Shown here: in pieces, positions 1 through 64,000 of the stretch | Numbering within the stretch: the first letter of the stretch is position 1 | How the letters are laid out: every line of letters starts with the position of its first letter | From: Candidatus Nitrosotenuis aquarius | GTDB taxonomy: Archaea > Thermoproteota > Nitrososphaeria > Nitrososphaerales > Nitrosopumilaceae | Length of the DNA: 64,000 bases | Reading direction: 5' to 3' | Assembly: GCF_002787055.1 (NCBI RefSeq) | Contig: NZ_CP024808.1 | Span: 1,018,328-1,082,327, forward strand | Translations under genes and position numbers: made by a program | The notes under the pieces: generated by a model | Databases searched by the model: none | What the model saw: only the letters and a program-made list of their open reading frames with translations | Told to the model about the DNA's origin: nothing

Positions 1-66
1 GTGTTAGAAACTAAAAAAGCATTATTACCTTATGCGTCAGACGAAATTAGAAAGCTCTTTGACTGA
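1..66 (+). CDS. possible C-terminal tail of a gene entering from the left (partial)
   Basis: Frame 1 is open from the window edge to a TGA at 64-66 and would encode 21 residues ending in an amphipathic, charged stretch. It would converge with and overlap the McrC gene by about 30 bases. The stretch is too short to identify, and an open frame of this length is common by chance, so this is only a pointer that a rightward gene may end here. Confidence 0.2.
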   Translation: MLETKKALLPYASDEIRKLFD

Positions 67-1314
67 TTTTAGAAATGGCGATATCGTAGTTTTTATCTCA
101 AATTTAGTTTTCTCTATAAAATTTACCACGTCTGAAAAATCAATAGAACGGACAAAAATTTGAGCATCTTTTTTGAATTTAGGATTCAACATGAATCCGT
201 CTAAGATTTTAGAACCAAATTCTGGGATTAAAAGTATGGTTGGACATTCAAAGGTAATCGAATATGCAAGTGATTGATAGATGTCGCTTGTAGATACTTT
301 TTCTTTGTATTTTGTATCTAATATTAGAATGGAGTCTTTTGATTGCTTATTTTTAATCACAATATCGGGCTTTAGAATCACTCTTTGAATTTGATTTGTT
401 GTGTAATTGGGTTGTTGAATATGAATTAGCATATCGTCATTTTTTAATTCAGCATACACATCATAACCAATTAAGATTTCTTGAACAATCTTTGTCACAA
501 ATTTTTGATATAATGTATTCATGTTATACAAAAATCCGTAAATCGGTAGATTTTCTTCTCTGGTGAAATCATTATACCAGATTATTTTTAAAATAAATTC
601 ACAGAGCAGTAAAGCTTTTTCATAATGTTCATTGTGTTTCTGTAGTGAAATTGAGTCTAAATGATATGATTCTAGAAATGTAAGTGATACACCATGATTT
701 TCAAAAAATTGTTGTATGTGATTTAGTTCGTTACCAACATCATCATTTCTAATAAAAATAGAAAGTAAATGTGTACAATACAATAAAACTTGATTTTCCA
801 TGATGTTTTCAGTTAATTCATCGTGTTCACACCAAAATTTTTCATGAGTTAGACGTGGATGTCGTATATTTTCAGATAACAATAATCTGCCTTTAACAGC
901 TGGTATTTCATCTATAATTGGTACATAGTTTTTGTAAATTCCTTCTTCAATTATTGGTCTAATAGTATCGACAAATAATTTGCCCATAAAATAGACCAAA
1001 TCCTTGCCTTCAGATGCATAAACAGGATCAAAAAACTGAATCCCATCATAATTTTCACAATAGGTTAACATTTTAAAGAAATTTAGATTGCCAACTTTTG
1101 GTTTTATTGTAATTGAATGCGATGTAGGAAGTTTTATTGTACCAATCCAACTTGTTGCTTTTAGATAATATTGATCATTTCCTTTTGTTAGGATTTCAAT
1201 TTTTGAATTGGATTTTCCTTCATTGACTTTATCGTTTAAAAAATCAATTTCTTGTTTTGTAAGATTAACTAAATCAGATGATTCCCACTCATTAATTGTA
1301 ATTGATTTTTGCAT
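37..1314 (-). CDS. mcrC: McrC-like nuclease subunit of a McrBC modification-dependent restriction system
   Basis: Predicted DNA-cleaving partner of the McrB motor encoded just upstream. The 425-residue length fits McrC. Visible family marks are the VKGR segment near residue 140, the YNMNTLYQKFV helix near 263-273 (the conserved MN-x-LY/F-E/Q region) and a C-terminal PD-(D/E)xK nuclease core with D317 in KPDIVI and D333/K335 in LILDTKYK. The ATG overlaps the mcrB stop by one base (TAATG), so the two are translationally coupled. McrBC systems bind methylated or otherwise modified DNA, and McrC cuts after McrB-driven translocation. AT-rich like the rest of the defence block. The family call is firm; the recognised modification is unknown. 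Confidence 0.93.
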   Translation of the reverse strand: MQKSITINEWESSDLVNLTKQEIDFLNDKVNEGKSNSKIEILTKGNDQYYLKATSWIGTIKLPTSHSITIKPKVGNLNFFKMLTYCENYDGIQFFDPVYASEGKDLVYFMGKLFVDTIRPIIEEGIYKNYVPIIDEIPAVKGRLLLSENIRHPRLTHEKFWCEHDELTENIMENQVLLYCTHLLSIFIRNDDVGNELNHIQQFFENHGVSLTFLESYHLDSISLQKHNEHYEKALLLCEFILKIIWYNDFTREENLPIYGFLYNMNTLYQKFVTKIVQEILIGYDVYAELKNDDMLIHIQQPNYTTNQIQRVILKPDIVIKNKQSKDSILILDTKYKEKVSTSDIYQSLAYSITFECPTILLIPEFGSKILDGFMLNPKFKKDAQIFVRSIDFSDVVNFIEKTKFEIKTTISPFLKSVKELSNFV

Positions 1315-4172
1315 TATTTTTCAATAATTGATTCTAATAGATCATCTAATTTTTCTTCATCAAAATCAAGAATACCCTGTTGAACATCAATGATTTCTTC
1401 AGATAGAATATTTGTCAATTCATCAAATTTAGAACTATAGAATTCTTCCAATAGAGGCAGTATTTGATATTTCCAGACAGTTAGATATTGTTCTGCATCG
1501 TCAACAATTTTTAAAAGATAAGTATGGCCAATTTGTTTTTCTCGACCCATTCTTATATCAGAAATTATTCTCTCATTAATTTTTTTGATAGCCAGAATAG
1601 ATAAGATAATTCTTCTTTTATGAGAATCAAAAGTAGATAATTTTTGTACTATGTTTTCATCTTCAATATCAATTGGGATTCCAGCACGGTTAAGTATGAC
1701 ATCAAAATCCGGCATCAGAGATACAAAAGTAAATCTTCGTCTTAATGCACTATCAAATAATGAAATACTTCTATCTGCAGTATTCATGGTTCCTATGATC
1801 AGCAAAGAATCAGGCACAGATAGCATGTCGTTATTCCTATCTTTATCGAATTCAGAGTATTGTAAACGAATTTTTTCATTTCTATACTCCAGTGCATAAA
1901 TTAATTCTCCAAAGATTTTTGAGAGATTTCCTCGATTAATCTCATCAATTATCAATACTTTGGTTTGAGAAGGTGAACCAGTTCCCAGAAAGCCATCAAT
2001 AATGCCACATGCGAATATGCCGCCCTTGGCATCATTATAATAAAAAAATGGCACTTTGCCTTTGTTTATTGCCGCAATAATCTGTCGTGATCCTGGAATT
2101 CCTTCTTTGAATTCGTATTGTTTACCAACTACATCGCCATATGGATTAACAGTTGATTCAACACTTCGCAAAATAAAACAATTTGTAGGAATTGTAATAT
2201 TGTCAAAAATACTAATTCTCTGTCCATTTGATTCAACATGTGAAATAATTTTCGAAAATTGTTCTGAAGATATTTGGTTGATTCCATATCGTTGTAGTTT
2301 TATTCCAACAGTAGTATCGTAGATTGGTTTGTTGATGTCCTCATGTGATACAATATTTGCAGTTGGTTGTTTTGTGTCAGTTGTTTTTGTATAACATAAT
2401 TTTTTAAATATTCCATCCCGTATTTCATACGAAATCATTCCATCCTTTGTAGTTGGTTTAATTCCTTGAACAAAATCCTCGTATGAATAGCTAGGATGGA
2501 ATTGAACTAGTTCGGCTTTTCCTTCACTTTGTAATTTAGCAAATAGTTCTGGAACATTATCATCTGTGACATTTTCACTAGATAATAATGAAATAGCGAC
2601 TTTTTTTGCAGTAAATGTCTTACTTGTTCCAGGCGGGCCATAAAGTACAATTTGTTTATTAGTAATTAATTTACCAACAATATTTTCAATTACTGGATCA
2701 GAGTCTTTCATCAAGTTTCCCTCCAAAATACGATTGTATTGGTCCTTTGTAACTGCTTCAACTGTAATGTACCATGTAGACTGTTTTGGAATGTCTCTTT
2801 CAGTAATATCAAACCAATCTACTGGATATGCATGCTTGAAAGTAAGATCATTTCGGTATTGGTATTTTCCGGAAACTCTTCCAATACCGACAATTTTACT
2901 CATGCCTTTATTTGCAATTATGATGTCTCCCTCCTTTATTTTCAGAAATAATTTGAATTGCCATAATGAATTAGAGTCTGGATGATACTGTCTAATAGAA
3001 TCACGAATAGAATCAATCGTTCTTCCGGTAAGATCACCTACTTCATTCCATCCTATTGCAATTACTTTGTTTTTTAGTTGCTCATCCCAAAGTTTTGCTT
3101 TTTCTCCAGGAGATATTTTCCAATAATTAATTTGAGCTTGCGAAGTTTGCGTCTGTAGATATTTCCAGTCATCATTAAGCTCCTTTACATAGACTCGTTG
3201 TTGTATGATAATTGGGATTTTTTTATCAGGATCGTATAATTCAAGAATTGTGTGTGGAAATGGCCTACACCTCTTGATACTTTGCATGTGAATATAGAAT
3301 TTGTAATCGTCTGAAGGATATCCTAGCTCTTTTGGTCTGAGTGTTAGATCTTCTTTTGTAGTAGATTCTGCTGAAGTAATATCGATAATTGTTGCAATTG
3401 CGATTATCTGTTGTTTATGGTACAGGTAACCCTTGATTGGATAATCTGATGTTTGAACTTGTGTAGCTCCCCAATTTACACCCCATAGAGCCTTGCCATT
3501 AGCTTGAATAACCTGAGAGAATTTTTCAATTTTTTCACCATCAATATCAGTTGGCCAACAAATAGCGATTTTTGATCTCTTTGAATTAAATTCATTAATT
3601 TTCTGTTCGCAGATTTTGATTAACTCTTGACGTTGAGATTCAGATGTGTTTTTATCGAGATTTAACAGATAGTCTGAGGTTTGACTATCTCTGAGAACCA
3701 GATTTCTGCCAAATTTACCAAGTACTTCTTTTTGTACATCATAAGCTATTTGGGCATAATCTTTGTCATCAAAATTGTTTGCTTCTTTTAGATTTTTTGT
3801 TATAATATCACGATGGGCTCGATAATCCGGAGAATTTAGTAGTGTTTTGATTATTACGGGTTGATAGTTTGCAAACATTGTCATTTGACTAGTAAGAAAG
3901 TTTTTCAGCTCAACAAATGATATTGTCTGCTTGTTAGATTTTGAGAACGTAACTTGATTACTTTGTAAATTGATGTTTGTTTTTGTCCAACCTGACTCTA
4001 ATACTAAATTCATCAATGGGTGTGACGGGTTATTTGACCACCAAGCATCATATGAATAAGCAGAAGTCGGTAATGTTTCACCGATAATTTCTTCGATTTG
4101 TTTGAAACTACATGTAATAACACTACTTGGTTGGTTGTTAAGAAATTCAATGAATTTGTTATATTTTGACAT
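1314..4172 (-). CDS. mcrB: McrB-like AAA+ GTPase with DUF7662-like and EVE/PUA-like N-terminal segments
   Basis: NTP-driven motor and target-recognition subunit of McrBC. Residues 1-80 resemble the DUF7662 domain (SKYxxFIEFL, AWW, ESGW). Residues 225-330 and 349-475 contain PUA/EVE-like segments (WKISPGEKAKLWDE, VIAIGWNEVGDLTG, GDIIIANKG), a fold that reads modified bases in related proteins. The AAA+ module has Walker A GPPGTSKT at 512-519, Walker B LIIDEINRGN near 740-749 and the McrB GTMNTADRSI signature at 794-803 followed by arginines. About 150 residues are inserted between the FHPSYSYEDFVQG segment and Walker B. At 952 residues it is about twice E. coli McrB, the excess being recognition domains. 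It is upstream of and coupled to mcrC. Confidence 0.92.
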   Translation of the reverse strand: MSKYNKFIEFLNNQPSSVITCSFKQIEEIIGETLPTSAYSYDAWWSNNPSHPLMNLVLESGWTKTNINLQSNQVTFSKSNKQTISFVELKNFLTSQMTMFANYQPVIIKTLLNSPDYRAHRDIITKNLKEANNFDDKDYAQIAYDVQKEVLGKFGRNLVLRDSQTSDYLLNLDKNTSESQRQELIKICEQKINEFNSKRSKIAICWPTDIDGEKIEKFSQVIQANGKALWGVNWGATQVQTSDYPIKGYLYHKQQIIAIATIIDITSAESTTKEDLTLRPKELGYPSDDYKFYIHMQSIKRCRPFPHTILELYDPDKKIPIIIQQRVYVKELNDDWKYLQTQTSQAQINYWKISPGEKAKLWDEQLKNKVIAIGWNEVGDLTGRTIDSIRDSIRQYHPDSNSLWQFKLFLKIKEGDIIIANKGMSKIVGIGRVSGKYQYRNDLTFKHAYPVDWFDITERDIPKQSTWYITVEAVTKDQYNRILEGNLMKDSDPVIENIVGKLITNKQIVLYGPPGTSKTFTAKKVAISLLSSENVTDDNVPELFAKLQSEGKAELVQFHPSYSYEDFVQGIKPTTKDGMISYEIRDGIFKKLCYTKTTDTKQPTANIVSHEDINKPIYDTTVGIKLQRYGINQISSEQFSKIISHVESNGQRISIFDNITIPTNCFILRSVESTVNPYGDVVGKQYEFKEGIPGSRQIIAAINKGKVPFFYYNDAKGGIFACGIIDGFLGTGSPSQTKVLIIDEINRGNLSKIFGELIYALEYRNEKIRLQYSEFDKDRNNDMLSVPDSLLIIGTMNTADRSISLFDSALRRRFTFVSLMPDFDVILNRAGIPIDIEDENIVQKLSTFDSHKRRIILSILAIKKINERIISDIRMGREKQIGHTYLLKIVDDAEQYLTVWKYQILPLLEEFYSSKFDELTNILSEEIIDVQQGILDFDEEKLDDLLESIIEK

Positions 4173-4187
4173 AAACCAACATCTGGA

Positions 4188-4355
4188 TTATTTTGTATTC
4201 TTCATGAGGTCTAGCTCTCGTCTCCACCATTCAATTACATCATGACAATCTCTACATACAGAAACTACTCTGTCATCTAGTTCTATGACATGATGTTTTG
4301 TTATGTTTTCTTTTGTTTTTCTACATACTATACAAATTCCTCTATTCCCAGACAC
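4188..4355 (-). CDS. small HNH-like zinc protein, 55 residues
   Basis: A short leftward frame with a GTG start (stop codon lies three codons upstream, so there is no longer form). The protein has CIVC near the N-terminus, a double histidine (KHHVIEL), then VCRDCHDV, giving the CxxC...HH...CxxCH layout of very small HNH-type zinc proteins, and ends in a basic helix. Whether it keeps nuclease activity is uncertain: the usual C-terminal N and H of an active HNH are not obvious. It lies directly upstream of mcrB on the same strand, 15 bases before its ATG, so it may be cotranscribed. Confidence 0.6.
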   Translation of the reverse strand: MSGNRGICIVCRKTKENITKHHVIELDDRVVSVCRDCHDVIEWWRRELDLMKNTK

Positions 4356-4428
4356 GCTACATTACCAAATCACATAGGATTAGTTAAGAATTATTGTGGT
4401 ACGATCATAAGAAAATAGGATCAAATAT

Positions 4429-4641
4429 TTATTTTAGTAATCCAAAGTGTTCAAAAGCTTCTTTGAGTTGTGGTAATCTCTTTTTTGGGCATGGCCACGG
4501 TCGTTTTTCTCCAATAGCGTAAGAGGGGTTTCTAACAGGCAAGCCATAGATTTGTTTTGCATGTGAGATCCACGCATTTTTTGGTTCAAATCCATATTTA
4601 GTCTTGATATATTGCTTCAAATCGTCATTTGTTATCATCAC
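4429..4641 (-). CDS. small basic conserved-looking protein of unknown function
   Basis: Seventy residues, rich in Lys, Trp and Pro, with a compact pattern (NAWISHAKQIYGLP, then a proline-rich RPWPCPKKRLPQLKEAF helix). I do not recognise a named domain; small proteins of this look occur next to accessory genes in ammonia-oxidising archaea, but that is recollection rather than evidence from this sequence. It starts with tandem ATGs, lies between the type IIG-like gene and the HNH-like gene on the same strand, and has its own AT-rich upstream region. Coding is supported by composition and by the absence of a competing frame. Confidence 0.5.
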   Translation of the reverse strand: MMITNDDLKQYIKTKYGFEPKNAWISHAKQIYGLPVRNPSYAIGEKRPWPCPKKRLPQLKEAFEHFGLLK

Positions 4642-4694
4642 ACATCTCTTAATTTGATATGAGATTAGTCTTTTAAAATATACTGAAATGATTT

Positions 4695-7600
4695 TTAGGC
4701 ATTCAATAATGGTTTAACAATTTTATTAATTTCAGAAATATCCGATTTTAATGATTCTCTAATTATTGATCTTATTTTTCCAGTTGATTTCTGTGTGATT
4801 GAGGCCAACATGTGTTCTACCTTATCATGACAATTTTTTGAGATTGTCGCTAATCTAATGTGATCCGAATTGGCTGAGTCATATTCTGGAATTGGGAATG
4901 TTAATGGAATTTTCATTATGTGACGTGGACCAAATGTACCTGCAGATTGCAATGGTTTTATCATTTGATCCAGTACTGTCGAATTTAATATTGAAGATAG
5001 ATAATGAGCCTCTTCGGCAGAATTAGTATCATAATAAAGAATTGTAGAATCCGCTATGAGACCAGTTGTCGTTAATTTGTTATTATTGACTTCAAATGTG
5101 AATTCTTTTTGCGGCTCAATAACACAGCTTGTCAGATAAGTTGCAGATGCCACATACAGAACTTTGAATTTTGGATATGGATTCTGTACTGTGAGCTTGT
5201 TTCTATAATTTAACCATTCATATGCGGTAATAGTTTTAGCTTTTTCTTTATTATGTTGTAACCACAATGATTCAATTTCTTGTAAAATTTTTCTTGTACT
5301 TTGAAATTCTAATCCTATTTCATTAAAATTATTAATTAGTTTTATTTTTCCATTATTCATAAAAACTGGTAGAAACACCAAATGTCGTCTTAAACTACCA
5401 AACGGAATTAAATCAGTGCTCAAGATACTGTTAAACAAAAATTGTTTATCCAGGTTTCCAGTAATTTTTATTTTGTTCCATGGCACTTTTGCATTTTTAT
5501 TGAATTCGCTTTCAACAAATGGACTCTGTGGATCAAAACCTAAAAATGAATTATTCTTTACTTCCATGAACCAAAAACATCTAGGTATTATGTCTGCACC
5601 TTTTGAGAATTTAGTATGATAGATACTATGATCTGTTGAACGCTTGGCAGGTTCAAAAGAAGATGTGTTCAACTTAATTATTTTTTCAGCATCCGATAGA
5701 TGAGCATTAGTAGTTTGCAGAACCCCTGAAAACATTTCTTTTGTAACCGGATAGACCGTTAATTGAGATTTTTTAGCAAAAATTACGCATGATGGAATTC
5801 TAAATAATGGTTCAACTTGTTCAAGATCATATATTTTCTCAACTTTCATGTTTGGTTTTTTAAATTTAAGAAAATTTTCATGTTGCGAACCTATCAATAT
5901 AGAACGTGGCATTACGAACCCAATACTGCCGTGATCGCGAAGATAGATGTCAGAACATTGACAAAAGAATAGAGTGGCAAGATCAAGATTAGGTATATTA
6001 TGAATTTTTTTACTGTCAAATAATTCGTATGTTTTACTTCTTTCTTTCAGATAATTCTGATATGTTAAATTTTTCATCGCTTGTTGTGCAATCCATGGTG
6101 GATTTCCAAGAATTGCATCAACTTTTCTAAGCGAAACTGCAATGGGTTTATACATATTTCTTAAAATATACGGCCAAATGGAGTCAGATTCATCTTTTAT
6201 CATTTCGAAAAGTGTTTCAACATTATGAAGCAATAATTGTTTCATGGCATCATTTTTTACGTTTGATATTGCTTTGTCAAAACTTCTGATTAGATTTTTT
6301 GCAGTTTCATTGATGTCAATTTTGTAAGAAGATTTTTTGATATCATCAATGTGTTCTTCTAACTCATGTCCATGTACCTTCATTTTCTCAATCACATCAT
6401 CCATATTCACAATATTATCCACAATGTCCAAAGGAAATGCAAATTTTTTACCATCAATTTGAGTATCAAATTCGAAGGTAGTTATTGCATTAGTTACTTC
6501 CATTTTTTTTGTTGGTAATTTTAGAGAATCACTCAGATAAACAGGAATCGTGATTGGTCCTCTTCTATAATGCAGAATGTCACGCATGGCTAAAAGGTAA
6601 TTTGTTTTTGCAATTAGTGCAGCTAATGGATGAATGTCAAAACCTATAACATTTTCAAGAATATGTGTCAAAACGTCTTCTTTTTTTAAGCCTACATCTA
6701 CAAGTTTCTTAATTTTATATGATATAGTTTTGAATAGAAACGTTCCAGAACCACATGATGGATCTAAAACACTTTTTGATGGGTTTTCCTGAAGTATTTC
6801 ATTCACAATTTTCTCTGCAAGCCAATCTGGCGTGTAAAACTCTCCAAGCTGTTTTCGTATGGTAGGATGTATTAGATCTTGATATAGTTCTTTTAGTACA
6901 TCTTCATCAATTAGATCTAGATCATAGATCTCTAGATCACGCAATAATTTCTCAAATATCTCACTGGATTTTCGTTTAATTGATGGATACATGATCCAAG
7001 TAAATAGATCTTCTTCAACAAAATTTCTAATTCCATAATTTGCGAAAATATATCCTTGTAAAATTGGTGGAGCATCATAATTTCTAAACTGATTCTTGCT
7101 AGAAAGTTTCAGGTAGACAAGTAGTTTTGCAAAAGTTGAGAGATAGGTATGAGCTATGAATAGATTTATCTCGTTTGGTTTATCTCCATAAACAATTTCT
7201 AAATATCTTGTCCAATTATCATATTTTGTTTTTACTCTGCGTTCATCCTTAACTTTATCAAATAATTCTAACAGTTCTTGTCTTACCACCGCATATGTAG
7301 GACTGTTGTAACCAAAGCTTTGTTTCAAATGTTCTGACGTTGGGATAATTTTTTTTGATGTGAAGAAATACGAGTCAAACCAATTAAAAATTACTTTGAC
7401 ATCAGATGTCTCAAGATCAATATTGCCAATTTCTTCTATGTCGGTTACTATTCCGTTCTTCTTAATAGGTTGAAAAACTTTGAATTTGATTCCATCATTA
7501 GCTATTCCGATATATTTCGAAGTAGGGAATTTTTCAATTAATGACTGAAAATATTTTTTTAGTTCATCTTTTGCCTCTTCAAGACTCCTGGTTAAATCTC

Positions 7601-7838
7601 GTTTAAACTCAATCACTATATTTTCAAAAACTGCGTCAATTCTTCCCCTTAATTTCAGAAATTTACTTTCGGTAGGGACTTCAAAATCCATCTTTGAAAT
7701 ATCGATTTCAAAGACTTTTTGAATAAACGACGAAAATGCCACTGCTTTAGCATTTTCAGAGTGTTTATTTTTCACATCTTGAATGTATAGTGGTAGTTCT
7801 TTTTCTAAAATTTGAAGTGGATCTGCCAAACAACACAA
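4695..7838 (-). CDS. single-chain restriction-modification enzyme (type IIG-like): PD-(D/E)xK nuclease plus N6-adenine methyltransferase
   Basis: A 1047-residue enzyme expected to methylate adenine and cut DNA at the same site. Residues 60-80 carry a PD-(D/E)xK nuclease core (RGRIDAVFENIVIEFKR: D68, E77, K79). Residues 332-345 are motif X (GEFYTPDWLAEKIV), 357-369 motif I (VLDPSCGSGTFLF), 399-403 an acidic motif II region (GFDIHP) and 579-582 the catalytic NPPW of gamma-class adenine methylases. The C-terminal 400 residues are a target-recognition region with a GTFGPRH segment. Divergent from the ParB-like gene with a short shared intergenic region. Large adenine methylases also occur in BREX (PglX) and DISARM (DrmMI), but the nuclease domain and missing partners favour type IIG. 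Confidence 0.88.
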   Translation of the reverse strand: MCCLADPLQILEKELPLYIQDVKNKHSENAKAVAFSSFIQKVFEIDISKMDFEVPTESKFLKLRGRIDAVFENIVIEFKRDLTRSLEEAKDELKKYFQSLIEKFPTSKYIGIANDGIKFKVFQPIKKNGIVTDIEEIGNIDLETSDVKVIFNWFDSYFFTSKKIIPTSEHLKQSFGYNSPTYAVVRQELLELFDKVKDERRVKTKYDNWTRYLEIVYGDKPNEINLFIAHTYLSTFAKLLVYLKLSSKNQFRNYDAPPILQGYIFANYGIRNFVEEDLFTWIMYPSIKRKSSEIFEKLLRDLEIYDLDLIDEDVLKELYQDLIHPTIRKQLGEFYTPDWLAEKIVNEILQENPSKSVLDPSCGSGTFLFKTISYKIKKLVDVGLKKEDVLTHILENVIGFDIHPLAALIAKTNYLLAMRDILHYRRGPITIPVYLSDSLKLPTKKMEVTNAITTFEFDTQIDGKKFAFPLDIVDNIVNMDDVIEKMKVHGHELEEHIDDIKKSSYKIDINETAKNLIRSFDKAISNVKNDAMKQLLLHNVETLFEMIKDESDSIWPYILRNMYKPIAVSLRKVDAILGNPPWIAQQAMKNLTYQNYLKERSKTYELFDSKKIHNIPNLDLATLFFCQCSDIYLRDHGSIGFVMPRSILIGSQHENFLKFKKPNMKVEKIYDLEQVEPLFRIPSCVIFAKKSQLTVYPVTKEMFSGVLQTTNAHLSDAEKIIKLNTSSFEPAKRSTDHSIYHTKFSKGADIIPRCFWFMEVKNNSFLGFDPQSPFVESEFNKNAKVPWNKIKITGNLDKQFLFNSILSTDLIPFGSLRRHLVFLPVFMNNGKIKLINNFNEIGLEFQSTRKILQEIESLWLQHNKEKAKTITAYEWLNYRNKLTVQNPYPKFKVLYVASATYLTSCVIEPQKEFTFEVNNNKLTTTGLIADSTILYYDTNSAEEAHYLSSILNSTVLDQMIKPLQSAGTFGPRHIMKIPLTFPIPEYDSANSDHIRLATISKNCHDKVEHMLASITQKSTGKIRSIIRESLKSDISEINKIVKPLLNA

Positions 7839-7885
7839 ATTCTATAAAACCAGAATTAAACTTTCTATTACAAATAACTGTAAAA

Positions 7886-7894
7886 TTTTATTTA
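7886..7894 (+). promoter_or_regulatory. putative archaeal TATA box for the ParB-like gene
   Basis: The AT-rich stretch TTTTATTTA lies about 25 bases before the ATG at 7916, the distance expected for a leaderless archaeal transcript. No Shine-Dalgarno sequence precedes that ATG. The nearby upstream in-frame ATG at 7790 would overlap the divergent methyltransferase start and encode an unlikely extension, which supports the internal start and this promoter. Confidence 0.35.
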
Positions 7895-7915
7895 GTTTAC
7901 TTATTCTCATGCAAT

Positions 7916-9052
7916 ATGGAAATCAATACTGAAAATGCCAAAAGAATTGATTCCTATATATCAGATTATCCTACCTGTAAGACAGACTTCACAGAAAAAG
8001 TAACAATACAGGACAAAATTACTCGCATTCCGGTCTATCGACTTCCTCTGAATATGCTTTTTTACAATGTTCAGAATGGAAGATTTGCTGCTGAGTACAT
8101 TGAGCTAAAAAAGAAGTTAGGTCGAGAGCTTGATTCTCAAAATCCCAACGATGCAAAAGAAATAGAAAAAATGCTAAGAGATCAAAATGACTCTAAGACT
8201 AAATGGCTTAAAGAGGATATTCGCAATAATGGTCAACGGGATTCAGGCATAATTACACATGATGGTTTTGTTATAAACGGAAATAGACGTATGTCTGTTT
8301 TGAATCTTTTAGCTAAAGAAGATCCAAAATATGGATACATGGAAGTAGCTAGATTACCACCTCATGTCAGTGAATCTGATGTTTACAAAATAGAAATAGG
8401 AATACAACTTGCAAGAGAAGAACAACTAGACTATGGTCCAATAAACGAGCTACTCAAAATCAAACAGGGAGTCACATCAGGTTTAACAGAAGAGCAAATA
8501 GCAAAAACACTTAGCGGATTTACTGTTGATGACATTAAAGAACGATTAGAACGTCTAACACTAATTGAAGAGTATCTGGACTTTATTAAAAAGCCTGGAC
8601 AATATTTGGCAGCTGACGGATTAAATGAGCATTTTATTGATTTTCAAAAATCTATACTATCTAAAAACAAAAATAAAAAATCTCCAATTTTTGGCCCATT
8701 GGATTTACTAAATATGAAACAAGTTGCATTTTCCGTAATAAATCAAGGTGCAACACATATGGAAATTAGAAAAATTCCAAATGTAGTTCTTAATCAAAAG
8801 ATTAAGCCAATTTTTATTACTGCGGCTCAGAATGTGAGCGCTGATCCAAAAAGAACAAAAGAGATTTTTGAAACATGTCTTGAGAGAGTTAAAGCAGAGG
8901 AAAATCGTGATAGGCCATATCAGATCCTTAACACCATATTGGGAAATCTTGAAGCGTTAGATTATACAAATCCTGAGCTGAAAAAGGCAGAATACGATCA
9001 ACTAATCAAAAAAATTCTTGGTTATCTACAAGAATTACAAAAATTACAATAG
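7916..9052 (+). CDS. ParB-like nuclease/NTPase-fold protein, first gene of a defence operon
   Basis: Starting at 7916 gives 378 residues; an ATG 42 codons earlier is open but its extension is poorly conserved in character and overlaps the divergent gene. Residues 110-130 hold a ParB-like core (GFVINGNRRMSVLNLL), preceded by a helical, charged segment and followed by a helix-rich part (EEQIAKTLSGFTVDDIKERLERL) that resembles a ParB helix-turn-helix. ParB-fold proteins bind DNA and some use CTP or cut DNA; which applies here is unknown. It is followed after four bases by the SNF2 helicase gene, so the two are very probably one functional unit. Not a plasmid partition gene: no ParA is present. 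Confidence 0.8.
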   Translation: MEINTENAKRIDSYISDYPTCKTDFTEKVTIQDKITRIPVYRLPLNMLFYNVQNGRFAAEYIELKKKLGRELDSQNPNDAKEIEKMLRDQNDSKTKWLKEDIRNNGQRDSGIITHDGFVINGNRRMSVLNLLAKEDPKYGYMEVARLPPHVSESDVYKIEIGIQLAREEQLDYGPINELLKIKQGVTSGLTEEQIAKTLSGFTVDDIKERLERLTLIEEYLDFIKKPGQYLAADGLNEHFIDFQKSILSKNKNKKSPIFGPLDLLNMKQVAFSVINQGATHMEIRKIPNVVLNQKIKPIFITAAQNVSADPKRTKEIFETCLERVKAEENRDRPYQILNTILGNLEALDYTNPELKKAEYDQLIKKILGYLQELQKLQ

Positions 9053-9056
9053 TTAC

Positions 9057-10967
9057 ATGCCCGCAATATTTTTAGATAATCAGAAAATTCGAATATCCTT
9101 TTCTGATATTAAAAGTTCCGAGATAGATAATCAAGTTAGTCTTTTTTTCAAAAGCATGGGATCTATATTTGATGAAGAGACAAATTCATTTACCTTTGAT
9201 AGACCTTCAAATCTTTCATATTTACATACTGTTCTAAGTGATACAATACAATTTTTTGAAAGTAGAGGGTGGAAAATTGCATTAGATGAAAATTGTAAAC
9301 AGCTAATTTCCAGACATTCTGAAGATGAATCTAGCTATGAAAAAGCGTTAGAGATAGGCAGATCAATAAAAACATCTGAGGAGACTTTTATTGAATTACC
9401 AGTTATTTTTAAAAGACAATTAAAGGAATATCAGAAAAAATCTGTCAAACATTTAACAGAAATTGGAAATGCAGCTAATTTTTCTGTTCCAGGTAGTGGC
9501 AAGACCACAATTGCATATGCTGCATATTCAATTCTAAAACACAAAGGAATTGTAAATAAGATTTTTGTGGTTTGTCCCAGAGCTGCTTTTGTTCCATGGG
9601 AGGAAGAATTTCAGGCATGTTTTGGATACAAACCATCTTCGATTAGATTAGAAGGAAACAGAGTCGATTCCCACATACTAACAGATACAAACAACAAAGA
9701 TCTGATCCTTTCAACTTATCAGCTACCACCAAATCATTCTTACGCAATTAGCCAATTTTTAGAAAGAAACGACGTGTTAATGATCTTAGACGAGTCACAT
9801 CAAATTAAAAACATTGAAGGAGTTAGATCAAATGTATTAATCGATCTTGCACCATATGCAAAAAGAAGATTCATTCTATCTGGAACTCCGATGCCAAATA
9901 GCTGGGAAGACATATGGACACAATTTAATTTTCTTTGGCCATTATCTAGCATTCTTGATAATCCTCAGATCTTCAGAGATTATACTAAATTAAAAAATGG
10001 ATTAGGAAAATATAATGAACGAATAAATCCTTTATTTACAAGAATAGCTAAGAAAACACTTAATCTCAAAGAACCAAAATATGAGAAGATTTACTATCCA
10101 CTTCAACCAATTCAAAAGAGAATTTACGATTCAATTGAGTTAAGAACATTCGAACAGATAGAAAAAATGCATGTAGAGTCAATTGTCGAAAGTGCTAGAA
10201 TGCAGAAATGGAGACGTGCTAAAATGGTTAGACTGATTCAAGCAGCATCCAATCCCGCCTTACTAAATAGAACAGATACAGAATTTGAATTAGAACCAAT
10301 TTCTGATGATGGAATTGATGTGGCTGAACTCATTGAAAATTATACAACATACGGAGAAACACCATCAAAACTACAAGAGGCGACAAGGAAAGCCAGAGAG
10401 TTATTAGAAAAAGGCGAAAAAGTTGTCATCTGGACAAATTTTGTGCACAATATCGACATGCTAAAAGATCAGCTTTTAGCTGATGTCAAACCGTTGTGGG
10501 TAGACGGTAGGGTATCAAAAGACGAATCTGAAGATATTGAACAAAATAGAGAAAAAATGATTCAAGAATTCAAATCAGATTCCAATCCACGAGTTTTAAT
10601 TGCCACGCCTGCTTCATGTGCAGAATCTGTTTCTCTCCATAAATATCAAAACAAAACAGTTTGCTATAATGCCATTTACATAGATAGAACATACAATGCC
10701 GGCCAATATATGCAGTCTTTAGACAGAATACATAGAATCGGAATGGATTCCGATACCCAAGTGACATATTGGTTATGCATAGCAAAAGACACCTATGATG
10801 AATTAATTGATCAAAGATTAAATCATAAAATCCAAAATATGTATAATTTATTGAATGAAGATATCAATGTGTTTGATTTAGATGTTAATGAAACACAGGT
10901 ATCAGAATCCGAAATTGAAGATAATTATAAAGAATTAATTGAATATCTTAGAAAAAAAGTGAAATAA
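9057..10967 (+). CDS. SNF2-family helicase/translocase of the ParB-like defence operon
   Basis: The ATG at 9057, four bases after the ParB-like stop, gives 636 residues; an upstream in-frame ATG would overlap the previous gene. After a 115-residue N-terminal segment come superfamily 2 motifs: Q-like LKEYQKKSV near 122-130, Walker A VPGSGKT at 144-150, DESH at 245-248, SGTP at 275-278, and in the second lobe WTNFVHNIDML, LIATPASCAESVSL and DRIHRIG. The DESH box and HRIG end mark the SNF2/Rad54 group, double-stranded DNA translocases. Shorter than DISARM DrmD, which is around 1000 residues. The next gene begins on the adjacent base, confirming an operon. Confidence 0.9.
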   Translation: MPAIFLDNQKIRISFSDIKSSEIDNQVSLFFKSMGSIFDEETNSFTFDRPSNLSYLHTVLSDTIQFFESRGWKIALDENCKQLISRHSEDESSYEKALEIGRSIKTSEETFIELPVIFKRQLKEYQKKSVKHLTEIGNAANFSVPGSGKTTIAYAAYSILKHKGIVNKIFVVCPRAAFVPWEEEFQACFGYKPSSIRLEGNRVDSHILTDTNNKDLILSTYQLPPNHSYAISQFLERNDVLMILDESHQIKNIEGVRSNVLIDLAPYAKRRFILSGTPMPNSWEDIWTQFNFLWPLSSILDNPQIFRDYTKLKNGLGKYNERINPLFTRIAKKTLNLKEPKYEKIYYPLQPIQKRIYDSIELRTFEQIEKMHVESIVESARMQKWRRAKMVRLIQAASNPALLNRTDTEFELEPISDDGIDVAELIENYTTYGETPSKLQEATRKARELLEKGEKVVIWTNFVHNIDMLKDQLLADVKPLWVDGRVSKDESEDIEQNREKMIQEFKSDSNPRVLIATPASCAESVSLHKYQNKTVCYNAIYIDRTYNAGQYMQSLDRIHRIGMDSDTQVTYWLCIAKDTYDELIDQRLNHKIQNMYNLLNEDINVFDLDVNETQVSESEIEDNYKELIEYLRKKVK

Positions 10968-11951
10968 ATGTTAACCAACCTGAAGGAAATTAATCGACTC
11001 CTTCTTGCTATCAAACAAAGAGAATTGAATGAAGACGTAGCAAAGAAGCTAGATGTAATTGATGAATGCAAAAATATTGTATTAGGTGGAATCATACCAG
11101 ATCATAATGAAACAATTTCGTTTTGTAATTCTATGAATATTATTAATGAAGATGCTGATCTATTGTTTCTTACAAATACTGGTAAGCAATTATTTTTGTT
11201 AAATAAGGAAAGACAATATGAATTAACATCAGATCAAAAAGAAGTTTTGATCAAACAATGTTTTCTTGAAAATGACCATAAAGAAAAAACATTACAAATC
11301 TTAAAACAATTTTATGTTGATCATAGACGCCAAACATTCACATATTCTTTAAAAAATGAAATTCCATTAATTGCAGATCCTGTCTTTTTATCATTACTCA
11401 AACAAACAGAATTAATTGTAGAACATGGATATTTGTTAATTGTAAATGAAAAATTTGCTGGATTAATTTCTGCATTACTTATGCCTAAACATCATATTAC
11501 TGATGATGAATTAATGGAGATACTAAAAATTGAGAAAATTATAGGTAAAATTGCTGAAAAAATTGTTTTTGAGCACGAAAAGCGACGACTTTATAGCGAC
11601 GAAAACGCAAAGGCTGAATCCGACTTGGTACAAAACATCAGTAGTACTTTTGTTAATGCTGGTTACGACATCAATTCATTTGATGGTAAAACAAGAGATT
11701 TGAAATTCAATAGGTTTATCGAAGTAAAAGGATCTACAGGAAAGAGAATTTCTTTTTTCTTGAGTAGTAATGAAATAGACAAAGCCAAAGAACTCGGCTC
11801 AAAATATTGGATTTATTTTGTATCTGAGATAGATATAAAATCAAAATCACATAACGGTGAAATAATTAAAATTCAAAATCCAGTCATCAATATTCTAAAT
11901 AATGAGGAATATGAACAAGAATGTGTCAAGACGCGAATACATCTAAAATAG
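10968..11951 (+). CDS. DUF3883-domain protein, probable PD-(D/E)xK-type effector
   Basis: A 327-residue protein whose ATG follows the helicase stop directly. The N-terminal 200 residues look helical and winged-helix-like, without a named domain. Residues about 215-300 match the DUF3883 ('NO VEIN' C-terminal) pattern: ESDLVQNI near the start, GKTRDLKFNRFIEVKGST with the E-V-K of a nuclease core, then FFLSSNEIDKAKELGSKYWIYFV. DUF3883 is common beside helicases in prokaryotic defence loci and is thought to be a nuclease-fold domain. In this operon it is the likeliest cutting subunit working with the ParB-like and SNF2 proteins; that role is inferred from context. Confidence 0.8.
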   Translation: MLTNLKEINRLLLAIKQRELNEDVAKKLDVIDECKNIVLGGIIPDHNETISFCNSMNIINEDADLLFLTNTGKQLFLLNKERQYELTSDQKEVLIKQCFLENDHKEKTLQILKQFYVDHRRQTFTYSLKNEIPLIADPVFLSLLKQTELIVEHGYLLIVNEKFAGLISALLMPKHHITDDELMEILKIEKIIGKIAEKIVFEHEKRRLYSDENAKAESDLVQNISSTFVNAGYDINSFDGKTRDLKFNRFIEVKGSTGKRISFFLSSNEIDKAKELGSKYWIYFVSEIDIKSKSHNGEIIKIQNPVINILNNEEYEQECVKTRIHLK

Positions 11952-12039
11952 TGATTGGATCTAATACAATGATTTTCTGCTAATAATTTAATTTTAAAAG
12001 AATAATAACATGGAAAAAATTATTTCATAATAAGGTAGT

Positions 12040-12930
12040 ATGAAGAAACTAAATCTCAATAATGTATATCATAAAGATTGTCTAGACATGTTAAAGAAAC
12101 TAGATGATAATTCTATTGATTTCATAATAACATCTCCGCCATACGCAGATAATAGGAAAAAAACCTATGTCGGTGTTCCAATAAAGGAATATGTTCCGTG
12201 GTTTTTACCAATTTCTTTAGAACTAAAACGAGTACTCAAATCAGATGGCTCTTTTATTTTGAACATAAAAGAACGAACTGTTGATGGTGAACGTGGGACT
12301 TATGTGCTAGAGCTCATATTAGAAATGAGAAAACAGGGTTGGCTTTGGACTGAAGAATACATTTGGCATAAAAGGAATACGTTCCCAGGTAAATGGCCTA
12401 ATAGATTTAGAGACGCCTGGGAAAGATGTCTGCATTTTACGAAACAAAAGAAATTCAAAATGTATCAAGATGAAGTCATGGTACCGATGGGCTCTTGGGC
12501 TGAAAAACGTCTGAAAAATCTATCAAAAACTGACAAAAAAAGAGACGAATCTAAAGTTTTAAGCGGTTTTGGTAAAAATGTATCAAATTGGCTGGATAGA
12601 AAAACAGCATATCCTACCAATGTCTTACATATGGCAACTGAATGTTCCAATGTAAACCATAGTGCGGCATTTCCAGTATCATTGCCAGAGTGGTTTATCA
12701 GATTATTCACAAAAGAAGGCGATATAGTACTTGATCCATTTATGGGAAGTGGTACGACAGCAATTGCAGCGATTAATCTTAACAGACAGTTTCTTGGCTC
12801 AGAAAAAAATACAAAATACTACAAACATGCTCTAGAAAGAATTAAAGAGATTGGAAGAGAATCATTAAAAAATAAAACGAAGAATATGCAAAATAAAAAA
12901 CAATCTACAATGACATTATGGCAAGAATAG
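12040..12930 (+). CDS. beta-class DNA methyltransferase, SPPY type (probably N4-cytosine), type II R-M
   Basis: Site-specific DNA methyltransferase of 296 residues. The catalytic motif IV is TSPPY at 31-35, which points to N4-cytosine methylation although a few SPPY enzymes act on adenine. The AdoMet-binding motif I comes late, as LDPFMGSGTT at 231-240, so the motif order is that of the beta class. The end overlaps the endonuclease gene by 13 bases, the usual arrangement of a cognate type II pair. It protects host sites from the PmeII-like enzyme. An 88-base gap separates it from the DUF3883 gene, so it may have its own promoter. Confidence 0.92.
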   Translation: MKKLNLNNVYHKDCLDMLKKLDDNSIDFIITSPPYADNRKKTYVGVPIKEYVPWFLPISLELKRVLKSDGSFILNIKERTVDGERGTYVLELILEMRKQGWLWTEEYIWHKRNTFPGKWPNRFRDAWERCLHFTKQKKFKMYQDEVMVPMGSWAEKRLKNLSKTDKKRDESKVLSGFGKNVSNWLDRKTAYPTNVLHMATECSNVNHSAAFPVSLPEWFIRLFTKEGDIVLDPFMGSGTTAIAAINLNRQFLGSEKNTKYYKHALERIKEIGRESLKNKTKNMQNKKQSTMTLWQE

Positions 12931-13664
12931 ATGGTAACAAATTAGAATGTTTAATTGAAAAATGCCTAAATGATTTCTATGAGAGTAGACTTGCTAGGTT
13001 AGAGGAATTAAAATTAAAAATCATACTGCGACGAAAAAATCCATATCTTTTCAAAGCACTCAATACAGAAAAAGCATCTGATTTAGTTGAACAAATACTC
13101 ATGGCGTACATTTCATCATCAGATGAGACAATGTTTGGCGATAAATTTTTTGAACCAATTGCCAAACAAGTATCGGGAGGAGTAGTATCTCCAAGCGAGG
13201 GTGTAGATATAGCAGTAGAAACCAATGATCGATACACAGCTTATGCTGTAAAATCTGGACCGAATCCATTCAACTCTTCTGCTAAAAAAAGACAGAATGA
13301 TGAATTCAATGAATTACGTAATAGATTATATAAAATTAGAAAAGAATTTGATCCGGTACTTGCATATTCTTATGGAAAAAAAATAATCCCTCCAAAAAAG
13401 AACAAGAGTTATAGAGAAATTGCTGGTCAAGCATTTTGGGAAGAGTTAACCGGAGATTCTGATTTTTACATCAAATTGATTCGACTTATGGGAGATATCC
13501 CAAGAAAACACATGGAAAAATACAAACCACAATTAGAACATGCAGTGAATCGTTTTACGCTTGAGTTCACCAAGGATTTTTGCCAGAAAAATGGTCAAAT
13601 TGATTGGGAAAAACTAGTTCAATTAGTAAGCGAAAAACCAAAAAAACTGTCTAAAAGCAGATAA
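12918..13664 (+). CDS. type II restriction endonuclease, PmeII-like family
   Basis: A 248-residue protein matching the PmeII-type endonuclease layout: RRKNPYLFKA near 38-47, AYISSSDETMFGD near 63-75, and the nuclease core SEGVDIAVE then YAVKSGPNPFNSS, with likely catalytic D97 and K112. It begins inside the last codons of the methyltransferase gene, giving translational coupling. It would cut unmodified DNA at the site methylated by the upstream enzyme; the recognition sequence cannot be read from the protein. The family assignment is from recognition of these motifs and is fairly firm. Confidence 0.85.
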   Translation: MARIDGNKLECLIEKCLNDFYESRLARLEELKLKIILRRKNPYLFKALNTEKASDLVEQILMAYISSSDETMFGDKFFEPIAKQVSGGVVSPSEGVDIAVETNDRYTAYAVKSGPNPFNSSAKKRQNDEFNELRNRLYKIRKEFDPVLAYSYGKKIIPPKKNKSYREIAGQAFWEELTGDSDFYIKLIRLMGDIPRKHMEKYKPQLEHAVNRFTLEFTKDFCQKNGQIDWEKLVQLVSEKPKKLSKSR

Positions 13665-13708
13665 TCAAATAGATCAAGTTTTTCTATATCAAAAAGACGT
13701 TCATTTTA

Positions 13709-15205
13709 TTGTCTACCAAAATCACATTCTATGGCGGAATTAATGAGATTGGTGGTAACAAATTTCTAATTGAGGATAAGGGAACGAGGATTTTTCTAGA
13801 TTTTGGAATGCAGATGGGTAGAGCTAACGAATTTTTTGGTGATTTTATGCAGCCAAGAACACTCAATGGGATGGGAGATCTTTTTGAATTCGGACTTCTA
13901 CCTAAGATTGAAGGGATTTACAGAAAAGATTACGCAAAGCACACAAACATGGCGGACCATGACAAGGAGACAAAATGCGATGCTGTGTTATTGACTCATG
14001 CTCATGTTGATCATGCAGCATACATCCATTATCTAAGGCCTGAAATTCCAATTTACTGTACAGAAGCAACAAAGCTGATTATGAAAACATTTCAAGATAC
14101 GGGAAGTGGAGATGAGTACATCAAGTACAAAGAAAATTTTAGAATTTATGAAAATGATAAAGGCGAAATAAGTCGAGCTAAAAAAGACAAAAACCGAGAC
14201 ATCATAGAACGCGACATTAGAATAGTAACACCATACAAAGAATTCAGTATTGATTCAATTAAGGTAGAACCAATACCTGTAGATCATTCTTTACCAGGGG
14301 TTTGCGGTTATGTAATTCACACTTCAAAAGGGTCAATAGCATATACTGCAGATATTAGATTTCATGGTAGACGAAAAAATGAAAGTGAAAAATTTGTTGA
14401 GAAATGTGCTTCATCAGATCTAGATCACCTGTTGTGTGAGGGTACTAGAATCAACGAAGCTACATCCACAACGGAATTTGAAGTGGAAAAAGACATTGGA
14501 GATATAATTAATACAACTAAAGGATTGGTAACAGTTTCATATCCAACAAGAGATCTAGATAGGCTCCTTTCTTTCTATAATGCTGCAAAAAAAGCCAATC
14601 GATTTCTTGCAATTGATCTAAAGCAGGCATATTTGCTAAAATTATTTCAAGAATCCGAATCATACCGAGGAATTTATCCGAGATTAGATGATAATACGAT
14701 CAAAATCTACATTCCCAGAAAAGATTGGGGACTTGTTGATAAAAATTCTGAATATTGGACTGAAAAACAAATTCAAGCTGATTACGATATGTGGGAACGG
14801 GAATTCTTAGATTACGAGAATTCAATTGATTATAGAAATATCCAGGAAAAACAAAGCGATTATGTTTTTTATTGTAGTGATTATAAGCTCCAAGAGCTAA
14901 TTGATGTACGACCTGAAGATGGCTCTAGTTATGTGAGGTCTTCTACTGAGCCATTCAATGACGAAATGCACATAGATCATGCAAGAATAAAGCGATGGCT
15001 AGTACATTTTGGATTATTGAAAAGTGAAGATAATTGGAATGTTACTCATGTATCAGGACATGGCTCACGCGACCAAATCAGACACATTGTACAAGAAACA
15101 AAAACAAAGAAGATAATTCCAATACACACGGTTCATGAGGATTATTTCAAACAATGGCATAGTAATGTTGCAACCGTGCAACTAAATGCTTCATTGATGC
15201 TATAG
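13709..15205 (+). CDS. RNase J-like metallo-beta-lactamase/beta-CASP nuclease
   Basis: Starts with TTG at 13711 region (13709-13711); no ATG is available before the conserved fold. The 498 residues contain all expected metal motifs: D31 at the end of IFLDFG, HAHVDH at 97-102, H193 in PVDHSLPG and D215 in AYTADIRFHG. The beta-CASP motifs are E in LLCEGTRIN, H451 in VSGHGS and H473 in IIPIHT. This is the RNase J/CPSF arrangement, so a role in 5'-end RNA processing or decay is expected by family. It differs from housekeeping archaeal aRNase J in position, directly after an R-M pair in AT-rich accessory DNA, which suggests a defence or toxin-like function. Confidence 0.82.
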   Translation: MSTKITFYGGINEIGGNKFLIEDKGTRIFLDFGMQMGRANEFFGDFMQPRTLNGMGDLFEFGLLPKIEGIYRKDYAKHTNMADHDKETKCDAVLLTHAHVDHAAYIHYLRPEIPIYCTEATKLIMKTFQDTGSGDEYIKYKENFRIYENDKGEISRAKKDKNRDIIERDIRIVTPYKEFSIDSIKVEPIPVDHSLPGVCGYVIHTSKGSIAYTADIRFHGRRKNESEKFVEKCASSDLDHLLCEGTRINEATSTTEFEVEKDIGDIINTTKGLVTVSYPTRDLDRLLSFYNAAKKANRFLAIDLKQAYLLKLFQESESYRGIYPRLDDNTIKIYIPRKDWGLVDKNSEYWTEKQIQADYDMWEREFLDYENSIDYRNIQEKQSDYVFYCSDYKLQELIDVRPEDGSSYVRSSTEPFNDEMHIDHARIKRWLVHFGLLKSEDNWNVTHVSGHGSRDQIRHIVQETKTKKIIPIHTVHEDYFKQWHSNVATVQLNASLML

Positions 15206-15209
15206 CTCA

Positions 15210-15482
15210 CTACACATAGAACGGACCTTCTTCATGGAAGTCGATTTTCACGTATTCTGCCAACCTAACTATATCATCTATTACTGTATCACTTAGCATA
15301 TTTTCAGGTTGATGGAATACTAGCCAGTTTCTGATATCAGTTATGCTGTATGGCACTCCAGTTTGTAGCAGCTTACGGAAGTTGTTGATTAGCTTTTTCT
15401 GATCGCTAGGATAACTTAGTACACGGTTGTTTATTTCGGACCACTTTAGCGATTCAAGGAAAGTAATCAGCCGCTCATCCAT
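15210..15482 (-). CDS. unknown small protein at the end of the terminase operon
   Basis: Ninety residues, mixed alpha/helical character, acidic C-terminus ending FHEEGPFYV; no recognisable domain. The ATG lies 11 bases after the terminase nuclease stop, on the same strand and with the same higher GC, so it is the last gene of the leftward viral operon. Its stop is only four bases from the stop of the convergent RNase J-like gene, which makes this a plausible edge of the element. Function cannot be assigned. Confidence 0.6.
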   Translation of the reverse strand: MDERLITFLESLKWSEINNRVLSYPSDQKKLINNFRKLLQTGVPYSITDIRNWLVFHQPENMLSDTVIDDIVRLAEYVKIDFHEEGPFYV

Positions 15483-15493
15483 CTTTTCCAGTG

Positions 15494-16171
15494 TCAGTTA
15501 TTTTCACCTCCTTGTGGCATCGACGTCTTTACAGACGTTATCGTGAACCCACTTACTGCCAGTTTTCGTAATGTGTTTTCAACAACAGCAGGTGAACTTG
15601 GATCTACACTATCAGTCATGTCAAACGACATTGCAAGAGGCAATGGTTTTTCCATCTCTTGTTTCGCCACACGGCATGCCAGTGCAAGTGCCCATAGCAA
15701 ATCATCATGGCCGCTTGCAGGATGTTTGAATTTCACATTTCCCGCATCTGTGATAGTTCTTTCTTGTTCCTCAAGCTGCTGGATTAGCTTCTCCGCACCC
15801 TTTGATGGTAGTATCAGTTTGCCTTGTTGTCGCAATAAGATTATGTGCTCAATCATCTCTTCCTTGGCCTTCTGCGTGAACACAATCCCTTCTGCATTCT
15901 CTGCAGCATATTCTTCTATGACAGAGTCTCCTATGCCGCCCCTGTCCACTCCGAGTTTTGTCCAGTAAAAGTATCTGAAGTATCTCTTGGTGTCTGCGAT
16001 TACAGTTTTGTAATCAACATGATCCCACTCCTTCAGGAATACAAGTTTGAGGATCTCGTTGTTTATGCACTGCAATACAACCAGTGCAGAATAATCTCGG
16101 CGTTTAGCTAGATCTTGTCCTCCAAAAGTCTCTATCAGAGGTCCATCACTTGTTTTCCAAGATGTGATCAT
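15494..16171 (-). CDS. terminase large subunit, separate nuclease domain
   Basis: RNase H-like nuclease half of a viral DNA-packaging terminase, 225 residues. The acidic catalytic residues are visible in GGQDLAKRRDYSAL, in GVDRGGIGDSV and in HDDLLWALALA, the order seen in TerL nuclease domains. The gene starts by an ATGA overlap with the ATPase gene; its frame is closed by a TGA only 15 bases before that ATG, so an in-frame fusion is impossible without a shift. Together with the ATPase gene (293 residues) the total of 518 is that of an undivided TerL. It would cut concatemeric genomes during packaging. Confidence 0.85.
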   Translation of the reverse strand: MITSWKTSDGPLIETFGGQDLAKRRDYSALVVLQCINNEILKLVFLKEWDHVDYKTVIADTKRYFRYFYWTKLGVDRGGIGDSVIEEYAAENAEGIVFTQKAKEEMIEHIILLRQQGKLILPSKGAEKLIQQLEEQERTITDAGNVKFKHPASGHDDLLWALALACRVAKQEMEKPLPLAMSFDMTDSVDPSSPAVVENTLRKLAVSGFTITSVKTSMPQGGENN

Positions 16172-17049
16172 AGACTCACCAATTCATAGTCCTCAAGCGT
16201 CTTACTTGCAAACAGTCCTGCAGGGAATGCCGCATTCTGCGATGTCGTAAACTGGCAGTTGAACTCCTGCTCAAAGTCGATTCTCAGGTCGTTTTTCTTG
16301 GAATTTATGTATGATTCTGACAGTAAAAGTCCATACGATACAGTGTATGGTTGTGCAAGTTTGTAGTATTCATTTTCCTCAATCCACAAGTCGTAAAAGA
16401 AACCACGCCTGCCATTAGGCGTGGAAATGCAAATGAAATCTCCTTCAGTGTTTGCTATGTTTGGTTCCAGAGCATCATAGATTACTCTGTCATCAACTAG
16501 CTTGAAATGTGCCGCCTCATCCAGAAATACACATACAACATTCTCCGAGCCCCTGAGTGCCTCCGGTGCCGCAGGGAATGTGTGAATTGTAGTACCATTA
16601 AAGAACTCCAAAGTTGAGCTTGTCTTTTTTATTATGAGATCCGAGTATTTCCATTCGTTTCCATTCAAATCAACAAATCCATTCCAGAACAGCTTGTCAA
16701 ATCTGTCCAACAATCTATCTGCCTGTCGTTGTCTATTACCTGCGACTATCATGATATCCCCTCCTGCATATCTATCAAAGCAGTTCTTTGCAATGGATCT
16801 GAGTCCCGTCTCTGTAGCACCAATCTTTCGGGACTTGTTGAGCATGACTCGATGGTACTGGTTGATTATTCTGTCAAGCTTGCTTTGGTAGTCAAAGATT
16901 TTTGTTGGCTGTTTTGTCTTTGGATGGATCGGCGGTCCTATCATTTCATTGAACTGCACAAAGTCTGCAGGCACCGACGGTGTGGATGACGACTTTTTGA
17001 TCCTTGCCTCTAGCATCGATATCCGCTTTTGAAGGTTCATGCTAGTCAT
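16168..17049 (-). CDS. terminase large subunit, separate ATPase domain
   Basis: Packaging motor half of TerL. Translation from ATG 17049 gives 293 residues and overlaps the zinc-ribbon stop by eight bases; an upstream ATG at 17139 is open but would run through that gene. After a short coiled N-terminus come FDYQSKLDRIINQYHRVMLNKSRKIGATET (a deviant Walker A within SRKIGATET, as in many TerLs), EALRGSENVVCVFLDEAAHF (Walker B with catalytic Glu) and ISTPNGRRGFFYDLW (coupling motif). It ends exactly where the nuclease domain should begin and is coupled to that gene by ATGA. Confidence 0.86.
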   Translation of the reverse strand: MTSMNLQKRISMLEARIKKSSSTPSVPADFVQFNEMIGPPIHPKTKQPTKIFDYQSKLDRIINQYHRVMLNKSRKIGATETGLRSIAKNCFDRYAGGDIMIVAGNRQRQADRLLDRFDKLFWNGFVDLNGNEWKYSDLIIKKTSSTLEFFNGTTIHTFPAAPEALRGSENVVCVFLDEAAHFKLVDDRVIYDALEPNIANTEGDFICISTPNGRRGFFYDLWIEENEYYKLAQPYTVSYGLLLSESYINSKKNDLRIDFEQEFNCQFTTSQNAAFPAGLFASKTLEDYELVSL

Positions 17050-17194
17050 GCCTGTCTGCAACCTCCCTCGTCTTTCCACCACAACGACGGCAGTTGCCAA
17101 AGATCCACTGCAGCTTGCCGCATTTGAGGCACCGTACATTCTTGAGAACCATTCCGTTGGATGACACAGGCCTTGGCGTCGGAAACCTGTTCAT
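17042..17194 (-). CDS. small zinc-ribbon protein between replication and terminase genes
   Basis: A 50-residue frame from ATG 17194 to TAG at 17042-17044. It contains CLKC and, eleven residues later, CRRC (spacing CxxC...CxxC), in the setting VRCLKCGKLQWIFGNCRRCGGK, a typical zinc ribbon with a basic tail. Its start overlaps the upstream gene's stop (ATGA) and its stop overlaps the terminase start (ATGACTAG), so it fills a precise place in the operon. Likely a DNA- or protein-binding accessory factor for packaging or transcription; it could take the place of a small terminase subunit, but that is speculation. Confidence 0.75.
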   Translation of the reverse strand: MNRFPTPRPVSSNGMVLKNVRCLKCGKLQWIFGNCRRCGGKTREVADRHD

Positions 17195-17421
17195 TTGATG
17201 CCCAACCTCATTTCCAGCTCTTCCACACGCCCTTCCAGAAACGAGTTTTCCTCGTCCTTGATGAGGGAGGCCTGCACGCTGACCAAGTAGCCAATGGTTT
17301 TTGCCAAGGCCACACTTTTGCCAAGGTCCGACTCACCATCGAATCGCTGCTGCAGATTTTTGATGGTCTTGTGCATCATCTTTCCATAGGAACCCCTTGA
17401 ACGCCAGCGTGGAGGGCTCAA
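17191..17421 (-). CDS. small helical protein of the viral operon
   Basis: Up to 76 residues from a TTG that overlaps the previous stop (TTGA), or about 62 from the tandem ATG near 17379. The body is helical and charged, with a C-terminal heptad-like EEN-SFLEGRVEELEMRLGIK stretch that could form a coiled coil. No named family is recognised. Placed directly before the zinc ribbon and terminase genes, where small terminase subunits or packaging adaptors often lie, so a DNA-recognition or oligomeric adaptor role is possible but unproven. Confidence 0.6.
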   Translation of the reverse strand: MSPPRWRSRGSYGKMMHKTIKNLQQRFDGESDLGKSVALAKTIGYLVSVQASLIKDEENSFLEGRVEELEMRLGIK

Positions 17422-18956
17422 ATTTGTGCCTCCAGATGAGTGTCAAGTGTAGCTGTGTTAGGCACAACCGCCTCACGACCCCCACTCATCCCGTTTTTTT
17501 CTAAATTTTCCTGAGATAATTTAGAAAATCTTGGGTTGAGTATTGCCTTGAACTCGTGCCAGTATCCAAGAAACTCCGTGGACAGAAACCAGTCGAATTC
17601 CGGCTTTAGCTTTACCGCCATGATGGGCTTTGTTTCTCCCTCCACTTCCATCCTCTGTGCAAGTCCTATCTTGACTAGTCTCTCCATCTCCTTGCGTGCC
17701 GTTGCACGCGAGACGCCTGATGCTTCCATGTATTCATCTGTGTTTAGTTCTCCATCATGCTCAATCAAAAGCCGCAGCAGCTCAACACGTTCCCTTGCCG
17801 CACTTGACAGGGCAACCGGGACAACTACCCTGAGATCATCCGGTGCTACATGGTTTCTGCCATTGAGCACTGCATGGCCCCTGGCCAGGTTGTAGAGTGC
17901 ACTGCTTGCTCTGGAAGGATTCTCTTCTATTGGGGTTTCAAAATTGTAGCTTGCACCGCCTGAATCGGATTCTGCCGTGTGCCATGTCGGCACTGATGCC
18001 CTCAGCTTTGCCAGGATCATTGCCATTTGGATTATTTTTTCCAGTGTGGCTTCATCGTCTTTTTCAGAGTCCCAGCAGACTTTGCGGTTTGACACAGACG
18101 CCAAAAACAATTGCCAAAATTCTTTGACATTTTCTTTGCAGGACTCGAGCTTTGCTGCATACGACTGGCCCTTTAGGATTTGTTTTATCTCGTTGATTTT
18201 TTCATTGCCGGATTTTTGGTCTGACGGAAGCCGCAGGAAGTAGATCTTTGGTCCCAGATTGCCCAACAACTTCCACACCCGATGGGGTATGTCAACAACT
18301 GCACCAAGCCAGGTAAACGAGTAGTCTCCCTGATAGCCCCTGCTTCCGTGGACGCCAGAATCAGACTTGAATCCACGTCCGTCCAGAATTCGTGTTAGCA
18401 TGCCGAAATACTCTACGAGCTGGTCTGGATTGCCCGAGAAAAGCGGTGCCAGCTCCGGCGTGACCAGCGTTTTGTGCCTGATTCTGGGCAGGAGGTCCAC
18501 TTTTTCTAGGTCCTTCTTTGAGGAGTTTGCGGAATGGCTCACAAACGACTTTGGGGTGAAGGAATCCGACACGTAACATTCAGGCAGTGCGGCCAGTATC
18601 TCAAGCACCGTCGACTTGTAGCTGGATGGATTACCCATCAATATCAGAGTGAATACCTGCGTCACCCCTTGAATGGACATTTGTGCCTTTATTGCAAGAC
18701 ACACAGTCACTGCAAAGATTATACTGGGAAAAGAGGATCGGATTGCTTCATTCATTCTGGACAAGGCGGTTGAAAGAGGTTCTATCGAAGTAACAATTGG
18801 TTTGGTTTCAACTGCAGTTGGGACTTTGTCGTCATCGCCTAAGAACGACATGATTTCGTGGCCTCGCGACCTACATTCAGAAAATACCGGACTGTCTTCC
18901 GATTCGGCCTCTTTGTCATCAAATCTGCATCTATAGAACAACACCGTCATCTCCAT
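17418..18956 (-). CDS. P-loop ATPase with C-terminal winged helix, probable viral replication helicase
   Basis: A 512-residue protein. The P-loop is GNPSSYKST at 108-116 after a hydrophobic strand (FTLILM); a Walker B-like strand is LVTPELAPLF, and a later strand GDYSFTWLGAVVDIP may hold sensor residues. Residues about 395-450 form a winged helix (LRLLIEHDGELNTDEYMEASGVSRATARKEMERL). The layout of ATPase followed by a winged helix is shared with MCM-like and other hexameric replication motors of archaeal mobile elements; exact family not certain. It is the largest gene in the leftward operon, with clearly higher GC than the flanking defence genes. Confidence 0.7.
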   Translation of the reverse strand: MEMTVLFYRCRFDDKEAESEDSPVFSECRSRGHEIMSFLGDDDKVPTAVETKPIVTSIEPLSTALSRMNEAIRSSFPSIIFAVTVCLAIKAQMSIQGVTQVFTLILMGNPSSYKSTVLEILAALPECYVSDSFTPKSFVSHSANSSKKDLEKVDLLPRIRHKTLVTPELAPLFSGNPDQLVEYFGMLTRILDGRGFKSDSGVHGSRGYQGDYSFTWLGAVVDIPHRVWKLLGNLGPKIYFLRLPSDQKSGNEKINEIKQILKGQSYAAKLESCKENVKEFWQLFLASVSNRKVCWDSEKDDEATLEKIIQMAMILAKLRASVPTWHTAESDSGGASYNFETPIEENPSRASSALYNLARGHAVLNGRNHVAPDDLRVVVPVALSSAARERVELLRLLIEHDGELNTDEYMEASGVSRATARKEMERLVKIGLAQRMEVEGETKPIMAVKLKPEFDWFLSTEFLGYWHEFKAILNPRFSKLSQENLEKNGMSGGREAVVPNTATLDTHLEAQI

Positions 18957-19068
18957 GTTTGTTGCAGACGCACCTTACTTCGAATTCAAGTCCAGTTGCA
19001 CAATCTCTTTTGAGAATTTTGTCACAGTGGTTTGTACAGTTAGAGTCGATGCAACCGCTGCACAACAT
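18931..19068 (-). CDS. Cys-rich micro-protein, probable zinc finger
   Basis: A 45-residue frame from ATG 19068 to TAG at 18931-18933. Cysteines at 3, 6, 11, 15, 23, 33 and 35, with histidines at 14 and 38, form CxxC, CxxxC and CxC groups, far more than chance in a short frame. It overlaps the start of the ATPase gene by 26 bases in another frame and follows the RHH gene by 14 bases, so it fits as a member of the leftward operon. Function unknown; metal-binding DNA- or RNA-associated factor is the natural guess. Confidence 0.55.
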   Translation of the reverse strand: MLCSGCIDSNCTNHCDKILKRDCATGLEFEVRCVCNKHGDDGVVL

Positions 19069-19082
19069 CTCAAGAATTAGCT

Positions 19083-19271
19083 TCAAAACAACTTCTCCTC
19101 TTGCTTGCAGTTCAAGTCAGATGTCTTGAAGCCGTTTTTTTCCAGAGACTCAGTTAATAGAATTCTCAGTGCTGCCGAAATGTTTATTCCATGCAACGTC
19201 GCAAATGCTTTTGTCTGGGACCAAACATTACGGTCGATTTCAATTAGAGTCCTAACATTTCTTATTTCCAA
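19083..19271 (-). CDS. ribbon-helix-helix type regulator
   Basis: Sixty-two residues from a TTG. A short basic strand (VRTLIEIDRNVW) followed by two helices (SQTKAFATLHGINISAALRILLTESLEKNG) matches the ribbon-helix-helix fold of small dimeric repressors. It is the first gene of the leftward viral operon and is divergent from the winged-helix gene with a 62-base shared intergenic region, where an operator would be expected. Likely autoregulates the operon. The fold call rests on pattern, not on a conserved catalytic residue. Confidence 0.6.
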   Translation of the reverse strand: MEIRNVRTLIEIDRNVWSQTKAFATLHGINISAALRILLTESLEKNGFKTSDLNCKQEEKLF

Positions 19272-19333
19272 TAATTATCTATAGTCAAACGTCTATCAAA
19301 GAATGACTTGGATTACATTGTGGGGGTCGCGGT

Positions 19334-20275
19334 TTGGCAAGAGGATTAGACAAGAGGCAGAAAAAAGCAGTTGGAAGATCAGAGCACAAAATCATCAAAT
19401 ATGTTAGCAAACATGAGCCAGTTCTGTTTAGACAAATAGTGTCAAACAGTGGATTGCAGGATCACAAGACAGTACGGAAGAGACTCTCAGAATTGATCGC
19501 TAAAAAACAGATAGGCACAACCAAATTGGTGTATACTACAAATAAGAACAAGGGAAGAGAGTTTTACTTTTCAATTCCACCCTCTAAAAAAATATCTGAT
19601 TTATTGCTCAGAGAGGACATCTTTAGGAAAATTGGGACTGACAAGTATTATTACGGCATACGAGACGATGTTCCACTACCCGTACAGGCTGCTCATAAAC
19701 TCAGATTGCTGATGTTAGAGTTTCAGAGATTGAAGCAGAAATTCGACAGTAAATCCAACTGCATTGTGGTAAAAATCAGAGATAGTGACGGTAAATCAAT
19801 GTATGATTTTGAATCAAGTAATGCTCAGCTTTTAATAGATTTTGCAGCAATTGTAAAAAGCAGTACATCTGATTCTTATTTTGGTTTTAAAGAGTATTAT
19901 GATAGTGTTCTACGAGATATTATTTCCAAAATGGATGATATGTTTCAGAATTATAAAATTCTCTACGGGAACGGAATTTTTGATGGTCCAATTAAGACAA
20001 TCATAGCTAGATTGCTAATCGAAAATACGAAAAGCGGTGCGGCAAGCCAATTACCCAAGCTTTTGTTTGGTGATTCTAAGATAAAACTAAAGAAATCATT
20101 TTGTTTGAAAATTGCATCAGAGATTGAACGGGAATTATTCAACAAAGACGGCTCTCCCAACATAGACAGGATTAATCAAAATAACATCAACACGATTGGG
20201 GTGAAAGAATATCTTCCTCTTATCTTGTCTGGTGAGGCACTATACGAAATATGGAAAAATAACACTAAGGCCTAG
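19334..20275 (+). CDS. protein with N-terminal winged helix, function unknown
   Basis: Begins at a TTG just after a G-rich stretch (GGGGGTCGCGG) and encodes 313 residues. Residues 15-75 form a winged helix (EHKIIKYVSKHEPVLFRQIVSNSGLQDHKTVRKRLSELIAKKQIG, then a two-strand wing with TTNKNKGREFYFS). The rest is helical and unidentified. Divergent from the RHH gene and convergent with the integrase, overlapping its end by 11 bases. Its GC is lower than the terminase operon. Probably an element-encoded regulator; alternatives such as an antitoxin-like or replication-initiation protein cannot be excluded. Confidence 0.6.
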   Translation: MARGLDKRQKKAVGRSEHKIIKYVSKHEPVLFRQIVSNSGLQDHKTVRKRLSELIAKKQIGTTKLVYTTNKNKGREFYFSIPPSKKISDLLLREDIFRKIGTDKYYYGIRDDVPLPVQAAHKLRLLMLEFQRLKQKFDSKSNCIVVKIRDSDGKSMYDFESSNAQLLIDFAAIVKSSTSDSYFGFKEYYDSVLRDIISKMDDMFQNYKILYGNGIFDGPIKTIIARLLIENTKSGAASQLPKLLFGDSKIKLKKSFCLKIASEIERELFNKDGSPNIDRINQNNINTIGVKEYLPLILSGEALYEIWKNNTKA

Positions 20276-21494
20276 TTTTCCAGCCATCTCTGTAGAGCTC
20301 ATCCTTGATTCTAGCAACAGCGTCATTCACAAGGGAAGGTATTTGTTTCTCCAATTCAGATTTTTCATTTCTTAGTTTTTTGTTTTCTACTTTCATCCTT
20401 TCCTCATCCGAGATAGTCAAGTTTGGCACTGCATTCAGGTATTCCTCAATCAGCTCAAAGATGTGTGCCTGATAGTAGTTCCTGTCCAGCTTGACCAAGC
20501 CGGTGTGGTTCATCATGAATTCCTTTTTGATCAAGGCTGCCAAGTGGGAGTCCTTTGATATTGTCTCCTTGTTGACTTTGTTGAAAAATCTCCTAAAGCC
20601 GTTCATTGCCGGAATTTCATGTCTTCTCTTTCCCTTTACCAACGGAGTCCTGAGTTGTGCCCTTTTGAGTATGTCGTCAATCCTGGCCCTGACAGCATTT
20701 GGTGGAAGCTTTCTTGCAAAGACTCCATCTTTTTTGAAAAGAGGATCTTGCAGTTTTGGTTCTTTTCCGGTTTGTTGGACCCATTCTTTTTTGTAATCTT
20801 GTATTGCATTGTATGCTTCAGGAGTGATGAACCCAGGATACTCGTCAGGTGTGTTCTTGTATATTGTTAGTATTGCACAGACGACTTGTGCATGGGTTTG
20901 TTCGGATTCTGTTATGTCAAAAGCTAGCTTGTCACCTATTCTGTAGACTGGTCTCATGTCTCCCCATGTGAGATCAAATCCTCCCACGCGTATGCCGGAA
21001 CTTGCAGCAACTAGCACTATTGCCCTGTCGATTGCACCGTTGCCAAACCTGAGCATGTCTGCAATCTCTTTTCTGGTGTAGGCCCTGCCTTTGTCGTTGT
21101 TATCCAGTTCCGGAAAGGTCGCCATCACCCTTCTCCATACCAATGGAACATTGTTCATCTCAAACAGCTTTCTCACAGGCTTGAAGTAGTTTGGAATAGT
21201 GGATGGATTGAGGTAGTTTGGGTCATTCTTTGGAAGCTCTGATCTTTCCTTCAGCTTCTTTGATAGTGCAAGTACCACAGACATTCCCCAGTCAGGGTCT
21301 TTCTTGGTCTTGTTGACAAGCTGCGAAGCCCTTTCCTCAAAGCTTCCCTCCAATACATTTTCCAAGATATCATTGAGTATTCTTCGCAAAGTCCTAGTGT
21401 ACTTGTCCTTGGTTTCCTTGGACTTTATTCCATGATAGAATAACTCTAAAGCACTATGGTTTGTGATCTGCAAATCCTTGTTCTCTATCTTCAT
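20265..21494 (-). CDS. int: tyrosine recombinase (integrase) of an archaeal element
   Basis: A 409-residue integrase. Visible catalytic regions are the first Arg in AASSGIRVGG, the box II segment AMNGFRRFF (second Arg present; the residue usually His is Asn here), and NHTGLVKLDRNYYQ holding the late His and the nucleophilic Tyr. An N-terminal core-binding domain covers about residues 10-130, and a charged coiled-coil tail (KKLRNEKSELEKQI) follows the catalytic domain. The gene begins 45 bases from the tRNA-Lys 3' end, the normal place for an integrase that uses a tRNA 3' end as attachment site. It is intact, not split by integration. Confidence 0.88.
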   Translation of the reverse strand: MKIENKDLQITNHSALELFYHGIKSKETKDKYTRTLRRILNDILENVLEGSFEERASQLVNKTKKDPDWGMSVVLALSKKLKERSELPKNDPNYLNPSTIPNYFKPVRKLFEMNNVPLVWRRVMATFPELDNNDKGRAYTRKEIADMLRFGNGAIDRAIVLVAASSGIRVGGFDLTWGDMRPVYRIGDKLAFDITESEQTHAQVVCAILTIYKNTPDEYPGFITPEAYNAIQDYKKEWVQQTGKEPKLQDPLFKKDGVFARKLPPNAVRARIDDILKRAQLRTPLVKGKRRHEIPAMNGFRRFFNKVNKETISKDSHLAALIKKEFMMNHTGLVKLDRNYYQAHIFELIEEYLNAVPNLTISDEERMKVENKKLRNEKSELEKQIPSLVNDAVARIKDELYRDGWKTRP

Positions 21495-21539
21495 AATACT
21501 ATCATGTGGTCTGGAACCATAAAAAGCACTTTATGATAG

Positions 21540-21628
21540 CGGGTCTGGTGGGATTCGAACCCACGACATAAGGATGTCTCCAAGTAATTTTAAGAGTCCT
21601 TCGCTCTACCTGGCTGAGCCACAGACCC
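21540..21628 (-). tRNA. tRNA-Lys(CTT) with a 15-base intron
   Basis: Reads on the minus strand. Acceptor GGGTCTG pairs with CAGACCC; D-arm GCTC/GAGC; anticodon stem AAGGA/TCCTT with loop CTCTTAA, anticodon CTT; T-arm GTGGG-TTCGAAT-CCCAC; discriminator G. Between loop positions 37 and 38 are 15 extra bases at 21576-21590, the standard archaeal intron site, so exons are 21591-21628 and 21540-21575, giving a 74-nt mature tRNA. CCA is not encoded. The 3' end faces the integrase, marking this as the attachment site of the element to the left. Confidence 0.92.
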
Positions 21629-21676
21629 CCACCAAGCAAAAAACAATGGTACGGTTATTTAATTGAGATGAAAAAT

Positions 21677-22345
21677 TTAGTTTGAAGTTTTTGCTTCGAT
21701 TTCGCTGTATTTGTCCAGAATAGCAGTCAAAACTGTCGAAACTGGGATGTTGTTCATCTTTTTCTTTTCTGCCAATAGTTTTTGGTATGCATCCAGTGTG
21801 ATGTATACTGGTATGGAGCCGTTTCCTTCTAGCAGTCCTCGGACTCTGAAGAGTGCGCTTTCCATTCCTTTTTCAGCAGTCTTGGCGAATTTTACCTTGT
21901 TTAGGATTCCGCCCAGTGGACCAAACGGCATCTCATAGTTTACCGTCATTGTGACAGTGGTTAGTCGCTCTGTCTTTGGCGTAAATTCCGTGGTAATATC
22001 CCATTTCTTGAATGGTCCTGAGATCATTTTTGCAGAGATCTTTCTTTCCCTGACAAATTCCGTTGTCTCGCAATCCCATTCTAGTCTTTTTCCGCTAAAG
22101 TCGCCTACGATTCGAAATGTTGTTCCAACACCCATTCCCTCTTTGATATCCATTGGAATGACTGTCATTCCTACACCCTTGTCAGACATTTGGTCAGAGA
22201 CGTGCTCTGGTCTTGCAAAGTATGTAAAAACGGTGTCAACGGGAGCTTTGATGTCGATTGATTTGCTAACTGTGGTCAACGTTGGGCCTTTTTCAAAGTC
22301 TGCATTTAAAGCTTTTGTCAGTTTCCGAATAAATTCAAGTTGCAT
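21677..22345 (-). CDS. SRPBCC-family (START-like) protein with a small C-terminal RHH-like tail
   Basis: From ATG 22345 the protein has 222 residues; an ATG 12 codons earlier would overlap the divergent gene. Residues about 25-165 are a polyketide-cyclase/SRPBCC lipid-binding fold (VSKSIDIKAPVDTVFTYFARPEHVS, then alternating strands ending MPFGPLGGILNK). After it, residues 175-218 (IPVYITLDAYQKLLAEKKKMNNIPVSTVLTAILDKYSE) look like a strand-helix-helix module resembling an RHH DNA-binding domain. The pairing suggests a ligand-responsive regulator, which is inference. Divergent from the membrane protein at 22370. Confidence 0.72.
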   Translation of the reverse strand: MQLEFIRKLTKALNADFEKGPTLTTVSKSIDIKAPVDTVFTYFARPEHVSDQMSDKGVGMTVIPMDIKEGMGVGTTFRIVGDFSGKRLEWDCETTEFVRERKISAKMISGPFKKWDITTEFTPKTERLTTVTMTVNYEMPFGPLGGILNKVKFAKTAEKGMESALFRVRGLLEGNGSIPVYITLDAYQKLLAEKKKMNNIPVSTVLTAILDKYSEIEAKTSN

Positions 22346-22369
22346 TATATTGATCGCAGCGATCAGAAA

Positions 22370-22867
22370 ATGATGCGCCAAGTCGCATTTTTAGCACTAA
22401 TAGTTTTGGTGTTATGTCCCATTTATGACGCCCATGGCCACGCCTTGTTCAATTCCGCAGAATCCACCATAGGAAACAATCGGGTCCAAATAGCAACAGA
22501 TCCTGAATTCCCAAGTGCAGGCCAAAAGGCAAAGATCCTAATGCATGTAACCGATCTGGAGCTAAACGACGTCAAAGAGTTTGTCGTAGGAATCAGGATT
22601 TTTTATGACGATGTCCAAGTGGATGGAATCCCGCCACAAACAGTTGACGGTGGCTATTGGAGCTTTGACTATACATTTGGCGAGCCCGGCAACCATGTCT
22701 TTCGGGTGGACTTGTACGGTGACGACGGCAAGGTAATCACTCACACGTTTAATATGAGCACTCAGAGTCCCTTTGGCTATATCTTCATCTATGTAATAGC
22801 ATCAGGTGCGATAGGTGCCGCAATCATTTTTGGCTATATCTATTTGCCAAAGAGACTAAAGCGCTAG
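22370..22867 (+). CDS. secreted, membrane-anchored beta-domain protein (FixH/YtkA-like)
   Basis: Starts at the tandem ATG 22370/22373; 165 residues. A signal peptide (MMRQVAFLALIVLVLCPIYDAHGHA) is followed by an extracellular Ig-like domain with strands such as GNNRVQIATDPEFPSAGQKAKILMHV and a GNHVFRVDL segment, then one C-terminal transmembrane helix (YIFIYVIASGAIGAAIIFGYIY) and a basic tail. The fold resembles FixH/YtkA-like copper- or oxidase-associated proteins, which suits its place next to heme A synthase and oxidase genes, with whose 3' end it converges by four bases. Exact function unknown. Confidence 0.65.
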   Translation: MMRQVAFLALIVLVLCPIYDAHGHALFNSAESTIGNNRVQIATDPEFPSAGQKAKILMHVTDLELNDVKEFVVGIRIFYDDVQVDGIPPQTVDGGYWSFDYTFGEPGNHVFRVDLYGDDGKVITHTFNMSTQSPFGYIFIYVIASGAIGAAIIFGYIYLPKRLKR

Positions 22868-23307
22868 GCCTGCGTGGATACTGCCTGCCTTGCCATCCTA
22901 AACGCAAATATCGCAGTAAGCAGAGTCATTGCAAAAAGCAAGATCCCAATTCCAAGGTGTACAGCAACCAGTACAGCATGCAGTTTTGCCTCTATTACCA
23001 GTGCGCCCAATGTTATCTGGGTTATGACAAATATTGTTGCCAGGGTAGATGTCATCTTGATTTTTCCATCGGATTTTTTGTTGAGCCAGACTCCAACGGT
23101 TGTCGCAATTATCAAGCTGCCTGTTGTTGCCGCAACGAATCTGTGTACCCACTCTATGAAGAATTCATCATCAGGCAATATTCCATTAGGGCATAGCGGC
23201 CAGTCAGGACATGACAATCCAAGGCCAGATGCGGAAACATATCCGCCAATGAACATTAGCGAATACAAGACTATCAGGGATGCTAGGGCTAGGTATTGAA
23301 GACGCAA
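22864..23307 (-). CDS. ctaA: half-size heme A synthase (CtaA/COX15-like)
   Basis: Makes heme A for the terminal oxidase by oxidising the heme O methyl group. From a TTG at 23307, two bases after the cupredoxin stop, it has 147 residues and four membrane helices, the archaeal half-size form that acts as a dimer. The loop SGLGLSCPDWPLCPNG with its cysteine pair and the heme-ligand histidines in EWVHRFVAA and VHLGIGIL are present. A longer frame opening upstream would overlap the cupredoxin gene out of frame and is rejected. Last gene of the oxidase operon. Confidence 0.85.
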   Translation of the reverse strand: MRLQYLALASLIVLYSLMFIGGYVSASGLGLSCPDWPLCPNGILPDDEFFIEWVHRFVAATTGSLIIATTVGVWLNKKSDGKIKMTSTLATIFVITQITLGALVIEAKLHAVLVAVHLGIGILLFAMTLLTAIFAFRMARQAVSTQA

Positions 23308-23309
23308 AA

Positions 23310-24254
23310 TTATTCTACTATAAAGTTGCCTTGCATTCCAAGTGCCGCATGTCCTGGAACGGTACAAATGTAGCTATATGATCCTGGGGCTCCCGCAGTA
23401 AATGTTACTTCTTTTGCCTCTTTGGGCTTGATTGGATTGTTCATAGAGCCGATTGCAGAGTTGAAGACAATGCTGTTCACATCATCAGGATTTGAGACAA
23501 CACCAAATGAGTGGAATGATATGCCGTTGTTTGCTGATTTTATGGTAACAGTGTCGCCAGACTTGACCTTTATTTCCGGATTGTGGCCTTCCTCGCCAGG
23601 CAGTGCGTTAAACGCTAAGGTCTTGAAATCAGCAGACTCTACGAAATTGAGGTCAAACGTGTGACTAATGCCCGTAGGAGCTGCTGCCTTTGGGGCTTCG
23701 CCTTTTGGCCCTACCACAATTTCACCTACCATTCCCATTTCTCTGTGTCCTGGAACTGTACAAATGTAGTAGAATGTACCCTCGCTTGTCGGTATGAATG
23801 ATGAGGTTCCACTTTCTCCTGGTTTTAATGGGTTGTTCATGCTTGCAACCTCAGTTCCTGCAAGTATGTCGCTAAATCCTTCCTTTGCCGGAGTGACGCC
23901 AAATGCATGGAATGATACGCCCTTGTTTACTATGGTGAATTCGACCTTGTCGCCAACGTTTGCCTGAATGGTTGGATTGTGTCCTTCTTCGTTTGGAAGT
24001 GCATTGAATGCCAATTGCTTAAAGTCAGATGATTCTACGAAATTCAGTGTAACTGGGATTGTCTTGCCGGAAGCAACTGCCGGACCTGGGGCATGATCTC
24101 CTGTCATTGCCTGTACTCCTGGCGGCATTGATATCCAATAATCCCAAAATGCAAAGAATAAAGCGCCACCTGCGATGCAGACACCGCACATGATTGCCAT
24201 CATTTTTGCGGTTCTTGCAGGAGTTGTCCTATAGATTGGTGTTTCGTGCGACAT
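23310..24254 (-). CDS. membrane-anchored protein with two tandem cupredoxin domains
   Basis: Electron-transfer copper protein of the oxidase operon, 314 residues. A single N-terminal membrane helix (about 18-38) anchors two plastocyanin-like domains that are near-copies of each other: each begins NFVESxDFKxLAFNALPxEEGHNP and ends with type 1 copper ligands in CTVPGHREMGM or CTVPGHAALGM (Cys, His, Met; the fourth His lies in the VSFHAFGV or ISFHSFGV strand). Ammonia-oxidising archaea use cupredoxins where bacteria use cytochrome c, so this is a likely electron donor or permanent subunit of the adjacent oxidase. Internal duplication is evident. Confidence 0.88.
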   Translation of the reverse strand: MSHETPIYRTTPARTAKMMAIMCGVCIAGGALFFAFWDYWISMPPGVQAMTGDHAPGPAVASGKTIPVTLNFVESSDFKQLAFNALPNEEGHNPTIQANVGDKVEFTIVNKGVSFHAFGVTPAKEGFSDILAGTEVASMNNPLKPGESGTSSFIPTSEGTFYYICTVPGHREMGMVGEIVVGPKGEAPKAAAPTGISHTFDLNFVESADFKTLAFNALPGEEGHNPEIKVKSGDTVTIKSANNGISFHSFGVVSNPDDVNSIVFNSAIGSMNNPIKPKEAKEVTFTAGAPGSYSYICTVPGHAALGMQGNFIVE

Positions 24255-24263
24255 TTGTATCTC

Positions 24264-25790
24264 CTAGTGGTGTGGGGTCTTTGCCTGGTGCGGGAAGTAG
24301 TATTTGCCTCCAAGGTTCCACGGATCGTCCATGTTTGCTTCCTTGCCTCTGGCAGAGCTGTAAATCATGTTAAATATCCATAGTCCCATGCTGACGCCAA
24401 TTATCATTGCGCCAACAGATGCTATTTGGTTCATTACTATTATTTCCGGTTGCGGTATGTAATCAAAGACTCTTCTTGGCATGCCGTACAGTCCAAGCAC
24501 GTGTTGTGTAAAGAAGACCATTACTGTTCCTGCCATTGACATGATAAAGTGAATCTTGCCCATTGTCTCATTGTACATTCTTCCAGTAATGAACGGGAAC
24601 ATGTAGTATAGGAACCCAATAGAGCCAAACGCTATTGTTCCCATCACAAATAGGTGGAAGTGTCCTACCACCCAGTACGAGTCATGCGTGATAAAGTCAA
24701 ATGGCATTGCGGCATTTGCCACACCGCCTGCTCCTGCAGAGAAGAACAATGCGATTCCTCCGACTGCCCACATCATTGGCGTGGCAAATCGAATTCTTGC
24801 ACCCCACATTGTTGCAATAAAGTTAAAGACGTGCATTGCAGATGCCGGGACTGCTGCCAATGTTCCTATCATAAATACGGTCTTTTCTGTAAACGACATG
24901 CCAGTTGCATACATGTGGTGAGCCCACGATGAGAACCCGACTATTGACAACATTACAAATGCAAAGATTCCAGAGCTCTGGCTGAAAATAGGCCTCCTTG
25001 AGAATCTAGGTATTATTTCATACATCATTCCGATTGCAGGAATTACCAGCACATACACCTCAGGGTGGAACGTAAACCAGAACAAGTGCTGGTACGCAAT
25101 TGGGTCTCCGCCCTTGGCAGGATCAAAGAATCCAGAAACGCCCAGTCTGTCTGTTAGCAACATTACAAGGGCAGCTGCAAATGTTGGGACTGCAACTATG
25201 ATGATCAACGATGAGCTCAAAAATGACCAGGCAAGCAACGGTACTTTGCTCAGGGGCAAGTCAGGATGCTTGCATTTTAGTATTGTAACTATGAAATTAA
25301 TTGCGCCTAGAATCGATGACACGCCAAGGATTTTCTGGGCAAAAATCCACATGTCTGCTGCAGGACCCGGAGAACGAATTGCAGAGTATGGAGGTGTTGC
25401 ATACCAAGTAAAGTCTGCAAAGCCAAGCCAGATTAGTGCGCCTGCCGGCGGAATCATCCAGAATGCGACTGCATTTAGCTTTGGGTATGCCATGTCTTTG
25501 TATCTAACCATTATAGGAACGAAATAGTTTCCAACTGCAGATGCAAATGGCAAGAGGAATAAGAAGATCAGAGTTGTTCCATGGACTGTAAACATTCGGT
25601 TAAATGTCATCGAATCTGCAATTATCTGACTTCCAGGAAGGAATAGTTCTGCCCTGATTCCTAGCGCCAGTGCGCCACCTAGGAAGAAGAATGTCAGCGA
25701 CGTGATTGTGTATAATAATCCGACATCGGTGTGGTGAGTCGAAAACATTATCTGCCAAATTGGGCGCGGCTTGGATAGCTCTAGTACCAT
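24264..25790 (-). CDS. coxA: heme-copper oxidase subunit I
   Basis: Catalytic O2-reducing subunit, 508 residues and twelve predicted membrane helices. Heme and CuB ligands are visible in HGTTLIF (low-spin heme His), HPEVYVLVIP (CuB His and the HPEVY cross-link Tyr), WAHHMYATG (two CuB His) and VVGHFHLFVMG (heme ligands). The E of HPEV and the cross-linking Tyr place it in the A-type group. It sits between subunit II and the cupredoxin gene on the same strand, forming the operon coxB-TM, coxB, coxA, cupredoxin, ctaA. It pumps protons at the end of the ammonia-oxidation electron chain. Confidence 0.96.
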   Translation of the reverse strand: MVLELSKPRPIWQIMFSTHHTDVGLLYTITSLTFFFLGGALALGIRAELFLPGSQIIADSMTFNRMFTVHGTTLIFLFLLPFASAVGNYFVPIMVRYKDMAYPKLNAVAFWMIPPAGALIWLGFADFTWYATPPYSAIRSPGPAADMWIFAQKILGVSSILGAINFIVTILKCKHPDLPLSKVPLLAWSFLSSSLIIIVAVPTFAAALVMLLTDRLGVSGFFDPAKGGDPIAYQHLFWFTFHPEVYVLVIPAIGMMYEIIPRFSRRPIFSQSSGIFAFVMLSIVGFSSWAHHMYATGMSFTEKTVFMIGTLAAVPASAMHVFNFIATMWGARIRFATPMMWAVGGIALFFSAGAGGVANAAMPFDFITHDSYWVVGHFHLFVMGTIAFGSIGFLYYMFPFITGRMYNETMGKIHFIMSMAGTVMVFFTQHVLGLYGMPRRVFDYIPQPEIIVMNQIASVGAMIIGVSMGLWIFNMIYSSARGKEANMDDPWNLGGKYYFPHQAKTPHH

Positions 25791-25834
25791 TTAGTTTTCC
25801 ACCTGATTTTGTTTTATTAAGTTACTGTGCAATT

Positions 25835-26257
25835 TTATTCCTCCACATAGAGGGTTGCCCTCATGTTATAGTGTAATAGCCCGCAGTATTCCCTGCATTG
25901 AATCATGTATTCGCCTGCCTTGTCGGGGGCAAACCAAACTGTGTTGACACGTCCTACAATGGCATCCTGTAACACGACATAATCATGAATGTTAAATGCG
26001 TGGTTGACGTCCTTGGCCGTTATTTCAAATTTGTACGGTTTTCCTTTCTTGACGTGCAGCTCGCCTACTTCTTTGGTTCCATCTGCGTGCTCAAAGGTCC
26101 AAAACCACTGCTGCCCTACAACCTTGATTACCTCGGCTTCGGCAGGAGTGTGCTCTACGATTCTTTCGACATTCCATGCCTCTGCGCCCACATATGCCAA
26201 TAACACTATAACAACGCCAATGTAAATCCATTCAGGCCAGTTAGAGTGTCCGCTCAT
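25835..26257 (-). CDS. coxB: heme-copper oxidase subunit II (CuA domain)
   Basis: Accepts electrons at a binuclear CuA centre. The 140 residues comprise one N-terminal membrane helix and a cupredoxin-fold domain: GQQWFWTFEH strand, NHAFNIHDY with the CuA His, and CREYCGLLHYNM giving the C-x3-C-x3-H-x2-M ligand set. The second membrane helix usual in subunit II is not in this protein; the neighbouring 87-residue membrane protein, whose stop abuts this ATG, may supply it. Located 44 bases upstream of coxA. Confidence 0.93.
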   Translation of the reverse strand: MSGHSNWPEWIYIGVVIVLLAYVGAEAWNVERIVEHTPAEAEVIKVVGQQWFWTFEHADGTKEVGELHVKKGKPYKFEITAKDVNHAFNIHDYVVLQDAIVGRVNTVWFAPDKAGEYMIQCREYCGLLHYNMRATLYVEE

Positions 26258-26521
26258 TTACCACTCACCCTTTTCTTCATATTTAGTTGGCTTGGCTTTG
26301 GGGTGAGACTCTCTGAATCTCCATACAACCCAGATAAGTGTGCCAGATACTACTGCGCCAACTGTAAACGCTATTGTCATCATTTTGAAAAATAAATTCC
26401 AGATCTCTGCCTTGCGGTTGATGTATTGGCCTGCCTCTGTTGGCTCGGCAAACACAAGCTGTATCACAGGTAAAACTAGTAAAACAGTCAAAACTGACAT
26501 TAATACAATTGCTCTTGCCAT
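26258..26521 (-). CDS. small two-helix membrane protein coupled to coxB
   Basis: Eighty-seven residues: a hydrophobic N-terminal helix or signal (VLMSVLTVLLVLPVIQLVFA), a polar loop, and a second helix (MMTIAFTVGAVVSGTLIWVVWRF) followed by a basic tail (ESHPKAKPTKYEEKGEW). The stop codon directly precedes the coxB ATG with no gap. The tail after the second helix resembles the region between helix and CuA domain in fused subunit II, so this may be a detached N-terminal part of subunit II. First gene of the oxidase operon. Confidence 0.75.
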   Translation of the reverse strand: MARAIVLMSVLTVLLVLPVIQLVFAEPTEAGQYINRKAEIWNLFFKMMTIAFTVGAVVSGTLIWVVWRFRESHPKAKPTKYEEKGEW

Positions 26522-26573
26522 GACCGATTACAGCTCGTGGTCTGCAAATTCTATTTAAGGCTTTTGTAGATTA

Positions 26574-27200
26574 TTAGAAAGGTCCTTGGTTGTATCGATC
26601 AGGATTCATTGCATTAATTGCAGACAAAGAAAACTTGCCCTGTTCCTCTCTAAGTATTGTCAACGATGCGTTTGCAATTATTAGCTCAAATAGTGATTGG
26701 GCATTCAAGTTCAAAACATTTGAGATCATTGCTTTTATCGGATCCATGTGTGTCACAAGTAGAACATTTTTTCCAGAGTGTTCCCTTCTGACGTGATCCA
26801 CAATGCTCAGAACCCTGTTTTTGACCTGTGCAAATGTTTCCACCCCGTTTTCCTCAATTGTTGGATCGCCCTGATAAAATTTCAAAAATACATTTCCGTG
26901 TTTTGCAAACAAATCATCGTATGCCATGCCAGAAAACCTGCCCATCTCCAGCTCATAGAGACGTTCATCCACTGTTGTTGGCAGTCCAACATGATCGCCT
27001 ACAATTTGGGCAGTCTTGTGCGCCCGCTCTATTGGGCTTGCATAGATATGAGAAATGTCAAGTGATTTTAGGAATCTGCCAATATCATTGGCTTGTGTGA
27101 CTCCTTTTGGTGTGAGTGCAACTCCAGGCGCACGCCCTGCCAAAACTCGAGAGGTGTTGTTCTGCGCTTGTCCATGACGCAAAAATATTATCAATCCCAT
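26574..27200 (-). CDS. histidine phosphatase family protein (phosphoglycerate mutase-like)
   Basis: Cofactor-independent phosphohydrolase or phosphotransfer enzyme of the branch 1 histidine phosphatases, 208 residues. The nucleophile lies in LRHGQAQNN near residue 8, the acid/base Glu in LYELEMGRFSG, and the second catalytic His in LLVTHMDPIKAM. Substrate cannot be inferred; family members include phosphoglycerate mutases, cobalamin-pathway phosphatases and broad-range phosphatases. Same strand as the oxidase operon, 52 bases upstream of it, and divergent from the F420 reductase gene. Confidence 0.88.
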   Translation of the reverse strand: MGLIIFLRHGQAQNNTSRVLAGRAPGVALTPKGVTQANDIGRFLKSLDISHIYASPIERAHKTAQIVGDHVGLPTTVDERLYELEMGRFSGMAYDDLFAKHGNVFLKFYQGDPTIEENGVETFAQVKNRVLSIVDHVRREHSGKNVLLVTHMDPIKAMISNVLNLNAQSLFELIIANASLTILREEQGKFSLSAINAMNPDRYNQGPF

Positions 27201-27254
27201 GGATTTTCAAATTTCTCCATAAAGATAATAATAACATTGCCTGCCGTGGTTTAG

Positions 27255-27926
27255 TTGAAAATAGGAATTATTGGCGGAACTGGCGGCATGGGAAAAGGCT
27301 TTGCACTGCGCTGGTGCAAAAAGCACGATATTCTAATTGGCTCGCGAGATGCGCAAAGGGCATCTGATGCCGCAAAAGAATATTTGCAAACAGCAAAGCA
27401 AGCATTTGGAAACATCAACGGGACAATTTCCGGTACAGACAACAATTCAGTTGCAGCTCAAAGCGATGTTTTGATTTTATCAATACCATATGAGAACATT
27501 GATTCTGTGTGTTCTGGCCTGCTTGGAAACATCAAGGACAGCTGTACTGTCATATCACCTATAGTTCCAATGACAAAGACCGACATTGGTTTTGAGTTCA
27601 TACCGCTAAAGGAAAACAAGCCATTCTCACACCAAATGGTGCAAAAACACATGAAAAACAAAAACAAGCTTGTATCAGCATTTCATGTCATATCGGAAAA
27701 AAAACTTGTCGACCCAAACTTTACACTGGACTATGACATTTTTGTTTGCGGTGACGACAAGGAATCTATTGATGTGGTAAATGGCCTAATTGGAGAGATT
27801 AGCGGCCTGCGACCAATATTTCTGGGCTCTGGCGCACTGGCATATCAGGCAGAGATTGCAACTCCACTGCTACTTAATGCCATGATCAAAAACAAAATGA
27901 AAAACCCTGGAATCAAAATCCTCTAA
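27255..27926 (+). CDS. npdG: NADPH:F420 oxidoreductase-like protein
   Basis: Transfers hydride between NADP(H) and coenzyme F420. It begins at a TTG with no clear ribosome site, giving 223 residues. The N-terminus is a Rossmann strand-loop-helix IGIIGGTGGMGKGFALRW followed by LIGSRDAQRA, whose Arg suits NADP binding. The mid-part VLILSIPYENID and the C-terminal AYQAEIATPLLLN are typical for the family. Downstream genes are a membrane protein and an F420-type PPOX protein, which supports a cofactor F420 assignment. Thaumarchaeota make F420. Confidence 0.86.
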   Translation: MKIGIIGGTGGMGKGFALRWCKKHDILIGSRDAQRASDAAKEYLQTAKQAFGNINGTISGTDNNSVAAQSDVLILSIPYENIDSVCSGLLGNIKDSCTVISPIVPMTKTDIGFEFIPLKENKPFSHQMVQKHMKNKNKLVSAFHVISEKKLVDPNFTLDYDIFVCGDDKESIDVVNGLIGEISGLRPIFLGSGALAYQAEIATPLLLNAMIKNKMKNPGIKIL

Positions 27927-28154
27927 ATGAGTCAACATTATCCGCGCAGGGGCAGAAACTGGTATTCCGCAATGGGGGTGTTGTTTGTAGTGGTTGGTGC
28001 AATTGTATTGGTGCAGAATTTGATAATCTGGAGTCCGGAATTTGTAGTTGATTTTATGTTCAATGGTGAAATAACAAACGAAAAGGTCTCACTAGGCATG
28101 TTTGCATTTGGTGGATTTTTGATTCTGTGGGGATTTAGGAAAAAATATGCGTAA
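27927..28154 (+). CDS. small two-helix membrane protein
   Basis: Seventy-five residues. Its ATG follows the npdG stop without a gap. Two hydrophobic helices (MGVLFVVVGAIVLVQNLII and VSLGMFAFGGFLILWGF) flank a short polar loop with acidic residues; N- and C-termini are basic, so both probably face the cytoplasm. No domain is recognised. The end overlaps the start of the PPOX gene by eight bases, so all three are one operon. Confidence 0.75.
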   Translation: MSQHYPRRGRNWYSAMGVLFVVVGAIVLVQNLIIWSPEFVVDFMFNGEITNEKVSLGMFAFGGFLILWGFRKKYA

Positions 28155-28542
28155 AGAGACTCTGCTAAAAAAACAAAAGGTCATGCATCTTGCGACGATT
28201 GATTCCAGGGGAAGCCCGCATCTGGTTCCTGTTTGGTATAAAAAAATTGGAAAAAAATTCTACATCGGCACAAACACAAGGACTGCCAAGGCAAAAAATA
28301 TCTCAAAGAACAACAAAGTCTGCTTTTGCATAGATATTGGCGTTTGGCATCCAATTGATGGAATGATGATAACAGGCAAGGCGAAACTTCTCAGAGAAGA
28401 AAACAAGGTAAAAAAAATCGCAGGGCAAGTCCTGCTTCGTTATTTCAAAACATTACAGGAAAAATCTGCAAAGCAACTATTAGACCAGACTGATTGTGTA
28501 ATAGAAATCACGCCGCTAAAAACAACTAGTTGGCATTACTGA
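28147..28542 (+). CDS. pyridoxamine 5'-phosphate oxidase-fold protein, probably F420-binding
   Basis: Split beta-barrel flavin/deazaflavin protein of 131 residues. VMHLATIDSRGSPHLVPVWYKKIGKKFYIGT is the classic N-terminal hairpin of the PPOX family, and KAKNISKNNKVCFCIDI follows as the phosphate-binding part; the C-terminus VIEITPLKTTSWHY fits the F420-dependent group. Co-operonic with an F420:NADP oxidoreductase, so it likely uses reduced F420 to reduce an unknown substrate or scavenges F420. Its end overlaps the convergent aminotransferase gene by seven bases. Confidence 0.85.
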   Translation: MRKETLLKKQKVMHLATIDSRGSPHLVPVWYKKIGKKFYIGTNTRTAKAKNISKNNKVCFCIDIGVWHPIDGMMITGKAKLLREENKVKKIAGQVLLRYFKTLQEKSAKQLLDQTDCVIEITPLKTTSWHY

Positions 28543-29708
28543 CAGAACTTTTCTATTTCGTTTAGCGCAAAGTCAAGTGTATTGATATCTGGCAAAAATA
28601 CGATTCGAAAATGTCCGCTGCCATATTTAGTTCCAAATCCAGAGCCATGAACTGTTAGCACGCCAGTTTTTCTCAATAATTCCATTACAAACTCTTGATC
28701 AGATTTGTATGGGTTTTTTTCAATTTTCGGGAATGCATAAAATGCTCCTTTTGGATTAGAGCACGACAGTCCAGGAATTGAGTTTAATCGCTTTACTACA
28801 AAGTCACGTCGTTTTTTGAGCTCTGATACAAATTCAGAGACATATCCTTGCGGTCCGCGCAGTGATTCCAGTGCTGCATACTGGACTGGTAAATTGGTTG
28901 AAATTCTTACACGTGCAAGCTTGGGCAGATTTTCTCGAATTGGAGCAAGTTTTGGTGAATGGTTAAATGCAATATAACCAATTCTCCAGCCCGACATTAG
29001 ATGAACCTTGGAAAATCCGTTTAGCAGTATGATTGGAGAATCTCCAGAAACCTTGCCAATTCCTGTGAATTTTTCATCAAATACAATTTGGTCATAGATC
29101 TCATCACATATTATGTACAAGTCATGTTCGTTTGCAATGTCCACTAGCTGTTTTAGCGATTTTTCTGAAAATACAGCGCCTGTTGGATTGTTTGGCGAAA
29201 TTAAACAAATTGCGACTGTTTTTGGCGTTATCTTTGATTTGATATCGTCAATGTCTGGTGTTGAATTCTTCAAATCCACTGCAAATTCTACTGGCTTGCC
29301 TCCATGCAGTCTGACATAGGATGCATATGGAGGATAATATGGTCCTGGTAAGAGTACTTCGTCGCCTTCTTCCACAATTGAAGACATTACCATGTCTAGT
29401 GCTTCCGATACTCCGTTTGTAACCAAAATATCGTCCGCAGATACAGACAGGCCTTTTGCTTTTTCCTTTAGTGCAATTTCCTCTCGTAGTTCTGGCAGTC
29501 CTTCGGATTGTGCATAATAGTTGTGGCCTTCATTGATTGATCTTATCATTGCCTCTTTGACATTTGTTGGAGGCTGAAACCCATATTGGATTGGATCACC
29601 AATATTCAGGTATGTTATTTTTTTTCCCTGTTTTTCGACTTGACGTGCGGCAATTACAATATCACGAATTGCATATTCTACTCCTGCTACTTTTTTTGAT
29701 ATTTTCAA
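28536..29708 (-). CDS. class I/II aminotransferase (alanine/aspartate type)
   Basis: PLP enzyme of 390 residues. Recognisable parts: YLNIGDPIQYGFQPP near the start, NGVSEALDMV around the PLP phosphate region, SPNNPTGAVFSE with the N-N-P-T-G motif, CDEIYDQIVF with the PLP-ring Asp, GFSKVHLMSGWRIGY with the Schiff-base Lys, and FRIVFLP with the substrate carboxylate Arg. The closest named groups are AlaA-like glutamate-pyruvate and aspartate aminotransferases; the exact amino acid pair is not decidable. Single gene, convergent with the F420 operon. Confidence 0.9.
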   Translation of the reverse strand: MKISKKVAGVEYAIRDIVIAARQVEKQGKKITYLNIGDPIQYGFQPPTNVKEAMIRSINEGHNYYAQSEGLPELREEIALKEKAKGLSVSADDILVTNGVSEALDMVMSSIVEEGDEVLLPGPYYPPYASYVRLHGGKPVEFAVDLKNSTPDIDDIKSKITPKTVAICLISPNNPTGAVFSEKSLKQLVDIANEHDLYIICDEIYDQIVFDEKFTGIGKVSGDSPIILLNGFSKVHLMSGWRIGYIAFNHSPKLAPIRENLPKLARVRISTNLPVQYAALESLRGPQGYVSEFVSELKKRRDFVVKRLNSIPGLSCSNPKGAFYAFPKIEKNPYKSDQEFVMELLRKTGVLTVHGSGFGTKYGSGHFRIVFLPDINTLDFALNEIEKFCQ

Positions 29709-29748
29709 GGGCAGCTAGACAGATATTTAGCCCCGTTAAAGTGCTTTT

Positions 29749-29823
29749 GGACTCGTAGCACAGTCTGGATAGTGCGGGCGGCTTCGGACCGCCAGGTCGA
29801 GGGATCGAAGCCCTCCGAGCCCT
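29749..29823 (+). tRNA. tRNA-Arg(TCG)
   Basis: Cloverleaf: acceptor GGACTCG with CGAGCCC, D-stem GCAC/GTGC, anticodon stem GGCGG/CCGCC with loop CTTCGGA (anticodon TCG), variable AGGTC, T-arm GAGGG-ATCGAAG-CCCTC. No intron; CCA is not encoded. Two features are odd: position 3-70 in the acceptor is an A-C mismatch, and the T-loop begins with A instead of the near-invariant T54. All other stems are perfect. It divides the housekeeping block from the surface-glycan locus. Confidence 0.88.
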
Positions 29824-29967
29824 TGAATTATTAAGAGTTATCAGAAGATCATGACAATAAAAAACTCAGTTTTCGATTCAGCAGTTCTTGCGGAGTTAAT
29901 TCTGACAATACATGTTTTAAAATAAATTCATTAATCGTTATATCTCCATAGAATCCATTGAAGGACA

Positions 29968-30999
29968 TTGTCACTCAGTTTATCAGATTTGGATAGATTT
30001 GATTCTCACAAAATGCATGAGATCTATGATAAATGGCCAGATATAGCGGAGAAAAACTACCGCACAGAACTCGGACAGGTCAATTTTGATAACATAAAAC
30101 ATTTGGTCTTTGCTGGAATGGGAGGATCAGGCGCACTGCATGATATATTTGCAGCAATTCTATCAAAAACCGACGTTCACGTAAGCATCGTAAAAGGATA
30201 TCATCTTCCAAGCACCATAAATTCCGATACCTTAGTCGTAACAACTAGCGTGTCTGGAAATACTACTGAAACTTTGACGGTTTTGGATTCATCTAGGCGA
30301 TCCAAATGCAAAATAATTGCATTTTCAAGTGGTGGAAAAATGCAAGATTATTGTTCGCGATACAAAATAGAACATAGAAATATTCCAATGTATCTGAATC
30401 CACGTTCATCATTTACATCCTATTTGTTCTCAATGATCAGAGTTTTAGAACCAATAATACCAATAAAAAAACAAGATGTATTAGAATCAATTAATGAATT
30501 AAAAAAACATAAGAAAAAAATATCATCCGATAATCTTTCTAAAGATAATCCGGCATTGGATTTAGCAAATTGGATTAAAGATATACCAATAATTTATTAT
30601 CCATGGGGGCTACAAGCAGCTGCAGTTAGATTCAAGAACTCGCTACAGGAAAATGCGAAAATGCATGCAATGATAGAAGACATCATAGAAGCTTCACATA
30701 ATGGAATTGTAGCATGGGAAAAAGAATCAAGAATAAAACCAATTTTGATTAGAGGACACGACGATTACATAAAAACAAAGGAAAGATGGAACATAATTAA
30801 AGAGTATTTTGATCATAAAGCGATTGAGTATAAGGAAATTTGTTCAATTGAGGGTGGAATATTGGCAAAGATAGTAAGCTTGATCTATTTGTTAGATTAT
30901 TCTAGTATTTATCTTTCTGTAATTTCTGGCATTGATCCAAACCCTGTAACTGCAATAGATTTTATAAAAAACAGAACATCTAATGCCAATCATGGGTAG
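29968..30999 (+). CDS. pgi-pmi: bifunctional phosphoglucose/phosphomannose isomerase
   Basis: Interconverts glucose-6-, fructose-6- and mannose-6-phosphate and so supplies hexose precursors to the sugar genes that follow. From TTG 29968 it has 343 residues. The SIS fold is seen in LVFAGMGGSGALHDIFAA and VVTTSVSGNTTETLTVL (phosphate-binding Ser/Thr), and IIEASHNGIVAW with Glu/His for catalysis. Length and motifs match the archaeal dual-function family rather than classical PGI. Its stop overlaps the GNAT gene, and the pair starts the glycan block 145 bases after tRNA-Arg. Confidence 0.9.
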   Translation: MSLSLSDLDRFDSHKMHEIYDKWPDIAEKNYRTELGQVNFDNIKHLVFAGMGGSGALHDIFAAILSKTDVHVSIVKGYHLPSTINSDTLVVTTSVSGNTTETLTVLDSSRRSKCKIIAFSSGGKMQDYCSRYKIEHRNIPMYLNPRSSFTSYLFSMIRVLEPIIPIKKQDVLESINELKKHKKKISSDNLSKDNPALDLANWIKDIPIIYYPWGLQAAAVRFKNSLQENAKMHAMIEDIIEASHNGIVAWEKESRIKPILIRGHDDYIKTKERWNIIKEYFDHKAIEYKEICSIEGGILAKIVSLIYLLDYSSIYLSVISGIDPNPVTAIDFIKNRTSNANHG

Positions 31000-31432
31000 C
31001 AATTTGAATAAAGAATTAAGACTGGCAAGAGCTCAAAAAAAAGATACACGATTTATTTATCAAGTTGTAAAAGAGTGGTTAGAGCATCACGCAGATCATT
31101 CAGTCATTACGCTCAAAATGCCGAGTTTTGCAAAGTTTTCAAAGACAAAGACCACAAAATACATTATCAAAAAAGGAGACATGCCCATAGGATTTGTACA
31201 TATTTTGGCAAATAATGAAATCGGATATTATGTGATTCCTGAATTTCAAGGGATGGGACTTGGGACTTGGGCGGTTATACAATTAATGAAAAAACACCCA
31301 AGAGAACGATACTATGCTACAGTAAATAATAAGAACATTGCATCCGTGAAACTAATAACTAGTCTTGGTTTCAAATCAAAAGCAACCATTTATGAGAAAA
31401 TAGGAATTAGTCGTAAAAAAATTAAACGATAG
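30983..31432 (+). CDS. GNAT-family N-acetyltransferase
   Basis: Up to 149 residues (a second ATG at 30992 is equally good). The acetyl-CoA site is seen in the EIGYYVIPEFQGMGLGTWAVIQLM segment (Q-x-x-G-x-G/A type) and the fold ends with NKNIASVKLITSLGFKS. It resembles the amino-sugar acetyltransferase at 42113 in layout (KKDTRFIYQ, GYYVIPEFQGMGLGTWA versus VGIFIKKEFHGMKIGHKA), so an N-acetyltransferase for a nucleotide amino sugar is plausible. Overlaps the isomerase gene end. Confidence 0.8.
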   Translation: MPIMGSNLNKELRLARAQKKDTRFIYQVVKEWLEHHADHSVITLKMPSFAKFSKTKTTKYIIKKGDMPIGFVHILANNEIGYYVIPEFQGMGLGTWAVIQLMKKHPRERYYATVNNKNIASVKLITSLGFKSKATIYEKIGISRKKIKR

Positions 31433-31617
31433 ATCCTAAATTTTCTGAAAGAATTTGGACAAATTATAAGATAAGAATATGTATTATTCATTTTTGTAAG
31501 ATATTTCTAATATTACAAATAATAAGATGAAAGATATAGATTCCATCTAATCATAAATACAGATATTTTAAAAAAAGTTTTACATAACAGTTGTTTTTAT
31601 TTATTTAGTGACCATTG

Positions 31618-32289
31618 ATGTTTGATCCTATAAAAATCCAACGCAATTTAATGAATAACAAAATTTTGAGACGTTTAGTTCCCAAACATTCACTTGAAGA
31701 AGTTCAGGATTATTGGAAAAATCAGAACATTGGAGACAAGAACGCATTCACAGATTACCTCAATAATGTTGAAGGAAGTGAAATTTTTGTGTCTGTAGTG
31801 AAGAAGTATCTTCCAGATAACAATGATGCAAGGGTTTTAGAGATCGGTTCTAACGTAGGACGTAATCTTAATGCGATGCTGAAAAATGGATATATGGATT
31901 TGTCCGGAATTGAAATCAATTCAAATGCAGTCGAGGCAATGAGAACATATTATCCAGAACTTGCTAAAAAAGTCAAAATATACAATACCACTGTTGAAGA
32001 AAAAATTTGCGAATTTGCAGATAACGAATTTGATCTAGTTTTTACAGTTGCGGTTTTAATGCATATTCACTCGGAGAGTGAATGGATATTTTCCGAGATG
32101 GTAAGAATTGCAAAAAAATTCATTATTATTTTTGAGGATGAAACCGGTAATGCTACAAAAAACTTTCCAAGAGATTACAAGAAAATCTTTGAAAATCTAG
32201 GTATGAAACAAATTCAATACATAGATAGTTTACCACATTGGAGACCAATATACAAAACCCGAATCTTCAAGAAATCTTCCAGTCTATAA
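31618..32289 (+). CDS. SAM-dependent methyltransferase (pseudaminic-acid-associated type)
   Basis: Class I methyltransferase of 223 residues from ATG 31618 (a TTG directly before it is also in frame). Motif I is RVLEIGSNVGRNLNAML, followed by the acidic LSGIEINSNAVEAM and the FDLVFTVAVLMHI motif; the C-terminus has GMKQIQYIDSLPHW. The N-terminal WKNQNIGDKN region and overall shape recall methylases found in pseudaminic acid loci. A 185-base AT-rich stretch precedes it, so it has its own promoter. It would O-methylate a surface sugar; the target is unknown. Confidence 0.78.
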   Translation: MFDPIKIQRNLMNNKILRRLVPKHSLEEVQDYWKNQNIGDKNAFTDYLNNVEGSEIFVSVVKKYLPDNNDARVLEIGSNVGRNLNAMLKNGYMDLSGIEINSNAVEAMRTYYPELAKKVKIYNTTVEEKICEFADNEFDLVFTVAVLMHIHSESEWIFSEMVRIAKKFIIIFEDETGNATKNFPRDYKKIFENLGMKQIQYIDSLPHWRPIYKTRIFKKSSSL

Positions 32290-32364
32290 TAATACTGTGA
32301 ACATTTTTGATTTATGTTCAATCACATTAGGTGTACATTAGTACAGGTAATCAGTTTATTATAG

Positions 32365-32376
32365 AAGGAGCTCCTT
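32365..32376. promoter_or_regulatory. ribosome-binding site inside a perfect 12-base palindrome
   Basis: AAGGAGCTCCTT at 32365-32376 is self-complementary and contains a strong Shine-Dalgarno (AAGGAG) six bases before a TTG at 32377. It argues for initiation at that TTG (or the next TTG) instead of the ATG at 32386. The palindrome could form a hairpin hiding the site, or serve as a dimeric operator; neither is shown by sequence alone. Confidence 0.4.
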
Positions 32377-32622
32377 TTGTTGATCATGCCAGGAATCGGC
32401 CTTATGAAAAGAAGACTGGAAACAGAAAAACAAGCTGTGGCTCTGGCGATTTCCGGAGTCATAAAACAATACAATGTTGATCAAAATAATATCAAAATAC
32501 TAGAAACACAATATGACGCTGATGTAGGTGACTGGTATGTTGCGTTAGGCTTTGCAGACAAGCATACAGTCGTAAGGATGGATTCTATTCACGCGACCAT
32601 TTTGGAAATTAAAGAAGTGTGA
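32377..32622 (+). CDS. small unknown protein
   Basis: Eighty-one residues from TTG 32377 on account of the AAGGAG site just before; an ATG follows at 32386. The body is basic at the start (GLMKRRLETEKQAVALAISGVIKQ) then forms strands (NIKILETQYDADVGDWYVALGFADKHTVVRMDSIHATILEIKEV), like a small alpha-beta domain of the PepSY/dodecin size class, but no family is recognised. Its end meets the end of the MIP18 gene. Convergent with it, so not in the same operon. Confidence 0.6.
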   Translation: MLIMPGIGLMKRRLETEKQAVALAISGVIKQYNVDQNNIKILETQYDADVGDWYVALGFADKHTVVRMDSIHATILEIKEV

Positions 32623-33255
32623 TTATTTTTTGAATTGGACGTTTGGTGTTTCTGCTTGTGGTATTATAATCAGTCCTCCGTCACGAAGTTGGCCAATTAA
32701 TTGGATGACTTCTTTTTCCACTTGAGAACGTCGTAGGCCGGTTTTTTGAGCAAATATTTCTACAAGTTCTGTTATTTTTCGTTGCCCATTACATGATCTC
32801 CAAAAGTCAATAATTGCTTGATTTACCATAAACCCCTGATTATGTTCATTTGCCAAAACCATTCCTCCATCTTCTTGTTGTATCACAGATCCAACACCTT
32901 GCGGCATGGCAGTTTCGTAATCAATTGGTGCGGGCGTACTTGAAGACGACAAATCCTTGAGTTTTGCCTTGGCAGTTTCTGACATCCTATCCATTGTCCA
33001 TGGAGGATTCCAAACAATGTCAACTTTGACATCATTTACTCCGGGTACTTTTTTGACATATCTTGTTACATCTTGAACTAAGGTTTGATGTAGTGGACAA
33101 CCTTGAGTTGTAAGTGTCATTTTGATACTGACATCGTTTGACGGCGTAATATCAATTCCATAGATTAGACCCATTTCCACAATATTTAGTGGAACTTCTG
33201 GATCCATACATTTGGTAAGAGATTCCCTCACTTGGTCTACACTTACAGTCGACAT
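32623..33255 (-). CDS. MIP18-type Fe-S assembly protein fused to a PqqD-like domain
   Basis: A 210-residue fusion. Residues 5-90 are the DUF59/MIP18 domain (CMDPEVPLNIVEMGLIYGI, TTQGCPLHQTL with its conserved Cys, VDIVWNPPWTMDRM), whose members help place Fe-S clusters in target proteins. Residues about 130-200 form a PqqD-like winged helix (GFMVNQAIIDFWRSCNGQRKITELVEIFAQKTGLRRSQVEKEVIQLIGQL), a domain that elsewhere binds peptides for radical-SAM enzymes. The combination suggests an adaptor delivering clusters to a particular client. A core-type gene within the accessory glycan region. Confidence 0.85.
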   Translation of the reverse strand: MSTVSVDQVRESLTKCMDPEVPLNIVEMGLIYGIDITPSNDVSIKMTLTTQGCPLHQTLVQDVTRYVKKVPGVNDVKVDIVWNPPWTMDRMSETAKAKLKDLSSSSTPAPIDYETAMPQGVGSVIQQEDGGMVLANEHNQGFMVNQAIIDFWRSCNGQRKITELVEIFAQKTGLRRSQVEKEVIQLIGQLRDGGLIIIPQAETPNVQFKK

Positions 33256-33291
33256 ATTTTGTGTGTAATTCTAAAAATGAATAAAAACTTT

Positions 33292-34347
33292 CTATTTCTT
33301 AGCTTCAAATAATTTTGGAATAGTTTCATCAAATGGTGGTTTTGCGACTCCGGCTTCGGTTATTATGCCTGAGATTAATTCAGGCGGAGTCATATCAAAT
33401 GCTGGATTTATTACATGGATACCATCTGGAGCTGTTTTTCTATCACCAATTTGTGTTACTTCGGTTCCCTTTCTTTGTTCAATTATGACATCATCTGGAG
33501 TACTTTTCATATCAAAGGTGGATAATGGTGCTGCCACATAGAATGGTATTCCGTGTTGTTTTGCCATCAATGCTACTTGATATGTTCCGATTTTATTGTA
33601 GACATGTCCTGTTCGTAGTACTCTGTCTGCTCCCACTACTACTTTGTTTACTAGCTTATTTGCCATTGAATAACCAACAGCAGTGTCTGGAATCAAACTG
33701 ACATCAAACCCGTCATGTTTTAGCTCAAATGCAGTTAAGCGTGATCCTTGTTGTACCGGCCTTGTCTCTGTTGCAATAACTTTGATGTTTTTACCACTTT
33801 CTTTAGTGGCACGAATTACTCCCAATGCAGTTCCATATGCCACAGTGGCTAGAGAACCTGCGTTACAATGCGTCATTATTGTATCGTTGTTACTAAATAA
33901 TTCAGAGCCATTTTTTCCCATGGTCATGTTAATTTTGATATCATCTTCTGCCATTTGTTTTGCGGTAGTGACTATCAGATCTTTAATTTCTTGTACCGTA
34001 TTACCTTTGTTTGCAACATTCATTATCTGTTCTAGTCCCCAAGATAGATTTACTGCAGTAGGTCTTGTATCATGGAGTATTTTTCTTGCCTTTTCTAGAT
34101 CAGCAAGTAATTGTTCTTTTGTTGTTGCATTACTTTGCAATGCTGCTAACGCCAAACCAAAAGCTCCAGAAACACCTATTGCAGGTGCGCCACGCACTAT
34201 CAAATTCTTAATTGCATAAGCAACATCATTGTAATCAGTATATTTTACGTACAATAGTTCAGTGGGAAGCTTAGTCTGATCTATCATAACAACTGAATTA
34301 TTCTTCCATTCCACAGTTCTCAGCAAGGTTTGTTTTGATTGTTCCAA
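33292..34347 (-). CDS. mtnA: methylthioribose-1-phosphate isomerase family enzyme
   Basis: Converts 5-methylthioribose-1-phosphate to the ribulose form in methionine salvage. The 351 residues show VRGAPAIGVSGAFGLALA, the catalytic Cys in MTHCNAGSLATVAYGTALGV, TETRPVQQGSRLTAFEL, and the catalytic Asp in VVGADRVLRTGHVYNKIGTYQ, all in the family order. Archaeal relatives also include ribose-1,5-bisphosphate isomerase and eIF2B-like regulators; the presence of both catalytic residues excludes the eIF2B group. Core metabolism, on the same strand as the MIP18 fusion 36 bases away. Confidence 0.9.
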   Translation of the reverse strand: MEQSKQTLLRTVEWKNNSVVMIDQTKLPTELLYVKYTDYNDVAYAIKNLIVRGAPAIGVSGAFGLALAALQSNATTKEQLLADLEKARKILHDTRPTAVNLSWGLEQIMNVANKGNTVQEIKDLIVTTAKQMAEDDIKINMTMGKNGSELFSNNDTIMTHCNAGSLATVAYGTALGVIRATKESGKNIKVIATETRPVQQGSRLTAFELKHDGFDVSLIPDTAVGYSMANKLVNKVVVGADRVLRTGHVYNKIGTYQVALMAKQHGIPFYVAAPLSTFDMKSTPDDVIIEQRKGTEVTQIGDRKTAPDGIHVINPAFDMTPPELISGIITEAGVAKPPFDETIPKLFEAKK

Positions 34348-34397
34348 GTTTGATTCTTGTCTTTCCTTATCACAATTAATAGATTATGACTTAAGGT

Positions 34398-35147
34398 CTA
34401 GACTGTTGGTGCGTCAACATTTCTATGATCAACATATTTTGAATTAATTAATAATAGATCAGGTTGATTTTTTAAGAGATCAAGTATGTCGGTCATGTAA
34501 GGGATCGGTAGTTTATTAGCCAAATTTTGGTAGATTTTTTTTATAAGATCATAATCTTCAGGATAATCCAAAGTGAGTCTGATTCTAGACAAATCCTGTT
34601 CATTTTTTATGTTTAAAATTTTAAATTTTTGTTTATTTTTTGTAATATAAAGTGGAAACCATTCTCTAAGATCTGGCTCCTTTATCTCATCATTAAGTCG
34701 TCGTAGTACATCATGTGAATATACTTCAATATCCAATCCATGTGGGAATGAGTGGATTTCACAGTTTGTTACCAAGTCACAGATATCCTTATTTTTTACA
34801 TATATTCCCACAAGTTCATCTACCAGTTTTGGATCAACTAATGGGCAATCAGATGTGATTCGTACAAGAGCATCTGCATCGAATTTCAAAACAGTTTGAT
34901 AGAGTCTTTGTATAAGATCCATCTCGCTTCCAGAATAATACTTAATTTGATTTTTTTCTGCAAAATCACAAATTTCTTTGTTCTGATCATACTCTCCGGT
35001 TGATATAACAACTGCAGAAAGATGCTTGCAATGAGTAAGTCGATTGTATATGTGCCAGATAACAGGTTTGCCAAGAATATCCAGCATGACTTTTCTAGGA
35101 AGACGCTTAGAGCTGAGTCTTGCTTGAATTACTGCTATTACTCTCAA
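34398..35147 (-). CDS. cytidylyltransferase, SpsF/PseF-like
   Basis: Nucleotide-sugar activating enzyme of 249 residues, first of two such genes. The start IAVIQARLSSKRLPRKVML is the nucleotide-binding signature of CMP-Kdo/CMP-NeuAc synthetase relatives, and VRITSDCPLVDPKLVD has the metal-binding Asp. The C-terminus has IRLTLDYPEDYDLIKKIY, typical of the SpsF subgroup. It probably forms a CMP-linked nonulosonic acid or another NDP-sugar. Divergent from the Gfo/Idh gene, 95 bases apart. The related gene at 41267 lies nearer the core pseudaminic acid genes. Confidence 0.85.
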   Translation of the reverse strand: MRVIAVIQARLSSKRLPRKVMLDILGKPVIWHIYNRLTHCKHLSAVVISTGEYDQNKEICDFAEKNQIKYYSGSEMDLIQRLYQTVLKFDADALVRITSDCPLVDPKLVDELVGIYVKNKDICDLVTNCEIHSFPHGLDIEVYSHDVLRRLNDEIKEPDLREWFPLYITKNKQKFKILNIKNEQDLSRIRLTLDYPEDYDLIKKIYQNLANKLPIPYMTDILDLLKNQPDLLLINSKYVDHRNVDAPTV

Positions 35148-35242
35148 GTAAGGATTCTAACCATCAGTCAATATTAAACGTAAGAAATGATTTGCATAAT
35201 AAAACAAAGCATTGTTAAATAGAATTAGAAAAAATAAACATC

Positions 35243-36271
35243 ATGAAATATCGTTGTGCAGTAATTGGGCTTGGTAGAATTGGTTGCGGTTTTGATGATA
35301 GTCCAAATGCTACATTAATCAGCACCCATGCAGGTGCGTATTTTCGCAATGAAAAAACTAACTTAGTGGCTTTTTGTGATGTTGACGAAGATAAGCTAAA
35401 AAAATACGGTCCGAAATATGGCGTCACTAAATTGTACACTGATTACAAAGAGATGTTTAGAAATGAGAGTTTAGATTGTGTTTCAATTTGTACTCATGCT
35501 AATTCTCATCTAGACATTGTAAAGGCCGCATGCAGATTTAACATAAGAGGAATTTATTTAGAAAAACCAATTAGTGAATCTCTCAAGAATGCTAAAACAA
35601 TAATTGATATTTGTAAAAAAAATAATGTCAAATTACAGGTAAACCATCAACGGAGATTTGATCCCTTTTATATCAAATTAAAAAAACTTGTTATTGAAAA
35701 ACAATTTGGGAGAATTCAACAATGTAGCATCTATTATGGTTCCGGAATTGCAAATACAGGCTCCCATATTTGTGATTTGATACGATATCTTTTCGGTAAT
35801 ATTAAATGGGTACAAGCTATAAAAAGTCAAAATCCATCCAATAACGAAAACGACCCAAATTTAGATGGAGTGATAATGTGTGATAATGGAATCAAATGCA
35901 GTCTTTTGAGTTTTGATTACAGTAATTATGGAATATTGGAGTTTGATATAATTTCAACTAAAAAAAGGATAAAACTGAATCTCACCACAGGAAAAATTGA
36001 GATATTCAAATCTACTTTGCCAAAAATTGGGCTTTATTACAAAGAATTAGTACCACAGACAGTGACGTTTCCTCCTAGAACAAGTGCAATCTTTAATGGA
36101 GTGGAAACTCTTTTGCAGTCAATTCAGACAAACAAAGAACCATTATGCACAGGGGAAGACGGTTATCTTTCACTTGAAGCAGTAACTGCATTGATTAAAT
36201 CGTCGTCATTAAATGGTAAACGAATAGCAATACCATTGAAAAACACTAATTACAAGATTCATTCCAAGTGA
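35243..36271 (+). CDS. Gfo/Idh/MocA-family sugar oxidoreductase
   Basis: NAD(P)-dependent dehydrogenase of 342 residues. Rossmann signature CAVIGLGRIGCGFD at the N-terminus, VAFCDVDEDK, and the catalytic-region YLEKPISESLKNA with the EKP motif, then HQRRFDP. The next gene, six bases downstream, is a DegT-type aminotransferase; this pairing is used to oxidise C3 of an NDP-sugar and aminate the ketone (as in WbpB-WbpE). That pathway assignment is inference. First gene of a rightward operon that runs on to the amidotransferase. Confidence 0.85.
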   Translation: MKYRCAVIGLGRIGCGFDDSPNATLISTHAGAYFRNEKTNLVAFCDVDEDKLKKYGPKYGVTKLYTDYKEMFRNESLDCVSICTHANSHLDIVKAACRFNIRGIYLEKPISESLKNAKTIIDICKKNNVKLQVNHQRRFDPFYIKLKKLVIEKQFGRIQQCSIYYGSGIANTGSHICDLIRYLFGNIKWVQAIKSQNPSNNENDPNLDGVIMCDNGIKCSLLSFDYSNYGILEFDIISTKKRIKLNLTTGKIEIFKSTLPKIGLYYKELVPQTVTFPPRTSAIFNGVETLLQSIQTNKEPLCTGEDGYLSLEAVTALIKSSSLNGKRIAIPLKNTNYKIHSK

Positions 36272-36277
36272 CACATA

Positions 36278-37537
36278 GTGAAAAAATTAGCTGTTTTTGG
36301 TGGAAGTAAAACAAGGGAGAACCCGTTTCCAAAATATCCAATCATAACACAAGATGAGAAAAATGCAGTGCTGGAAGTTCTTGAAAGCGGAAATCTTTCC
36401 ACATTTATCGCTTCACCAGGAGAACAATTTTTGGGTGGTAAAAAGATTAGAGAGTTCGAGAATAAATTTGCCAAGTATATCGGCACTAAATTTGCAGTAG
36501 CGTTCAATTCTGCAACTTCCGCGCTTCATGCAGCTGTGGTTGCGGTAGGAGTACGACCGGGTGAAGAAGTCATTGTTCCTCCATATACATTTACATCAAC
36601 TGCGACTTGTGTTCTGATGCACAATGCTATTCCAGTTTTTTCAGACATTAAAAATGATATTTACTGTCTTGATCCAAAAAAGCTTGAAAATGTAAGAACT
36701 AACTTAACACGTGCTGTTATCCCAGTACATCTTTTTGGTCATCCTTGTGATATGGACGAGATTATAGAATTTGCATCAAAACACGATTTAAAAATAATAG
36801 AAGATTGTGCACAAGCACCTGGTGCCGAATACAAAGGGAAAAAAGTTGGGACCATTGGAGACTGTGGAATATTTTCATTTCAAGAAACCAAGAACATGAT
36901 GACCGGAGAAGGCGGAATGTTAGTTACTAATGATGAAGGCATAGCAAAAGCTGCCCAAATGGTAAGAAATCATGGTGAAATGATAAACCTTGCAGAGAAG
37001 ATAAGATCTTACAGGTCTGAGATTTTGGGTTGGGGATATAGAATGACTGAACTTGAAGCTGCCATAGGCATAGCTCAATTATCAAAACTTGATTCATATA
37101 ATGAACATCGTATCAAGCTTACAAGCTATCTGACTGAGAAACTAAAATCTGTAGACGGTATTAAACATACCAAATATGATTTTGTTAAACATGTCTACTA
37201 TGTATACTCTTTTTCATATGATGTGAAAAAAATAGGCATTACAAGAGAAAAATTCTGTGAAGCAGTAAGAGCTGAGGGAATTCCAATTTATGGCGGATAT
37301 GTTAAACCACTCTATCTTAATCCTCTCTATCTTGAAAAAAGAGCATTTGCGTATAAGCATCACAGTGGAACAGTGAAATACGAAAAAGGCATATGCCCAG
37401 TAGCTGAATCACTGCACGAAAATGAACTTATTATGATCCCAATATGCAGACCGCCGGCTACAATTGACGATATGGAAGATATTGTTAACGCAATTCGCAA
37501 AGTGATAGAAAATAAAGATGAGCTTTTACATGAGTAA
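36278..37537 (+). CDS. DegT/DnrJ/EryC1 aminotransferase (sugar transaminase)
   Basis: PLP-dependent sugar aminotransferase of 419 residues starting with GTG. VAFNSATSALHAAVVAVGV is the PLP phosphate loop, IIEDCAQAPGAEYKGKKVGTIGD has the ring Asp, and the Schiff-base Lys lies in FSFQETKNMMTGEGGM (usual SFHxxK pattern, here QETK). The lengthened N-terminus (GGSKTRENPFPKYP) occurs in transaminases of 3-amino sugars. It probably works with the preceding dehydrogenase. One of three DegT genes in the locus; the other two resemble PseC more closely. Confidence 0.88.
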   Translation: MKKLAVFGGSKTRENPFPKYPIITQDEKNAVLEVLESGNLSTFIASPGEQFLGGKKIREFENKFAKYIGTKFAVAFNSATSALHAAVVAVGVRPGEEVIVPPYTFTSTATCVLMHNAIPVFSDIKNDIYCLDPKKLENVRTNLTRAVIPVHLFGHPCDMDEIIEFASKHDLKIIEDCAQAPGAEYKGKKVGTIGDCGIFSFQETKNMMTGEGGMLVTNDEGIAKAAQMVRNHGEMINLAEKIRSYRSEILGWGYRMTELEAAIGIAQLSKLDSYNEHRIKLTSYLTEKLKSVDGIKHTKYDFVKHVYYVYSFSYDVKKIGITREKFCEAVRAEGIPIYGGYVKPLYLNPLYLEKRAFAYKHHSGTVKYEKGICPVAESLHENELIMIPICRPPATIDDMEDIVNAIRKVIENKDELLHE

Positions 37538-37569
37538 TAAAAAAATTAATGAGACATTGAGAAAATTGA

Positions 37570-38715
37570 ATGATTATGCGAATTTGTAAGAGATGTATCC
37601 AACCAGATACTAGACCTGGGATTTATTTCACGGAGGACGGAATATGTGGAGCTTGTTTATGGGAAGACGAAAAGAAGGTAATTGATTGGGTAAAACGAGA
37701 AAAAGAATTACAAGAGATTGTAGATTGGGCTAAAAAGACTACAAAAAGTGCTTACGATTGTGTAATTGGAGTAAGTGGCGGCAAGGACAGCACGAAGCAA
37801 GCACTCACTGCACGAGACAGATTAGGACTGCGATGTTTACTTGTAAACAGTGAACCAGAGGGGATTACAGAAATAGGAAAACATAACATTGAGAATTTGA
37901 AAAATCTTGGTTTCGATGTGTTATCATTGAGACCAAATCCGAAAATTATGAAAAAACTAGTAAAGCGAGATTTTTACAAATATCTAAATCCTGTCAAGAT
38001 CACTGAATACTCTTTGTGGTCATCAGCGTACATCATAGCTGATCAGTTTAACATTCCATTAATTGTTCAGGGTGAGAATGGAGGCCTTACGCTAGGTACT
38101 CGCCTTACAGGGCTTGGAACAGATTCAGATGCTTTAAAGGCCAATGAAATGAACACAATGTCATCAGGATTAGAAGAATACTTGGAGATTGAAGGCATAA
38201 CTGAAAAAGATCTTTTCATGTTTCAATACGACCGAAAAAGATTGCAAGAAAAAGGAATTCGTGGAATATGGCTACAATATTATCTGAAGGAATGGTCATT
38301 TCGTGGAAATGCAGAATTTTCAAAAAAGCATGGTCTAATGTGGCGTCCAGATGATTTTGATCCGGACTCTATTGGTACCTATGTGCCATTTTCTCAGTTA
38401 GACTCTGATCTGGTACAAGTAAATCAGATGCTAAAATGTATTAAATTTGGTTTCGGTCAGTGCATGGATCATGTCTGTTATGATTTACGTGATGGAATAA
38501 TTACTAGGGAGGAGGCCATAAAATTAGTTCGTCAGTATGATGGAAAATGCTCTGATTACTACATAAAACAATTTTGTGATTACATAGAAATTTCATTAGA
38601 AGAATTTTGGCGGGTTGCAGATCAATTTAGAGGTAAGATGTGGTTCAAGGATGAGAACTCTGTTTGGCAAAACGCTTATTGGAAAGCATTAGCAGAGCAA
38701 GGCAAAATTCCTTAG
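37570..38715 (+). CDS. N-acetyl-sugar amidotransferase (PseA/WbpG-like)
   Basis: Converts an acetamido to an acetamidino group on a sugar, using ammonia from a partner glutaminase. The 381 residues include an N-terminal zinc site (CKRCIQPDTRPGI then GICGACLW), a PP-loop CVIGVSGGKDSTKQ, and QGENGGLTLGTR; the C-terminal CDYIEISLEEFW is also family-typical. It fits the pseudaminic acid derivative pathway (Pse5Ac7Am). The HisH/HisF-like partners known for WbpG-type enzymes are not visible in the window, so ammonia may come from elsewhere. Confidence 0.88.
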   Translation: MIMRICKRCIQPDTRPGIYFTEDGICGACLWEDEKKVIDWVKREKELQEIVDWAKKTTKSAYDCVIGVSGGKDSTKQALTARDRLGLRCLLVNSEPEGITEIGKHNIENLKNLGFDVLSLRPNPKIMKKLVKRDFYKYLNPVKITEYSLWSSAYIIADQFNIPLIVQGENGGLTLGTRLTGLGTDSDALKANEMNTMSSGLEEYLEIEGITEKDLFMFQYDRKRLQEKGIRGIWLQYYLKEWSFRGNAEFSKKHGLMWRPDDFDPDSIGTYVPFSQLDSDLVQVNQMLKCIKFGFGQCMDHVCYDLRDGIITREEAIKLVRQYDGKCSDYYIKQFCDYIEISLEEFWRVADQFRGKMWFKDENSVWQNAYWKALAEQGKIP

Positions 38716-38760
38716 CATGATTAGAACCAATACAAAAAGACAAGGTTTTTTATTACAATT

Positions 38761-39768
38761 TTGAAATCTGAATTAATCTTGTTTGATGGTAAAAAAGTAC
38801 TGATCACTGGCGGTACCGGCTCACTTGGCACATCTCTGACAGAAAAACTACTTAGAACAGATGTCGATACGATTCGGATCTTTAGTAGGGATGAATGGAA
38901 GCAAGTACAAATGAAATCAAAGTTTACCGACAAAAGATTACGATTCTTTATTGGTGATGTTAGAGATAAAGAAAGATTATCACGTGCTCTTGAAGGAGTT
39001 GACATAGTTATTCACGCTGCAGCGCTCAAACATGTACCAGTTGCAGAATATAATCCATTCGAGGCAGTAAAGACCAATGTACAAGGAACGCAGAATCTCA
39101 TAGATGCTTGTCTAGAGAATAATGTGCAAACAGCATTAGCTGTAGGTACTGACAAGGCAGTTTCACCATTGAATACTTATGGAGCTACAAAATTGCTGAT
39201 GGAGAGATTATTTGTTTCAGCAAACTACTACAAAGGAAATCATAAAATCAAATTCATTTGTGTGAGATACGGCAATGTACTAGGTAGTAGAGGTTCACTT
39301 GTACCCACATTGGTTGGACAAATACAATCAGGGAAAAATATCACTATCACTGATCCAGAAATGACAAGATTTAACATAACCATGGATGAAGCTTTGGCGC
39401 TAATTTTAAGGGCAATTAAAAAAGGACGAGGAGGAGAAATTTTTGTTCCTAAATTAAAGGCATACAAAGTTAAGGATATGAGAGATGCGATTATTGAACT
39501 GCTAAAGAGCAAAAGTAAAACCGAAATCATATCAATTAGACCCGGTGAAAAGTACCACGAATCTTTGATCATTAAAGATGAAATTCGAAATACATATGAG
39601 AATAAAGAAGACTATGTTATTTTTGAGAAGGAAACGCAAGAACATGAATTGTTACCAGAATTTAAAAAATCCACTCTAAAAGACCAATACTCATCTGATA
39701 GAGTAAGTCTATTATCAATAAATGAATTAAAACAAATTCTAGTTAGAGAGGAACTGGCAGTTATTTAG
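38761..39768 (+). CDS. pseB: UDP-GlcNAc 4,6-dehydratase/5-epimerase
   Basis: First step of pseudaminic acid synthesis: removes water from UDP-GlcNAc and inverts C5. The protein has 335 residues from a TTG. VLITGGTGSLGTSL binds the nucleotide; HAAALKHVPVAEYNP is a signature of the FlaA1/PseB group; GTDKAVSPLNTYGATKLLMERL holds the catalytic D-K pair and the Y-x-x-x-K. The membrane-spanning N-terminus of the larger FlaA1-like (WbpM) enzymes is lacking, so it is the soluble short type. Sits at the centre of the Pse genes. Confidence 0.92.
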   Translation: MKSELILFDGKKVLITGGTGSLGTSLTEKLLRTDVDTIRIFSRDEWKQVQMKSKFTDKRLRFFIGDVRDKERLSRALEGVDIVIHAAALKHVPVAEYNPFEAVKTNVQGTQNLIDACLENNVQTALAVGTDKAVSPLNTYGATKLLMERLFVSANYYKGNHKIKFICVRYGNVLGSRGSLVPTLVGQIQSGKNITITDPEMTRFNITMDEALALILRAIKKGRGGEIFVPKLKAYKVKDMRDAIIELLKSKSKTEIISIRPGEKYHESLIIKDEIRNTYENKEDYVIFEKETQEHELLPEFKKSTLKDQYSSDRVSLLSINELKQILVREELAVI

Positions 39769-39770
39769 TA

Positions 39771-41258
39771 TCATTTTGTATTTTTTATTTTTTTAATAAA
39801 TTCAGATGCCAAAAATTCGAATTTTTGTTTTTCTAACTCTAGAAAAGTATTCATTTTTGTTTCAGGTATTTCTACATCAACCAAAGATCCTCCATAGTAG
39901 AAATAATCAGAATGAATTTGTACAAATCCATCAAGATCAAAGTTGAATGATATTTCATCTATGTAGCTGACATATTCATTTAGATCTGAGACATTCACAG
40001 TGATCTTAAGTGATTCTTTAATTACGCTAGGTAGATCTTCTAATGAACGTACTCTCCGAACAGATGGAAGTGTGGAAAATGCAGTGTCTGACAGTATTAT
40101 TGACGGTTTTTGATAAAACGCAGCATCAAAGCCATTTGTTCCAGATATTGTAATAACAAGAGAACAATTTGTTATAAGATCATTTGGCTTGAATTCAGGA
40201 TGGATTAATTCTACATTTGGCAGATTCATTATTTGCTTATAATTCGAAATTGATCTCCATCCACGTGAAAACATAGTCGGATGTTCTTTTACATATAATT
40301 TGTATCCGATCGGTAATGATTGTACAATATTGGCAATCATTTCCACTTGATTTGTATAATATGGTGCGAGTATGAGTAATGAACGCTCCTGTTCAATATG
40401 TAATGGAAAATAGATAAACTGTTTATTCAGATCAGGATCTTTGACAAGATTTCTATCTATGTAGTATTTCCTATATTTTGTTTTAAGCGAATAAATTATT
40501 GATTTTATTAGAACTTTGAATTTAGTTCTTCCATAATACGTATAGTGAGTTTTTGCATTACTGTTATTTGATACAAATAAAAACTGAAACACAGACTTGA
40601 GAAAGCCAGATTTAGATTTCTGAAACTTTTCTTCAAACTCGGTAGCTTGTTTGTATATGCTAAAACTTGCAAGATATTGTTGTAGCTCTTCAAAAGTTCT
40701 ATTAGTCACAGTGAATGATTTTTGTTTGTAATTCAACAGTTCGTCTTCATCTGTAATTATACACTTGTAGCCAACTCGAGTTGTCTTGAGAAGTAAAACA
40801 TTGACATTACGTGCCTTACAGATCTTATAAAACAGATAGTTATGATGAAATGCTGGTTGATTTAAAATTACAAAGTCTGGTTTTATTTCATCTAGGACTT
40901 TTTCATATAATCTACATTCTTGTTCTAGTATAGACAGTACTTCATCTTCAGTAAATTTGCAATAATCATTAAACCTGTAGAAAATTCTCTCATTATACGC
41001 AAATTGCCATAAATTAATCGAATACTTTTCTTCTATCTTTTTTAAATATGAAACATCAGGATTAATTTTTTTGATCTGATCGTGATAGAACCAAGTTTGT
41101 TTGAAGGGCACTAATTTTTGAATTTCAAAAAAAGTTTTTGTTCTGTCTGCGACATCAATTATAGCAAATAAATCACATTCGTGTTTGTCATATAGAAATT
41201 TGGCAATTCCAAATTGTATAAGGGTTTGATCTAACCAGAAAAGTATTTTGTTCTTCAT
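39771..41258 (-). CDS. capsule-type GT-B glycosyltransferase-like protein (KpsS/KpsC family)
   Basis: A 495-residue protein. The second half shows the pattern of capsule polysaccharide Kdo transferases: IYFPLHIEQERSLLILAPYYTNQVEMI, LYVKEHPTMFSRGWRS and CSLVITISGTNGFDAAFYQKPSIIL, i.e. a GT-B fold that uses CMP- or NDP-sugars. The N-terminal half (DEIKPDFVILNQPAFHHNYLFYKICK) is a helical acceptor domain. Adjacent to a cytidylyltransferase on the same strand, eight bases away, so it may transfer the CMP-activated nonulosonic acid. The transferase role is inferred from these motifs and context. Confidence 0.72.
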   Translation of the reverse strand: MKNKILFWLDQTLIQFGIAKFLYDKHECDLFAIIDVADRTKTFFEIQKLVPFKQTWFYHDQIKKINPDVSYLKKIEEKYSINLWQFAYNERIFYRFNDYCKFTEDEVLSILEQECRLYEKVLDEIKPDFVILNQPAFHHNYLFYKICKARNVNVLLLKTTRVGYKCIITDEDELLNYKQKSFTVTNRTFEELQQYLASFSIYKQATEFEEKFQKSKSGFLKSVFQFLFVSNNSNAKTHYTYYGRTKFKVLIKSIIYSLKTKYRKYYIDRNLVKDPDLNKQFIYFPLHIEQERSLLILAPYYTNQVEMIANIVQSLPIGYKLYVKEHPTMFSRGWRSISNYKQIMNLPNVELIHPEFKPNDLITNCSLVITISGTNGFDAAFYQKPSIILSDTAFSTLPSVRRVRSLEDLPSVIKESLKITVNVSDLNEYVSYIDEISFNFDLDGFVQIHSDYFYYGGSLVDVEIPETKMNTFLELEKQKFEFLASEFIKKIKNTK

Positions 41259-41266
41259 GTTACTAA

Positions 41267-42028
41267 CTAGGATTTTGATTGTTTTTTATCATTTTCTAAT
41301 GATTTTTGATACCCTTCAAGAGAATTAGTATTTTTGTTAATTTCTAAAATCTCAGGTTTGTTTTTTAAGACATGTAGAATGTCAGAAAGTAAAATGGGCG
41401 TTTTTTTAATATTTTTGTAGATTTCTCTAACAAAATCCAAATCTTCTTTTCTGTCAACTGTCCAATGTAAATTTGAAACATTTTCAATATTTGCCACATT
41501 ACCAATGCAGAATTTTGTTGGGTTGGTATAGATATATGGGGTTACGTGTTCTCTTTCAGACGGTTTCTTTGCATTTTCCCATGTTTTTTTTAATGTTTCA
41601 AAAGAAAAGACTTCAACCTCAGTACCAGCAGGAAATGTTTTTTTGAAAAAATTACTGACATAATCAAATTTATTGTTTTTGTAGAATAATACAACTTTGT
41701 CTATTATTTGGGGATCAATGAACGGTGCATCTCCATTTATTCTCACAATGTGTTCCATAGAGTAATGTTTTGCACAATTATAATATCGATCAAGTACGTC
41801 TTCTTCATTTCCTCGAAACAAATTCACTCCTAGAGATTTTGTCAATTCTTCTAAGACATCATCATTTTTGTTTATCGTTGTAGCTACAACAATACTGTCA
41901 AGTAGTTTTGAATGTCGGAGTTGGTTCATTTGGAATTCAAATAACGACACTCCATTCAGCTTCAGCAACACTTTTCCTGGTAACCTTGTGGATCCAACAC
42001 GTGTTTGGACTATAGCATGAATCTTCAT
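41267..42028 (-). CDS. pseF: CMP-pseudaminic acid synthetase-like cytidylyltransferase
   Basis: Activates the nonulosonic acid with CTP. Its 253 residues start IHAIVQTRVGSTRLPGKVLLKLNG (P-loop-like cytidylyltransferase signature), include VRINGDAPFIDPQIID with the metal Asp, and end in WTVDRKEDLDFVREIYKN. It belongs with the SpsF subgroup like the gene at 34398 but shares little close sequence with it. Divergent from the PseH-like gene and followed by a capsule-type transferase, so it is the better candidate for PseF. Symbol is by context. Confidence 0.78.
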   Translation of the reverse strand: MKIHAIVQTRVGSTRLPGKVLLKLNGVSLFEFQMNQLRHSKLLDSIVVATTINKNDDVLEELTKSLGVNLFRGNEEDVLDRYYNCAKHYSMEHIVRINGDAPFIDPQIIDKVVLFYKNNKFDYVSNFFKKTFPAGTEVEVFSFETLKKTWENAKKPSEREHVTPYIYTNPTKFCIGNVANIENVSNLHWTVDRKEDLDFVREIYKNIKKTPILLSDILHVLKNKPEILEINKNTNSLEGYQKSLENDKKQSKS

Positions 42029-42112
42029 ATCAATAATTGGATCATTATTGTTTTAAAACTATTAACCATAGAACAAGTTATAAAGTTCAAAATATCACAA
42101 AAACAAGATTTA

Positions 42113-42535
42113 TTGAAAAAAATACCAGAGATTAATGTTAGGATAAAACCTGTGTCTAAAGCAGATTATGTTTTTTTGTATCAGTTATTAGCAGAGCGAG
42201 AGTCTAATACGAACATAAATCACAGAAGAATGCCGACTTTTGCCGAACATGCTAATTTTGTATCATCAAAACCATATTCAAAGTGGTATACGATCATGGT
42301 TGATGATACAAAAGTTGGTACAACATACCTCACAAACAAAGATGAAGTAGGTATTTTTATAAAAAAGGAATTTCACGGTATGAAAATAGGACATAAGGCT
42401 TTGAAATTATTAATTCAAAAAAATTCACGTAAGGCATACTATGCTAACATAAATCCAAGAAATAAAAAATCAATTAGATTTTTCAAAAATAACGGATTTC
42501 AATTAATACAACATACGTATGAATTAAGTAAATAG
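42113..42535 (+). CDS. pseH: GNAT N-acetyltransferase, PseH-like
   Basis: Acetylates the C4 amino group made by PseC. The long frame opens at 42005 but would overlap the divergent cytidylyltransferase gene; a TTG at 42113 begins MKKIPEINVRIKPVSKADYVFLYQLL, which aligns with the start of the other GNAT at 30983, and gives 141 residues. The acetyl-CoA-binding helix follows VGIFIKKEFHGMKIGHKALKLL; the C-terminus is NPRNKKSIRFFKNNGFQ. Its end is three bases before the aminotransferase ATG, so the two are coupled. Confidence 0.78.
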   Translation: MKKIPEINVRIKPVSKADYVFLYQLLAERESNTNINHRRMPTFAEHANFVSSKPYSKWYTIMVDDTKVGTTYLTNKDEVGIFIKKEFHGMKIGHKALKLLIQKNSRKAYYANINPRNKKSIRFFKNNGFQLIQHTYELSK

Positions 42536-42537
42536 TA

Positions 42538-43626
42538 ATGGTGACGGATTTGATAAAATTATTCGATCCTGTAATAGGTAAAGAAGAAGAAAAAGCAATT
42601 AGAGATACTCTTTATAGTAAATTTTGGGCCTCAGGCGCAGGTACAGGAAATGTCTCCAAATTCGAAACAAAATTCAAAGAATATACACAATCAAGGACTT
42701 GTGTTGCTGTAAACAACGGTACTTCAGCTCTTCATTTAGCTCTATCATTAATTGATATTAGTGGTAAGGAAGTAATTTTACCATCTCTGTCTTTTGTATC
42801 AACTGCTCATGCTGTTTTGTATAATGGTGGAATTCCAGTTTTTGTTGATGTTGAGCCAGATTCTTTATGTATAGATCCAAATGCGGTAGAAAAATCCATA
42901 ACAGAAAAGACAAAAATTATACTCCCAGTTCATTTTGCTGGTATGCCGGCTGCACTTGCAAAGATAAAGAGATTATGTAAAGATCATAATTTGACTTTGA
43001 TTGAGGATGCTGCACATGCAGCTGGTTCCACATACAAAAATAAGATGATTGGTAGCCATGGCGACATTGTATGTTTTAGTTTCCATCCTGTAAAGAATTT
43101 AGCAATGCCTACAGGTGGCGCAATAACTTTGAATGATGGTAATTGGAAGAATACCGAAGAAATTTTGAAGAGTAAACGTTGGTGTGGCATAGCAAATAGA
43201 AAAGGAGTCACATATGACGTGCCAAGAATTGGATGGAATTTTTACATGAATGAATTTTCTGCGGCAATTGGGCTAGTACAATTAAAGAAATTAGATTTAT
43301 TGAACTCAAAAAGAAGAAAAATAGCGAAACGATACAATGATGAAATGAAAATAGAAAAGAAAATGCCATACAGCAAAGACTGTTCTTATCATTTCTATTG
43401 GATTAGGGTAAAACATAGAGAACAATTTATGAAAAAAATGAAAGAAAACGGTATTGAAACAGGCATACATTACAAACCAATTCATCAGATGAAGTATTAC
43501 AATAAAAAAATAAAATTAACTAATACTGATATAGTTGGAAATGAAATTGTATCTCTTCCTACACATCCAAATTTATCAGAAAGTGAGATATCTAAAGTAA
43601 TAAAATGTGTAAACTTGTTTGCATGA
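42538..43626 (+). CDS. DegT-family aminotransferase of the pseudaminic acid locus
   Basis: Sugar transaminase of 362 residues. AVNNGTSALHLALSLIDI binds PLP phosphate, LIEDAAHAAGSTYKNK holds the ring Asp, and FSFHPVKNLAMPTGGA contains the Schiff-base Lys. The region HFAGMPAALAKI and the Y-K-P-I-H end (GIHYKPIHQMKY) are typical. Directly after the PseH-like gene and next to PseI, it may be PseC; however, the gene at 59674 matches the PseC pattern (RNHGI, PWEYN, LEPGYNYR) more closely, so the two could serve different sugars. Confidence 0.85.
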   Translation: MVTDLIKLFDPVIGKEEEKAIRDTLYSKFWASGAGTGNVSKFETKFKEYTQSRTCVAVNNGTSALHLALSLIDISGKEVILPSLSFVSTAHAVLYNGGIPVFVDVEPDSLCIDPNAVEKSITEKTKIILPVHFAGMPAALAKIKRLCKDHNLTLIEDAAHAAGSTYKNKMIGSHGDIVCFSFHPVKNLAMPTGGAITLNDGNWKNTEEILKSKRWCGIANRKGVTYDVPRIGWNFYMNEFSAAIGLVQLKKLDLLNSKRRKIAKRYNDEMKIEKKMPYSKDCSYHFYWIRVKHREQFMKKMKENGIETGIHYKPIHQMKYYNKKIKLTNTDIVGNEIVSLPTHPNLSESEISKVIKCVNLFA

Positions 43627-43630
43627 GTCT

Positions 43631-44689
43631 CTATTCGTAGTCAATTATACCTTGACCAATGGAAATACTTCGTTTTGCTTTTTTTCCTTCTACTTCAGAT
43701 AGAAGTCTTGCATCTAGTCCGCGTGATTGTTTTCCGGGTCGAAGAATGGCAAAGTTGACTCCTTCCTTTAATACATCACCTTTTGAAATATTTTTTATGG
43801 CTTGAAGAGAACGTGTTGCAAACTGTCTCAACTCCTTTTCATCTTCAAGAATTTCTTTATTTCCACTGCCTTTAGCTTTGTCAGCATTTCGAATTGACTG
43901 AATCATAAGTTCTAGTTCAGACGGCATTAAAGCAAATTTATGATCTGGACCTGGAAGGTTTTTGTCAATAGTGAAATGTTTTTCAATTATTGTTGCACCA
44001 TACCCTATTGCCAATACTGGCGCCAGTAACGGCTCAGTACTATGATCCGAAAGGCCAACTGGAACTCCATATCTAGACTTTATTGTTGGTATTACACTAA
44101 GATTTAGTGATTCTATAGGGGATGGGTATTTTGAAGTGCACTGTAGTAATGCGATCTTTGAATTGTTATTTTGTTTGATCAGATTTACTGCAAAATCGAT
44201 TTCAGTAAATGTACTAGCTCCTGTTGAGACTATAATTGGTTTTTCTGTTCTTGCTAGGTGCTCAACTAATCTTACATGATTTATTTCATACGAAGCAATC
44301 TTATGAACATCAACGTAGGGTTCAATCGCTATTGCATCATCAACAGAAAAGGGCGTAGACATGAAAAGTATGTTTTCTTGTTTGCATGTCTTCGCTAGTT
44401 CTGGGATCATTTCATTTGGCATCGTAAGATAATCAAACATATCATTTACAGTTTGATCTATTCCATTTTTTGAAAGATAGTCACTTTTTCCAGCATCATA
44501 TGCATAAAGCGAATTGGACTTGAATGTTTGAAATTTTACTGCATCGGCTTTTGCTTTTGAAGCTATTTTTATCAGTTTTTTAGCCTGTGCCAGATCTTCT
44601 TCAAAAGTTCCACATTTCCAGTTAGAACCAGCCTCGGCTATTACAAAAGTATGTTCCTTATTGCTTAATCGTTCATAATTAAAATTCAA
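43631..44689 (-). CDS. pseI: pseudaminic acid synthase, NeuB family
   Basis: Condenses phosphoenolpyruvate with the 2,4-diacetamido-trideoxyhexose to give the nine-carbon acid. The 352 residues comprise the TIM barrel (FVIAEAGSNW, AVKFQTFKSNSLY, MSTPFSVDDAI, VSTGASTFTEI, ALLQCTSKYPSP, GLSDHSTEP, EKHFTIDKNLPGPDHKFAL) and a C-terminal SAF domain (SLQAIKNISKGDVLKEG...RPGKQSRGL). All catalytic regions are there. PseI rather than NeuB or LegI is chosen because PseB and PseG are present in the locus. Confidence 0.92.
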   Translation of the reverse strand: MNFNYERLSNKEHTFVIAEAGSNWKCGTFEEDLAQAKKLIKIASKAKADAVKFQTFKSNSLYAYDAGKSDYLSKNGIDQTVNDMFDYLTMPNEMIPELAKTCKQENILFMSTPFSVDDAIAIEPYVDVHKIASYEINHVRLVEHLARTEKPIIVSTGASTFTEIDFAVNLIKQNNNSKIALLQCTSKYPSPIESLNLSVIPTIKSRYGVPVGLSDHSTEPLLAPVLAIGYGATIIEKHFTIDKNLPGPDHKFALMPSELELMIQSIRNADKAKGSGNKEILEDEKELRQFATRSLQAIKNISKGDVLKEGVNFAILRPGKQSRGLDARLLSEVEGKKAKRSISIGQGIIDYE

Positions 44690-44734
44690 AGCGAATCAAT
44701 TAGGTTGCGTGAAAAATTGTATAATAGGTTTGTT

Positions 44735-44746
44735 ATATTTTAAAAT
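44735..44746 (+). promoter_or_regulatory. putative TATA box upstream of pseG
   Basis: TATATTTTAAAA lies about 25 bases before the ATG at 44768, matching a leaderless archaeal promoter; there is no Shine-Dalgarno near that ATG. The 78-base interval is shared with the divergent pseI gene, so both directions may be controlled from here. Confidence 0.4.
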
Positions 44747-44767
44747 GAGTAATAATTCAAGCAACAT

Positions 44768-45778
44768 ATGGGAAAAAGTGTCTCCATTCTAATTAGAACA
44801 TCTGGTGGACTAGCTCCAAAAAAACAATTGGGGTTTGGCCATATTTATCGCTCAATTAATTTAGCTGATCAATTAAAACCAAACAAAATTCACTTTCTTG
44901 TAGAGGACTTTGGTGGAGCCAAAGAGATCATAAGATCAAGAGGCTTCAAGAGAATTATTTCATTAAAAAAAGAAATTTCTTTGAAAGAAGATATTGAGAA
45001 TACACTCAATGTTGTGAAAAAGAATCAGATCGACATTTTAATTATTGATAGATATAAACTGAAGAATCAATATGTAAGAGCATTAACAAGAGTAGTAAAA
45101 ACTGTGGTAATATCTGATCTTCGAATCATAGACTTTCCAGCACATCTTGTAATCAATGGTTTCATCGGATTTACAAATCACAGAAAATATAATAGATTTG
45201 GAACTAAGTGTGTTCTAGGTCCGAAATATCAAATTCTCAATAAAAACTTTCAGACAAAACTAAAAAATGTAAAAACAATTACTTTATTGGCCACATTTGG
45301 AGGTTTTGACGAGAGTAACATAACAAACATGCTACTGGATTCTGTAAAGCCATATCTTGATTCTATGAAATTGAAGATTATTTTGGGGCCTGCCACCAAA
45401 CGCAGTAAGAAAATCGTTACTTTAAAAAATAGATACAGAAAAAACCTCACAATAGTTCAAAAAACAAACTTTATGCATAAAGAAATTGCACGGGCCAAAT
45501 TTGGCATATGTTCGGGTGGAATTACATCATATGAGTTTGCCAGATATAATATTCCATTTGCAATTGTATCACAGGTCAAACATCAGCTCATTACATCAAA
45601 AGAATGGCAAAAGAGAAAACAGGCATATGATTTAGGAATTGCTAATAAATCAACAAAGAAGAAGATTACTATATTCATCAATAGGATTATGAAAAATAGA
45701 GTTAGGACAAAAAATCACATTATTGTTGATGGGCTAGGTGCAAAAAGAGCCTCAGATGAAATTTTGAAACTATTGTAA
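44768..45778 (+). CDS. pseG: UDP-sugar hydrolase, PseG-like
   Basis: Removes UDP from the bisacetylated trideoxy sugar before condensation by PseI. The 336-residue GT-B fold shows KKQLGFGHIYRSINLADQL with catalytic GxGHxxRS (His25), DILIIDRYKL, LLATFGGFDESN, and the nucleotide-binding CSGGITSYEFARYNIPFAIV. These four regions in that order are characteristic of PseG and not of the LegG/NeuC epimerase, so they fix the pathway as pseudaminic rather than legionaminic acid. Divergent from pseI. Confidence 0.88.
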   Translation: MGKSVSILIRTSGGLAPKKQLGFGHIYRSINLADQLKPNKIHFLVEDFGGAKEIIRSRGFKRIISLKKEISLKEDIENTLNVVKKNQIDILIIDRYKLKNQYVRALTRVVKTVVISDLRIIDFPAHLVINGFIGFTNHRKYNRFGTKCVLGPKYQILNKNFQTKLKNVKTITLLATFGGFDESNITNMLLDSVKPYLDSMKLKIILGPATKRSKKIVTLKNRYRKNLTIVQKTNFMHKEIARAKFGICSGGITSYEFARYNIPFAIVSQVKHQLITSKEWQKRKQAYDLGIANKSTKKKITIFINRIMKNRVRTKNHIIVDGLGAKRASDEILKLL

Positions 45779-45824
45779 CTACTTTATGTTTATAACCGTC
45801 TAGAAAAAATTATTTTTAATTCAA

Positions 45825-46721
45825 ATGAAGATCACTATAACTGGCGGTTCTGGATTCATAGGCAGTAGCTTAGTGAAATCATTGTTGAAAGAACAAATTA
45901 CTATTTTTGATACAAAAAAACCGAAATTTGATGTGAATTTTGTTGAGGGGGACATCAATAACATAGACAATGTGATTGTTGCCACAAAAGATGCAGATGT
46001 AGTTATACATCTGGCTGCTGCCCTGGGTGTTATAAATACCGAAAGAAACCCAGTTAAAACTTTAGACACCAATATTGTTGGAACTAGAAATGTTCTGGAG
46101 TCATGTAGACTAAATGATGTGAAGAAAATAATTTTCTCATCATCATCCGAAGTTTATGGCGAACCAATAAAAGTTCCAATTAGTGAATCTGACAAACCTA
46201 TTCCAATTACTACTTATGGGATAAGCAAACTAGCAGCTGAAGAATATATTAAATCATATTCAAAGAGCTATGGAATCAGATACACGATTCTAAGATTGTT
46301 TAATGTATACGGCGATGAACAAGGTACACAATGGGTAGTTCCTGAATTTGTTAGTAAGGCAGTAAATAATGATGATATCATAATACATGGGACTGGTTCT
46401 CAGATACGAGCATTTTGCTATGTGACAGATGTTGCAGATGCATTTAGGATAACCCTAGAGAAAGGAGATGGTGAGACCTTTAACATAGGCAATGATAAAG
46501 AACCAATTTCAATTAAAAATCTAGCAGAAAGAGTCATCTCTTTAGCTGACTCTAAGAGTTCCATTCGTTCAATACCGTTTGAGAAATCAGATAGAAATAG
46601 AAGCGAGATAATGAATAGGGCTCCAAATATTGAAAAAGCTGACAAATTGTTGGGATATCATCCAGTTGTGTCTCTTGATGAAGGCATTCTTCAGATCATC
46701 AGAAATAAAAAACCTAATTAA
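45825..46721 (+). CDS. NAD-dependent sugar epimerase/dehydratase
   Basis: Extended SDR enzyme of 298 residues, probably a UDP-hexose 4-epimerase or similar. ITITGGSGFIGSSLVKSLL binds NAD; HLAAALGVINTERNPV and SSSSEVYGEP precede the catalytic TYGISKLAAEEY (Y-x-x-x-K). A TATA-like TTTATAA about 35 bases upstream could be its promoter. Substrate not determinable; the short length and GVINTERNP segment recall GalE-related enzymes of archaeal glycan clusters. Follows pseG on the same strand after 46 bases. Confidence 0.85.
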   Translation: MKITITGGSGFIGSSLVKSLLKEQITIFDTKKPKFDVNFVEGDINNIDNVIVATKDADVVIHLAAALGVINTERNPVKTLDTNIVGTRNVLESCRLNDVKKIIFSSSSEVYGEPIKVPISESDKPIPITTYGISKLAAEEYIKSYSKSYGIRYTILRLFNVYGDEQGTQWVVPEFVSKAVNNDDIIIHGTGSQIRAFCYVTDVADAFRITLEKGDGETFNIGNDKEPISIKNLAERVISLADSKSSIRSIPFEKSDRNRSEIMNRAPNIEKADKLLGYHPVVSLDEGILQIIRNKKPN

Positions 46722-46733
46722 AAATAATGTAGC

Positions 46734-48563
46734 TCACATTTGTTCCAGATGCGACAGTATTTCTTTTGATGCATGTCCTTGATTTACAAGATAATCTTTT
46801 ACAAATCTCCTGCCATTCTCTACAAGTTGTGTTTTAGATTCTCTATTGGAAATGATTTGTTGTAAAGTACTCTCAAGTTCGTTAATTTGTATTTGAAGAC
46901 ATGATTGTGATCTAAAAATGGAAGGTTTACCAAAATCATAATTTTTGACAGAAATTGAGATGGTTGGTTTATCCATCATCTGAGCTTCAAGTATAGTAGT
47001 AGAGACATCTATTGACAAGAGTATCTCGCAGGATTTGATTAATGATAAACTACTACCGCTTTTCAGCACTTCAATATTTGGGTTAATTGACTTAACTAGA
47101 TGCGTTATATCGAGTTCATCCTGAAATGGATGAAGCTTAATGATTAGTTTTTTATTTAATTTGGAAACTGTTTCACATATTGTTTTTATTGCATTTTCAT
47201 AATTAAACATGCCTTCTACAGTAAGATCATTGATTTGATTTTGTCCAGGGGATGTTGTGGTTAGTAAAATGTAATCACCATCATAGGAATCTGTTACAGA
47301 TACTGGCTTATCATAGAATTGACTTCCAACGGCGTATGTTTTTTGTCCAAAATTATTTTGTTCTGCATATTGACGCATAATATTACCCCAAACCAGAAAC
47401 TTGTCTGATTTTTCAGGAAAAATTCCAACAAATTGATTGTATTCTTTTGCTTCCTGAGTATCATAGTATAATCCATGTTGAATAAGAACTACTTTGATGC
47501 CAGCTTGTTTTGCTAGATTAAGTATGATTTGTTCGTTGAAGCCACACTCTGACCACAGTAATACTGATGACAGGTTGTATTTTTTGAATAATCTCTTGGC
47601 TAATTCGATTTCATGAATTGCCTCTCTAATTCTTTTTTCGCATAAATTAATGAATCGTGATTTAATTATTGGCCAGAATTTTATTGCATTTATTACAAAA
47701 AAATCATTAAAGAAAGATTCTTCCTCTAAGAGAATGGAGACCTTATTTTTGATTTCATTCTCATAAGATATATTTTTTGTATTTTGGGAAGATAATTCAC
47801 GATGGGTGATAATTGAACAATCAGAATTCCTCAGAATTGAGAGAGATTTGTTGTTCCATACATATGGCCTACGCCTATTGTAAAGAAGTAGATTAGAATA
47901 TCTTGTGGATTTATTTGTTAATAGCTGTTCATATCTTAATGTATCAAGCTCAACCAGCAGGCATGATTTTTTATGTTTATCAATTTTATTGTTTAATCCA
48001 AAAATTATACTAACTATTTTTTCAGATAGATTTTTTAATTTTACAAATGTTGATTTCGTGAGTGTAATATTTATTGATATATTACCAAATTTTATTGGGA
48101 TTTTGACTTTATCATAGAGAAATTGTTCTTGTTGTTTTGTGGTATCAAATCTTGAAACGGTGGTAGTAAAAAAATTAGCTATTTCGTATAACGAGTTTGA
48201 AACAATAAAAGTAGAGTTCTGATTTTTTTGTACTATTTTTTCAATCTCAGTTATTTTCTTTAAAAGTGGCAGAAGCATGTAATGGAATTCAATATAGAAT
48301 AGATTCCCAACGTTGATGTTTTCATAAGTTAGTTTTGTTGATATTTGTTGTTGTTGAGCCCACATGGCAAGACGATAACTTATTTTTTGTAATGTTGTAT
48401 GGTCACTTTTTTCAAGTAAATTATCGGATATTTCGTGGCTAATTTTTTTGTCTGATAAAAGTATGTGAGATTTATAATCAAAAGTGTATATTTTTGATTC
48501 TTTAGTAACAATTTTGAGAAGATCCTCTATGTCACTTGATGAATCAAAAAGAATTATTTGCAT
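46734..48563 (-). CDS. large GT-B-like surface carbohydrate protein, probable glycosyltransferase
   Basis: A 609-residue protein. The C-terminal part contains LLWSECGFNEQIILNLAKQAGIKVVLIQHGLYYDTQEA, DKFLVWGNIMRQYAEQ, LIIKLHPFQDEL and LLSIDVSTTILEAQMMDKPTI, which is the pattern of capsule and surface-polysaccharide GT-B transferases. The N-terminal 250 residues are helical, without known domain. The other capsule-type gene at 39771 has a similar build. Very likely transfers a sugar of this locus; donor unknown. Its start faces the cupin gene end on the same strand two bases away, so they are coupled. Confidence 0.65.
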   Translation of the reverse strand: MQIILFDSSSDIEDLLKIVTKESKIYTFDYKSHILLSDKKISHEISDNLLEKSDHTTLQKISYRLAMWAQQQQISTKLTYENINVGNLFYIEFHYMLLPLLKKITEIEKIVQKNQNSTFIVSNSLYEIANFFTTTVSRFDTTKQQEQFLYDKVKIPIKFGNISINITLTKSTFVKLKNLSEKIVSIIFGLNNKIDKHKKSCLLVELDTLRYEQLLTNKSTRYSNLLLYNRRRPYVWNNKSLSILRNSDCSIITHRELSSQNTKNISYENEIKNKVSILLEEESFFNDFFVINAIKFWPIIKSRFINLCEKRIREAIHEIELAKRLFKKYNLSSVLLWSECGFNEQIILNLAKQAGIKVVLIQHGLYYDTQEAKEYNQFVGIFPEKSDKFLVWGNIMRQYAEQNNFGQKTYAVGSQFYDKPVSVTDSYDGDYILLTTTSPGQNQINDLTVEGMFNYENAIKTICETVSKLNKKLIIKLHPFQDELDITHLVKSINPNIEVLKSGSSLSLIKSCEILLSIDVSTTILEAQMMDKPTISISVKNYDFGKPSIFRSQSCLQIQINELESTLQQIISNRESKTQLVENGRRFVKDYLVNQGHASKEILSHLEQM

Positions 48564-48565
48564 AC

Positions 48566-49045
48566 TTAGATGGATCTAAATTTTTTCCATTTACTCCAAT
48601 CATAATCGTCAAAGGTTAGATTTTGCATTTCGTTATCATTTGGTTTCCAAGCTGGACTAGCTAATGTTAACACGCTTGCAATTTTGTTACCAATATTAAT
48701 GTGTGCGGAAGGATGGTTTTTTGGAATCTGGACTAGAGTTGGATTATTTTCTCCGGATTCAATTTCGTGATATTTACCTTGTAAATCTTTTGCAATGAAC
48801 ACTACTGTGCCCGTTATACAAATAAAATAACTGTCTCTTTTAGTGTGTAGATGAGGTCCTTTTATCTCTCCTGGATTAACTGAGGAGACATAGACCATTT
48901 GTGGAGTAACTTCCAAAATATTATCCCAGTCTCTCCAAACAACAGTCAGTGAGCCATTAACATGTCCATCATTGATGTCTTTTGTTTGATGAGTCTCTAA
49001 TTTCATACTCCTAATAGTATCATTTTTCATTACATCATGCTCCAT
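48566..49045 (-). CDS. cupin-fold sugar isomerase/epimerase-like protein (RmlC/FdtA-like)
   Basis: A 159-residue cupin. GEIKGPHLHTKRDSYFICITGTVVFIAKD carries the H-x-H metal or catalytic histidines of the cupin core, then PTLVQIPKNHPSAHINIG completes the second cupin motif; the end NLTFDDYDWSKW resembles RmlC-like enzymes. It lies opposite the rmlB gene and near rmlA, so it probably isomerises or epimerises the dTDP-4-keto-6-deoxy sugar they produce. Which of 3,5-epimerase or 3,4-ketoisomerase is not decidable from motifs. Confidence 0.75.
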   Translation of the reverse strand: MEHDVMKNDTIRSMKLETHQTKDINDGHVNGSLTVVWRDWDNILEVTPQMVYVSSVNPGEIKGPHLHTKRDSYFICITGTVVFIAKDLQGKYHEIESGENNPTLVQIPKNHPSAHINIGNKIASVLTLASPAWKPNDNEMQNLTFDDYDWSKWKKFRSI

Positions 49046-49187
49046 ATTGTAACAATAAAAATATTGAGTAGTAAATATTCAACTAATCATTTTATGTTTA
49101 TTATGTGCAAATTAATCATACACAATAAATACTAAGAATCAGTTTGGATGTTAATTTGTATAGAATATTTTCACAGGGGGAATAAAA

Positions 49188-50123
49188 TTGAGAGCATTAG
49201 TAACAGGAGGTTTAGGATTCATTGGAAGTAATTTCATCTTGGAGTTGATACGAAAGTATCCCTCTATCAAAATTACAAATTTGGATGCAAAATTGTCGGG
49301 ATCTAATGTCAAAAACTTGCACGAGGTGGAGAAAAATAAAAGATACAGCTTCGTACATGGCAACATCACAAATCAAAAACTAGTGGATAAGCTTGTTTCG
49401 ACATCAGATGTTGTTTTTAACTTTGCAGCAGAATCACATGTAGATCGAAGCATTTCCAATCCAAAACCGTTTATTGAATCCAATATTGTTGGAGTATACA
49501 CCATTCTAGAAGCCATCAGAAAATACCAGAAAAAACTAATTCAGATTTCAACTGATGAGGTTTTTGGTAGTTTGAAAAAAGGAAGTGCTGATGAAGATCA
49601 CAATCTAAATCCGTCAAGTCCTTATTCATCATCCAAGGCATCTGCTGAATTATTGGTGCACTCATATCATGTCACGTATGGAGCAGATGTTTTAATAACA
49701 AGATGCACGAACAACTACGGACCCAGACAACATCAAGAGAAGCTTATTCCCAAAGTTATAATGTTAGCAAAGAACAATAAAAAAATCCCAATATATGGAA
49801 GCGGAAAACAAGTTCGAGATTGGATTTTTGTTACTGATCATTGTGAAGCTATAATGAGAGTTTATGAAAAGGGCAAATCTGGCCTATCATACAACATTGC
49901 GGGCCACAATGAATTAGACAATAACACCATAGTTAGAAAAATTTTGAAGATGATGAACAGGCCATTTGATTTGATTGATCATGTACAGGATAGGCCTGGA
50001 CATGATTTTAGATACAGTATGAATTCATCTAAAATAGAAAGAGAATTGAAGTGGAAGCCGCGGTACGATTTTGAGAGAGGATTAAGAGATACAATCTCAT
50101 GGTACATGAAAAATGAAAAATAA
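49188..50123 (+). CDS. rmlB: dTDP-glucose 4,6-dehydratase
   Basis: Forms dTDP-4-keto-6-deoxyglucose. Starts at a TTG, chosen because the GGGGGA sequence eight bases earlier is a good Shine-Dalgarno; 311 residues. RALVTGGLGFIGSNFI binds NAD, HVDRSISNPKPFIESNIVG is the RmlB signature, and STDEVFGSL with PYSSSKASAELL gives the T-D-E catalytic acids and Y-x-x-x-K. CTNNYGPRQHQEKLIP is equally diagnostic. Followed after 59 bases by rmlA. Confidence 0.93.
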   Translation: MRALVTGGLGFIGSNFILELIRKYPSIKITNLDAKLSGSNVKNLHEVEKNKRYSFVHGNITNQKLVDKLVSTSDVVFNFAAESHVDRSISNPKPFIESNIVGVYTILEAIRKYQKKLIQISTDEVFGSLKKGSADEDHNLNPSSPYSSSKASAELLVHSYHVTYGADVLITRCTNNYGPRQHQEKLIPKVIMLAKNNKKIPIYGSGKQVRDWIFVTDHCEAIMRVYEKGKSGLSYNIAGHNELDNNTIVRKILKMMNRPFDLIDHVQDRPGHDFRYSMNSSKIERELKWKPRYDFERGLRDTISWYMKNEK

Positions 50124-50182
50124 TTACAGTCATTTACAATTAGGTGTAGGAACTATATAGACTGATTTTTGTGATGTAGTTA

Positions 50183-51238
50183 ATGAAAGGAATTCTTCTT
50201 CATGGAGGTCATGGAACAAGATTACGCCCTCTTACACATACAGGTCCAAAACAACTTTTACCAATAGCAAACAAACCAATGTCACAATACTGTCTTGAGT
50301 CAATACGAGATGCTGGTGCAACCGAAATTGCCATAATAATAGGCGGTATTGGTTCCAACAAAGTAAAAGAGTATTATGCAGACGGAAAAAAATTCGGAGT
50401 AAAGATTACCTATGTAGAGCAAGAGTATCCAAAAGGTATTGCTCACGCGATTAGATTGTGTAAAGATTTTATTGGAAGCGAGAAATTTCTCGTGTTTTTA
50501 GGCGACAATATTATTCAGAAAAGCATTTTAGATTATGCTAAAGATTTTGAAAAATCAGATGCCGAAGCTTCAATATTATTGTGCGAAGTAGATGAGCCTT
50601 CCAGATTCGGCATAGCCGATATGAGAGATGGAAAGATTACAAAAATAATGGAAAAACCACAGAAACCGCCAACAAATTTGGCAGTGACTGGGATTTATTT
50701 TCTCACACCAAAAATATTTGAAATCATAGATAGACTAAAACCGTCCTGGAGAAACGAGTTAGAGATAACAGATGCACTTCAGATGCTATTGGAGGAAGGC
50801 AACAAGATCACATATCATACAATAACAGATTATTGGAAAGACACTGGAACACCGGATGATATCATTCATGCAAATAAGGCCATACTGCAAAGCATGAAGC
50901 CATACTTTCATGGAAAAAAAGATGACGCCCATGTTACTGGTAACGTCATGGTCGGAATGAATACTCAGATTCACAACTCTAAGATAGGCGGCCCTGTGAT
51001 CATAGGCAATAACTGTGTAATTGATGGAGTTAACATAGGACCAAATACCAGTATTGGTGATAATACAAAACTATCATATTGCAACATATCTGATTCTATA
51101 ATTATGTCAAATTGCATATTAAGTGGAAATCTGAAAATTAGAAAGAGCATTATTGCCGCAAATTCAAATATAATTTTAGAAGATGACAGTGATGAAAAAG
51201 TGTTCCTACTCGGAGAGGGAACAAGAATAACACTATAA
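50183..51238 (+). CDS. rmlA: glucose-1-phosphate thymidylyltransferase, long archaeal form
   Basis: Makes the dTDP-hexose that RmlB uses. The 351 residues comprise the nucleotidyltransferase (GILLHGGHGTRLRPLTHTGPKQLLPIANKPM; His replaces the usual variable residue of GGxGTRLRPLT), FLGDNIIQ with a metal Asp, and EKPQKPPTNLAVTGIYF, then a C-terminal left-handed beta helix (about 250-340, VGMNTQIHNSKIGGPVIIGNNCVIDGV) as in archaeal and plant-type long forms. Allosteric or acetyltransferase-type roles of the helix are not established. Leaderless-type start, no ribosome site. Confidence 0.92.
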   Translation: MKGILLHGGHGTRLRPLTHTGPKQLLPIANKPMSQYCLESIRDAGATEIAIIIGGIGSNKVKEYYADGKKFGVKITYVEQEYPKGIAHAIRLCKDFIGSEKFLVFLGDNIIQKSILDYAKDFEKSDAEASILLCEVDEPSRFGIADMRDGKITKIMEKPQKPPTNLAVTGIYFLTPKIFEIIDRLKPSWRNELEITDALQMLLEEGNKITYHTITDYWKDTGTPDDIIHANKAILQSMKPYFHGKKDDAHVTGNVMVGMNTQIHNSKIGGPVIIGNNCVIDGVNIGPNTSIGDNTKLSYCNISDSIIMSNCILSGNLKIRKSIIAANSNIILEDDSDEKVFLLGEGTRITL

Positions 51239-51249
51239 ACCATCTAGAA

Positions 51250-52302
51250 ATGATAAATCTGGATAGACCACTAATCAGCATCATCATACTAAATTACAAT
51301 GCAGGTAAACTTTTGCTGAATTGCGTTGAATCAATACTTCATTCCAATTACAACAATTTTGAGATCATAGTAGTAGATAATATTTCAAATGATGAGAGTC
51401 ATAAACATTGTAAGGAAAAATTTGAACAGATTAATCTAATAGAGAATCATGAAAATCTAGGCTATTGTGAAGGAAATAATGTAGGGATAAGAAATGCCAA
51501 AGGGGATTTTGTCATAATATTGAATCCAGATACTGAAGTTGATCCTTTGTGGTTAGATGAGCTTTTAAGTGCATATAGAGAATTTGGTGAAGGGATCTAT
51601 CAGCCAAAGATTTTATCGGTAGATGAGAAAAATGTTCTGCAAAGCACAGGCAATAAGATTCACCTGTTTGGATTTGGTTACTCAAGAGATCTTGGTATTA
51701 TTGATACAAATCAACATAACAAAATCGAACATATAGGTTATGCAGCTGGTACGTGTTTGTTCACAAGTGTTGGAATTTTACAGAGGTTGGATATGTTTGA
51801 TCCATTCATTTTCTTGTATCATGATGATCTAGATCTTGGATGGCGAGCTTGGCAACAAGGCATAAAATCGTATTATGTACCAAAATCTGTTATCTATCAT
51901 GTGAAAAGCTATAATCTGAAATGGAGTGCACAAAAATTCTTTTGGTTGGAAAGAAATCGAAAGTATTGTCTTTTAACTCATTATTCAAAAGAAACATACA
52001 AGAAGATGGCCTTCTGGCTTGCATTAGCAGATATTTTGATATGGTTTGTGTATCTTACGAAGGGATTTGTGAAGGCAAAGATCAGAGCGGAACAAGAAAT
52101 TAAAAAGAATAAGGACAAAATTGCAAAAAAATACATTGAGTTAGAGAACAAAAAAATAGTTTCAGATAAAGAGGTAATCAAAAATTTCTCTGACACCATT
52201 TTTGTGTCAGATAATATTTCCAGAGGATTATTGAGCTCAATTTTTAATTCATTACTTGGGTTCATGAGCAGACGTGCAAGAAAATCTATTTTATCTGGCT
52301 AG
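51250..52302 (+). CDS. GT2 glycosyltransferase with C-terminal membrane/coiled segment
   Basis: Rhamnosyltransferase-like GT2 protein of 350 residues. ISIIILNYNAGKLLLNCVESIL starts the GT-A fold, IVVDNISNDES follows, ILNPDTEVDPLWLDELL has the DxD-type metal motif (PDTE), and PFIFLYHDDLDLGWRAWQQG carries the catalytic acid. After residue 240 a hydrophobic helix (WLALADILIWFVYLTKGF) and a charged coiled segment follow, fixing it to the membrane. Follows rmlA by 11 bases, so it may transfer the dTDP-deoxysugar made by RmlAB. Acceptor unknown. Confidence 0.87.
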   Translation: MINLDRPLISIIILNYNAGKLLLNCVESILHSNYNNFEIIVVDNISNDESHKHCKEKFEQINLIENHENLGYCEGNNVGIRNAKGDFVIILNPDTEVDPLWLDELLSAYREFGEGIYQPKILSVDEKNVLQSTGNKIHLFGFGYSRDLGIIDTNQHNKIEHIGYAAGTCLFTSVGILQRLDMFDPFIFLYHDDLDLGWRAWQQGIKSYYVPKSVIYHVKSYNLKWSAQKFFWLERNRKYCLLTHYSKETYKKMAFWLALADILIWFVYLTKGFVKAKIRAEQEIKKNKDKIAKKYIELENKKIVSDKEVIKNFSDTIFVSDNISRGLLSSIFNSLLGFMSRRARKSILSG

Positions 52303-52304
52303 AC

Positions 52305-52658
52305 TTAGATCTTTTCTGAAATTACTACAGCTACCGCAAATTCTTTTTCATGACTAATTGAAACCAGAAATCTATACTTCCCAAGTTTAGTGTTATGCAA
52401 TCGGATAACTGGTCTTGAATTATGATGAGAAGTTTCAACATCAAGAAATGAAATTTGTTTTTTTATTGATTTTTTTAGTGCTTCCTTACATGCAAATTTT
52501 CCAGCAAAATGTTGGGCGGGATTTTTGTATTTTAGGCAATATTTTATTTCAGATTGACAAAATAATTTCTTATAAAATGTTGGTTTATCTTGAAATTTTA
52601 TTTTCTCAAATCTTTGTACGTCAACTATATCAATTCCTATACCAAAATTCTCAAGCAT
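52305..52658 (-). CDS. acpS: holo-[acyl-carrier-protein] synthase
   Basis: Attaches the 4'-phosphopantetheine arm to the ACP encoded in the same operon. From ATG 52658 the protein has 117 residues, the normal AcpS size; the frame extends 18 codons upstream but these overlap the MaoC gene. The metal-binding GIGIDIVDVQRFE (D10) and the signature FAGKFACKEALKK (E59) are both intact, and the end VSISHEKEFAVAVV fits the family. AcpS is rare in archaea, and its place here next to an ACP gene points to transfer of a bacterial-type acyl unit. Confidence 0.9.
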   Translation of the reverse strand: MLENFGIGIDIVDVQRFEKIKFQDKPTFYKKLFCQSEIKYCLKYKNPAQHFAGKFACKEALKKSIKKQISFLDVETSHHNSRPVIRLHNTKLGKYRFLVSISHEKEFAVAVVISEKI

Positions 52659-52669
52659 AGTTTTCTTTG

Positions 52670-53095
52670 TTATTGTCTTACTAGAACTTTTGCCAAACCA
52701 TCTATCAAACACTTGCCGGTTTGATTTGCTATAGTAGTTTTTAGCGTAATGATTTTAGTAGTTTCATGTTTTTCTATGACCTCTCCTTTAATCACTATTT
52801 GATCATCAATAAAGCACGGCAATCTAAAATTCAGTGTTTGTGAAAAATACAATGCGTTTTTACCAGGAAGATGCATTCCTACCAATCTAGATAAGTAAGA
52901 AGCCAACAACATTCCATGACAAACTCTTTTCTCAAATTTGGTTGATTTTGCATAATCATCATCCATGTGTAATGGATTGTAATCTCCAGAAAGCTTGGCA
53001 AAATCATTAAGCGTTATTTCATCAATTTTTATTTCAAATTGTACTGTTTGGCCTAGTTTTATGCTCTCAAATGTCATTGATGAGACGTCAGTCAT
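52670..53095 (-). CDS. MaoC-like (R)-specific enoyl hydratase/dehydratase
   Basis: Hot-dog-fold hydratase of 141 residues. The active-site helix is LNDFAKLSGDYNPLHMDDDYA, with the Asp-x(4)-His catalytic pair (D in SGDYNP, H in PLHMD), followed by RVCHGMLLASYLSRLVG, the usual oxyanion-side segment. Such enzymes hydrate crotonyl-type thioesters to (R)-3-hydroxyacyl forms on CoA or ACP. Its start overlaps the ACP stop by eight bases. In this operon it could produce a hydroxybutyryl-ACP or dehydrate a hydroxyacyl-ACP; both are inference. Confidence 0.86.
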   Translation of the reverse strand: MTDVSSMTFESIKLGQTVQFEIKIDEITLNDFAKLSGDYNPLHMDDDYAKSTKFEKRVCHGMLLASYLSRLVGMHLPGKNALYFSQTLNFRLPCFIDDQIVIKGEVIEKHETTKIITLKTTIANQTGKCLIDGLAKVLVRQ

Positions 53096-53327
53096 CTAGT
53101 GCCACACCATGAATTTTCAAATAGTATTTTATGTCTGCGACATTTTTCGTACTTACTACCTCATCGATAGTAAATTGGGTCTTGAATTCTGACTCTAGCT
53201 CATCCAATAAAACATACGAATTAAATGAATCCCAGCTTGGTATTGTTTCTGGACTAGAGTTATCATCAATTATAGAAATGTCTACTCCCATTACTTTTGC
53301 AATCAAAGAATATAGTTTTTTAGACAT
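53088..53327 (-). CDS. acpP: acyl carrier protein
   Basis: A 79-residue ACP. The phosphopantetheine serine is S34 in WDSFNSYVLLDELE (DSF replaces the usual DSL, a conservative change seen in FkbH-linked carriers), after the loop DDNSSPETIP and before helix III-like FTIDEVVSTKNVADIKYYL. It is linked by TAATG with the FkbH gene and by an eight-base overlap with the MaoC gene. Archaea normally lack ACP-based fatty acid synthesis, so this ACP most probably carries an acyl group destined for the surface glycan. Confidence 0.87.
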   Translation of the reverse strand: MSKKLYSLIAKVMGVDISIIDDNSSPETIPSWDSFNSYVLLDELESEFKTQFTIDEVVSTKNVADIKYYLKIHGVALDD

Positions 53328-55072
53328 TATTTTTCATCAATGGTAAGGAATCCAGGTGCTTTGAAATCGGGTTTTGAATAATACCAGTAATCACCCTCTT
53401 TAACGAATCCACAGTCAGGGAGAAAACTCTCAACTGGTTTATTTTTTTGAGTCGGGATATATTGTGCTCTTATTCTTTCAACGCCATTTTCTTTTGCTTT
53501 TTTTATAATATGACTGATAATTGCCTTTTCGACCTCTCTTCCCATCACACGACAGCTGAGCAGAAACGTATCAAGTGTCCATTGTTTTGGTGTATCTTTC
53601 TTTACGATAAAAACTCCAGTTATTCCATTATCGCCAAATTTATCTTCTACCTGTGCACATCCAACCAGAAATTGGTTATTTTGTACAAATTCACGTATTT
53701 CTTCTTCTTGATACCTATGTGTGGTCAGATTAAACTGGTTTGTCTTCAGCGTTAGTTGAGAGATTCTAGGTATGGTAAATTGATCAGCTGGAAGAATTGA
53801 CACTTTAAGATTTAGTTCTTTTAGAAAATCCTCCAAGTTTGTAGCAAAGCTTTCAAATTGTTTTCTTTGTTGTTGTTCTAGATACATCTTTCCTCTTTTG
53901 GTGTCTTCCTCAGTTATTGACAGGGTATTGAATTCGCTCATATTTTGTAGTATCTTTGAGTATTGTGAGGGATCTTTTGGTAGATCCACTGTAAGTACCT
54001 GCGGCAGTCTTGTTTTCACAAACTCCCTATTTACCGGATCATCATCAAAAAAAACCATATAATCAAGTCCAAAATTGAGATCTTCTGCTATTTCTTTCAT
54101 ATTGGTTACTTTGTCATCCCAATTTATTTTGAGACAGGCAAAGTGCTCTTTTTTCAAGATCATGTCAGGATGTTCATTGATTACTTTGAGCGCATCTTCA
54201 GGGTTGTTTTTACTGTTTATTGCCAACAAGACACCTCTCTGATATAATGACAATAATACACGTTGAAATTCCTGATATGCATTTCCAGGAGGTGTATTTC
54301 CTAGTTTTATTCCATCAAATCCATCTTCACCTACAATTCCACCCCACAGTGTATTATCCAGATCCAAGACAATGCATCTCTTACCCAATCCTAATGAAGC
54401 AATCACATAGGCCATGAGATCATTGACTAGATGAGGGATGTAATCAAGACAGACTTTTATGTCGCCAAAGAAATATTGCTTAAAATCAAACATGTTATTT
54501 TCTCCAAATTTAGCGACAAAGCTGTTAAAGTCATAAATGTAAACAGAGTCATTTTGCATAAATTCTGATTCCAGTTTATTATTTAGATCAATAATCATAC
54601 TTTTGAGTCCATATTCTTGTTTTGTTTCAGATATTCCATAAGGTGAAAAAGACGGTATAGAAAAATTTGTTACTATTAGTTTTGAGTTTGTTTTCTTTGT
54701 AAATGTGTTTATGAGATTTGATAGTTCTTTGAATTTTGTTTCTATAAAAGTAGTTCTTTCTGATGACGAAATTGAATATGGGAAATGGAATAGATTACCC
54801 AATATACTTCTGGTGTCCAATAATAGGAACGTTAGATCAGGAGAGAATTTGTACAAATCACTTTGATCATCCAGTATGTTTTGAAAGTATTGGTTGTATC
54901 CTGCCAAATATGTTTGACATTCAATATTTCTTTCAGCGCATTTGACTCTGAATGTTTCTTCAATTCCGTTTATCGTGAAGCTGCTCAGAAGCGCAATTCG
55001 AATTTTTTTATCATTATCATTAATTTTTAATTCTTTAGCCTTTGTAATGTAATAAGATAATTTTTGTTCCAT
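53327..55072 (-). CDS. FkbH-like acyl-loading protein (HAD phosphatase IIIC plus GNAT domain)
   Basis: Loads a three-carbon unit on ACP: family members take 1,3-bisphosphoglycerate, hold it on the enzyme and leave a glyceryl group on the ACP. From the ATG at 55072 it has 581 residues. Residues 1-225 form an SGNH-hydrolase-like N-terminal domain, 230-400 the HAD domain with CIVLDLDNTLWGGIVGEDG (D237, D239 catalytic) and FFDDDPVNREFV, and 430-575 a GNAT-like domain (GCAQVEDKFGDNGITGVFIV, FLLSCRVMGREVEKAIISHI). First gene of the leftward ACP operon, divergent from the acyltransferase. Confidence 0.9.
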   Translation of the reverse strand: MEQKLSYYITKAKELKINDNDKKIRIALLSSFTINGIEETFRVKCAERNIECQTYLAGYNQYFQNILDDQSDLYKFSPDLTFLLLDTRSILGNLFHFPYSISSSERTTFIETKFKELSNLINTFTKKTNSKLIVTNFSIPSFSPYGISETKQEYGLKSMIIDLNNKLESEFMQNDSVYIYDFNSFVAKFGENNMFDFKQYFFGDIKVCLDYIPHLVNDLMAYVIASLGLGKRCIVLDLDNTLWGGIVGEDGFDGIKLGNTPPGNAYQEFQRVLLSLYQRGVLLAINSKNNPEDALKVINEHPDMILKKEHFACLKINWDDKVTNMKEIAEDLNFGLDYMVFFDDDPVNREFVKTRLPQVLTVDLPKDPSQYSKILQNMSEFNTLSITEEDTKRGKMYLEQQQRKQFESFATNLEDFLKELNLKVSILPADQFTIPRISQLTLKTNQFNLTTHRYQEEEIREFVQNNQFLVGCAQVEDKFGDNGITGVFIVKKDTPKQWTLDTFLLSCRVMGREVEKAIISHIIKKAKENGVERIRAQYIPTQKNKPVESFLPDCGFVKEGDYWYYSKPDFKAPGFLTIDEK

Positions 55073-55187
55073 ATTATACAATGATATCCACTTTGATATC
55101 TATTTGTAATTTTGTTCGCCATCTTTAACCTAACCGTAGATTTTATCAGATAGGTTTAGATTTAAAACAATTTTTTAGACCAGCTAT

Positions 55188-55718
55188 ATGCAGAGCGAGG
55201 ATCCTACAGATGTTAATGAACGCGAGTTAATGGAGTATTATGGATACAAAGGAAAAATAGGAAATACAAAGATGAAGATGAAATTTTTTCGTTCTTGGGT
55301 TCTCCACTGCATTGCATATTCATGTCCACTATCTAGTCTAACTTCAAGAATTCAACGTATGCGTGGGGTAGAAATTGGGAAACATTGTCATTTCTCACCA
55401 TACGTACAACTGGATCTCATCTACCCTCATTTACTGCACATAGGCGATAATGTCACGTTTGGATCAAACGTGATGATTTTTGCTCACAACAATCCTGCTG
55501 CCAACTTGTTTTTAAAACGAGGGGAGTATCCAAGAAAAGTAGCAGAAGTGACTATAAAATCTGGTGCAGTGTTGTTTCCTGGCGTAATAGTAACAGCAGG
55601 AGTTACAATTGGGGAAAATTCTATTATTTCGGTGGGAAGTGTGGTAACGCAAGATATACCAGATTATTGTGTGGTTGTAGGGAATCCGGCAAGAGTTATT
55701 AAAAAAATTGATCATTAA
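55188..55718 (+). CDS. left-handed beta-helix acyltransferase (xenobiotic/maltose acetyltransferase-like)
   Basis: A 176-residue hexapeptide-repeat transferase. Coils of the helix show as IGKHCHFSPYVQLD, IGDNVTFGSNVMIFAHNN (catalytic His in FAHNN) and ITIKSGAVLFPGVIVTAGVTIGENSIISVGSVV; the end IPDYCVVVGNPARVIKKI is the family C-terminus. The N-terminal 60 residues are helical and membrane-friendly. Divergent from the FkbH-ACP operon, so it is a good candidate for taking the acyl group from ACP to a sugar hydroxyl or amine; acetyl-CoA as donor is the alternative. Confidence 0.8.
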   Translation: MQSEDPTDVNERELMEYYGYKGKIGNTKMKMKFFRSWVLHCIAYSCPLSSLTSRIQRMRGVEIGKHCHFSPYVQLDLIYPHLLHIGDNVTFGSNVMIFAHNNPAANLFLKRGEYPRKVAEVTIKSGAVLFPGVIVTAGVTIGENSIISVGSVVTQDIPDYCVVVGNPARVIKKIDH

Positions 55719-55757
55719 AGTTGGATTTAATAATAAATTTGACATAATTGAGCTAAA

Positions 55758-56588
55758 TTGAATCTTTTAGGCATAGATTTCGAAGAATGGTATCATCCTA
55801 AACTAATTCAAAAATATTTGACGAATCAGAAAAAAAATTTATTGATAACTAATGGAATCGATAAAATTCTTGACTGGTTAAGAAAAAATGAAACATATGC
55901 TACGTTTTTCATTGTTGGTGAAATTATTGAATCAAAACCAGAAATTCTTGACAAAATTCTTTCTGATGGACATGAAGTCGGATTTCACACTATGCATCAT
56001 GATGGATTAGAATCTTTATCCTATGACAAATTTGATAATGAGCTCAAGACTTTCAATAAGTTAACATCCGGGAAATCTGTTGGTTTTAGAGCCCCAACAT
56101 TCTCTCTTAACCACACTACATCTTGGGCCATAGACGCATTAGAGGTAAACAACTACTCATACGACAGTAGTCTAATTCCAGTAAAATCGTACATGTATGG
56201 GGTTTCAAGCAATGAGCTTGGGCCATACAGAATAAAGAGTCAGAATATAGAAAGAAATCATGAGGACGGCAAAATTCTTGAGTTTCCACTGCTTACATCA
56301 GATTTTTTCATAAGGCGCATACCCATTGCAGGTGGTTTTTACCTAAGAGCATTACCTACAAGACTATTATTTGATGCAATTGAGAAATATGAAAAAAATG
56401 AAATTCCGGCCACTATGTACATACACTCTTGGGAACTTGTGCCAGAGCTTATGCCCAAAATCGACTTACCTTTCAAGGAGGAATTCATAACATATCACAA
56501 TATCAAAAAAGCATTCCCACGTATGGACTCAATTCTTAAGAAATTCAAATTTACTTCTTTTACAAGATATATTGCAAAAACAGATTAG
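55758..56588 (+). CDS. polysaccharide deacetylase (NodB family)
   Basis: Carbohydrate esterase of 276 residues starting at a TTG. LGIDFEEWYHPK supplies the first metal/catalytic Asp, VGFHTMHHDGLESL the H-x(3-5)-H metal histidines (H117/H121 region), SVGFRAPTFSLN the substrate Arg, and MYIHSWELVPEL the final His. The DFEEWYH start is usual in the DUF3473-associated exopolysaccharide group. It would remove N-acetyl groups from amino sugars of the glycan. Follows the acyltransferase gene after 39 bases. Confidence 0.88.
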   Translation: MNLLGIDFEEWYHPKLIQKYLTNQKKNLLITNGIDKILDWLRKNETYATFFIVGEIIESKPEILDKILSDGHEVGFHTMHHDGLESLSYDKFDNELKTFNKLTSGKSVGFRAPTFSLNHTTSWAIDALEVNNYSYDSSLIPVKSYMYGVSSNELGPYRIKSQNIERNHEDGKILEFPLLTSDFFIRRIPIAGGFYLRALPTRLLFDAIEKYEKNEIPATMYIHSWELVPELMPKIDLPFKEEFITYHNIKKAFPRMDSILKKFKFTSFTRYIAKTD

Positions 56589-57520
56589 GTTAATGATGAA
56601 AAATAATCCAGAGTCTTTTTAATTCCGTCTTTTACAGATATTTTTGGTTTCCAACCGAGCCCTTTTAGATTAGAATTATCTACAACAAAGTTTCCAACAT
56701 CAACTTTTTTTGTATATTGTGGAGAATCGATGTACTGCACTTTGGTGTCTGTGAGATCCTCAAGCCACTTACCTATCTGATAGAACCATGTTTTTTTATT
56801 AGAAGAGATCCAGTAAAGATTACCACTCTTGCCTTTTTTCATTATTGATTCAATACCACTTATCACATCAGAGATGTAGATTACATCACGGTAGAACTTA
56901 CCTTTGTTATAGATTGTAATTTTTTCTCCTTTGAATGCCTCATGTATTAGATAATTAATTGCGTTTTTGGTAGGGATAACTTGCTCTTTTGGGCCAAACG
57001 AGTTCGTAATGCGAAAAATTATCGAGTCTAGACCATATACATTATTGTAGATTTTGCAATAGTGCTCACTTGTTAACCTATTTGCACCATAAATTGTTGT
57101 AGGATTACAGATAGTTTGTTCGTTTACAGGTAGTTTATTGGGTTTTCCTACCACAACAAATGTACTGCCAAGTATGAATCTGCATGACAGTTTCATTTTT
57201 CTGATTTTTTCTAAGATGAATAAAGTTGACCGTGTATTTGCATCTACATCGTACATTGGATCTTCAAACGATTTAGAATGTGAGGTTTGGCCAGCCAAAT
57301 GAATTAGAGCATTTGGTTTGTATTTTTCTATAATTGAGCCAAATTTTGGAAGATTCGTAATGTCTACTTTCTCTAGTATTACGTCTTTAGCAATTTCAGA
57401 AATATTTTGTTTTTTTGCATAATTTCTAGTCAATAGTATGAGTTCGTGATCTTTTTTGACAAGACTGTGTGAAAGGGAGCTACCAACAAACCCTAATCCA
57501 CCGGTGATCAGTATTTTCAC
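56585..57520 (-). CDS. NAD-dependent epimerase/dehydratase with Arg in the YxxxK position
   Basis: Extended SDR enzyme of 311 residues. ILITGGLGFVGSSLSHSLV binds NAD and LIHLAGQTSHSKSFEDPMYDVDANTRST and ILGSTFVVVG follow in family order. The catalytic motif is IYGANRLTSEHYC: the Tyr is kept, but the Lys four residues on is Arg, encoded by AGG. Other parts (FRITNSFGPKEQ, YISDVISGIESI) are normal. Reaction unknown: possibly a 4-epimerase, reductase or dehydratase for an NDP-deoxysugar. Its end overlaps the deacetylase end by four bases. Confidence 0.85.
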   Translation of the reverse strand: MKILITGGLGFVGSSLSHSLVKKDHELILLTRNYAKKQNISEIAKDVILEKVDITNLPKFGSIIEKYKPNALIHLAGQTSHSKSFEDPMYDVDANTRSTLFILEKIRKMKLSCRFILGSTFVVVGKPNKLPVNEQTICNPTTIYGANRLTSEHYCKIYNNVYGLDSIIFRITNSFGPKEQVIPTKNAINYLIHEAFKGEKITIYNKGKFYRDVIYISDVISGIESIMKKGKSGNLYWISSNKKTWFYQIGKWLEDLTDTKVQYIDSPQYTKKVDVGNFVVDNSNLKGLGWKPKISVKDGIKKTLDYFSSLT

Positions 57521-57608
57521 GATTTTTTTGTGTTAATAGTTCGTTATAAAATTGAGGGGAATACAATACTGCAAAATGGTGGAGAGATTTGCAAACCTTT
57601 AGATTTAA

Positions 57609-58406
57609 TTGATTGAATGTGATATAACTGTGAAGAAGAGGTCACCTAGTAAATTTTCAATTTTATTGAAATGTATAAAATTAGTTAGTAATTGGCACGT
57701 AATACCTTTAACACATTATGGATTAATGAAAGATGAGTTCGTCATTGTAAAATTAAGAAATGGATTAAAAATAAAACTGCGAACAGATTCTACCGATTTA
57801 CAGGCATTCTTTAACGTATGGATATTACAAGAATATCAAAGAGAGCACGGTTTTAAGATAAACGCCGATGATGTTATCATCGACATAGGAGGCCACATTG
57901 GTCTGTTTACATTATATTGTTCCCAATTCTGTAAAAACGGTAAAATTTTTTCCTTTGAACCAATTAGAGAAAATTATGAAATACTGTTAGAAAATATTAA
58001 ACAAAACGATATTAGAAATGTAAAACCATCTAATATTGCAATATCTAGCAAAAATGGTAAAATTCGTATTTACCTGAGTGATGATCAGGCAGCACATAGT
58101 TTTTACAAAGTAGGCGAAAAATCGGTCGAGATAGAAACCACTACCTTGGAGAACGTAATCCAGTCTGAAGATATAGAAAAATGTAATTTATTGAAATTAG
58201 ATTGCGAGGGAGCAGAATATGAGATAATAGATTCTCTTACTGACGACATAACTAAAAAAATAGAAAAAATTTCTCTAGAATATCACCATGCAGATACTAA
58301 ATCATCCCTCTTAATTGATTTAAAAAATAAACTGAAGACAGAATATCTAATGAATGATCACCCATCTAATAATGGCATGGGAATTTTATTTGCAAAACAT
58401 ATGTGA
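57609..58406 (+). CDS. FkbM-family methyltransferase
   Basis: SAM-dependent O-methyltransferase of up to 265 residues (from TTG 57609; a GTG at 57630 is an alternative). VIIDIGGHIGLFTLYCSQF is motif I, GKIFSFEPIRENYEILLENI motif II, and LLKLDCEGAEYEIIDSL the FkbM-typical motif. FkbM enzymes methylate hydroxyls of sugars and natural products. Placed among glycosyltransferases, so a surface-sugar methylation role is likely. A second FkbM gene is truncated by the right edge of the window. Confidence 0.86.
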   Translation: MIECDITVKKRSPSKFSILLKCIKLVSNWHVIPLTHYGLMKDEFVIVKLRNGLKIKLRTDSTDLQAFFNVWILQEYQREHGFKINADDVIIDIGGHIGLFTLYCSQFCKNGKIFSFEPIRENYEILLENIKQNDIRNVKPSNIAISSKNGKIRIYLSDDQAAHSFYKVGEKSVEIETTTLENVIQSEDIEKCNLLKLDCEGAEYEIIDSLTDDITKKIEKISLEYHHADTKSSLLIDLKNKLKTEYLMNDHPSNNGMGILFAKHM

Positions 58407-58463
58407 TGTATACGTAGCAAAGACTTGAAAGGAGATAATAATTAGAAAAAAATAGCAGATTCA

Positions 58464-59648
58464 ATGAAAATCGCATTAACTTGCCCTGCATCATTGCCAG
58501 CAACACAATTTGGTGGTATCTTATTTTTGGCTGTGGACATAGCAAGAGAGTTATCAAATGTAGGACATGATGTGAAGATCTATACAACTGATCTAGATTT
58601 TGCAAATAATCCAAAAACGTTTAACAAAAATCTACCAAGAATTGAAAAGATTGACAAATTCACAATAATTAGGACACATGTATGGTTTGCAGTTAACTTA
58701 TTTTTTATTAATCCTGGAATGTACTTTCAGATGTTAAAAGACAAACCGGATGTGATTCATTCTATTGGTGCACGAAGTTTTCAGGCAGTTATAGCGGCAC
58801 TTGTGTCTAAAAAGAAGAAAATTCCTTTAGTTTTGTCTGATCAAGGAGGTCTGACTACCCATCCAGATTTAACAAAAGTAGGAATTGTAAAAAAAACACT
58901 GTATAAGATGCAGATGCCTTTAGTGAGGTTTGTTATTAACCAAGCAACAAAGATCAGTGTGGGTAACGAATACGAAAAGGATATTTTTTCAGAATTTTGC
59001 TCTCAGGACAAAATAGTAATTGTTAGAAATGGAATTAACCTAGACAATCTATATGCTTCCAAAGTAGATTTTAAGAAAAAATACAACATAGAGAATGATT
59101 TTTTCTTATTCGTTGGCAGATTCAATAAAGTGAAAGGAGTAGATATTCTACTTAACGCAATCAATTTAATAAAAAATTCGCAGGAAATGAAAGAAAAAAT
59201 CTTGGTGATAATGGGAGTTGACTTTGGTTTTGAATCTGAGATGTTTGAGATGATAGATAATCTAAAACTTCAAGACAAAATTTTGGTAATTAAAAACCCT
59301 CCACGCGAAGATGTCATATCTGCCTATAACTATTGTAAATTCTTGGTTTTACCTTCGAGATGGGAGCTCTCTCCTTTGACTCCCTTGGAAGGCTTTGCCT
59401 TCAAAAAAGCAGTCATAAGTACCAACGCTCATGGTATCCCATACATCGTAAGAGATAAAGAAAATGGCTTGTTAATAGAGCCAGAAGATTACAAGTCACT
59501 TGCTTCTGCAATTATTGAATTATTAAAAAATGAAGCAATGTGTAATGAGTATGGTCTAGCTGGATATAATTTAGTTCAGAACATTTGTAATTCTACAAAG
59601 ATGGCTAATAGCACTTTAGAAATATACAAACAAATTATCAATAGATAA
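58464..59648 (+). CDS. GT4-family glycosyltransferase
   Basis: Retaining GT-B transferase of 394 residues. The N-terminal Rossmann lobe begins IALTCPASLPATQFGGILFLAVDIAREL and the C-terminal lobe has FLFVGRFNKVKGVDILLNAI and LVLPSRWELSPLTPLEGFAFKKAVI with the E-x7-E of the GT4 donor site. The sugar and acceptor are unknown, but the enzyme is cytosolic and likely builds the repeat on a lipid carrier. Fifty-eight bases separate it from the FkbM gene. Confidence 0.9.
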   Translation: MKIALTCPASLPATQFGGILFLAVDIARELSNVGHDVKIYTTDLDFANNPKTFNKNLPRIEKIDKFTIIRTHVWFAVNLFFINPGMYFQMLKDKPDVIHSIGARSFQAVIAALVSKKKKIPLVLSDQGGLTTHPDLTKVGIVKKTLYKMQMPLVRFVINQATKISVGNEYEKDIFSEFCSQDKIVIVRNGINLDNLYASKVDFKKKYNIENDFFLFVGRFNKVKGVDILLNAINLIKNSQEMKEKILVIMGVDFGFESEMFEMIDNLKLQDKILVIKNPPREDVISAYNYCKFLVLPSRWELSPLTPLEGFAFKKAVISTNAHGIPYIVRDKENGLLIEPEDYKSLASAIIELLKNEAMCNEYGLAGYNLVQNICNSTKMANSTLEIYKQIINR

Positions 59649-59673
59649 ATTACAGCATTTTTCAATTAATCCA

Positions 59674-60834
59674 GTGAAAATCAAAGACGCTTTTAATGAT
59701 AAATCAATTAAGGTCCCATTTTTTGCCCCTGAAATAACTTCTGAAGATAAAAAAGCAGTATTATCAGCATTAAATTCCACACTTCTTACAGATGGTCCAA
59801 AATTAAGAGAGTTTGAGAACAAATTTGCCAGTTTTACTGGAGCAAAATATGCAGTAGGCGTATCCAATGCAACATCTGCACTTCATTTATCACTCAAGGC
59901 ATGTGGTATAGGGAAAGGAGATGAAGTGATTATTCCAGATATGACGTTTGTTGCTACTGCAAGCGCTGTTGTTTTGGCTGGAGCAACACCAGTTCTGGCA
60001 GACATAGAAAGAAAAAATTTCAATATTTCTTCTGAATCTATTGAAGAAAATATAAGTTCTAGAACTAAAGCAATTTTACCAGTACATTTTGCTGGCAAGG
60101 TATGTGATATTGACAAGATTAGAAAGATAGCAAAAAAACACAACTTGAAATTAATTGAAGACTCTGCTCACGCCATAGGAACCAAGTTTGGGGATGACCA
60201 TGTCGGAACATTTGGAGATGCTGGCTGCTTTAGTTTCTATCCTACTAAAAATATCACTACCATTGAAGGCGGAATGGTAATTACTAATTCAAAAGATATA
60301 GCGACTTATGTTAGAACGTTAAGAAACCACGGCATATTGAAATCACTGTCAGAAAGATATTCCAAGGGAAGACCATGGGAATATAACGTCTTAGAACCCG
60401 GATATAATTATAGATTAGATGAGATAAGATCTGCGTTGGGCATTAGCCAGTTAAAAAGAATCAATGCTTTGAATTCTAAAAGAAAAGAAGCCTTTGCTTA
60501 TTATAATAATAAGCTGGAATCCAGCAAAGGGATCATAACCCCGTCAATACCCAATGACAACTCACATTCTTTCCATCTTTACATAATTAGAGTATTAAAA
60601 GAACAACACGGATCATCGAGGGACGCGGTATTCAAGAAACTTGTCAAAAGTGGTGTGAGAGTATCGGTCCATTACAAACCAATACATCAATTCACCACAT
60701 TCAAAAAAATAGTCAAGATAAGAGGAAGTTTAGAAAACACAATGCAGGTCTATAAAGAAATACTAACTCTACCTCTATATCCACAGATATCTAGAAGATT
60801 ACAAGACATAGTGATCAAAAGCATATTGAGTTAG
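59674..60834 (+). CDS. pseC: DegT-family aminotransferase, best PseC candidate
   Basis: Transaminase of 386 residues from GTG 59674. It matches the PseC pattern throughout: VPFFAPEITSEDKKAVLSAL, YAVGVSNATSALHLSLKACGIGKGDEVI, ILPVHFAGKVCDIDKI, LIEDSAHAIGTKFGDD, FSFYPTKNITTIEGGM (Schiff-base Lys), RTLRNHGILKSLSERYSKGRPWEYNVLEPGYNYRLDEIRSALGISQLKRI. PseC aminates C4 of the PseB product. It lies 20 kb away from pseB, unlike the DegT gene next to PseI, so the symbol is tentative. Confidence 0.82.
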   Translation: MKIKDAFNDKSIKVPFFAPEITSEDKKAVLSALNSTLLTDGPKLREFENKFASFTGAKYAVGVSNATSALHLSLKACGIGKGDEVIIPDMTFVATASAVVLAGATPVLADIERKNFNISSESIEENISSRTKAILPVHFAGKVCDIDKIRKIAKKHNLKLIEDSAHAIGTKFGDDHVGTFGDAGCFSFYPTKNITTIEGGMVITNSKDIATYVRTLRNHGILKSLSERYSKGRPWEYNVLEPGYNYRLDEIRSALGISQLKRINALNSKRKEAFAYYNNKLESSKGIITPSIPNDNSHSFHLYIIRVLKEQHGSSRDAVFKKLVKSGVRVSVHYKPIHQFTTFKKIVKIRGSLENTMQVYKEILTLPLYPQISRRLQDIVIKSILS

Positions 60835-60904
60835 TGTGTATTTTTTGAATTATTTAATAGGAGATTTTATTATAGTCAGGATGAGTTTCTTTGGTGAACA
60901 CTGA

Positions 60905-61789
60905 TTGAATATTGTAATTGGCATACCAGCATATAACGAAGAAAGAAAAATAGGAAAACTTGTATCGGAGTTAAAAAGAAGATTCGATAACATAGTAATT
61001 TGTAATGACGGTTCAACAGATGCTACATCTAAGATTGTTCATGATCTAGGTGTAGTTGTAATTGATCATGAGAAGAACTTAGGCTATGGTGCTGCAATAA
61101 AGAGTATTTTTTTAAAAGCTAGAGATCTGAACGCAGATGCGCTAATAACATTTGATGCAGACGGCCAACATAGAATAGAAGATATCAACAAAGTTCTTGA
61201 TCCAATATTACATGAGGATGCAGACATTGTAATTGGTTCAAGATTCATGAATGAAAAAAGCCAGAATATTCCAGAATATCGAAAAATAGGCATTAAGGCA
61301 TTGACAAAAGTTGCAAATGTCTCATTGAGCGAAAAACTCACAGATTCACAAAGCGGTTTTAGAGCATACAATAGAAAAGTTCTCTCTGAGATAACACCGA
61401 CAGATTCTGGTATGGGTGTATCAACAGAGATTTTAATCAAGGCAAATAAAAATAAATTCAAGATAATAGAAGTACCAATAACAGTTCTTTATGACGGTGA
61501 TACTTCAACTCATAATCCAGTATCGCATGGGACCTCTGTTTTGTTGAGCACATTAAAGTATACAGCAATAGAACACCCCCTGAAATTTTATGGTATTCCA
61601 GGAATGATTCTTTTAGGCATAGGATTATTCTTTGTTTTATGGACTATTCAATATTATGGGGAATTTCGCGTTTTTCATTTGACTTTAGCTGCAATAGCCA
61701 CTGGGACAATGATTTTTGGATTGGTGGCATTGACTACGGCGGTATTGTTATTTTCTTTAATCAATGTGATAAGAGAAAACAAGAATTGA
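60905..61789 (+). CDS. GT2 polyprenyl-phosphate glycosyltransferase, DPM1-like with two C-terminal helices
   Basis: Transfers a sugar to a polyprenyl phosphate to form the lipid-linked precursor. From a TTG it has 294 residues. IVIGIPAYNEERKIGKLV, ICNDGSTDATSKIV, KNLGYGAAIKSIF and ITFDADGQHRIED (DxD metal site) with DIVIGSRFM are the dolichol-phosphate sugar synthase pattern. Two membrane helices at about 228-290 (FYGIPGMILLGIGLFFVLWTI and GTMIFGLVALTTAVLLFSLI) close the protein. Next gene, 12 bases on, is a flippase. Confidence 0.9.
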   Translation: MNIVIGIPAYNEERKIGKLVSELKRRFDNIVICNDGSTDATSKIVHDLGVVVIDHEKNLGYGAAIKSIFLKARDLNADALITFDADGQHRIEDINKVLDPILHEDADIVIGSRFMNEKSQNIPEYRKIGIKALTKVANVSLSEKLTDSQSGFRAYNRKVLSEITPTDSGMGVSTEILIKANKNKFKIIEVPITVLYDGDTSTHNPVSHGTSVLLSTLKYTAIEHPLKFYGIPGMILLGIGLFFVLWTIQYYGEFRVFHLTLAAIATGTMIFGLVALTTAVLLFSLINVIRENKN

Positions 61790-61801
61790 ACAAGTTAAGA
61801 T

Positions 61802-62971
61802 ATGGATGATGTTGTAGATAATATTAAAAATAAACTAGTTGGCCTAAAAGGACTGGCCTCAATTGGATTGGCAGATATAATAGGAAACGCAATTACTGTT
61901 TTGTTTTGGTTTTACATAGCATCGAGATTAGATCCGCATGATTATGGCCAGATTCAATATTTTCTTGGAATTGCTGGAACTGCATCTTACATTTCTTTGA
62001 TTGGTACACAGAATACAATTACAGTATATACTGCAAAAAATATCAACGTTCAATCTACATTATACTTAATATCACTACTAGTAGGATTAGTTTCTTCCAT
62101 CGCAATAATGATAATTTTTTACAGAATCGATGTAGTTTTGCTACTTTTTGGATATATAATAAACACATTAGCCATAGGAGAACTACTAGGGAGAAAAGAT
62201 TACACGATTTATGCTAGATACACCCTGATACAAAAAGGACTTACTTTAGCACTTGGGATCGGATTTTATTTTGCTTTTGGAGCAAATGGGATAATTTTTG
62301 CATTAGCACTTTCATACATAGGATTTTCCATTAGAATCTATAAAAGACTTAGAAGTAATAAGATAAATTTTTCATTGGTAAAACAACGATCTAGATTTAT
62401 TGCAAATAACTATTTCCTGATTTTAGCTGGTGGACTTGCAGGTCAAGCTGACAAATTAGTTATAGCACCATTACTAGGGTTTGCTATTTTGGGTAATTAT
62501 TCACTAGCAGTACAATTTTTTGGTGGACTCATGATATTTTCAAATATTATTTACAAATACATAGTTCCAGAAGATTCCTCAGGAAATTTAAACAGAAAAT
62601 TAAAGATCTACACAGTTGTGATTTCTGTAATAATCACAACGCTGGGGATAACACTGCTTCCGTATCTGATACCAGCATTTTTCCCCAAATTTACATCAGC
62701 AGTAGAAGCAATACAGATTATGAGTTTGGCCATAATTCCCACTACTATGAACATGATATACGTTTCAAAGTTTTTAGCTTCTGAGAATAGTAGAATTCTA
62801 TTAATAGCATCAGTTGTTGCTTTGAGCGCAACAGTTTCAGGTACAATAGCATTTGGTCACATGTTTGGGACGCGTGGAGTGGCTTCTGCCTTTGTTCTTT
62901 CTGCCTCGTTAGAAGTGATATTTTTGATTTTTGCAAACCACAGACAAGGCAAATTGCAACAAATGCAATGA
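61802..62971 (+). CDS. oligosaccharide flippase (Wzx/MATE-like)
   Basis: Multi-helix membrane protein of 389 residues with about eleven hydrophobic segments, e.g. LADIIGNAITVLFWFYIASRLDPHDYGQIQYFLG, the N-terminal signature of the polysaccharide transporter family, and IMSLAIIPTTMNMIYVSKFLASEN late in the protein. It would flip lipid-linked oligosaccharide to the outside. Shorter than bacterial Wzx (about 420-480), but archaeal relatives vary. Coupled closely to the GT2 gene before it, which fits a common pathway of lipid-linked sugar assembly and export. Confidence 0.86.
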   Translation: MDDVVDNIKNKLVGLKGLASIGLADIIGNAITVLFWFYIASRLDPHDYGQIQYFLGIAGTASYISLIGTQNTITVYTAKNINVQSTLYLISLLVGLVSSIAIMIIFYRIDVVLLLFGYIINTLAIGELLGRKDYTIYARYTLIQKGLTLALGIGFYFAFGANGIIFALALSYIGFSIRIYKRLRSNKINFSLVKQRSRFIANNYFLILAGGLAGQADKLVIAPLLGFAILGNYSLAVQFFGGLMIFSNIIYKYIVPEDSSGNLNRKLKIYTVVISVIITTLGITLLPYLIPAFFPKFTSAVEAIQIMSLAIIPTTMNMIYVSKFLASENSRILLIASVVALSATVSGTIAFGHMFGTRGVASAFVLSASLEVIFLIFANHRQGKLQQMQ

Positions 62972-63019
62972 TCTACATGTAAATACTTAAAAGATGGATC
63001 ATAAGATTTTAAAATAAAA

Positions 63020-64000
63020 TTGTCATTTTCCAAAAATTTAGGGTTATTGTATTATTTGTTTCCGTTCATTTTTGTGACTAAAAATAAAATCTCATTAATT
63101 TTATCAATACTTCGTGGAGCAAAATACCATAAGATAAAACTGTTAGACGGCACAGTTGTAAAATTCCATTATTTGCAATTTAATACAATGCTTGCATTTC
63201 TTGGCATTTTGACATTTGCTAATTCTTATTCAGTAAAGCAAGACAGAAAATTAGAAGTGGTGTTTGGTAAGAGGAGTAAATTCACTATTCCGTTAGACAA
63301 CATGACATTTGAAGATAGTAATCTAATATTGACGTTATTTGGTTGCCTAAGACATGGTGCAGATTTTGTTACTAATGAAGAAGACTTTAGATATCGAAGA
63401 GATAAGACAATTAAGATAACAGAAGAAAATGGAAAGAAAATTCTTGAGCTTGCTAATGGAATAAAATTCTACATCGATTCCATTCATCCCGGAAATACGA
63501 TCACCGCAACATTTACCCAAGACATCCACACCATGAATAGAGAAAAAAATTGGTCTGGAAAAACAGTAATTGATGTTGGGCCGGAATGTGGAGATACTCC
63601 TTTGTATTACGCCAATTTGGGAGCTAGAGTATATGCATTTGAACCAATAAAGGCACATTATGATGCTATGATCAAAAACATTGAGTTGAATCCTCATTTA
63701 GCGGAACGAATAACTCCAATCAATGCAGCTATTGGAAAAGATGGTATGCTAACATTCTATCAAAATGCTAAAGCAAACATTGCGGAAATGGCATCATATG
63801 TGTACAATGTTCACGGGAAGGATGTTAAGACTACTCAAGTCAAAGGGTATAGTTTTAGATCATTATTTACGGAATTTAAAATTAGTCATGTAGATTTGTT
63901 CAAAATAGATTGCAAGGGATGTGAGTTTGAGCTTACCCCTGATGTTTTAGAAAATGTTGACGCAGTGAAGATCTCTAACACATATGATGAAAATCCAGAA
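63020..64000 (+). CDS. FkbM-family methyltransferase, truncated by the window edge
   Basis: Open from TTG 63020 to the last base with no stop (327 codons seen). The first 150 residues are hydrophobic-to-mixed and lack a known domain; residues about 175-325 are an FkbM methyltransferase: TVIDVGPECGDTPLYYANLGARVYAFEPIKAHYDAMIKNIELN (motif I and II) and HVDLFKIDCKGCEFEL (the family's KIDCKGCE motif). The TTG is preferred because no ATG or GTG lies before the conserved part except deep within. The gene continues to the right; more of the glycan locus probably follows. Confidence 0.85.
   Translation, partial: MSFSKNLGLLYYLFPFIFVTKNKISLILSILRGAKYHKIKLLDGTVVKFHYLQFNTMLAFLGILTFANSYSVKQDRKLEVVFGKRSKFTIPLDNMTFEDSNLILTLFGCLRHGADFVTNEEDFRYRRDKTIKITEENGKKILELANGIKFYIDSIHPGNTITATFTQDIHTMNREKNWSGKTVIDVGPECGDTPLYYANLGARVYAFEPIKAHYDAMIKNIELNPHLAERITPINAAIGKDGMLTFYQNAKANIAEMASYVYNVHGKDVKTTQVKGYSFRSLFTEFKISHVDLFKIDCKGCEFELTPDVLENVDAVKISNTYDENPE

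Follow-up and report, generated by a model that had tools for sequence, protein, structure and literature searches.

The window is a stretch of 64,000 nucleotides (C1:1018328-1082327) from the complete 1.697-Mb genome of Candidatus Nitrosotenuis aquarius, a member of the ammonia-oxidising family Nitrosopumilaceae; positions are counted from its first letter and are negative to the left of it. A tRNA gene at 21539-21628 (minus strand) is the integration target of a low-GC island. ARAGORN labelled the gene 'Phe'; read with its 15-nt intron it is tRNA-Lys(CTT), as the orthologous site is called in G217, G223 and G215, and an identical intron-containing tRNA is present in the congener G225. The orthologous sites thus support tRNA-Lys, the site named in the first-pass annotation. 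An 18-bp exact repeat, TAGCGGGTCTGGTGGGAT, was found in the 3' end of the tRNA (att site, 21537-21554) and again at -2094 to -2077, where it adjoins a second integrase, so that an exact att repeat stands beside each of two integrases. A third copy of 15 bp lies at -18409, the far end of the island. The att partner was recovered by an exact short-match search, and a 20-base probe with three mismatches allowed gave none. The site is empty in G225: the tRNA runs directly into a 98-aa host gene, which is the gene at the far end of this island, and comparison with the island places the crossover at CCACCAGACCCGCTA. The tRNA adjoins the host gene in G215 as well, so both genomes are free of the island at this site.

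The 18-bp repeat, the 15-bp copy and the empty site together indicate two elements in tandem in tRNA-Lys(CTT). The first, E1, occupies genome positions C1:1016233-1039881 (23.6 kb; about -2094 to 21554), of which 1-21554 fall inside the window and about 2.1 kb lie past its left edge. The second, E2, occupies genome positions 999918-1016250 (16.3 kb). A span of 15206-21540 had been proposed for the element; position 15206 is not the end of E1, which the att repeat and the G225 site place at about -2094. The GC content is about 44 % in the E1 core and in the core genes near 22-29 kb, and about 32 % in the flanking cargo.

The integrase of E1, probably a tyrosine recombinase (20265-21494, minus strand; 409 aa), was recognised by its homology to the integrase of locus L033 (1.9e-40) and by the att site beside the gene. 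The E1 sequence itself has no direct Pfam or PHROG match, and the L033 integrase matches weakly (phrog_1, 2e-6; PF00589, 4e-4). Relatives of the E1 integrase are found in 130 of 250 family genomes and, among those inspected, lie mostly beside tRNA genes. A divergent gene (19334-20275, plus strand; 313 aa) is, from its position and sequence, a putative regulator with a wHTH-like N-terminus, although no family match above threshold was obtained in Pfam or PHROG.

The remaining core genes form an operon of eight on the minus strand, from 19271 down to 15210. It begins with an RHH-like protein (19083-19271; 62 aa; weak DUF6290 match) and a Cys-rich protein (18931-19086; 51 aa). These are followed by an MCM-like AAA+ protein with a C-terminal wHTH (17418-18956; 512 aa; AAA_lid_2, 4.8e-7), by p76 (17191-17421), which lies where relatives have TerS and is not recognisable as TerS, and by a Zn-ribbon-like protein (17042-17194; 50 aa). 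The terminase ATPase or motor, TerL-N (16168-17049; 293 aa), the terminase RNase H-like nuclease, TerL-C (15494-16171; 225 aa), and p90 (15210-15482), which has no assigned family, complete the operon. Six of the seven junctions overlap, by 4, 26, 4, 4, 8 and 4 bases in gene order, and the last is an 11-base gap. The integrase, the regulator and all eight operon genes are open frames, which bears out the earlier description of the integrase, regulators, replication ATPase and both terminase halves as intact and tightly packed.

The AAA+ protein has the Walker A sequence GNPSSYKST, and its family profile weakly matches MCM2 (0.0027) and a wHTH; a role in replication is presumed from these features. 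Its relatives in four family genomes have no terminase beside them. A single-sequence query of IMG/VR with the E1 protein gave no match, and the single-sequence structure prediction (pLDDT 35) was unusable.

TerL-N matches PF03237 (1.3e-10) and phrog_2 (1.8e-21), and its family profile matches the ATPase domain of T4 gp17 (1.1e-16). TerL-C matches PF17289 (2.2e-8) and phrog_5909 (2.2e-12), and its family profile matches solved terminase nuclease domains (4e-16). Hemagglutinin matches of the TerL-N profile were disregarded as helical artefacts of its first 96 positions. As judged from these profile comparisons, the terminase assignment exceeds chance, and the claim that the packaging genes derive from viruses holds. 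The residues expected of a terminase large subunit are kept: KSRKIGATE (Walker A), DEAAH (Walker B) and the coupling motif STPNG in TerL-N, and the acidic and catalytic residues D20, D26 and H155-D156-D157 in TerL-C. The terminase had been described as complete, though split; this is right for motor and nuclease, but no recognisable TerS was found in E1 by searches with the ORFs and profiles of virus relatives.

The split is not damage, since related tailed viruses and proviruses encode ATPase and nuclease separately. In IMG/VR contigs whose TerL-N is 45-52 % identical, TerL-C has its own gene, in many cases several kb downstream, and next to it comes a gene of portal size; some relatives of the latter match portal families. 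The two halves are also separate genes in the proviruses L094 and L230. A single TerL gene broken by a frameshift was therefore ruled out, and the two-gene TerL appears to be ancestral in the group. A single-sequence query of IMG/VR with the E1 TerL-C gave no match.

The cargo of E1, 15 kb dense in defence genes, begins with a McrBC-type system (37-4172, minus strand), in which McrC (37-1314; PF10117, 1.7e-45) is accompanied by an AAA+ partner (1314-4172; AAA_5, 4.5e-13). It continues with a type IIG restriction enzyme-methyltransferase (4695-7838, minus strand; PDLC03630, 2.4e-96), an SNF2 helicase with a NOV_C-domain protein (9018-11951, plus strand; family and defence profile searches), and a type II methyltransferase with an EcoO109I-like restriction enzyme (12040-13664, plus strand; PF14511, 1.1e-57). 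The last is a metallo-beta-lactamase-fold nuclease-like protein (13709-15205, plus strand; PF12706, 4.9e-12), which is also present in the L027/L101 island. Nearly every large cargo ORF is thus a restriction or defence enzyme, and the remaining ORF, 420 aa at 7790-9052, gave no more than a weak ParB-like match.

When the six frames of the island were compared with the ORFs of 18 virus and provirus loci, no virion gene was matched, and the matches were essentially TerL-N, TerL-C, Prim-Pol and, weakly, a TerS-like protein. A short viral ORF without known role gave one more small match, at 8-160. A portal profile built from the virus relatives had no significant match in the island or in other capsid-less loci, and across the whole genome no portal of the group was found. 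No structural PHROG was found among the remaining E1 proteins. The absence of capsid, portal and tail genes, as first claimed, therefore extends to the whole att-bounded E1, and the ORF, portal-profile and PHROG searches ruled out capsid genes in more distant parts of the island. E1 thus does not carry the portal, capsid and tail genes of a tailed provirus (Caudoviricetes). An autonomous virus whose structural genes go unrecognised within E1 is highly improbable. Such genes could hide among the few proteins without assigned family, namely p90, p76, the regulator and three left-end proteins of 224, 186 and 211 aa, but no unknown gene is of portal size, the large ORFs are nearly all accounted for by restriction and defence enzymes, and the portal profile of the virus relatives matches nothing in the island.

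TerL-N of this group was found in seven of 250 family genomes (G000, G116, G233, G213, G120, G216 and G217), six of them besides the source genome, and a portal in none of the seven. Completeness is 98 % or more in G116, G213 and G217, G216 consists of one contig, and two of the seven fall short, at 86 % and 73 %. TerL-C occurs only in G000, and the other family copies are without nuclease. TerS lies beside TerL-N in L027, L028, L029 and L033 and, more weakly, in L035; locus L030 is cut at a contig end. Elements at tRNA-Lys in relatives, which had been suggested as a check, were found in part: in the congener G217 the tRNA-Lys that E1 uses is occupied by an integrase, TerS and TerL-N, whereas G215 and G225 are island-free. 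Most other family copies of TerL-N have no integrase nearby, and in L028 only TerS and TerL-N lie between host genes.

Several of these TerS and TerL-N loci adjoin defence genes, namely type I RM (L027), dnd-like (L030) and OLD-like genes (L035). Such loci, lacking the nuclease, would suit an exapted terminase, in which TerS and TerL of the islands serve not for packaging but, for instance, as an antiviral decoy that jams the packaging of infecting viruses. We consider this unlikely for E1, in which the nuclease is present with every catalytic residue and the terminase lies in one operon with a replication-type gene; both features point to the handling of the element's own DNA.

A remnant provirus or cryptic element has more in its favour, though we regard it as less likely than not. 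Virion genes would have been lost, defence genes would have filled the space, and the terminase would be an undecayed passenger without packaging function. Krupovic et al. 2019 interpret the element NitKor-E1 in this way (PMC6563490). In the viral relatives the TerS-TerL-N pair lies several kb from TerL-C and portal, so a single deletion would leave the pair seen in other genomes. The solo pair without integrase (L028) and a broken copy (L097 in G315), by which decay does occur, are also as expected of remnants, as is the lack of a helper in this genome by the portal search. However, no trace of a virion gene is left in 23.6 kb, the capsid-less terminase recurs in seven family genomes, and TerL-N is unchanged, within a fully open and overlapping operon, at all 36 sites that are conserved in at least 90 % of viral sequences. 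Of the same sites, 1-10 differ in the other island copies, and 0-13 in the viral sequences when each was left out in turn. These results agree with the first-pass view that E1 shows no sign of decay; the conserved-site result may be compatible with a recent loss of virion genes as well. The codon-position divergence of TerL-N fits coding constraint, a measure that does not tell whether the selection acted in viruses or in the island.

When a TerL tree was drawn, island and viral sequences were interleaved. L029, L030, L033 and L035 form a clade with the viral L057 (support 100/100), and the deep nodes around the window sequence are poorly supported. No single satellite lineage emerges from this pattern, and one ancient satellite lineage of TerL was dropped as unsupported because the island TerLs are not one clade. 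That they are not one clade favours remnants; the interleaving itself fits either a terminase captured several times, as in bacterial satellites, or remnants left more than once.

Judged from its sequence, E1 is an integrative mobile element whose terminase appears to have been taken from tailed viruses of these archaea. It has the layout of a PICI-like satellite: an integrase with att sites, a divergent regulator, a putative replication gene and no virion genes. The reading we favour, with about an even chance, is that E1 is a defence-carrying, satellite-like element of tailed viruses. The excision, replication, helper dependence and packaging that we infer would proceed as follows. Infection by a helper would supply portal, capsid and tail, and the integrase would excise E1 upon that infection. 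The MCM-like AAA+ protein would replicate the element. TerL-N and TerL-C would attach to the portal of the helper, a split-terminase tailed virus, and fill its particles with E1 DNA. In return, the host would gain from the defence cargo, which would restrict other viruses. The satellite interpretation put forward at first is strengthened by the recurrence of capsid-less terminase loci and by possible helpers, since tailed viruses and proviruses exist that combine this split terminase with a portal, although no portal of the group was found in this genome. Against it, E1 has no recognised TerS and no known helper, the TerLs are interleaved, the family copies lack the nuclease and mostly lack a nearby integrase, as relics would, the relatives of the AAA+ protein have no terminase neighbours, and the copy in L097 is broken.

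Because no TerS was found in E1, DNA recognition is the weak point of the satellite mechanism. A helper TerS, p76 or a protein of E2 may provide it. E2 encodes an integrase, a divergent regulator, a Prim-Pol (PF09250, 4.6e-6), a 147-aa TerS-like protein and a type I RM system. The TerS-like protein rests on a weak profile match (E 9e-4 among 845 island frames) and has relatives in 17 other family genomes. One locus, in G026, has the same layout as E2, with integrase, divergent regulator, PriX-like (primase-like) protein and TerS-like protein. Members of the family also stand alone among host genes (L225), which makes the role of the family uncertain. It is quite improbable, a little more so than exaptation, that the tRNA-Lys island consists of two satellites of archaeal tailed viruses which share out the terminase between them, with motor and nuclease in E1 and a TerS-like recognition subunit in E2. 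Since the viral terminase of this lineage consists of separate polypeptides, paired satellites could swap single packaging parts. Such a pair would be, to our knowledge, the first known satellite family of archaeal tailed viruses.

As far as we know, all known archaeal satellites belong to spindle-shaped viruses. No satellite of an archaeal tailed virus was found in the literature searched, mainly openly accessible papers, and a review of satellite families mentions archaeal virus satellites only in passing (PMC11389934). Satellites of archaeal tailed viruses, if real, would be new, and through them defence systems would be able to spread in archaea that are among the most abundant. Capsid-less terminase loci recur across ammonia-oxidising archaea, and the att sites defined here in one complete genome make the question of relic or satellite testable.

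The closest described element is NitKor-E1 of Ca. Nitrosopumilus koreensis AR1, which has TerS and TerL and no other virus genes and was called enigmatic and probably a relic and placed among the cryptic integrated elements (CIEs) (PMC6563490). Both are integrated thaumarchaeal elements with a tyrosine integrase, a terminase, a restriction gene and no other virus genes. NitKor-E1 has TerS and a TerL for which no split was reported, whereas in E1 the TerL is split, no TerS is recognised, the terminase operon includes an MCM-like gene, and E2 is present as tandem partner. Krupovic et al. 2019 noted that a terminase had not previously been identified in non-viral elements and that its role in NitKor-E1 was enigmatic; their TerL search gave five matches, none in Nitrosotenuis AQ6f, for which they list five elements, one of them with primpol-S3H, in a total of four tRNA genes (PMC6563490). 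E1 and E2 may be among these catalogued elements, with the terminase then unreported. Like the CIEs of Thaumarchaeota, E1 is integrated and att-bounded, without virion genes and without conjugation genes among its annotated large genes, and it shares with them the tRNA target, XerC/D-type integrase, RHH and Zn-ribbon proteins, MCM or primpol, and RM cargo. The att site is 18 bp in E1 against a CIE median of 17 bp (PMC6563490).

In Nitrososphaeria, the split-terminase tailed viruses (IMG/VR contigs L047-L060) and proviruses (L094 and L230) share with E1 the TerL-N (45-52 % identical in the close contigs) and a separate TerL-C. They have TerS, portal and late genes, whereas E1 has none of these and carries MCM-like, integrase and defence genes. 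With PICI/SaPI, P4 and capsid-forming PICI (cfPICI) satellites, E1 shares an integrase, a divergent regulator, a replication gene, a packaging gene, absent or borrowed particles and defence cargo. PICIs carry TerS and use the TerL of the helper, and cfPICIs carry capsid genes. All of these satellites are bacterial, whereas E1 is archaeal and carries the motor and nuclease instead.

The second element, E2 (locus L006), is found in tandem with the terminase-bearing element E1 at tRNA-Lys(CTT), at genome C1 positions 999918-1016250 (window -18409 to -2077, left of the window edge). Its gene set includes an integrase (38% identity to that of E1), a divergent regulator, Prim-Pol and a protein resembling the small terminase subunit (TerS-like), together with a type I RM system and an ATPase similar to HSP90/histidine kinases. 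The arrangement of integrase, regulator, PriX-like protein and TerS-like protein in a locus from another genus (L222; G026:C10, 30-50 kb) matches that of E2; the two TerS-like proteins matched at 6.7e-49 and the regulators are related.

Near-solitary pairs of TerS and TerL ATPase without the nuclease were observed among host genes in L028 (G233) and L035 (G216), the latter adjoined by an OLD-like protein. In L097 (G315:C3, about 69.6-70.8 kb), a decayed relative within a sugar/glycosyltransferase gene cluster, the terminase nuclease half (TerL-C) is intact and the adjoining ATPase half (TerL-N) is in pieces. L031 (G041:C1, 94.5-102.4 kb) contains a unit of ~6.8 kb duplicated in tandem as near-identical copies, which includes a distant TerL-like ORF (345 aa).

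The long low-GC block at window 30-64 kb looks like surface sugar biosynthesis from its ORFs, judged by eye (epimerases, aminotransferases, cytidylyltransferase-like and NeuB-like). A small Cys-rich HNH-like ORF is common to several unrelated islands (window 4188-4355; L175, 6344-6523; L223, 12325-12573).

Follow-up and report, generated by a model that had tools for sequence, protein, structure and literature searches.

Candidatus Nitrosotenuis aquarius (NZ_CP024808.1) encodes the ATPase and the RNase H-like nuclease of a T4-type terminase large subunit (TerL) as separate minus-strand genes, located at positions 15494-17049 of the window (the whole 64,000-nt stretch of DNA analyzed), and this is very probably a true two-gene large terminase that descends from a clade of thaumarchaeal tailed viruses and provirus-like elements. 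In virus assembly, the packaging enzyme both pumps and cuts the viral DNA and is normally one protein; the divided TerL departs from this usual one-polypeptide form. That the split is real and inherited is, by sequence comparison, near certain, and we infer that the two proteins likely assemble and act as one packaging motor in which pump and cutter are not covalently linked.

The gene pair and its junction

An earlier note on this DNA had read a TerL divided between its ATPase and nuclease domains at an ATGA, and the open reading frames and Pfam matches bear this out (Table 1). The ATPase half matches Terminase_6N (PF03237) at 41.8 bits (cut-off 22) and the nuclease half matches Terminase_6C (PF17289) at 34.7 bits (cut-off 22.6). 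Reading the ORFs on the minus strand, the ATPase stop TGA is 16170-16168 and the nuclease ATG is 16171-16169, and the nuclease frame is indeed closed, as claimed, by an in-frame TGA (16186-16184) that begins 15 bases 5' of its ATG. Taking the ATPase start at 17049 (an alternative in-frame ATG lies upstream at 17139), the halves sum to 518 aa (293 + 225), which had been called a normal TerL size; aligned with undivided TerLs, they span the whole protein, with the break falling in the interdomain linker. The spacing between the ATPase and nuclease cores, counted by eye, is approximately 45 residues here vs 35-42 in undivided TerLs.

The note's statement that both halves keep their catalytic residues stands with one refinement. 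The ATPase has K72, a Walker B DE (177-178) within FLDEAAH, and an STPNG motif, and the nuclease has D20, D76, H155, D156, and D157, but the Walker A motif is deviant (NKSRKIGATE, with no GK[ST] and with K72 placed early in the motif). The pair thus carries an ASCE ATPase with a Walker A lysine of the deviant kind, a Walker B DE and an STP motif, and an RNase H-like domain with acidic catalytic residues (PF17289; D20, D76, D157; fold match 5m1o), and because these domains are on two genes and not in one polypeptide, it is classed as a divided TerL variant and not as an ordinary TerL. AlphaFold models generated from alignments of 29 (ATPase) and 25 (nuclease) rows have mean pLDDT values of 89 and 83, respectively, with confidence falling at the last ~22 residues of the ATPase and at the first ~10 residues and C-terminal tail of the nuclease. 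The best Foldseek matches in the PDB are the ATPase domain of T4 gp17 (2o0j) and the nuclease of G20c TerL (5m1o), respectively. Judged by Pfam, AlphaFold, and Foldseek, the genes are predicted to encode two complete TerL domains separated at the linker. Compared to TerLs of the T4 gp17 and P74-26/G20c type, each half is homologous to one domain in sequence and fold and keeps the catalytic residues, whereas those enzymes are encoded by one gene and the window has two genes, a deviant Walker A, and unlinked domains.

The duplex energy of the Shine-Dalgarno-like site with a generic anti-Shine-Dalgarno sequence is matched or exceeded at 1.6% of the 2718 ATGs in the window and is reached at 4 of 59 predicted gene starts. 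Three further junctions of the operon overlap (TTGA at 17421, ATGA at 17194, and 8 nt at 17049). Weighed against chance, the site and the overlapping neighbors are hints, and the strong evidence comes from relatives.

Table 1. Coordinates of the terminase operon and the adjoining integration site in the window.
Feature	Position	Strand	Remarks
90-aa ORF 3' of nuclease	15210..15482	-	ORF list
TerL nuclease gene	15494..16171	-	225 aa, RNase H-like, D20, D76, D157; Pfam Terminase_6C, AlphaFold, PDB fold match
ATGA overlap, 4 nt	16168..16171	-	ATPase stop and nuclease start
TerL ATPase gene	16168..17049	-	293 aa (MTSMNLQ...DYELVSL*); Pfam Terminase_6N, AlphaFold, PDB fold match
GGTGA, Shine-Dalgarno-like	16176..16180	-	four bases 5' of nuclease ATG
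50-aa protein, two CxxC pairs	17042..17194	-	overlaps both neighbors; phrog_28476, E 0.004
76-aa helical protein, TTG start	17191..17421	-	occupies the TerS place of relatives; putative only, no family match
512-aa protein, AAA lid and winged-helix matches	17418..18956	-	Pfam PF17863, 29.9 bits; probably MCM-like replication protein
Putative tyrosine integrase, 409 aa	20265..21494	-	adjoins tRNA; by position and reading, no Pfam match
att copy TAGCGGGTCTGGTGG	21537..21551	+	tRNA 3' end; right end of 23.6-kb element
Target tRNA gene	21539..21628	-	tRNA prediction and Rfam match

Divided terminases in archaeal genomes and viral contigs

The ATPase half has matches in 52 of 400 genomes of the order, its own genome counted, and a nuclease search gave matches in 29 of the 400. 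As a single sequence, the nuclease half matches in 4 of 250 family genomes, its own counted; of the other three matches, one is an undivided TerL (L003), one a short nuclease fragment in a 180-aa frame (L005), and the last (L004), a 233-aa frame with an internal stop, was discarded as chance. The nine closest ATPase relatives have frames of 286-379 aa, below whole-TerL length, and the separate nuclease genes next to relatives' ATPases were located with profiles. L056 has an ATGA junction as in the window, its ATPase itself being in two frames; in L053 the ATPase TAA is followed immediately by the nuclease ATG, with the frames in phase across one stop; L050 has a TGATG junction and a disrupted nuclease N-terminus; and in L249 one-base overlaps connect TerS-like, ATPase, and nuclease genes. 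The two genes are separated by 1.4 kb with small ORFs in L052, and lie ~14 kb apart on opposite strands in the one genome that holds L054 and L250. The ATPase C-termini are alike (LEDYELVSL in the window, LRDYEMDEL in L053, LSDYELEEL in L050, LADYELDKI in L056) despite identities to the window ATPase of 34% (L053) and 39% (L050), and the stop is therefore at a homologous place.

No nuclease was found beside the ATPase in L047, L048, L049, L051, L055, L064, and L065 (L048, L049, and L051 being on short contigs), and G216 and G217, two genomes of these relatives, gave no match in the 400-genome nuclease search. The pair is thus not always kept (L047, L064, L065, and others), which suggests that the ATPase can persist independently of this nuclease. 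Four genomes of a genus-level group, g53 (L058 9674-10489, L059 8733-9548, L060 7076-7882, L061 9792-10613), have a free TerL-like ATPase, ~270 aa in length, at a conserved host locus between genes that read as FMN-reductase-like and PP2C-like; it resembles a domesticated packaging ATPase. A longer TerL ATPase, again with no nuclease, occurs in congeners (L064 8167-9504, L065 8695-9987); in L065 it adjoins an integrase, at the tRNA-flank gene where the window's element also lies. By reading, the ATPase in L051 (1-5655) adjoins genes resembling dndB, dndC, dndD, and dndA (phosphorothioation). L055 contains near-identical tandem copies of a free ATPase ~6.8 kb apart (8532-9569 and 15368-16405), both of which precede a gene with an identical N-terminus. 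The Walker B aspartate is replaced by Ser or Thr, with the catalytic Glu kept, in L047, L049, L051, L064, L065, L176, L181, L182, L096, L100, and L102.

Each half used as a single sequence found no relative in viral contigs, so profiles were needed, and named phage records yielded no close relative. The ATPase profile retrieved 46 IMG/VR loci, several of which are near-copies; L096/L184 and L100/L185 are the same records, and the 41-locus set described below includes same-record pairs. A free ATPase and a free downstream nuclease frame are present in 38 of the 46 loci, an undivided TerL in four (L214-L217), and three (L218-L220) are below the ATPase threshold. The last, L182, has no nuclease in the stretch examined, and a search of its whole record gives a nuclease match with two internal stops. 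When whole records were searched, each of the 10 large viral records, L182's among them, gave a nuclease match in a frame of 203-289 aa. Three free nucleases and one free viral ATPase among those scanned exceed the Pfam cut-offs (L183, L186, L187). The gaps between the genes, whose lengths are approximate because the start codons are unsettled, range from 142 bases to ~6 kb and have 0-13 predicted ORFs of at least 50 aa on either strand; a Met stands shortly before the nuclease GxD motif in most viral loci.

An ORF of at least 250 aa lies within 1.5 kb 3' of the nuclease in 33 of 41 viral loci and belongs to one linked protein family in 32 of the 33 (the exception is L202). The 13 members of this ~560-aa gene family that were searched gave five weak member-family matches, to three PHROG portal families (best 3.5e-4), and no match of note among solved structures; from these weak matches, the gene is a putative portal. 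On the other side, an ORF of 139-197 aa with weak TerS and HTH matches is located 5' of the ATPase in 27 of the 41 loci and overlaps the ATPase start in 26. The nuclease gene is thus usually placed just before the putative portal gene and the ATPase gene often just after a small TerS-like gene, and in the thaumarchaeal clade the two appear often to have drifted apart, the ATPase to the TerS-like gene and the nuclease to the putative portal gene.

An ATPase tree was generated by a quick method with no bootstrap from 162 rows, reduced to 115 by near-duplicate removal; only ORFs whose ATPase match spans at least 180 aa and scores at least 30 were used (hence the absence of L056), and duplicate loci of one place were not entered. 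The 115 rows include 35 split, 64 undivided, and 16 lone ATPases (L182 is labeled lone, though its record has the stop-bearing nuclease match). The window falls within a 15-row set (support 96) of eight split, seven lone, and no undivided rows. Split rows occur elsewhere in the tree as well and the label changes at least eight times on well supported branches, so several gains, retentions, or losses of TerL division seem to have occurred. In L114, L115, L117, L121, L123, L128, L133, L135, L136, and L154, ATPase and nuclease are in separate, overlapping, or adjacent frames; these cases, in other TerL clades of metagenomic contigs, are possibly further independent splits or frameshifts, and the split label in the outer clades, where gaps in metagenome contigs are around zero, may include frameshift errors.

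The earlier note had weighed a one-base error, i.e. an ordinary undivided TerL gene broken by an indel from sequencing or assembly, against a true split, and had proposed looking for the split in other Thaumarchaeota. A one-base change anywhere in 16168-16186 would join both frames. This account is nevertheless extremely unlikely: four loci share the conserved ATPase C-terminus, homopolymers at the junction do not exceed two bases, and the genome is a single contig that is 99.97% complete. The same split is found in relatives with differing junctions, which argues that it is inherited and not a sequencing error, and the prospect that all homologues would be undivided is contradicted by close relatives that are divided, many with genes between the halves. 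Production of a fused TerL by programmed frameshifting or stop readthrough is highly improbable as well. The overlap would permit a -1 shift and a single stop separates the in-phase frames of L053, but the overlap is short with no slippery heptamer by eye, the nuclease has its own Shine-Dalgarno-like site, and many gene pairs have hundreds to thousands of bases between them; junctions vary among relatives, and all three relative frames of ATPase and nuclease occur across the 41 viral loci (20, 16, and 5). Interruption of terL by a group I intron or intein and rejoining by splicing has a precedent in Jug phages, in which terL is reported as spread over several ORFs with introns and splicing restores one protein (PMC12363816), but here it is close to inconceivable: the genes overlap by 4 nt, leaving no intervening sequence, each half has its own stop and start, and Rfam finds only the tRNA in window 13000-22000 and nothing in six related loci. 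The inherited two-gene arrangement in relatives supports the note's view that a true split is believable.

The integrated element

The 15-bp att sequence is present in three exact copies at genome positions 999918, 1016233, and 1039864, the first two found in L256 (2419-2433) and L257 (2234-2248) and the third in the window. With the empty site in a congener (L243), the three copies point to two unlike tandem insertions in one tRNA gene, of 16.3 and 23.6 kb. No att repeat emerged when window 1-22000 was searched for repeats; the left end of the element lies outside the window; it was located by comparison with the empty site in another genome. The tRNA gene is 90 bases long and is called by ARAGORN as Phe(aaa), an odd anticodon, and is perhaps an intron-containing tRNA misread.

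The second, 23.6-kb element covers window 1-21537. Several restriction or defense genes form its cargo (window 37-13664): a type IIG restriction enzyme, genes read as McrBC-like (AAA_5 match), an SNF2 helicase and NOV_C protein, and a methyltransferase with an EcoO109I-type endonuclease. The element also contains an RNase J-like metallo-hydrolase, the terminase operon, and the putative integrase. The 16.3-kb element encodes a 147-aa TerS-like HTH protein, a label taken from reading and from an HTH match. Among the subset of ORFs read or scanned in the 23.6-kb element and its 16.3-kb neighbor, none was recognized as a portal or capsid gene; capsid genes diverge fast. With regard to a possible PICI/P4-like satellite, the element has att copies and terminase genes, a putative integrase assigned by reading, and no recognized capsid set. 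As part of an integrated element with no recognized capsid genes, the window copy may be either the relic of a provirus or a satellite's packaging module.

The absence of a recognized portal or capsid gene, and the loss of the nuclease in related elements, would fit a decaying provirus in which division of TerL was a step of decay and the gene pair is now functionless; a TerL relic in a cryptic element has been proposed for NitKor-E1 (PMC6563490). Decay is a serious possibility for this copy, if not a probable one. Viruses carrying the putative portal gene have the division too, and in the window both frames remain open, retain every catalytic residue, and have overlapping neighbors, although the copy may have become idle recently. 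NitKor-E1, a cryptic element of Nitrosopumilus koreensis AR1 compared here by description only, likewise has TerS and TerL and is integrated in a tRNA or other gene with no other tailed-virus genes, whereas the portion of its description consulted does not mention a divided TerL (PMC6563490). The TerL of Nitrososphaera provirus Nvie-Pro1 is also thaumarchaeal with a related ATPase (23% identity over 80% of the query), but is a single 456-aa gene whose frame also includes the nuclease region. The Marthaviruses, marine thaumarchaeal tailed viruses compared by description, resemble the split-TerL viruses in putative hosts and in a Rad51/RadA match, present in 4 of 10 split-TerL viral records searched; the Rad51/RadA gene is called typical of Marthavirus (PMC7678222).

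A probable packaging motor of two proteins

For an inherited two-gene terminase, coupled translation would yield both proteins, which would meet on the portal as one motor through non-covalent contacts, with a nuclease ring against the portal and an ATPase ring below, and the nuclease would cleave DNA both when packaging begins and when it ends. The motor of HK97 has its nuclease ring under the portal and its ATPase ring below, and translocation is ascribed to interdomain contraction (PMC10359639). The placement of nuclease genes by the putative portal gene and of ATPase genes by the TerS-like gene would fit this ring order, judged by gene position. Motor models invoke contraction of two linked domains (PMC10359639, PMC8589836), and the associated nuclease domain is called universal across Caudovirales in a comparative paper (PMC7824862). 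The literature searched, with the 2019 Marthavirus description and most subscription papers outside its scope, contained no report of an intron-free TerL whose ATPase and nuclease are separate genes.

A broader reading, which we consider rather unlikely as a whole, combines a clade of archaeal tailed viruses whose two-protein motor has no covalent hinge for interdomain force with the window's element as a capsid-less satellite that loads into helper heads with its own two-part terminase while carrying restriction systems. Searches that require a full-length TerL would miss or misjudge viruses with divided terminases, and a natural clade with unlinked domains would make the need for a covalent link between pump and cutter directly testable.
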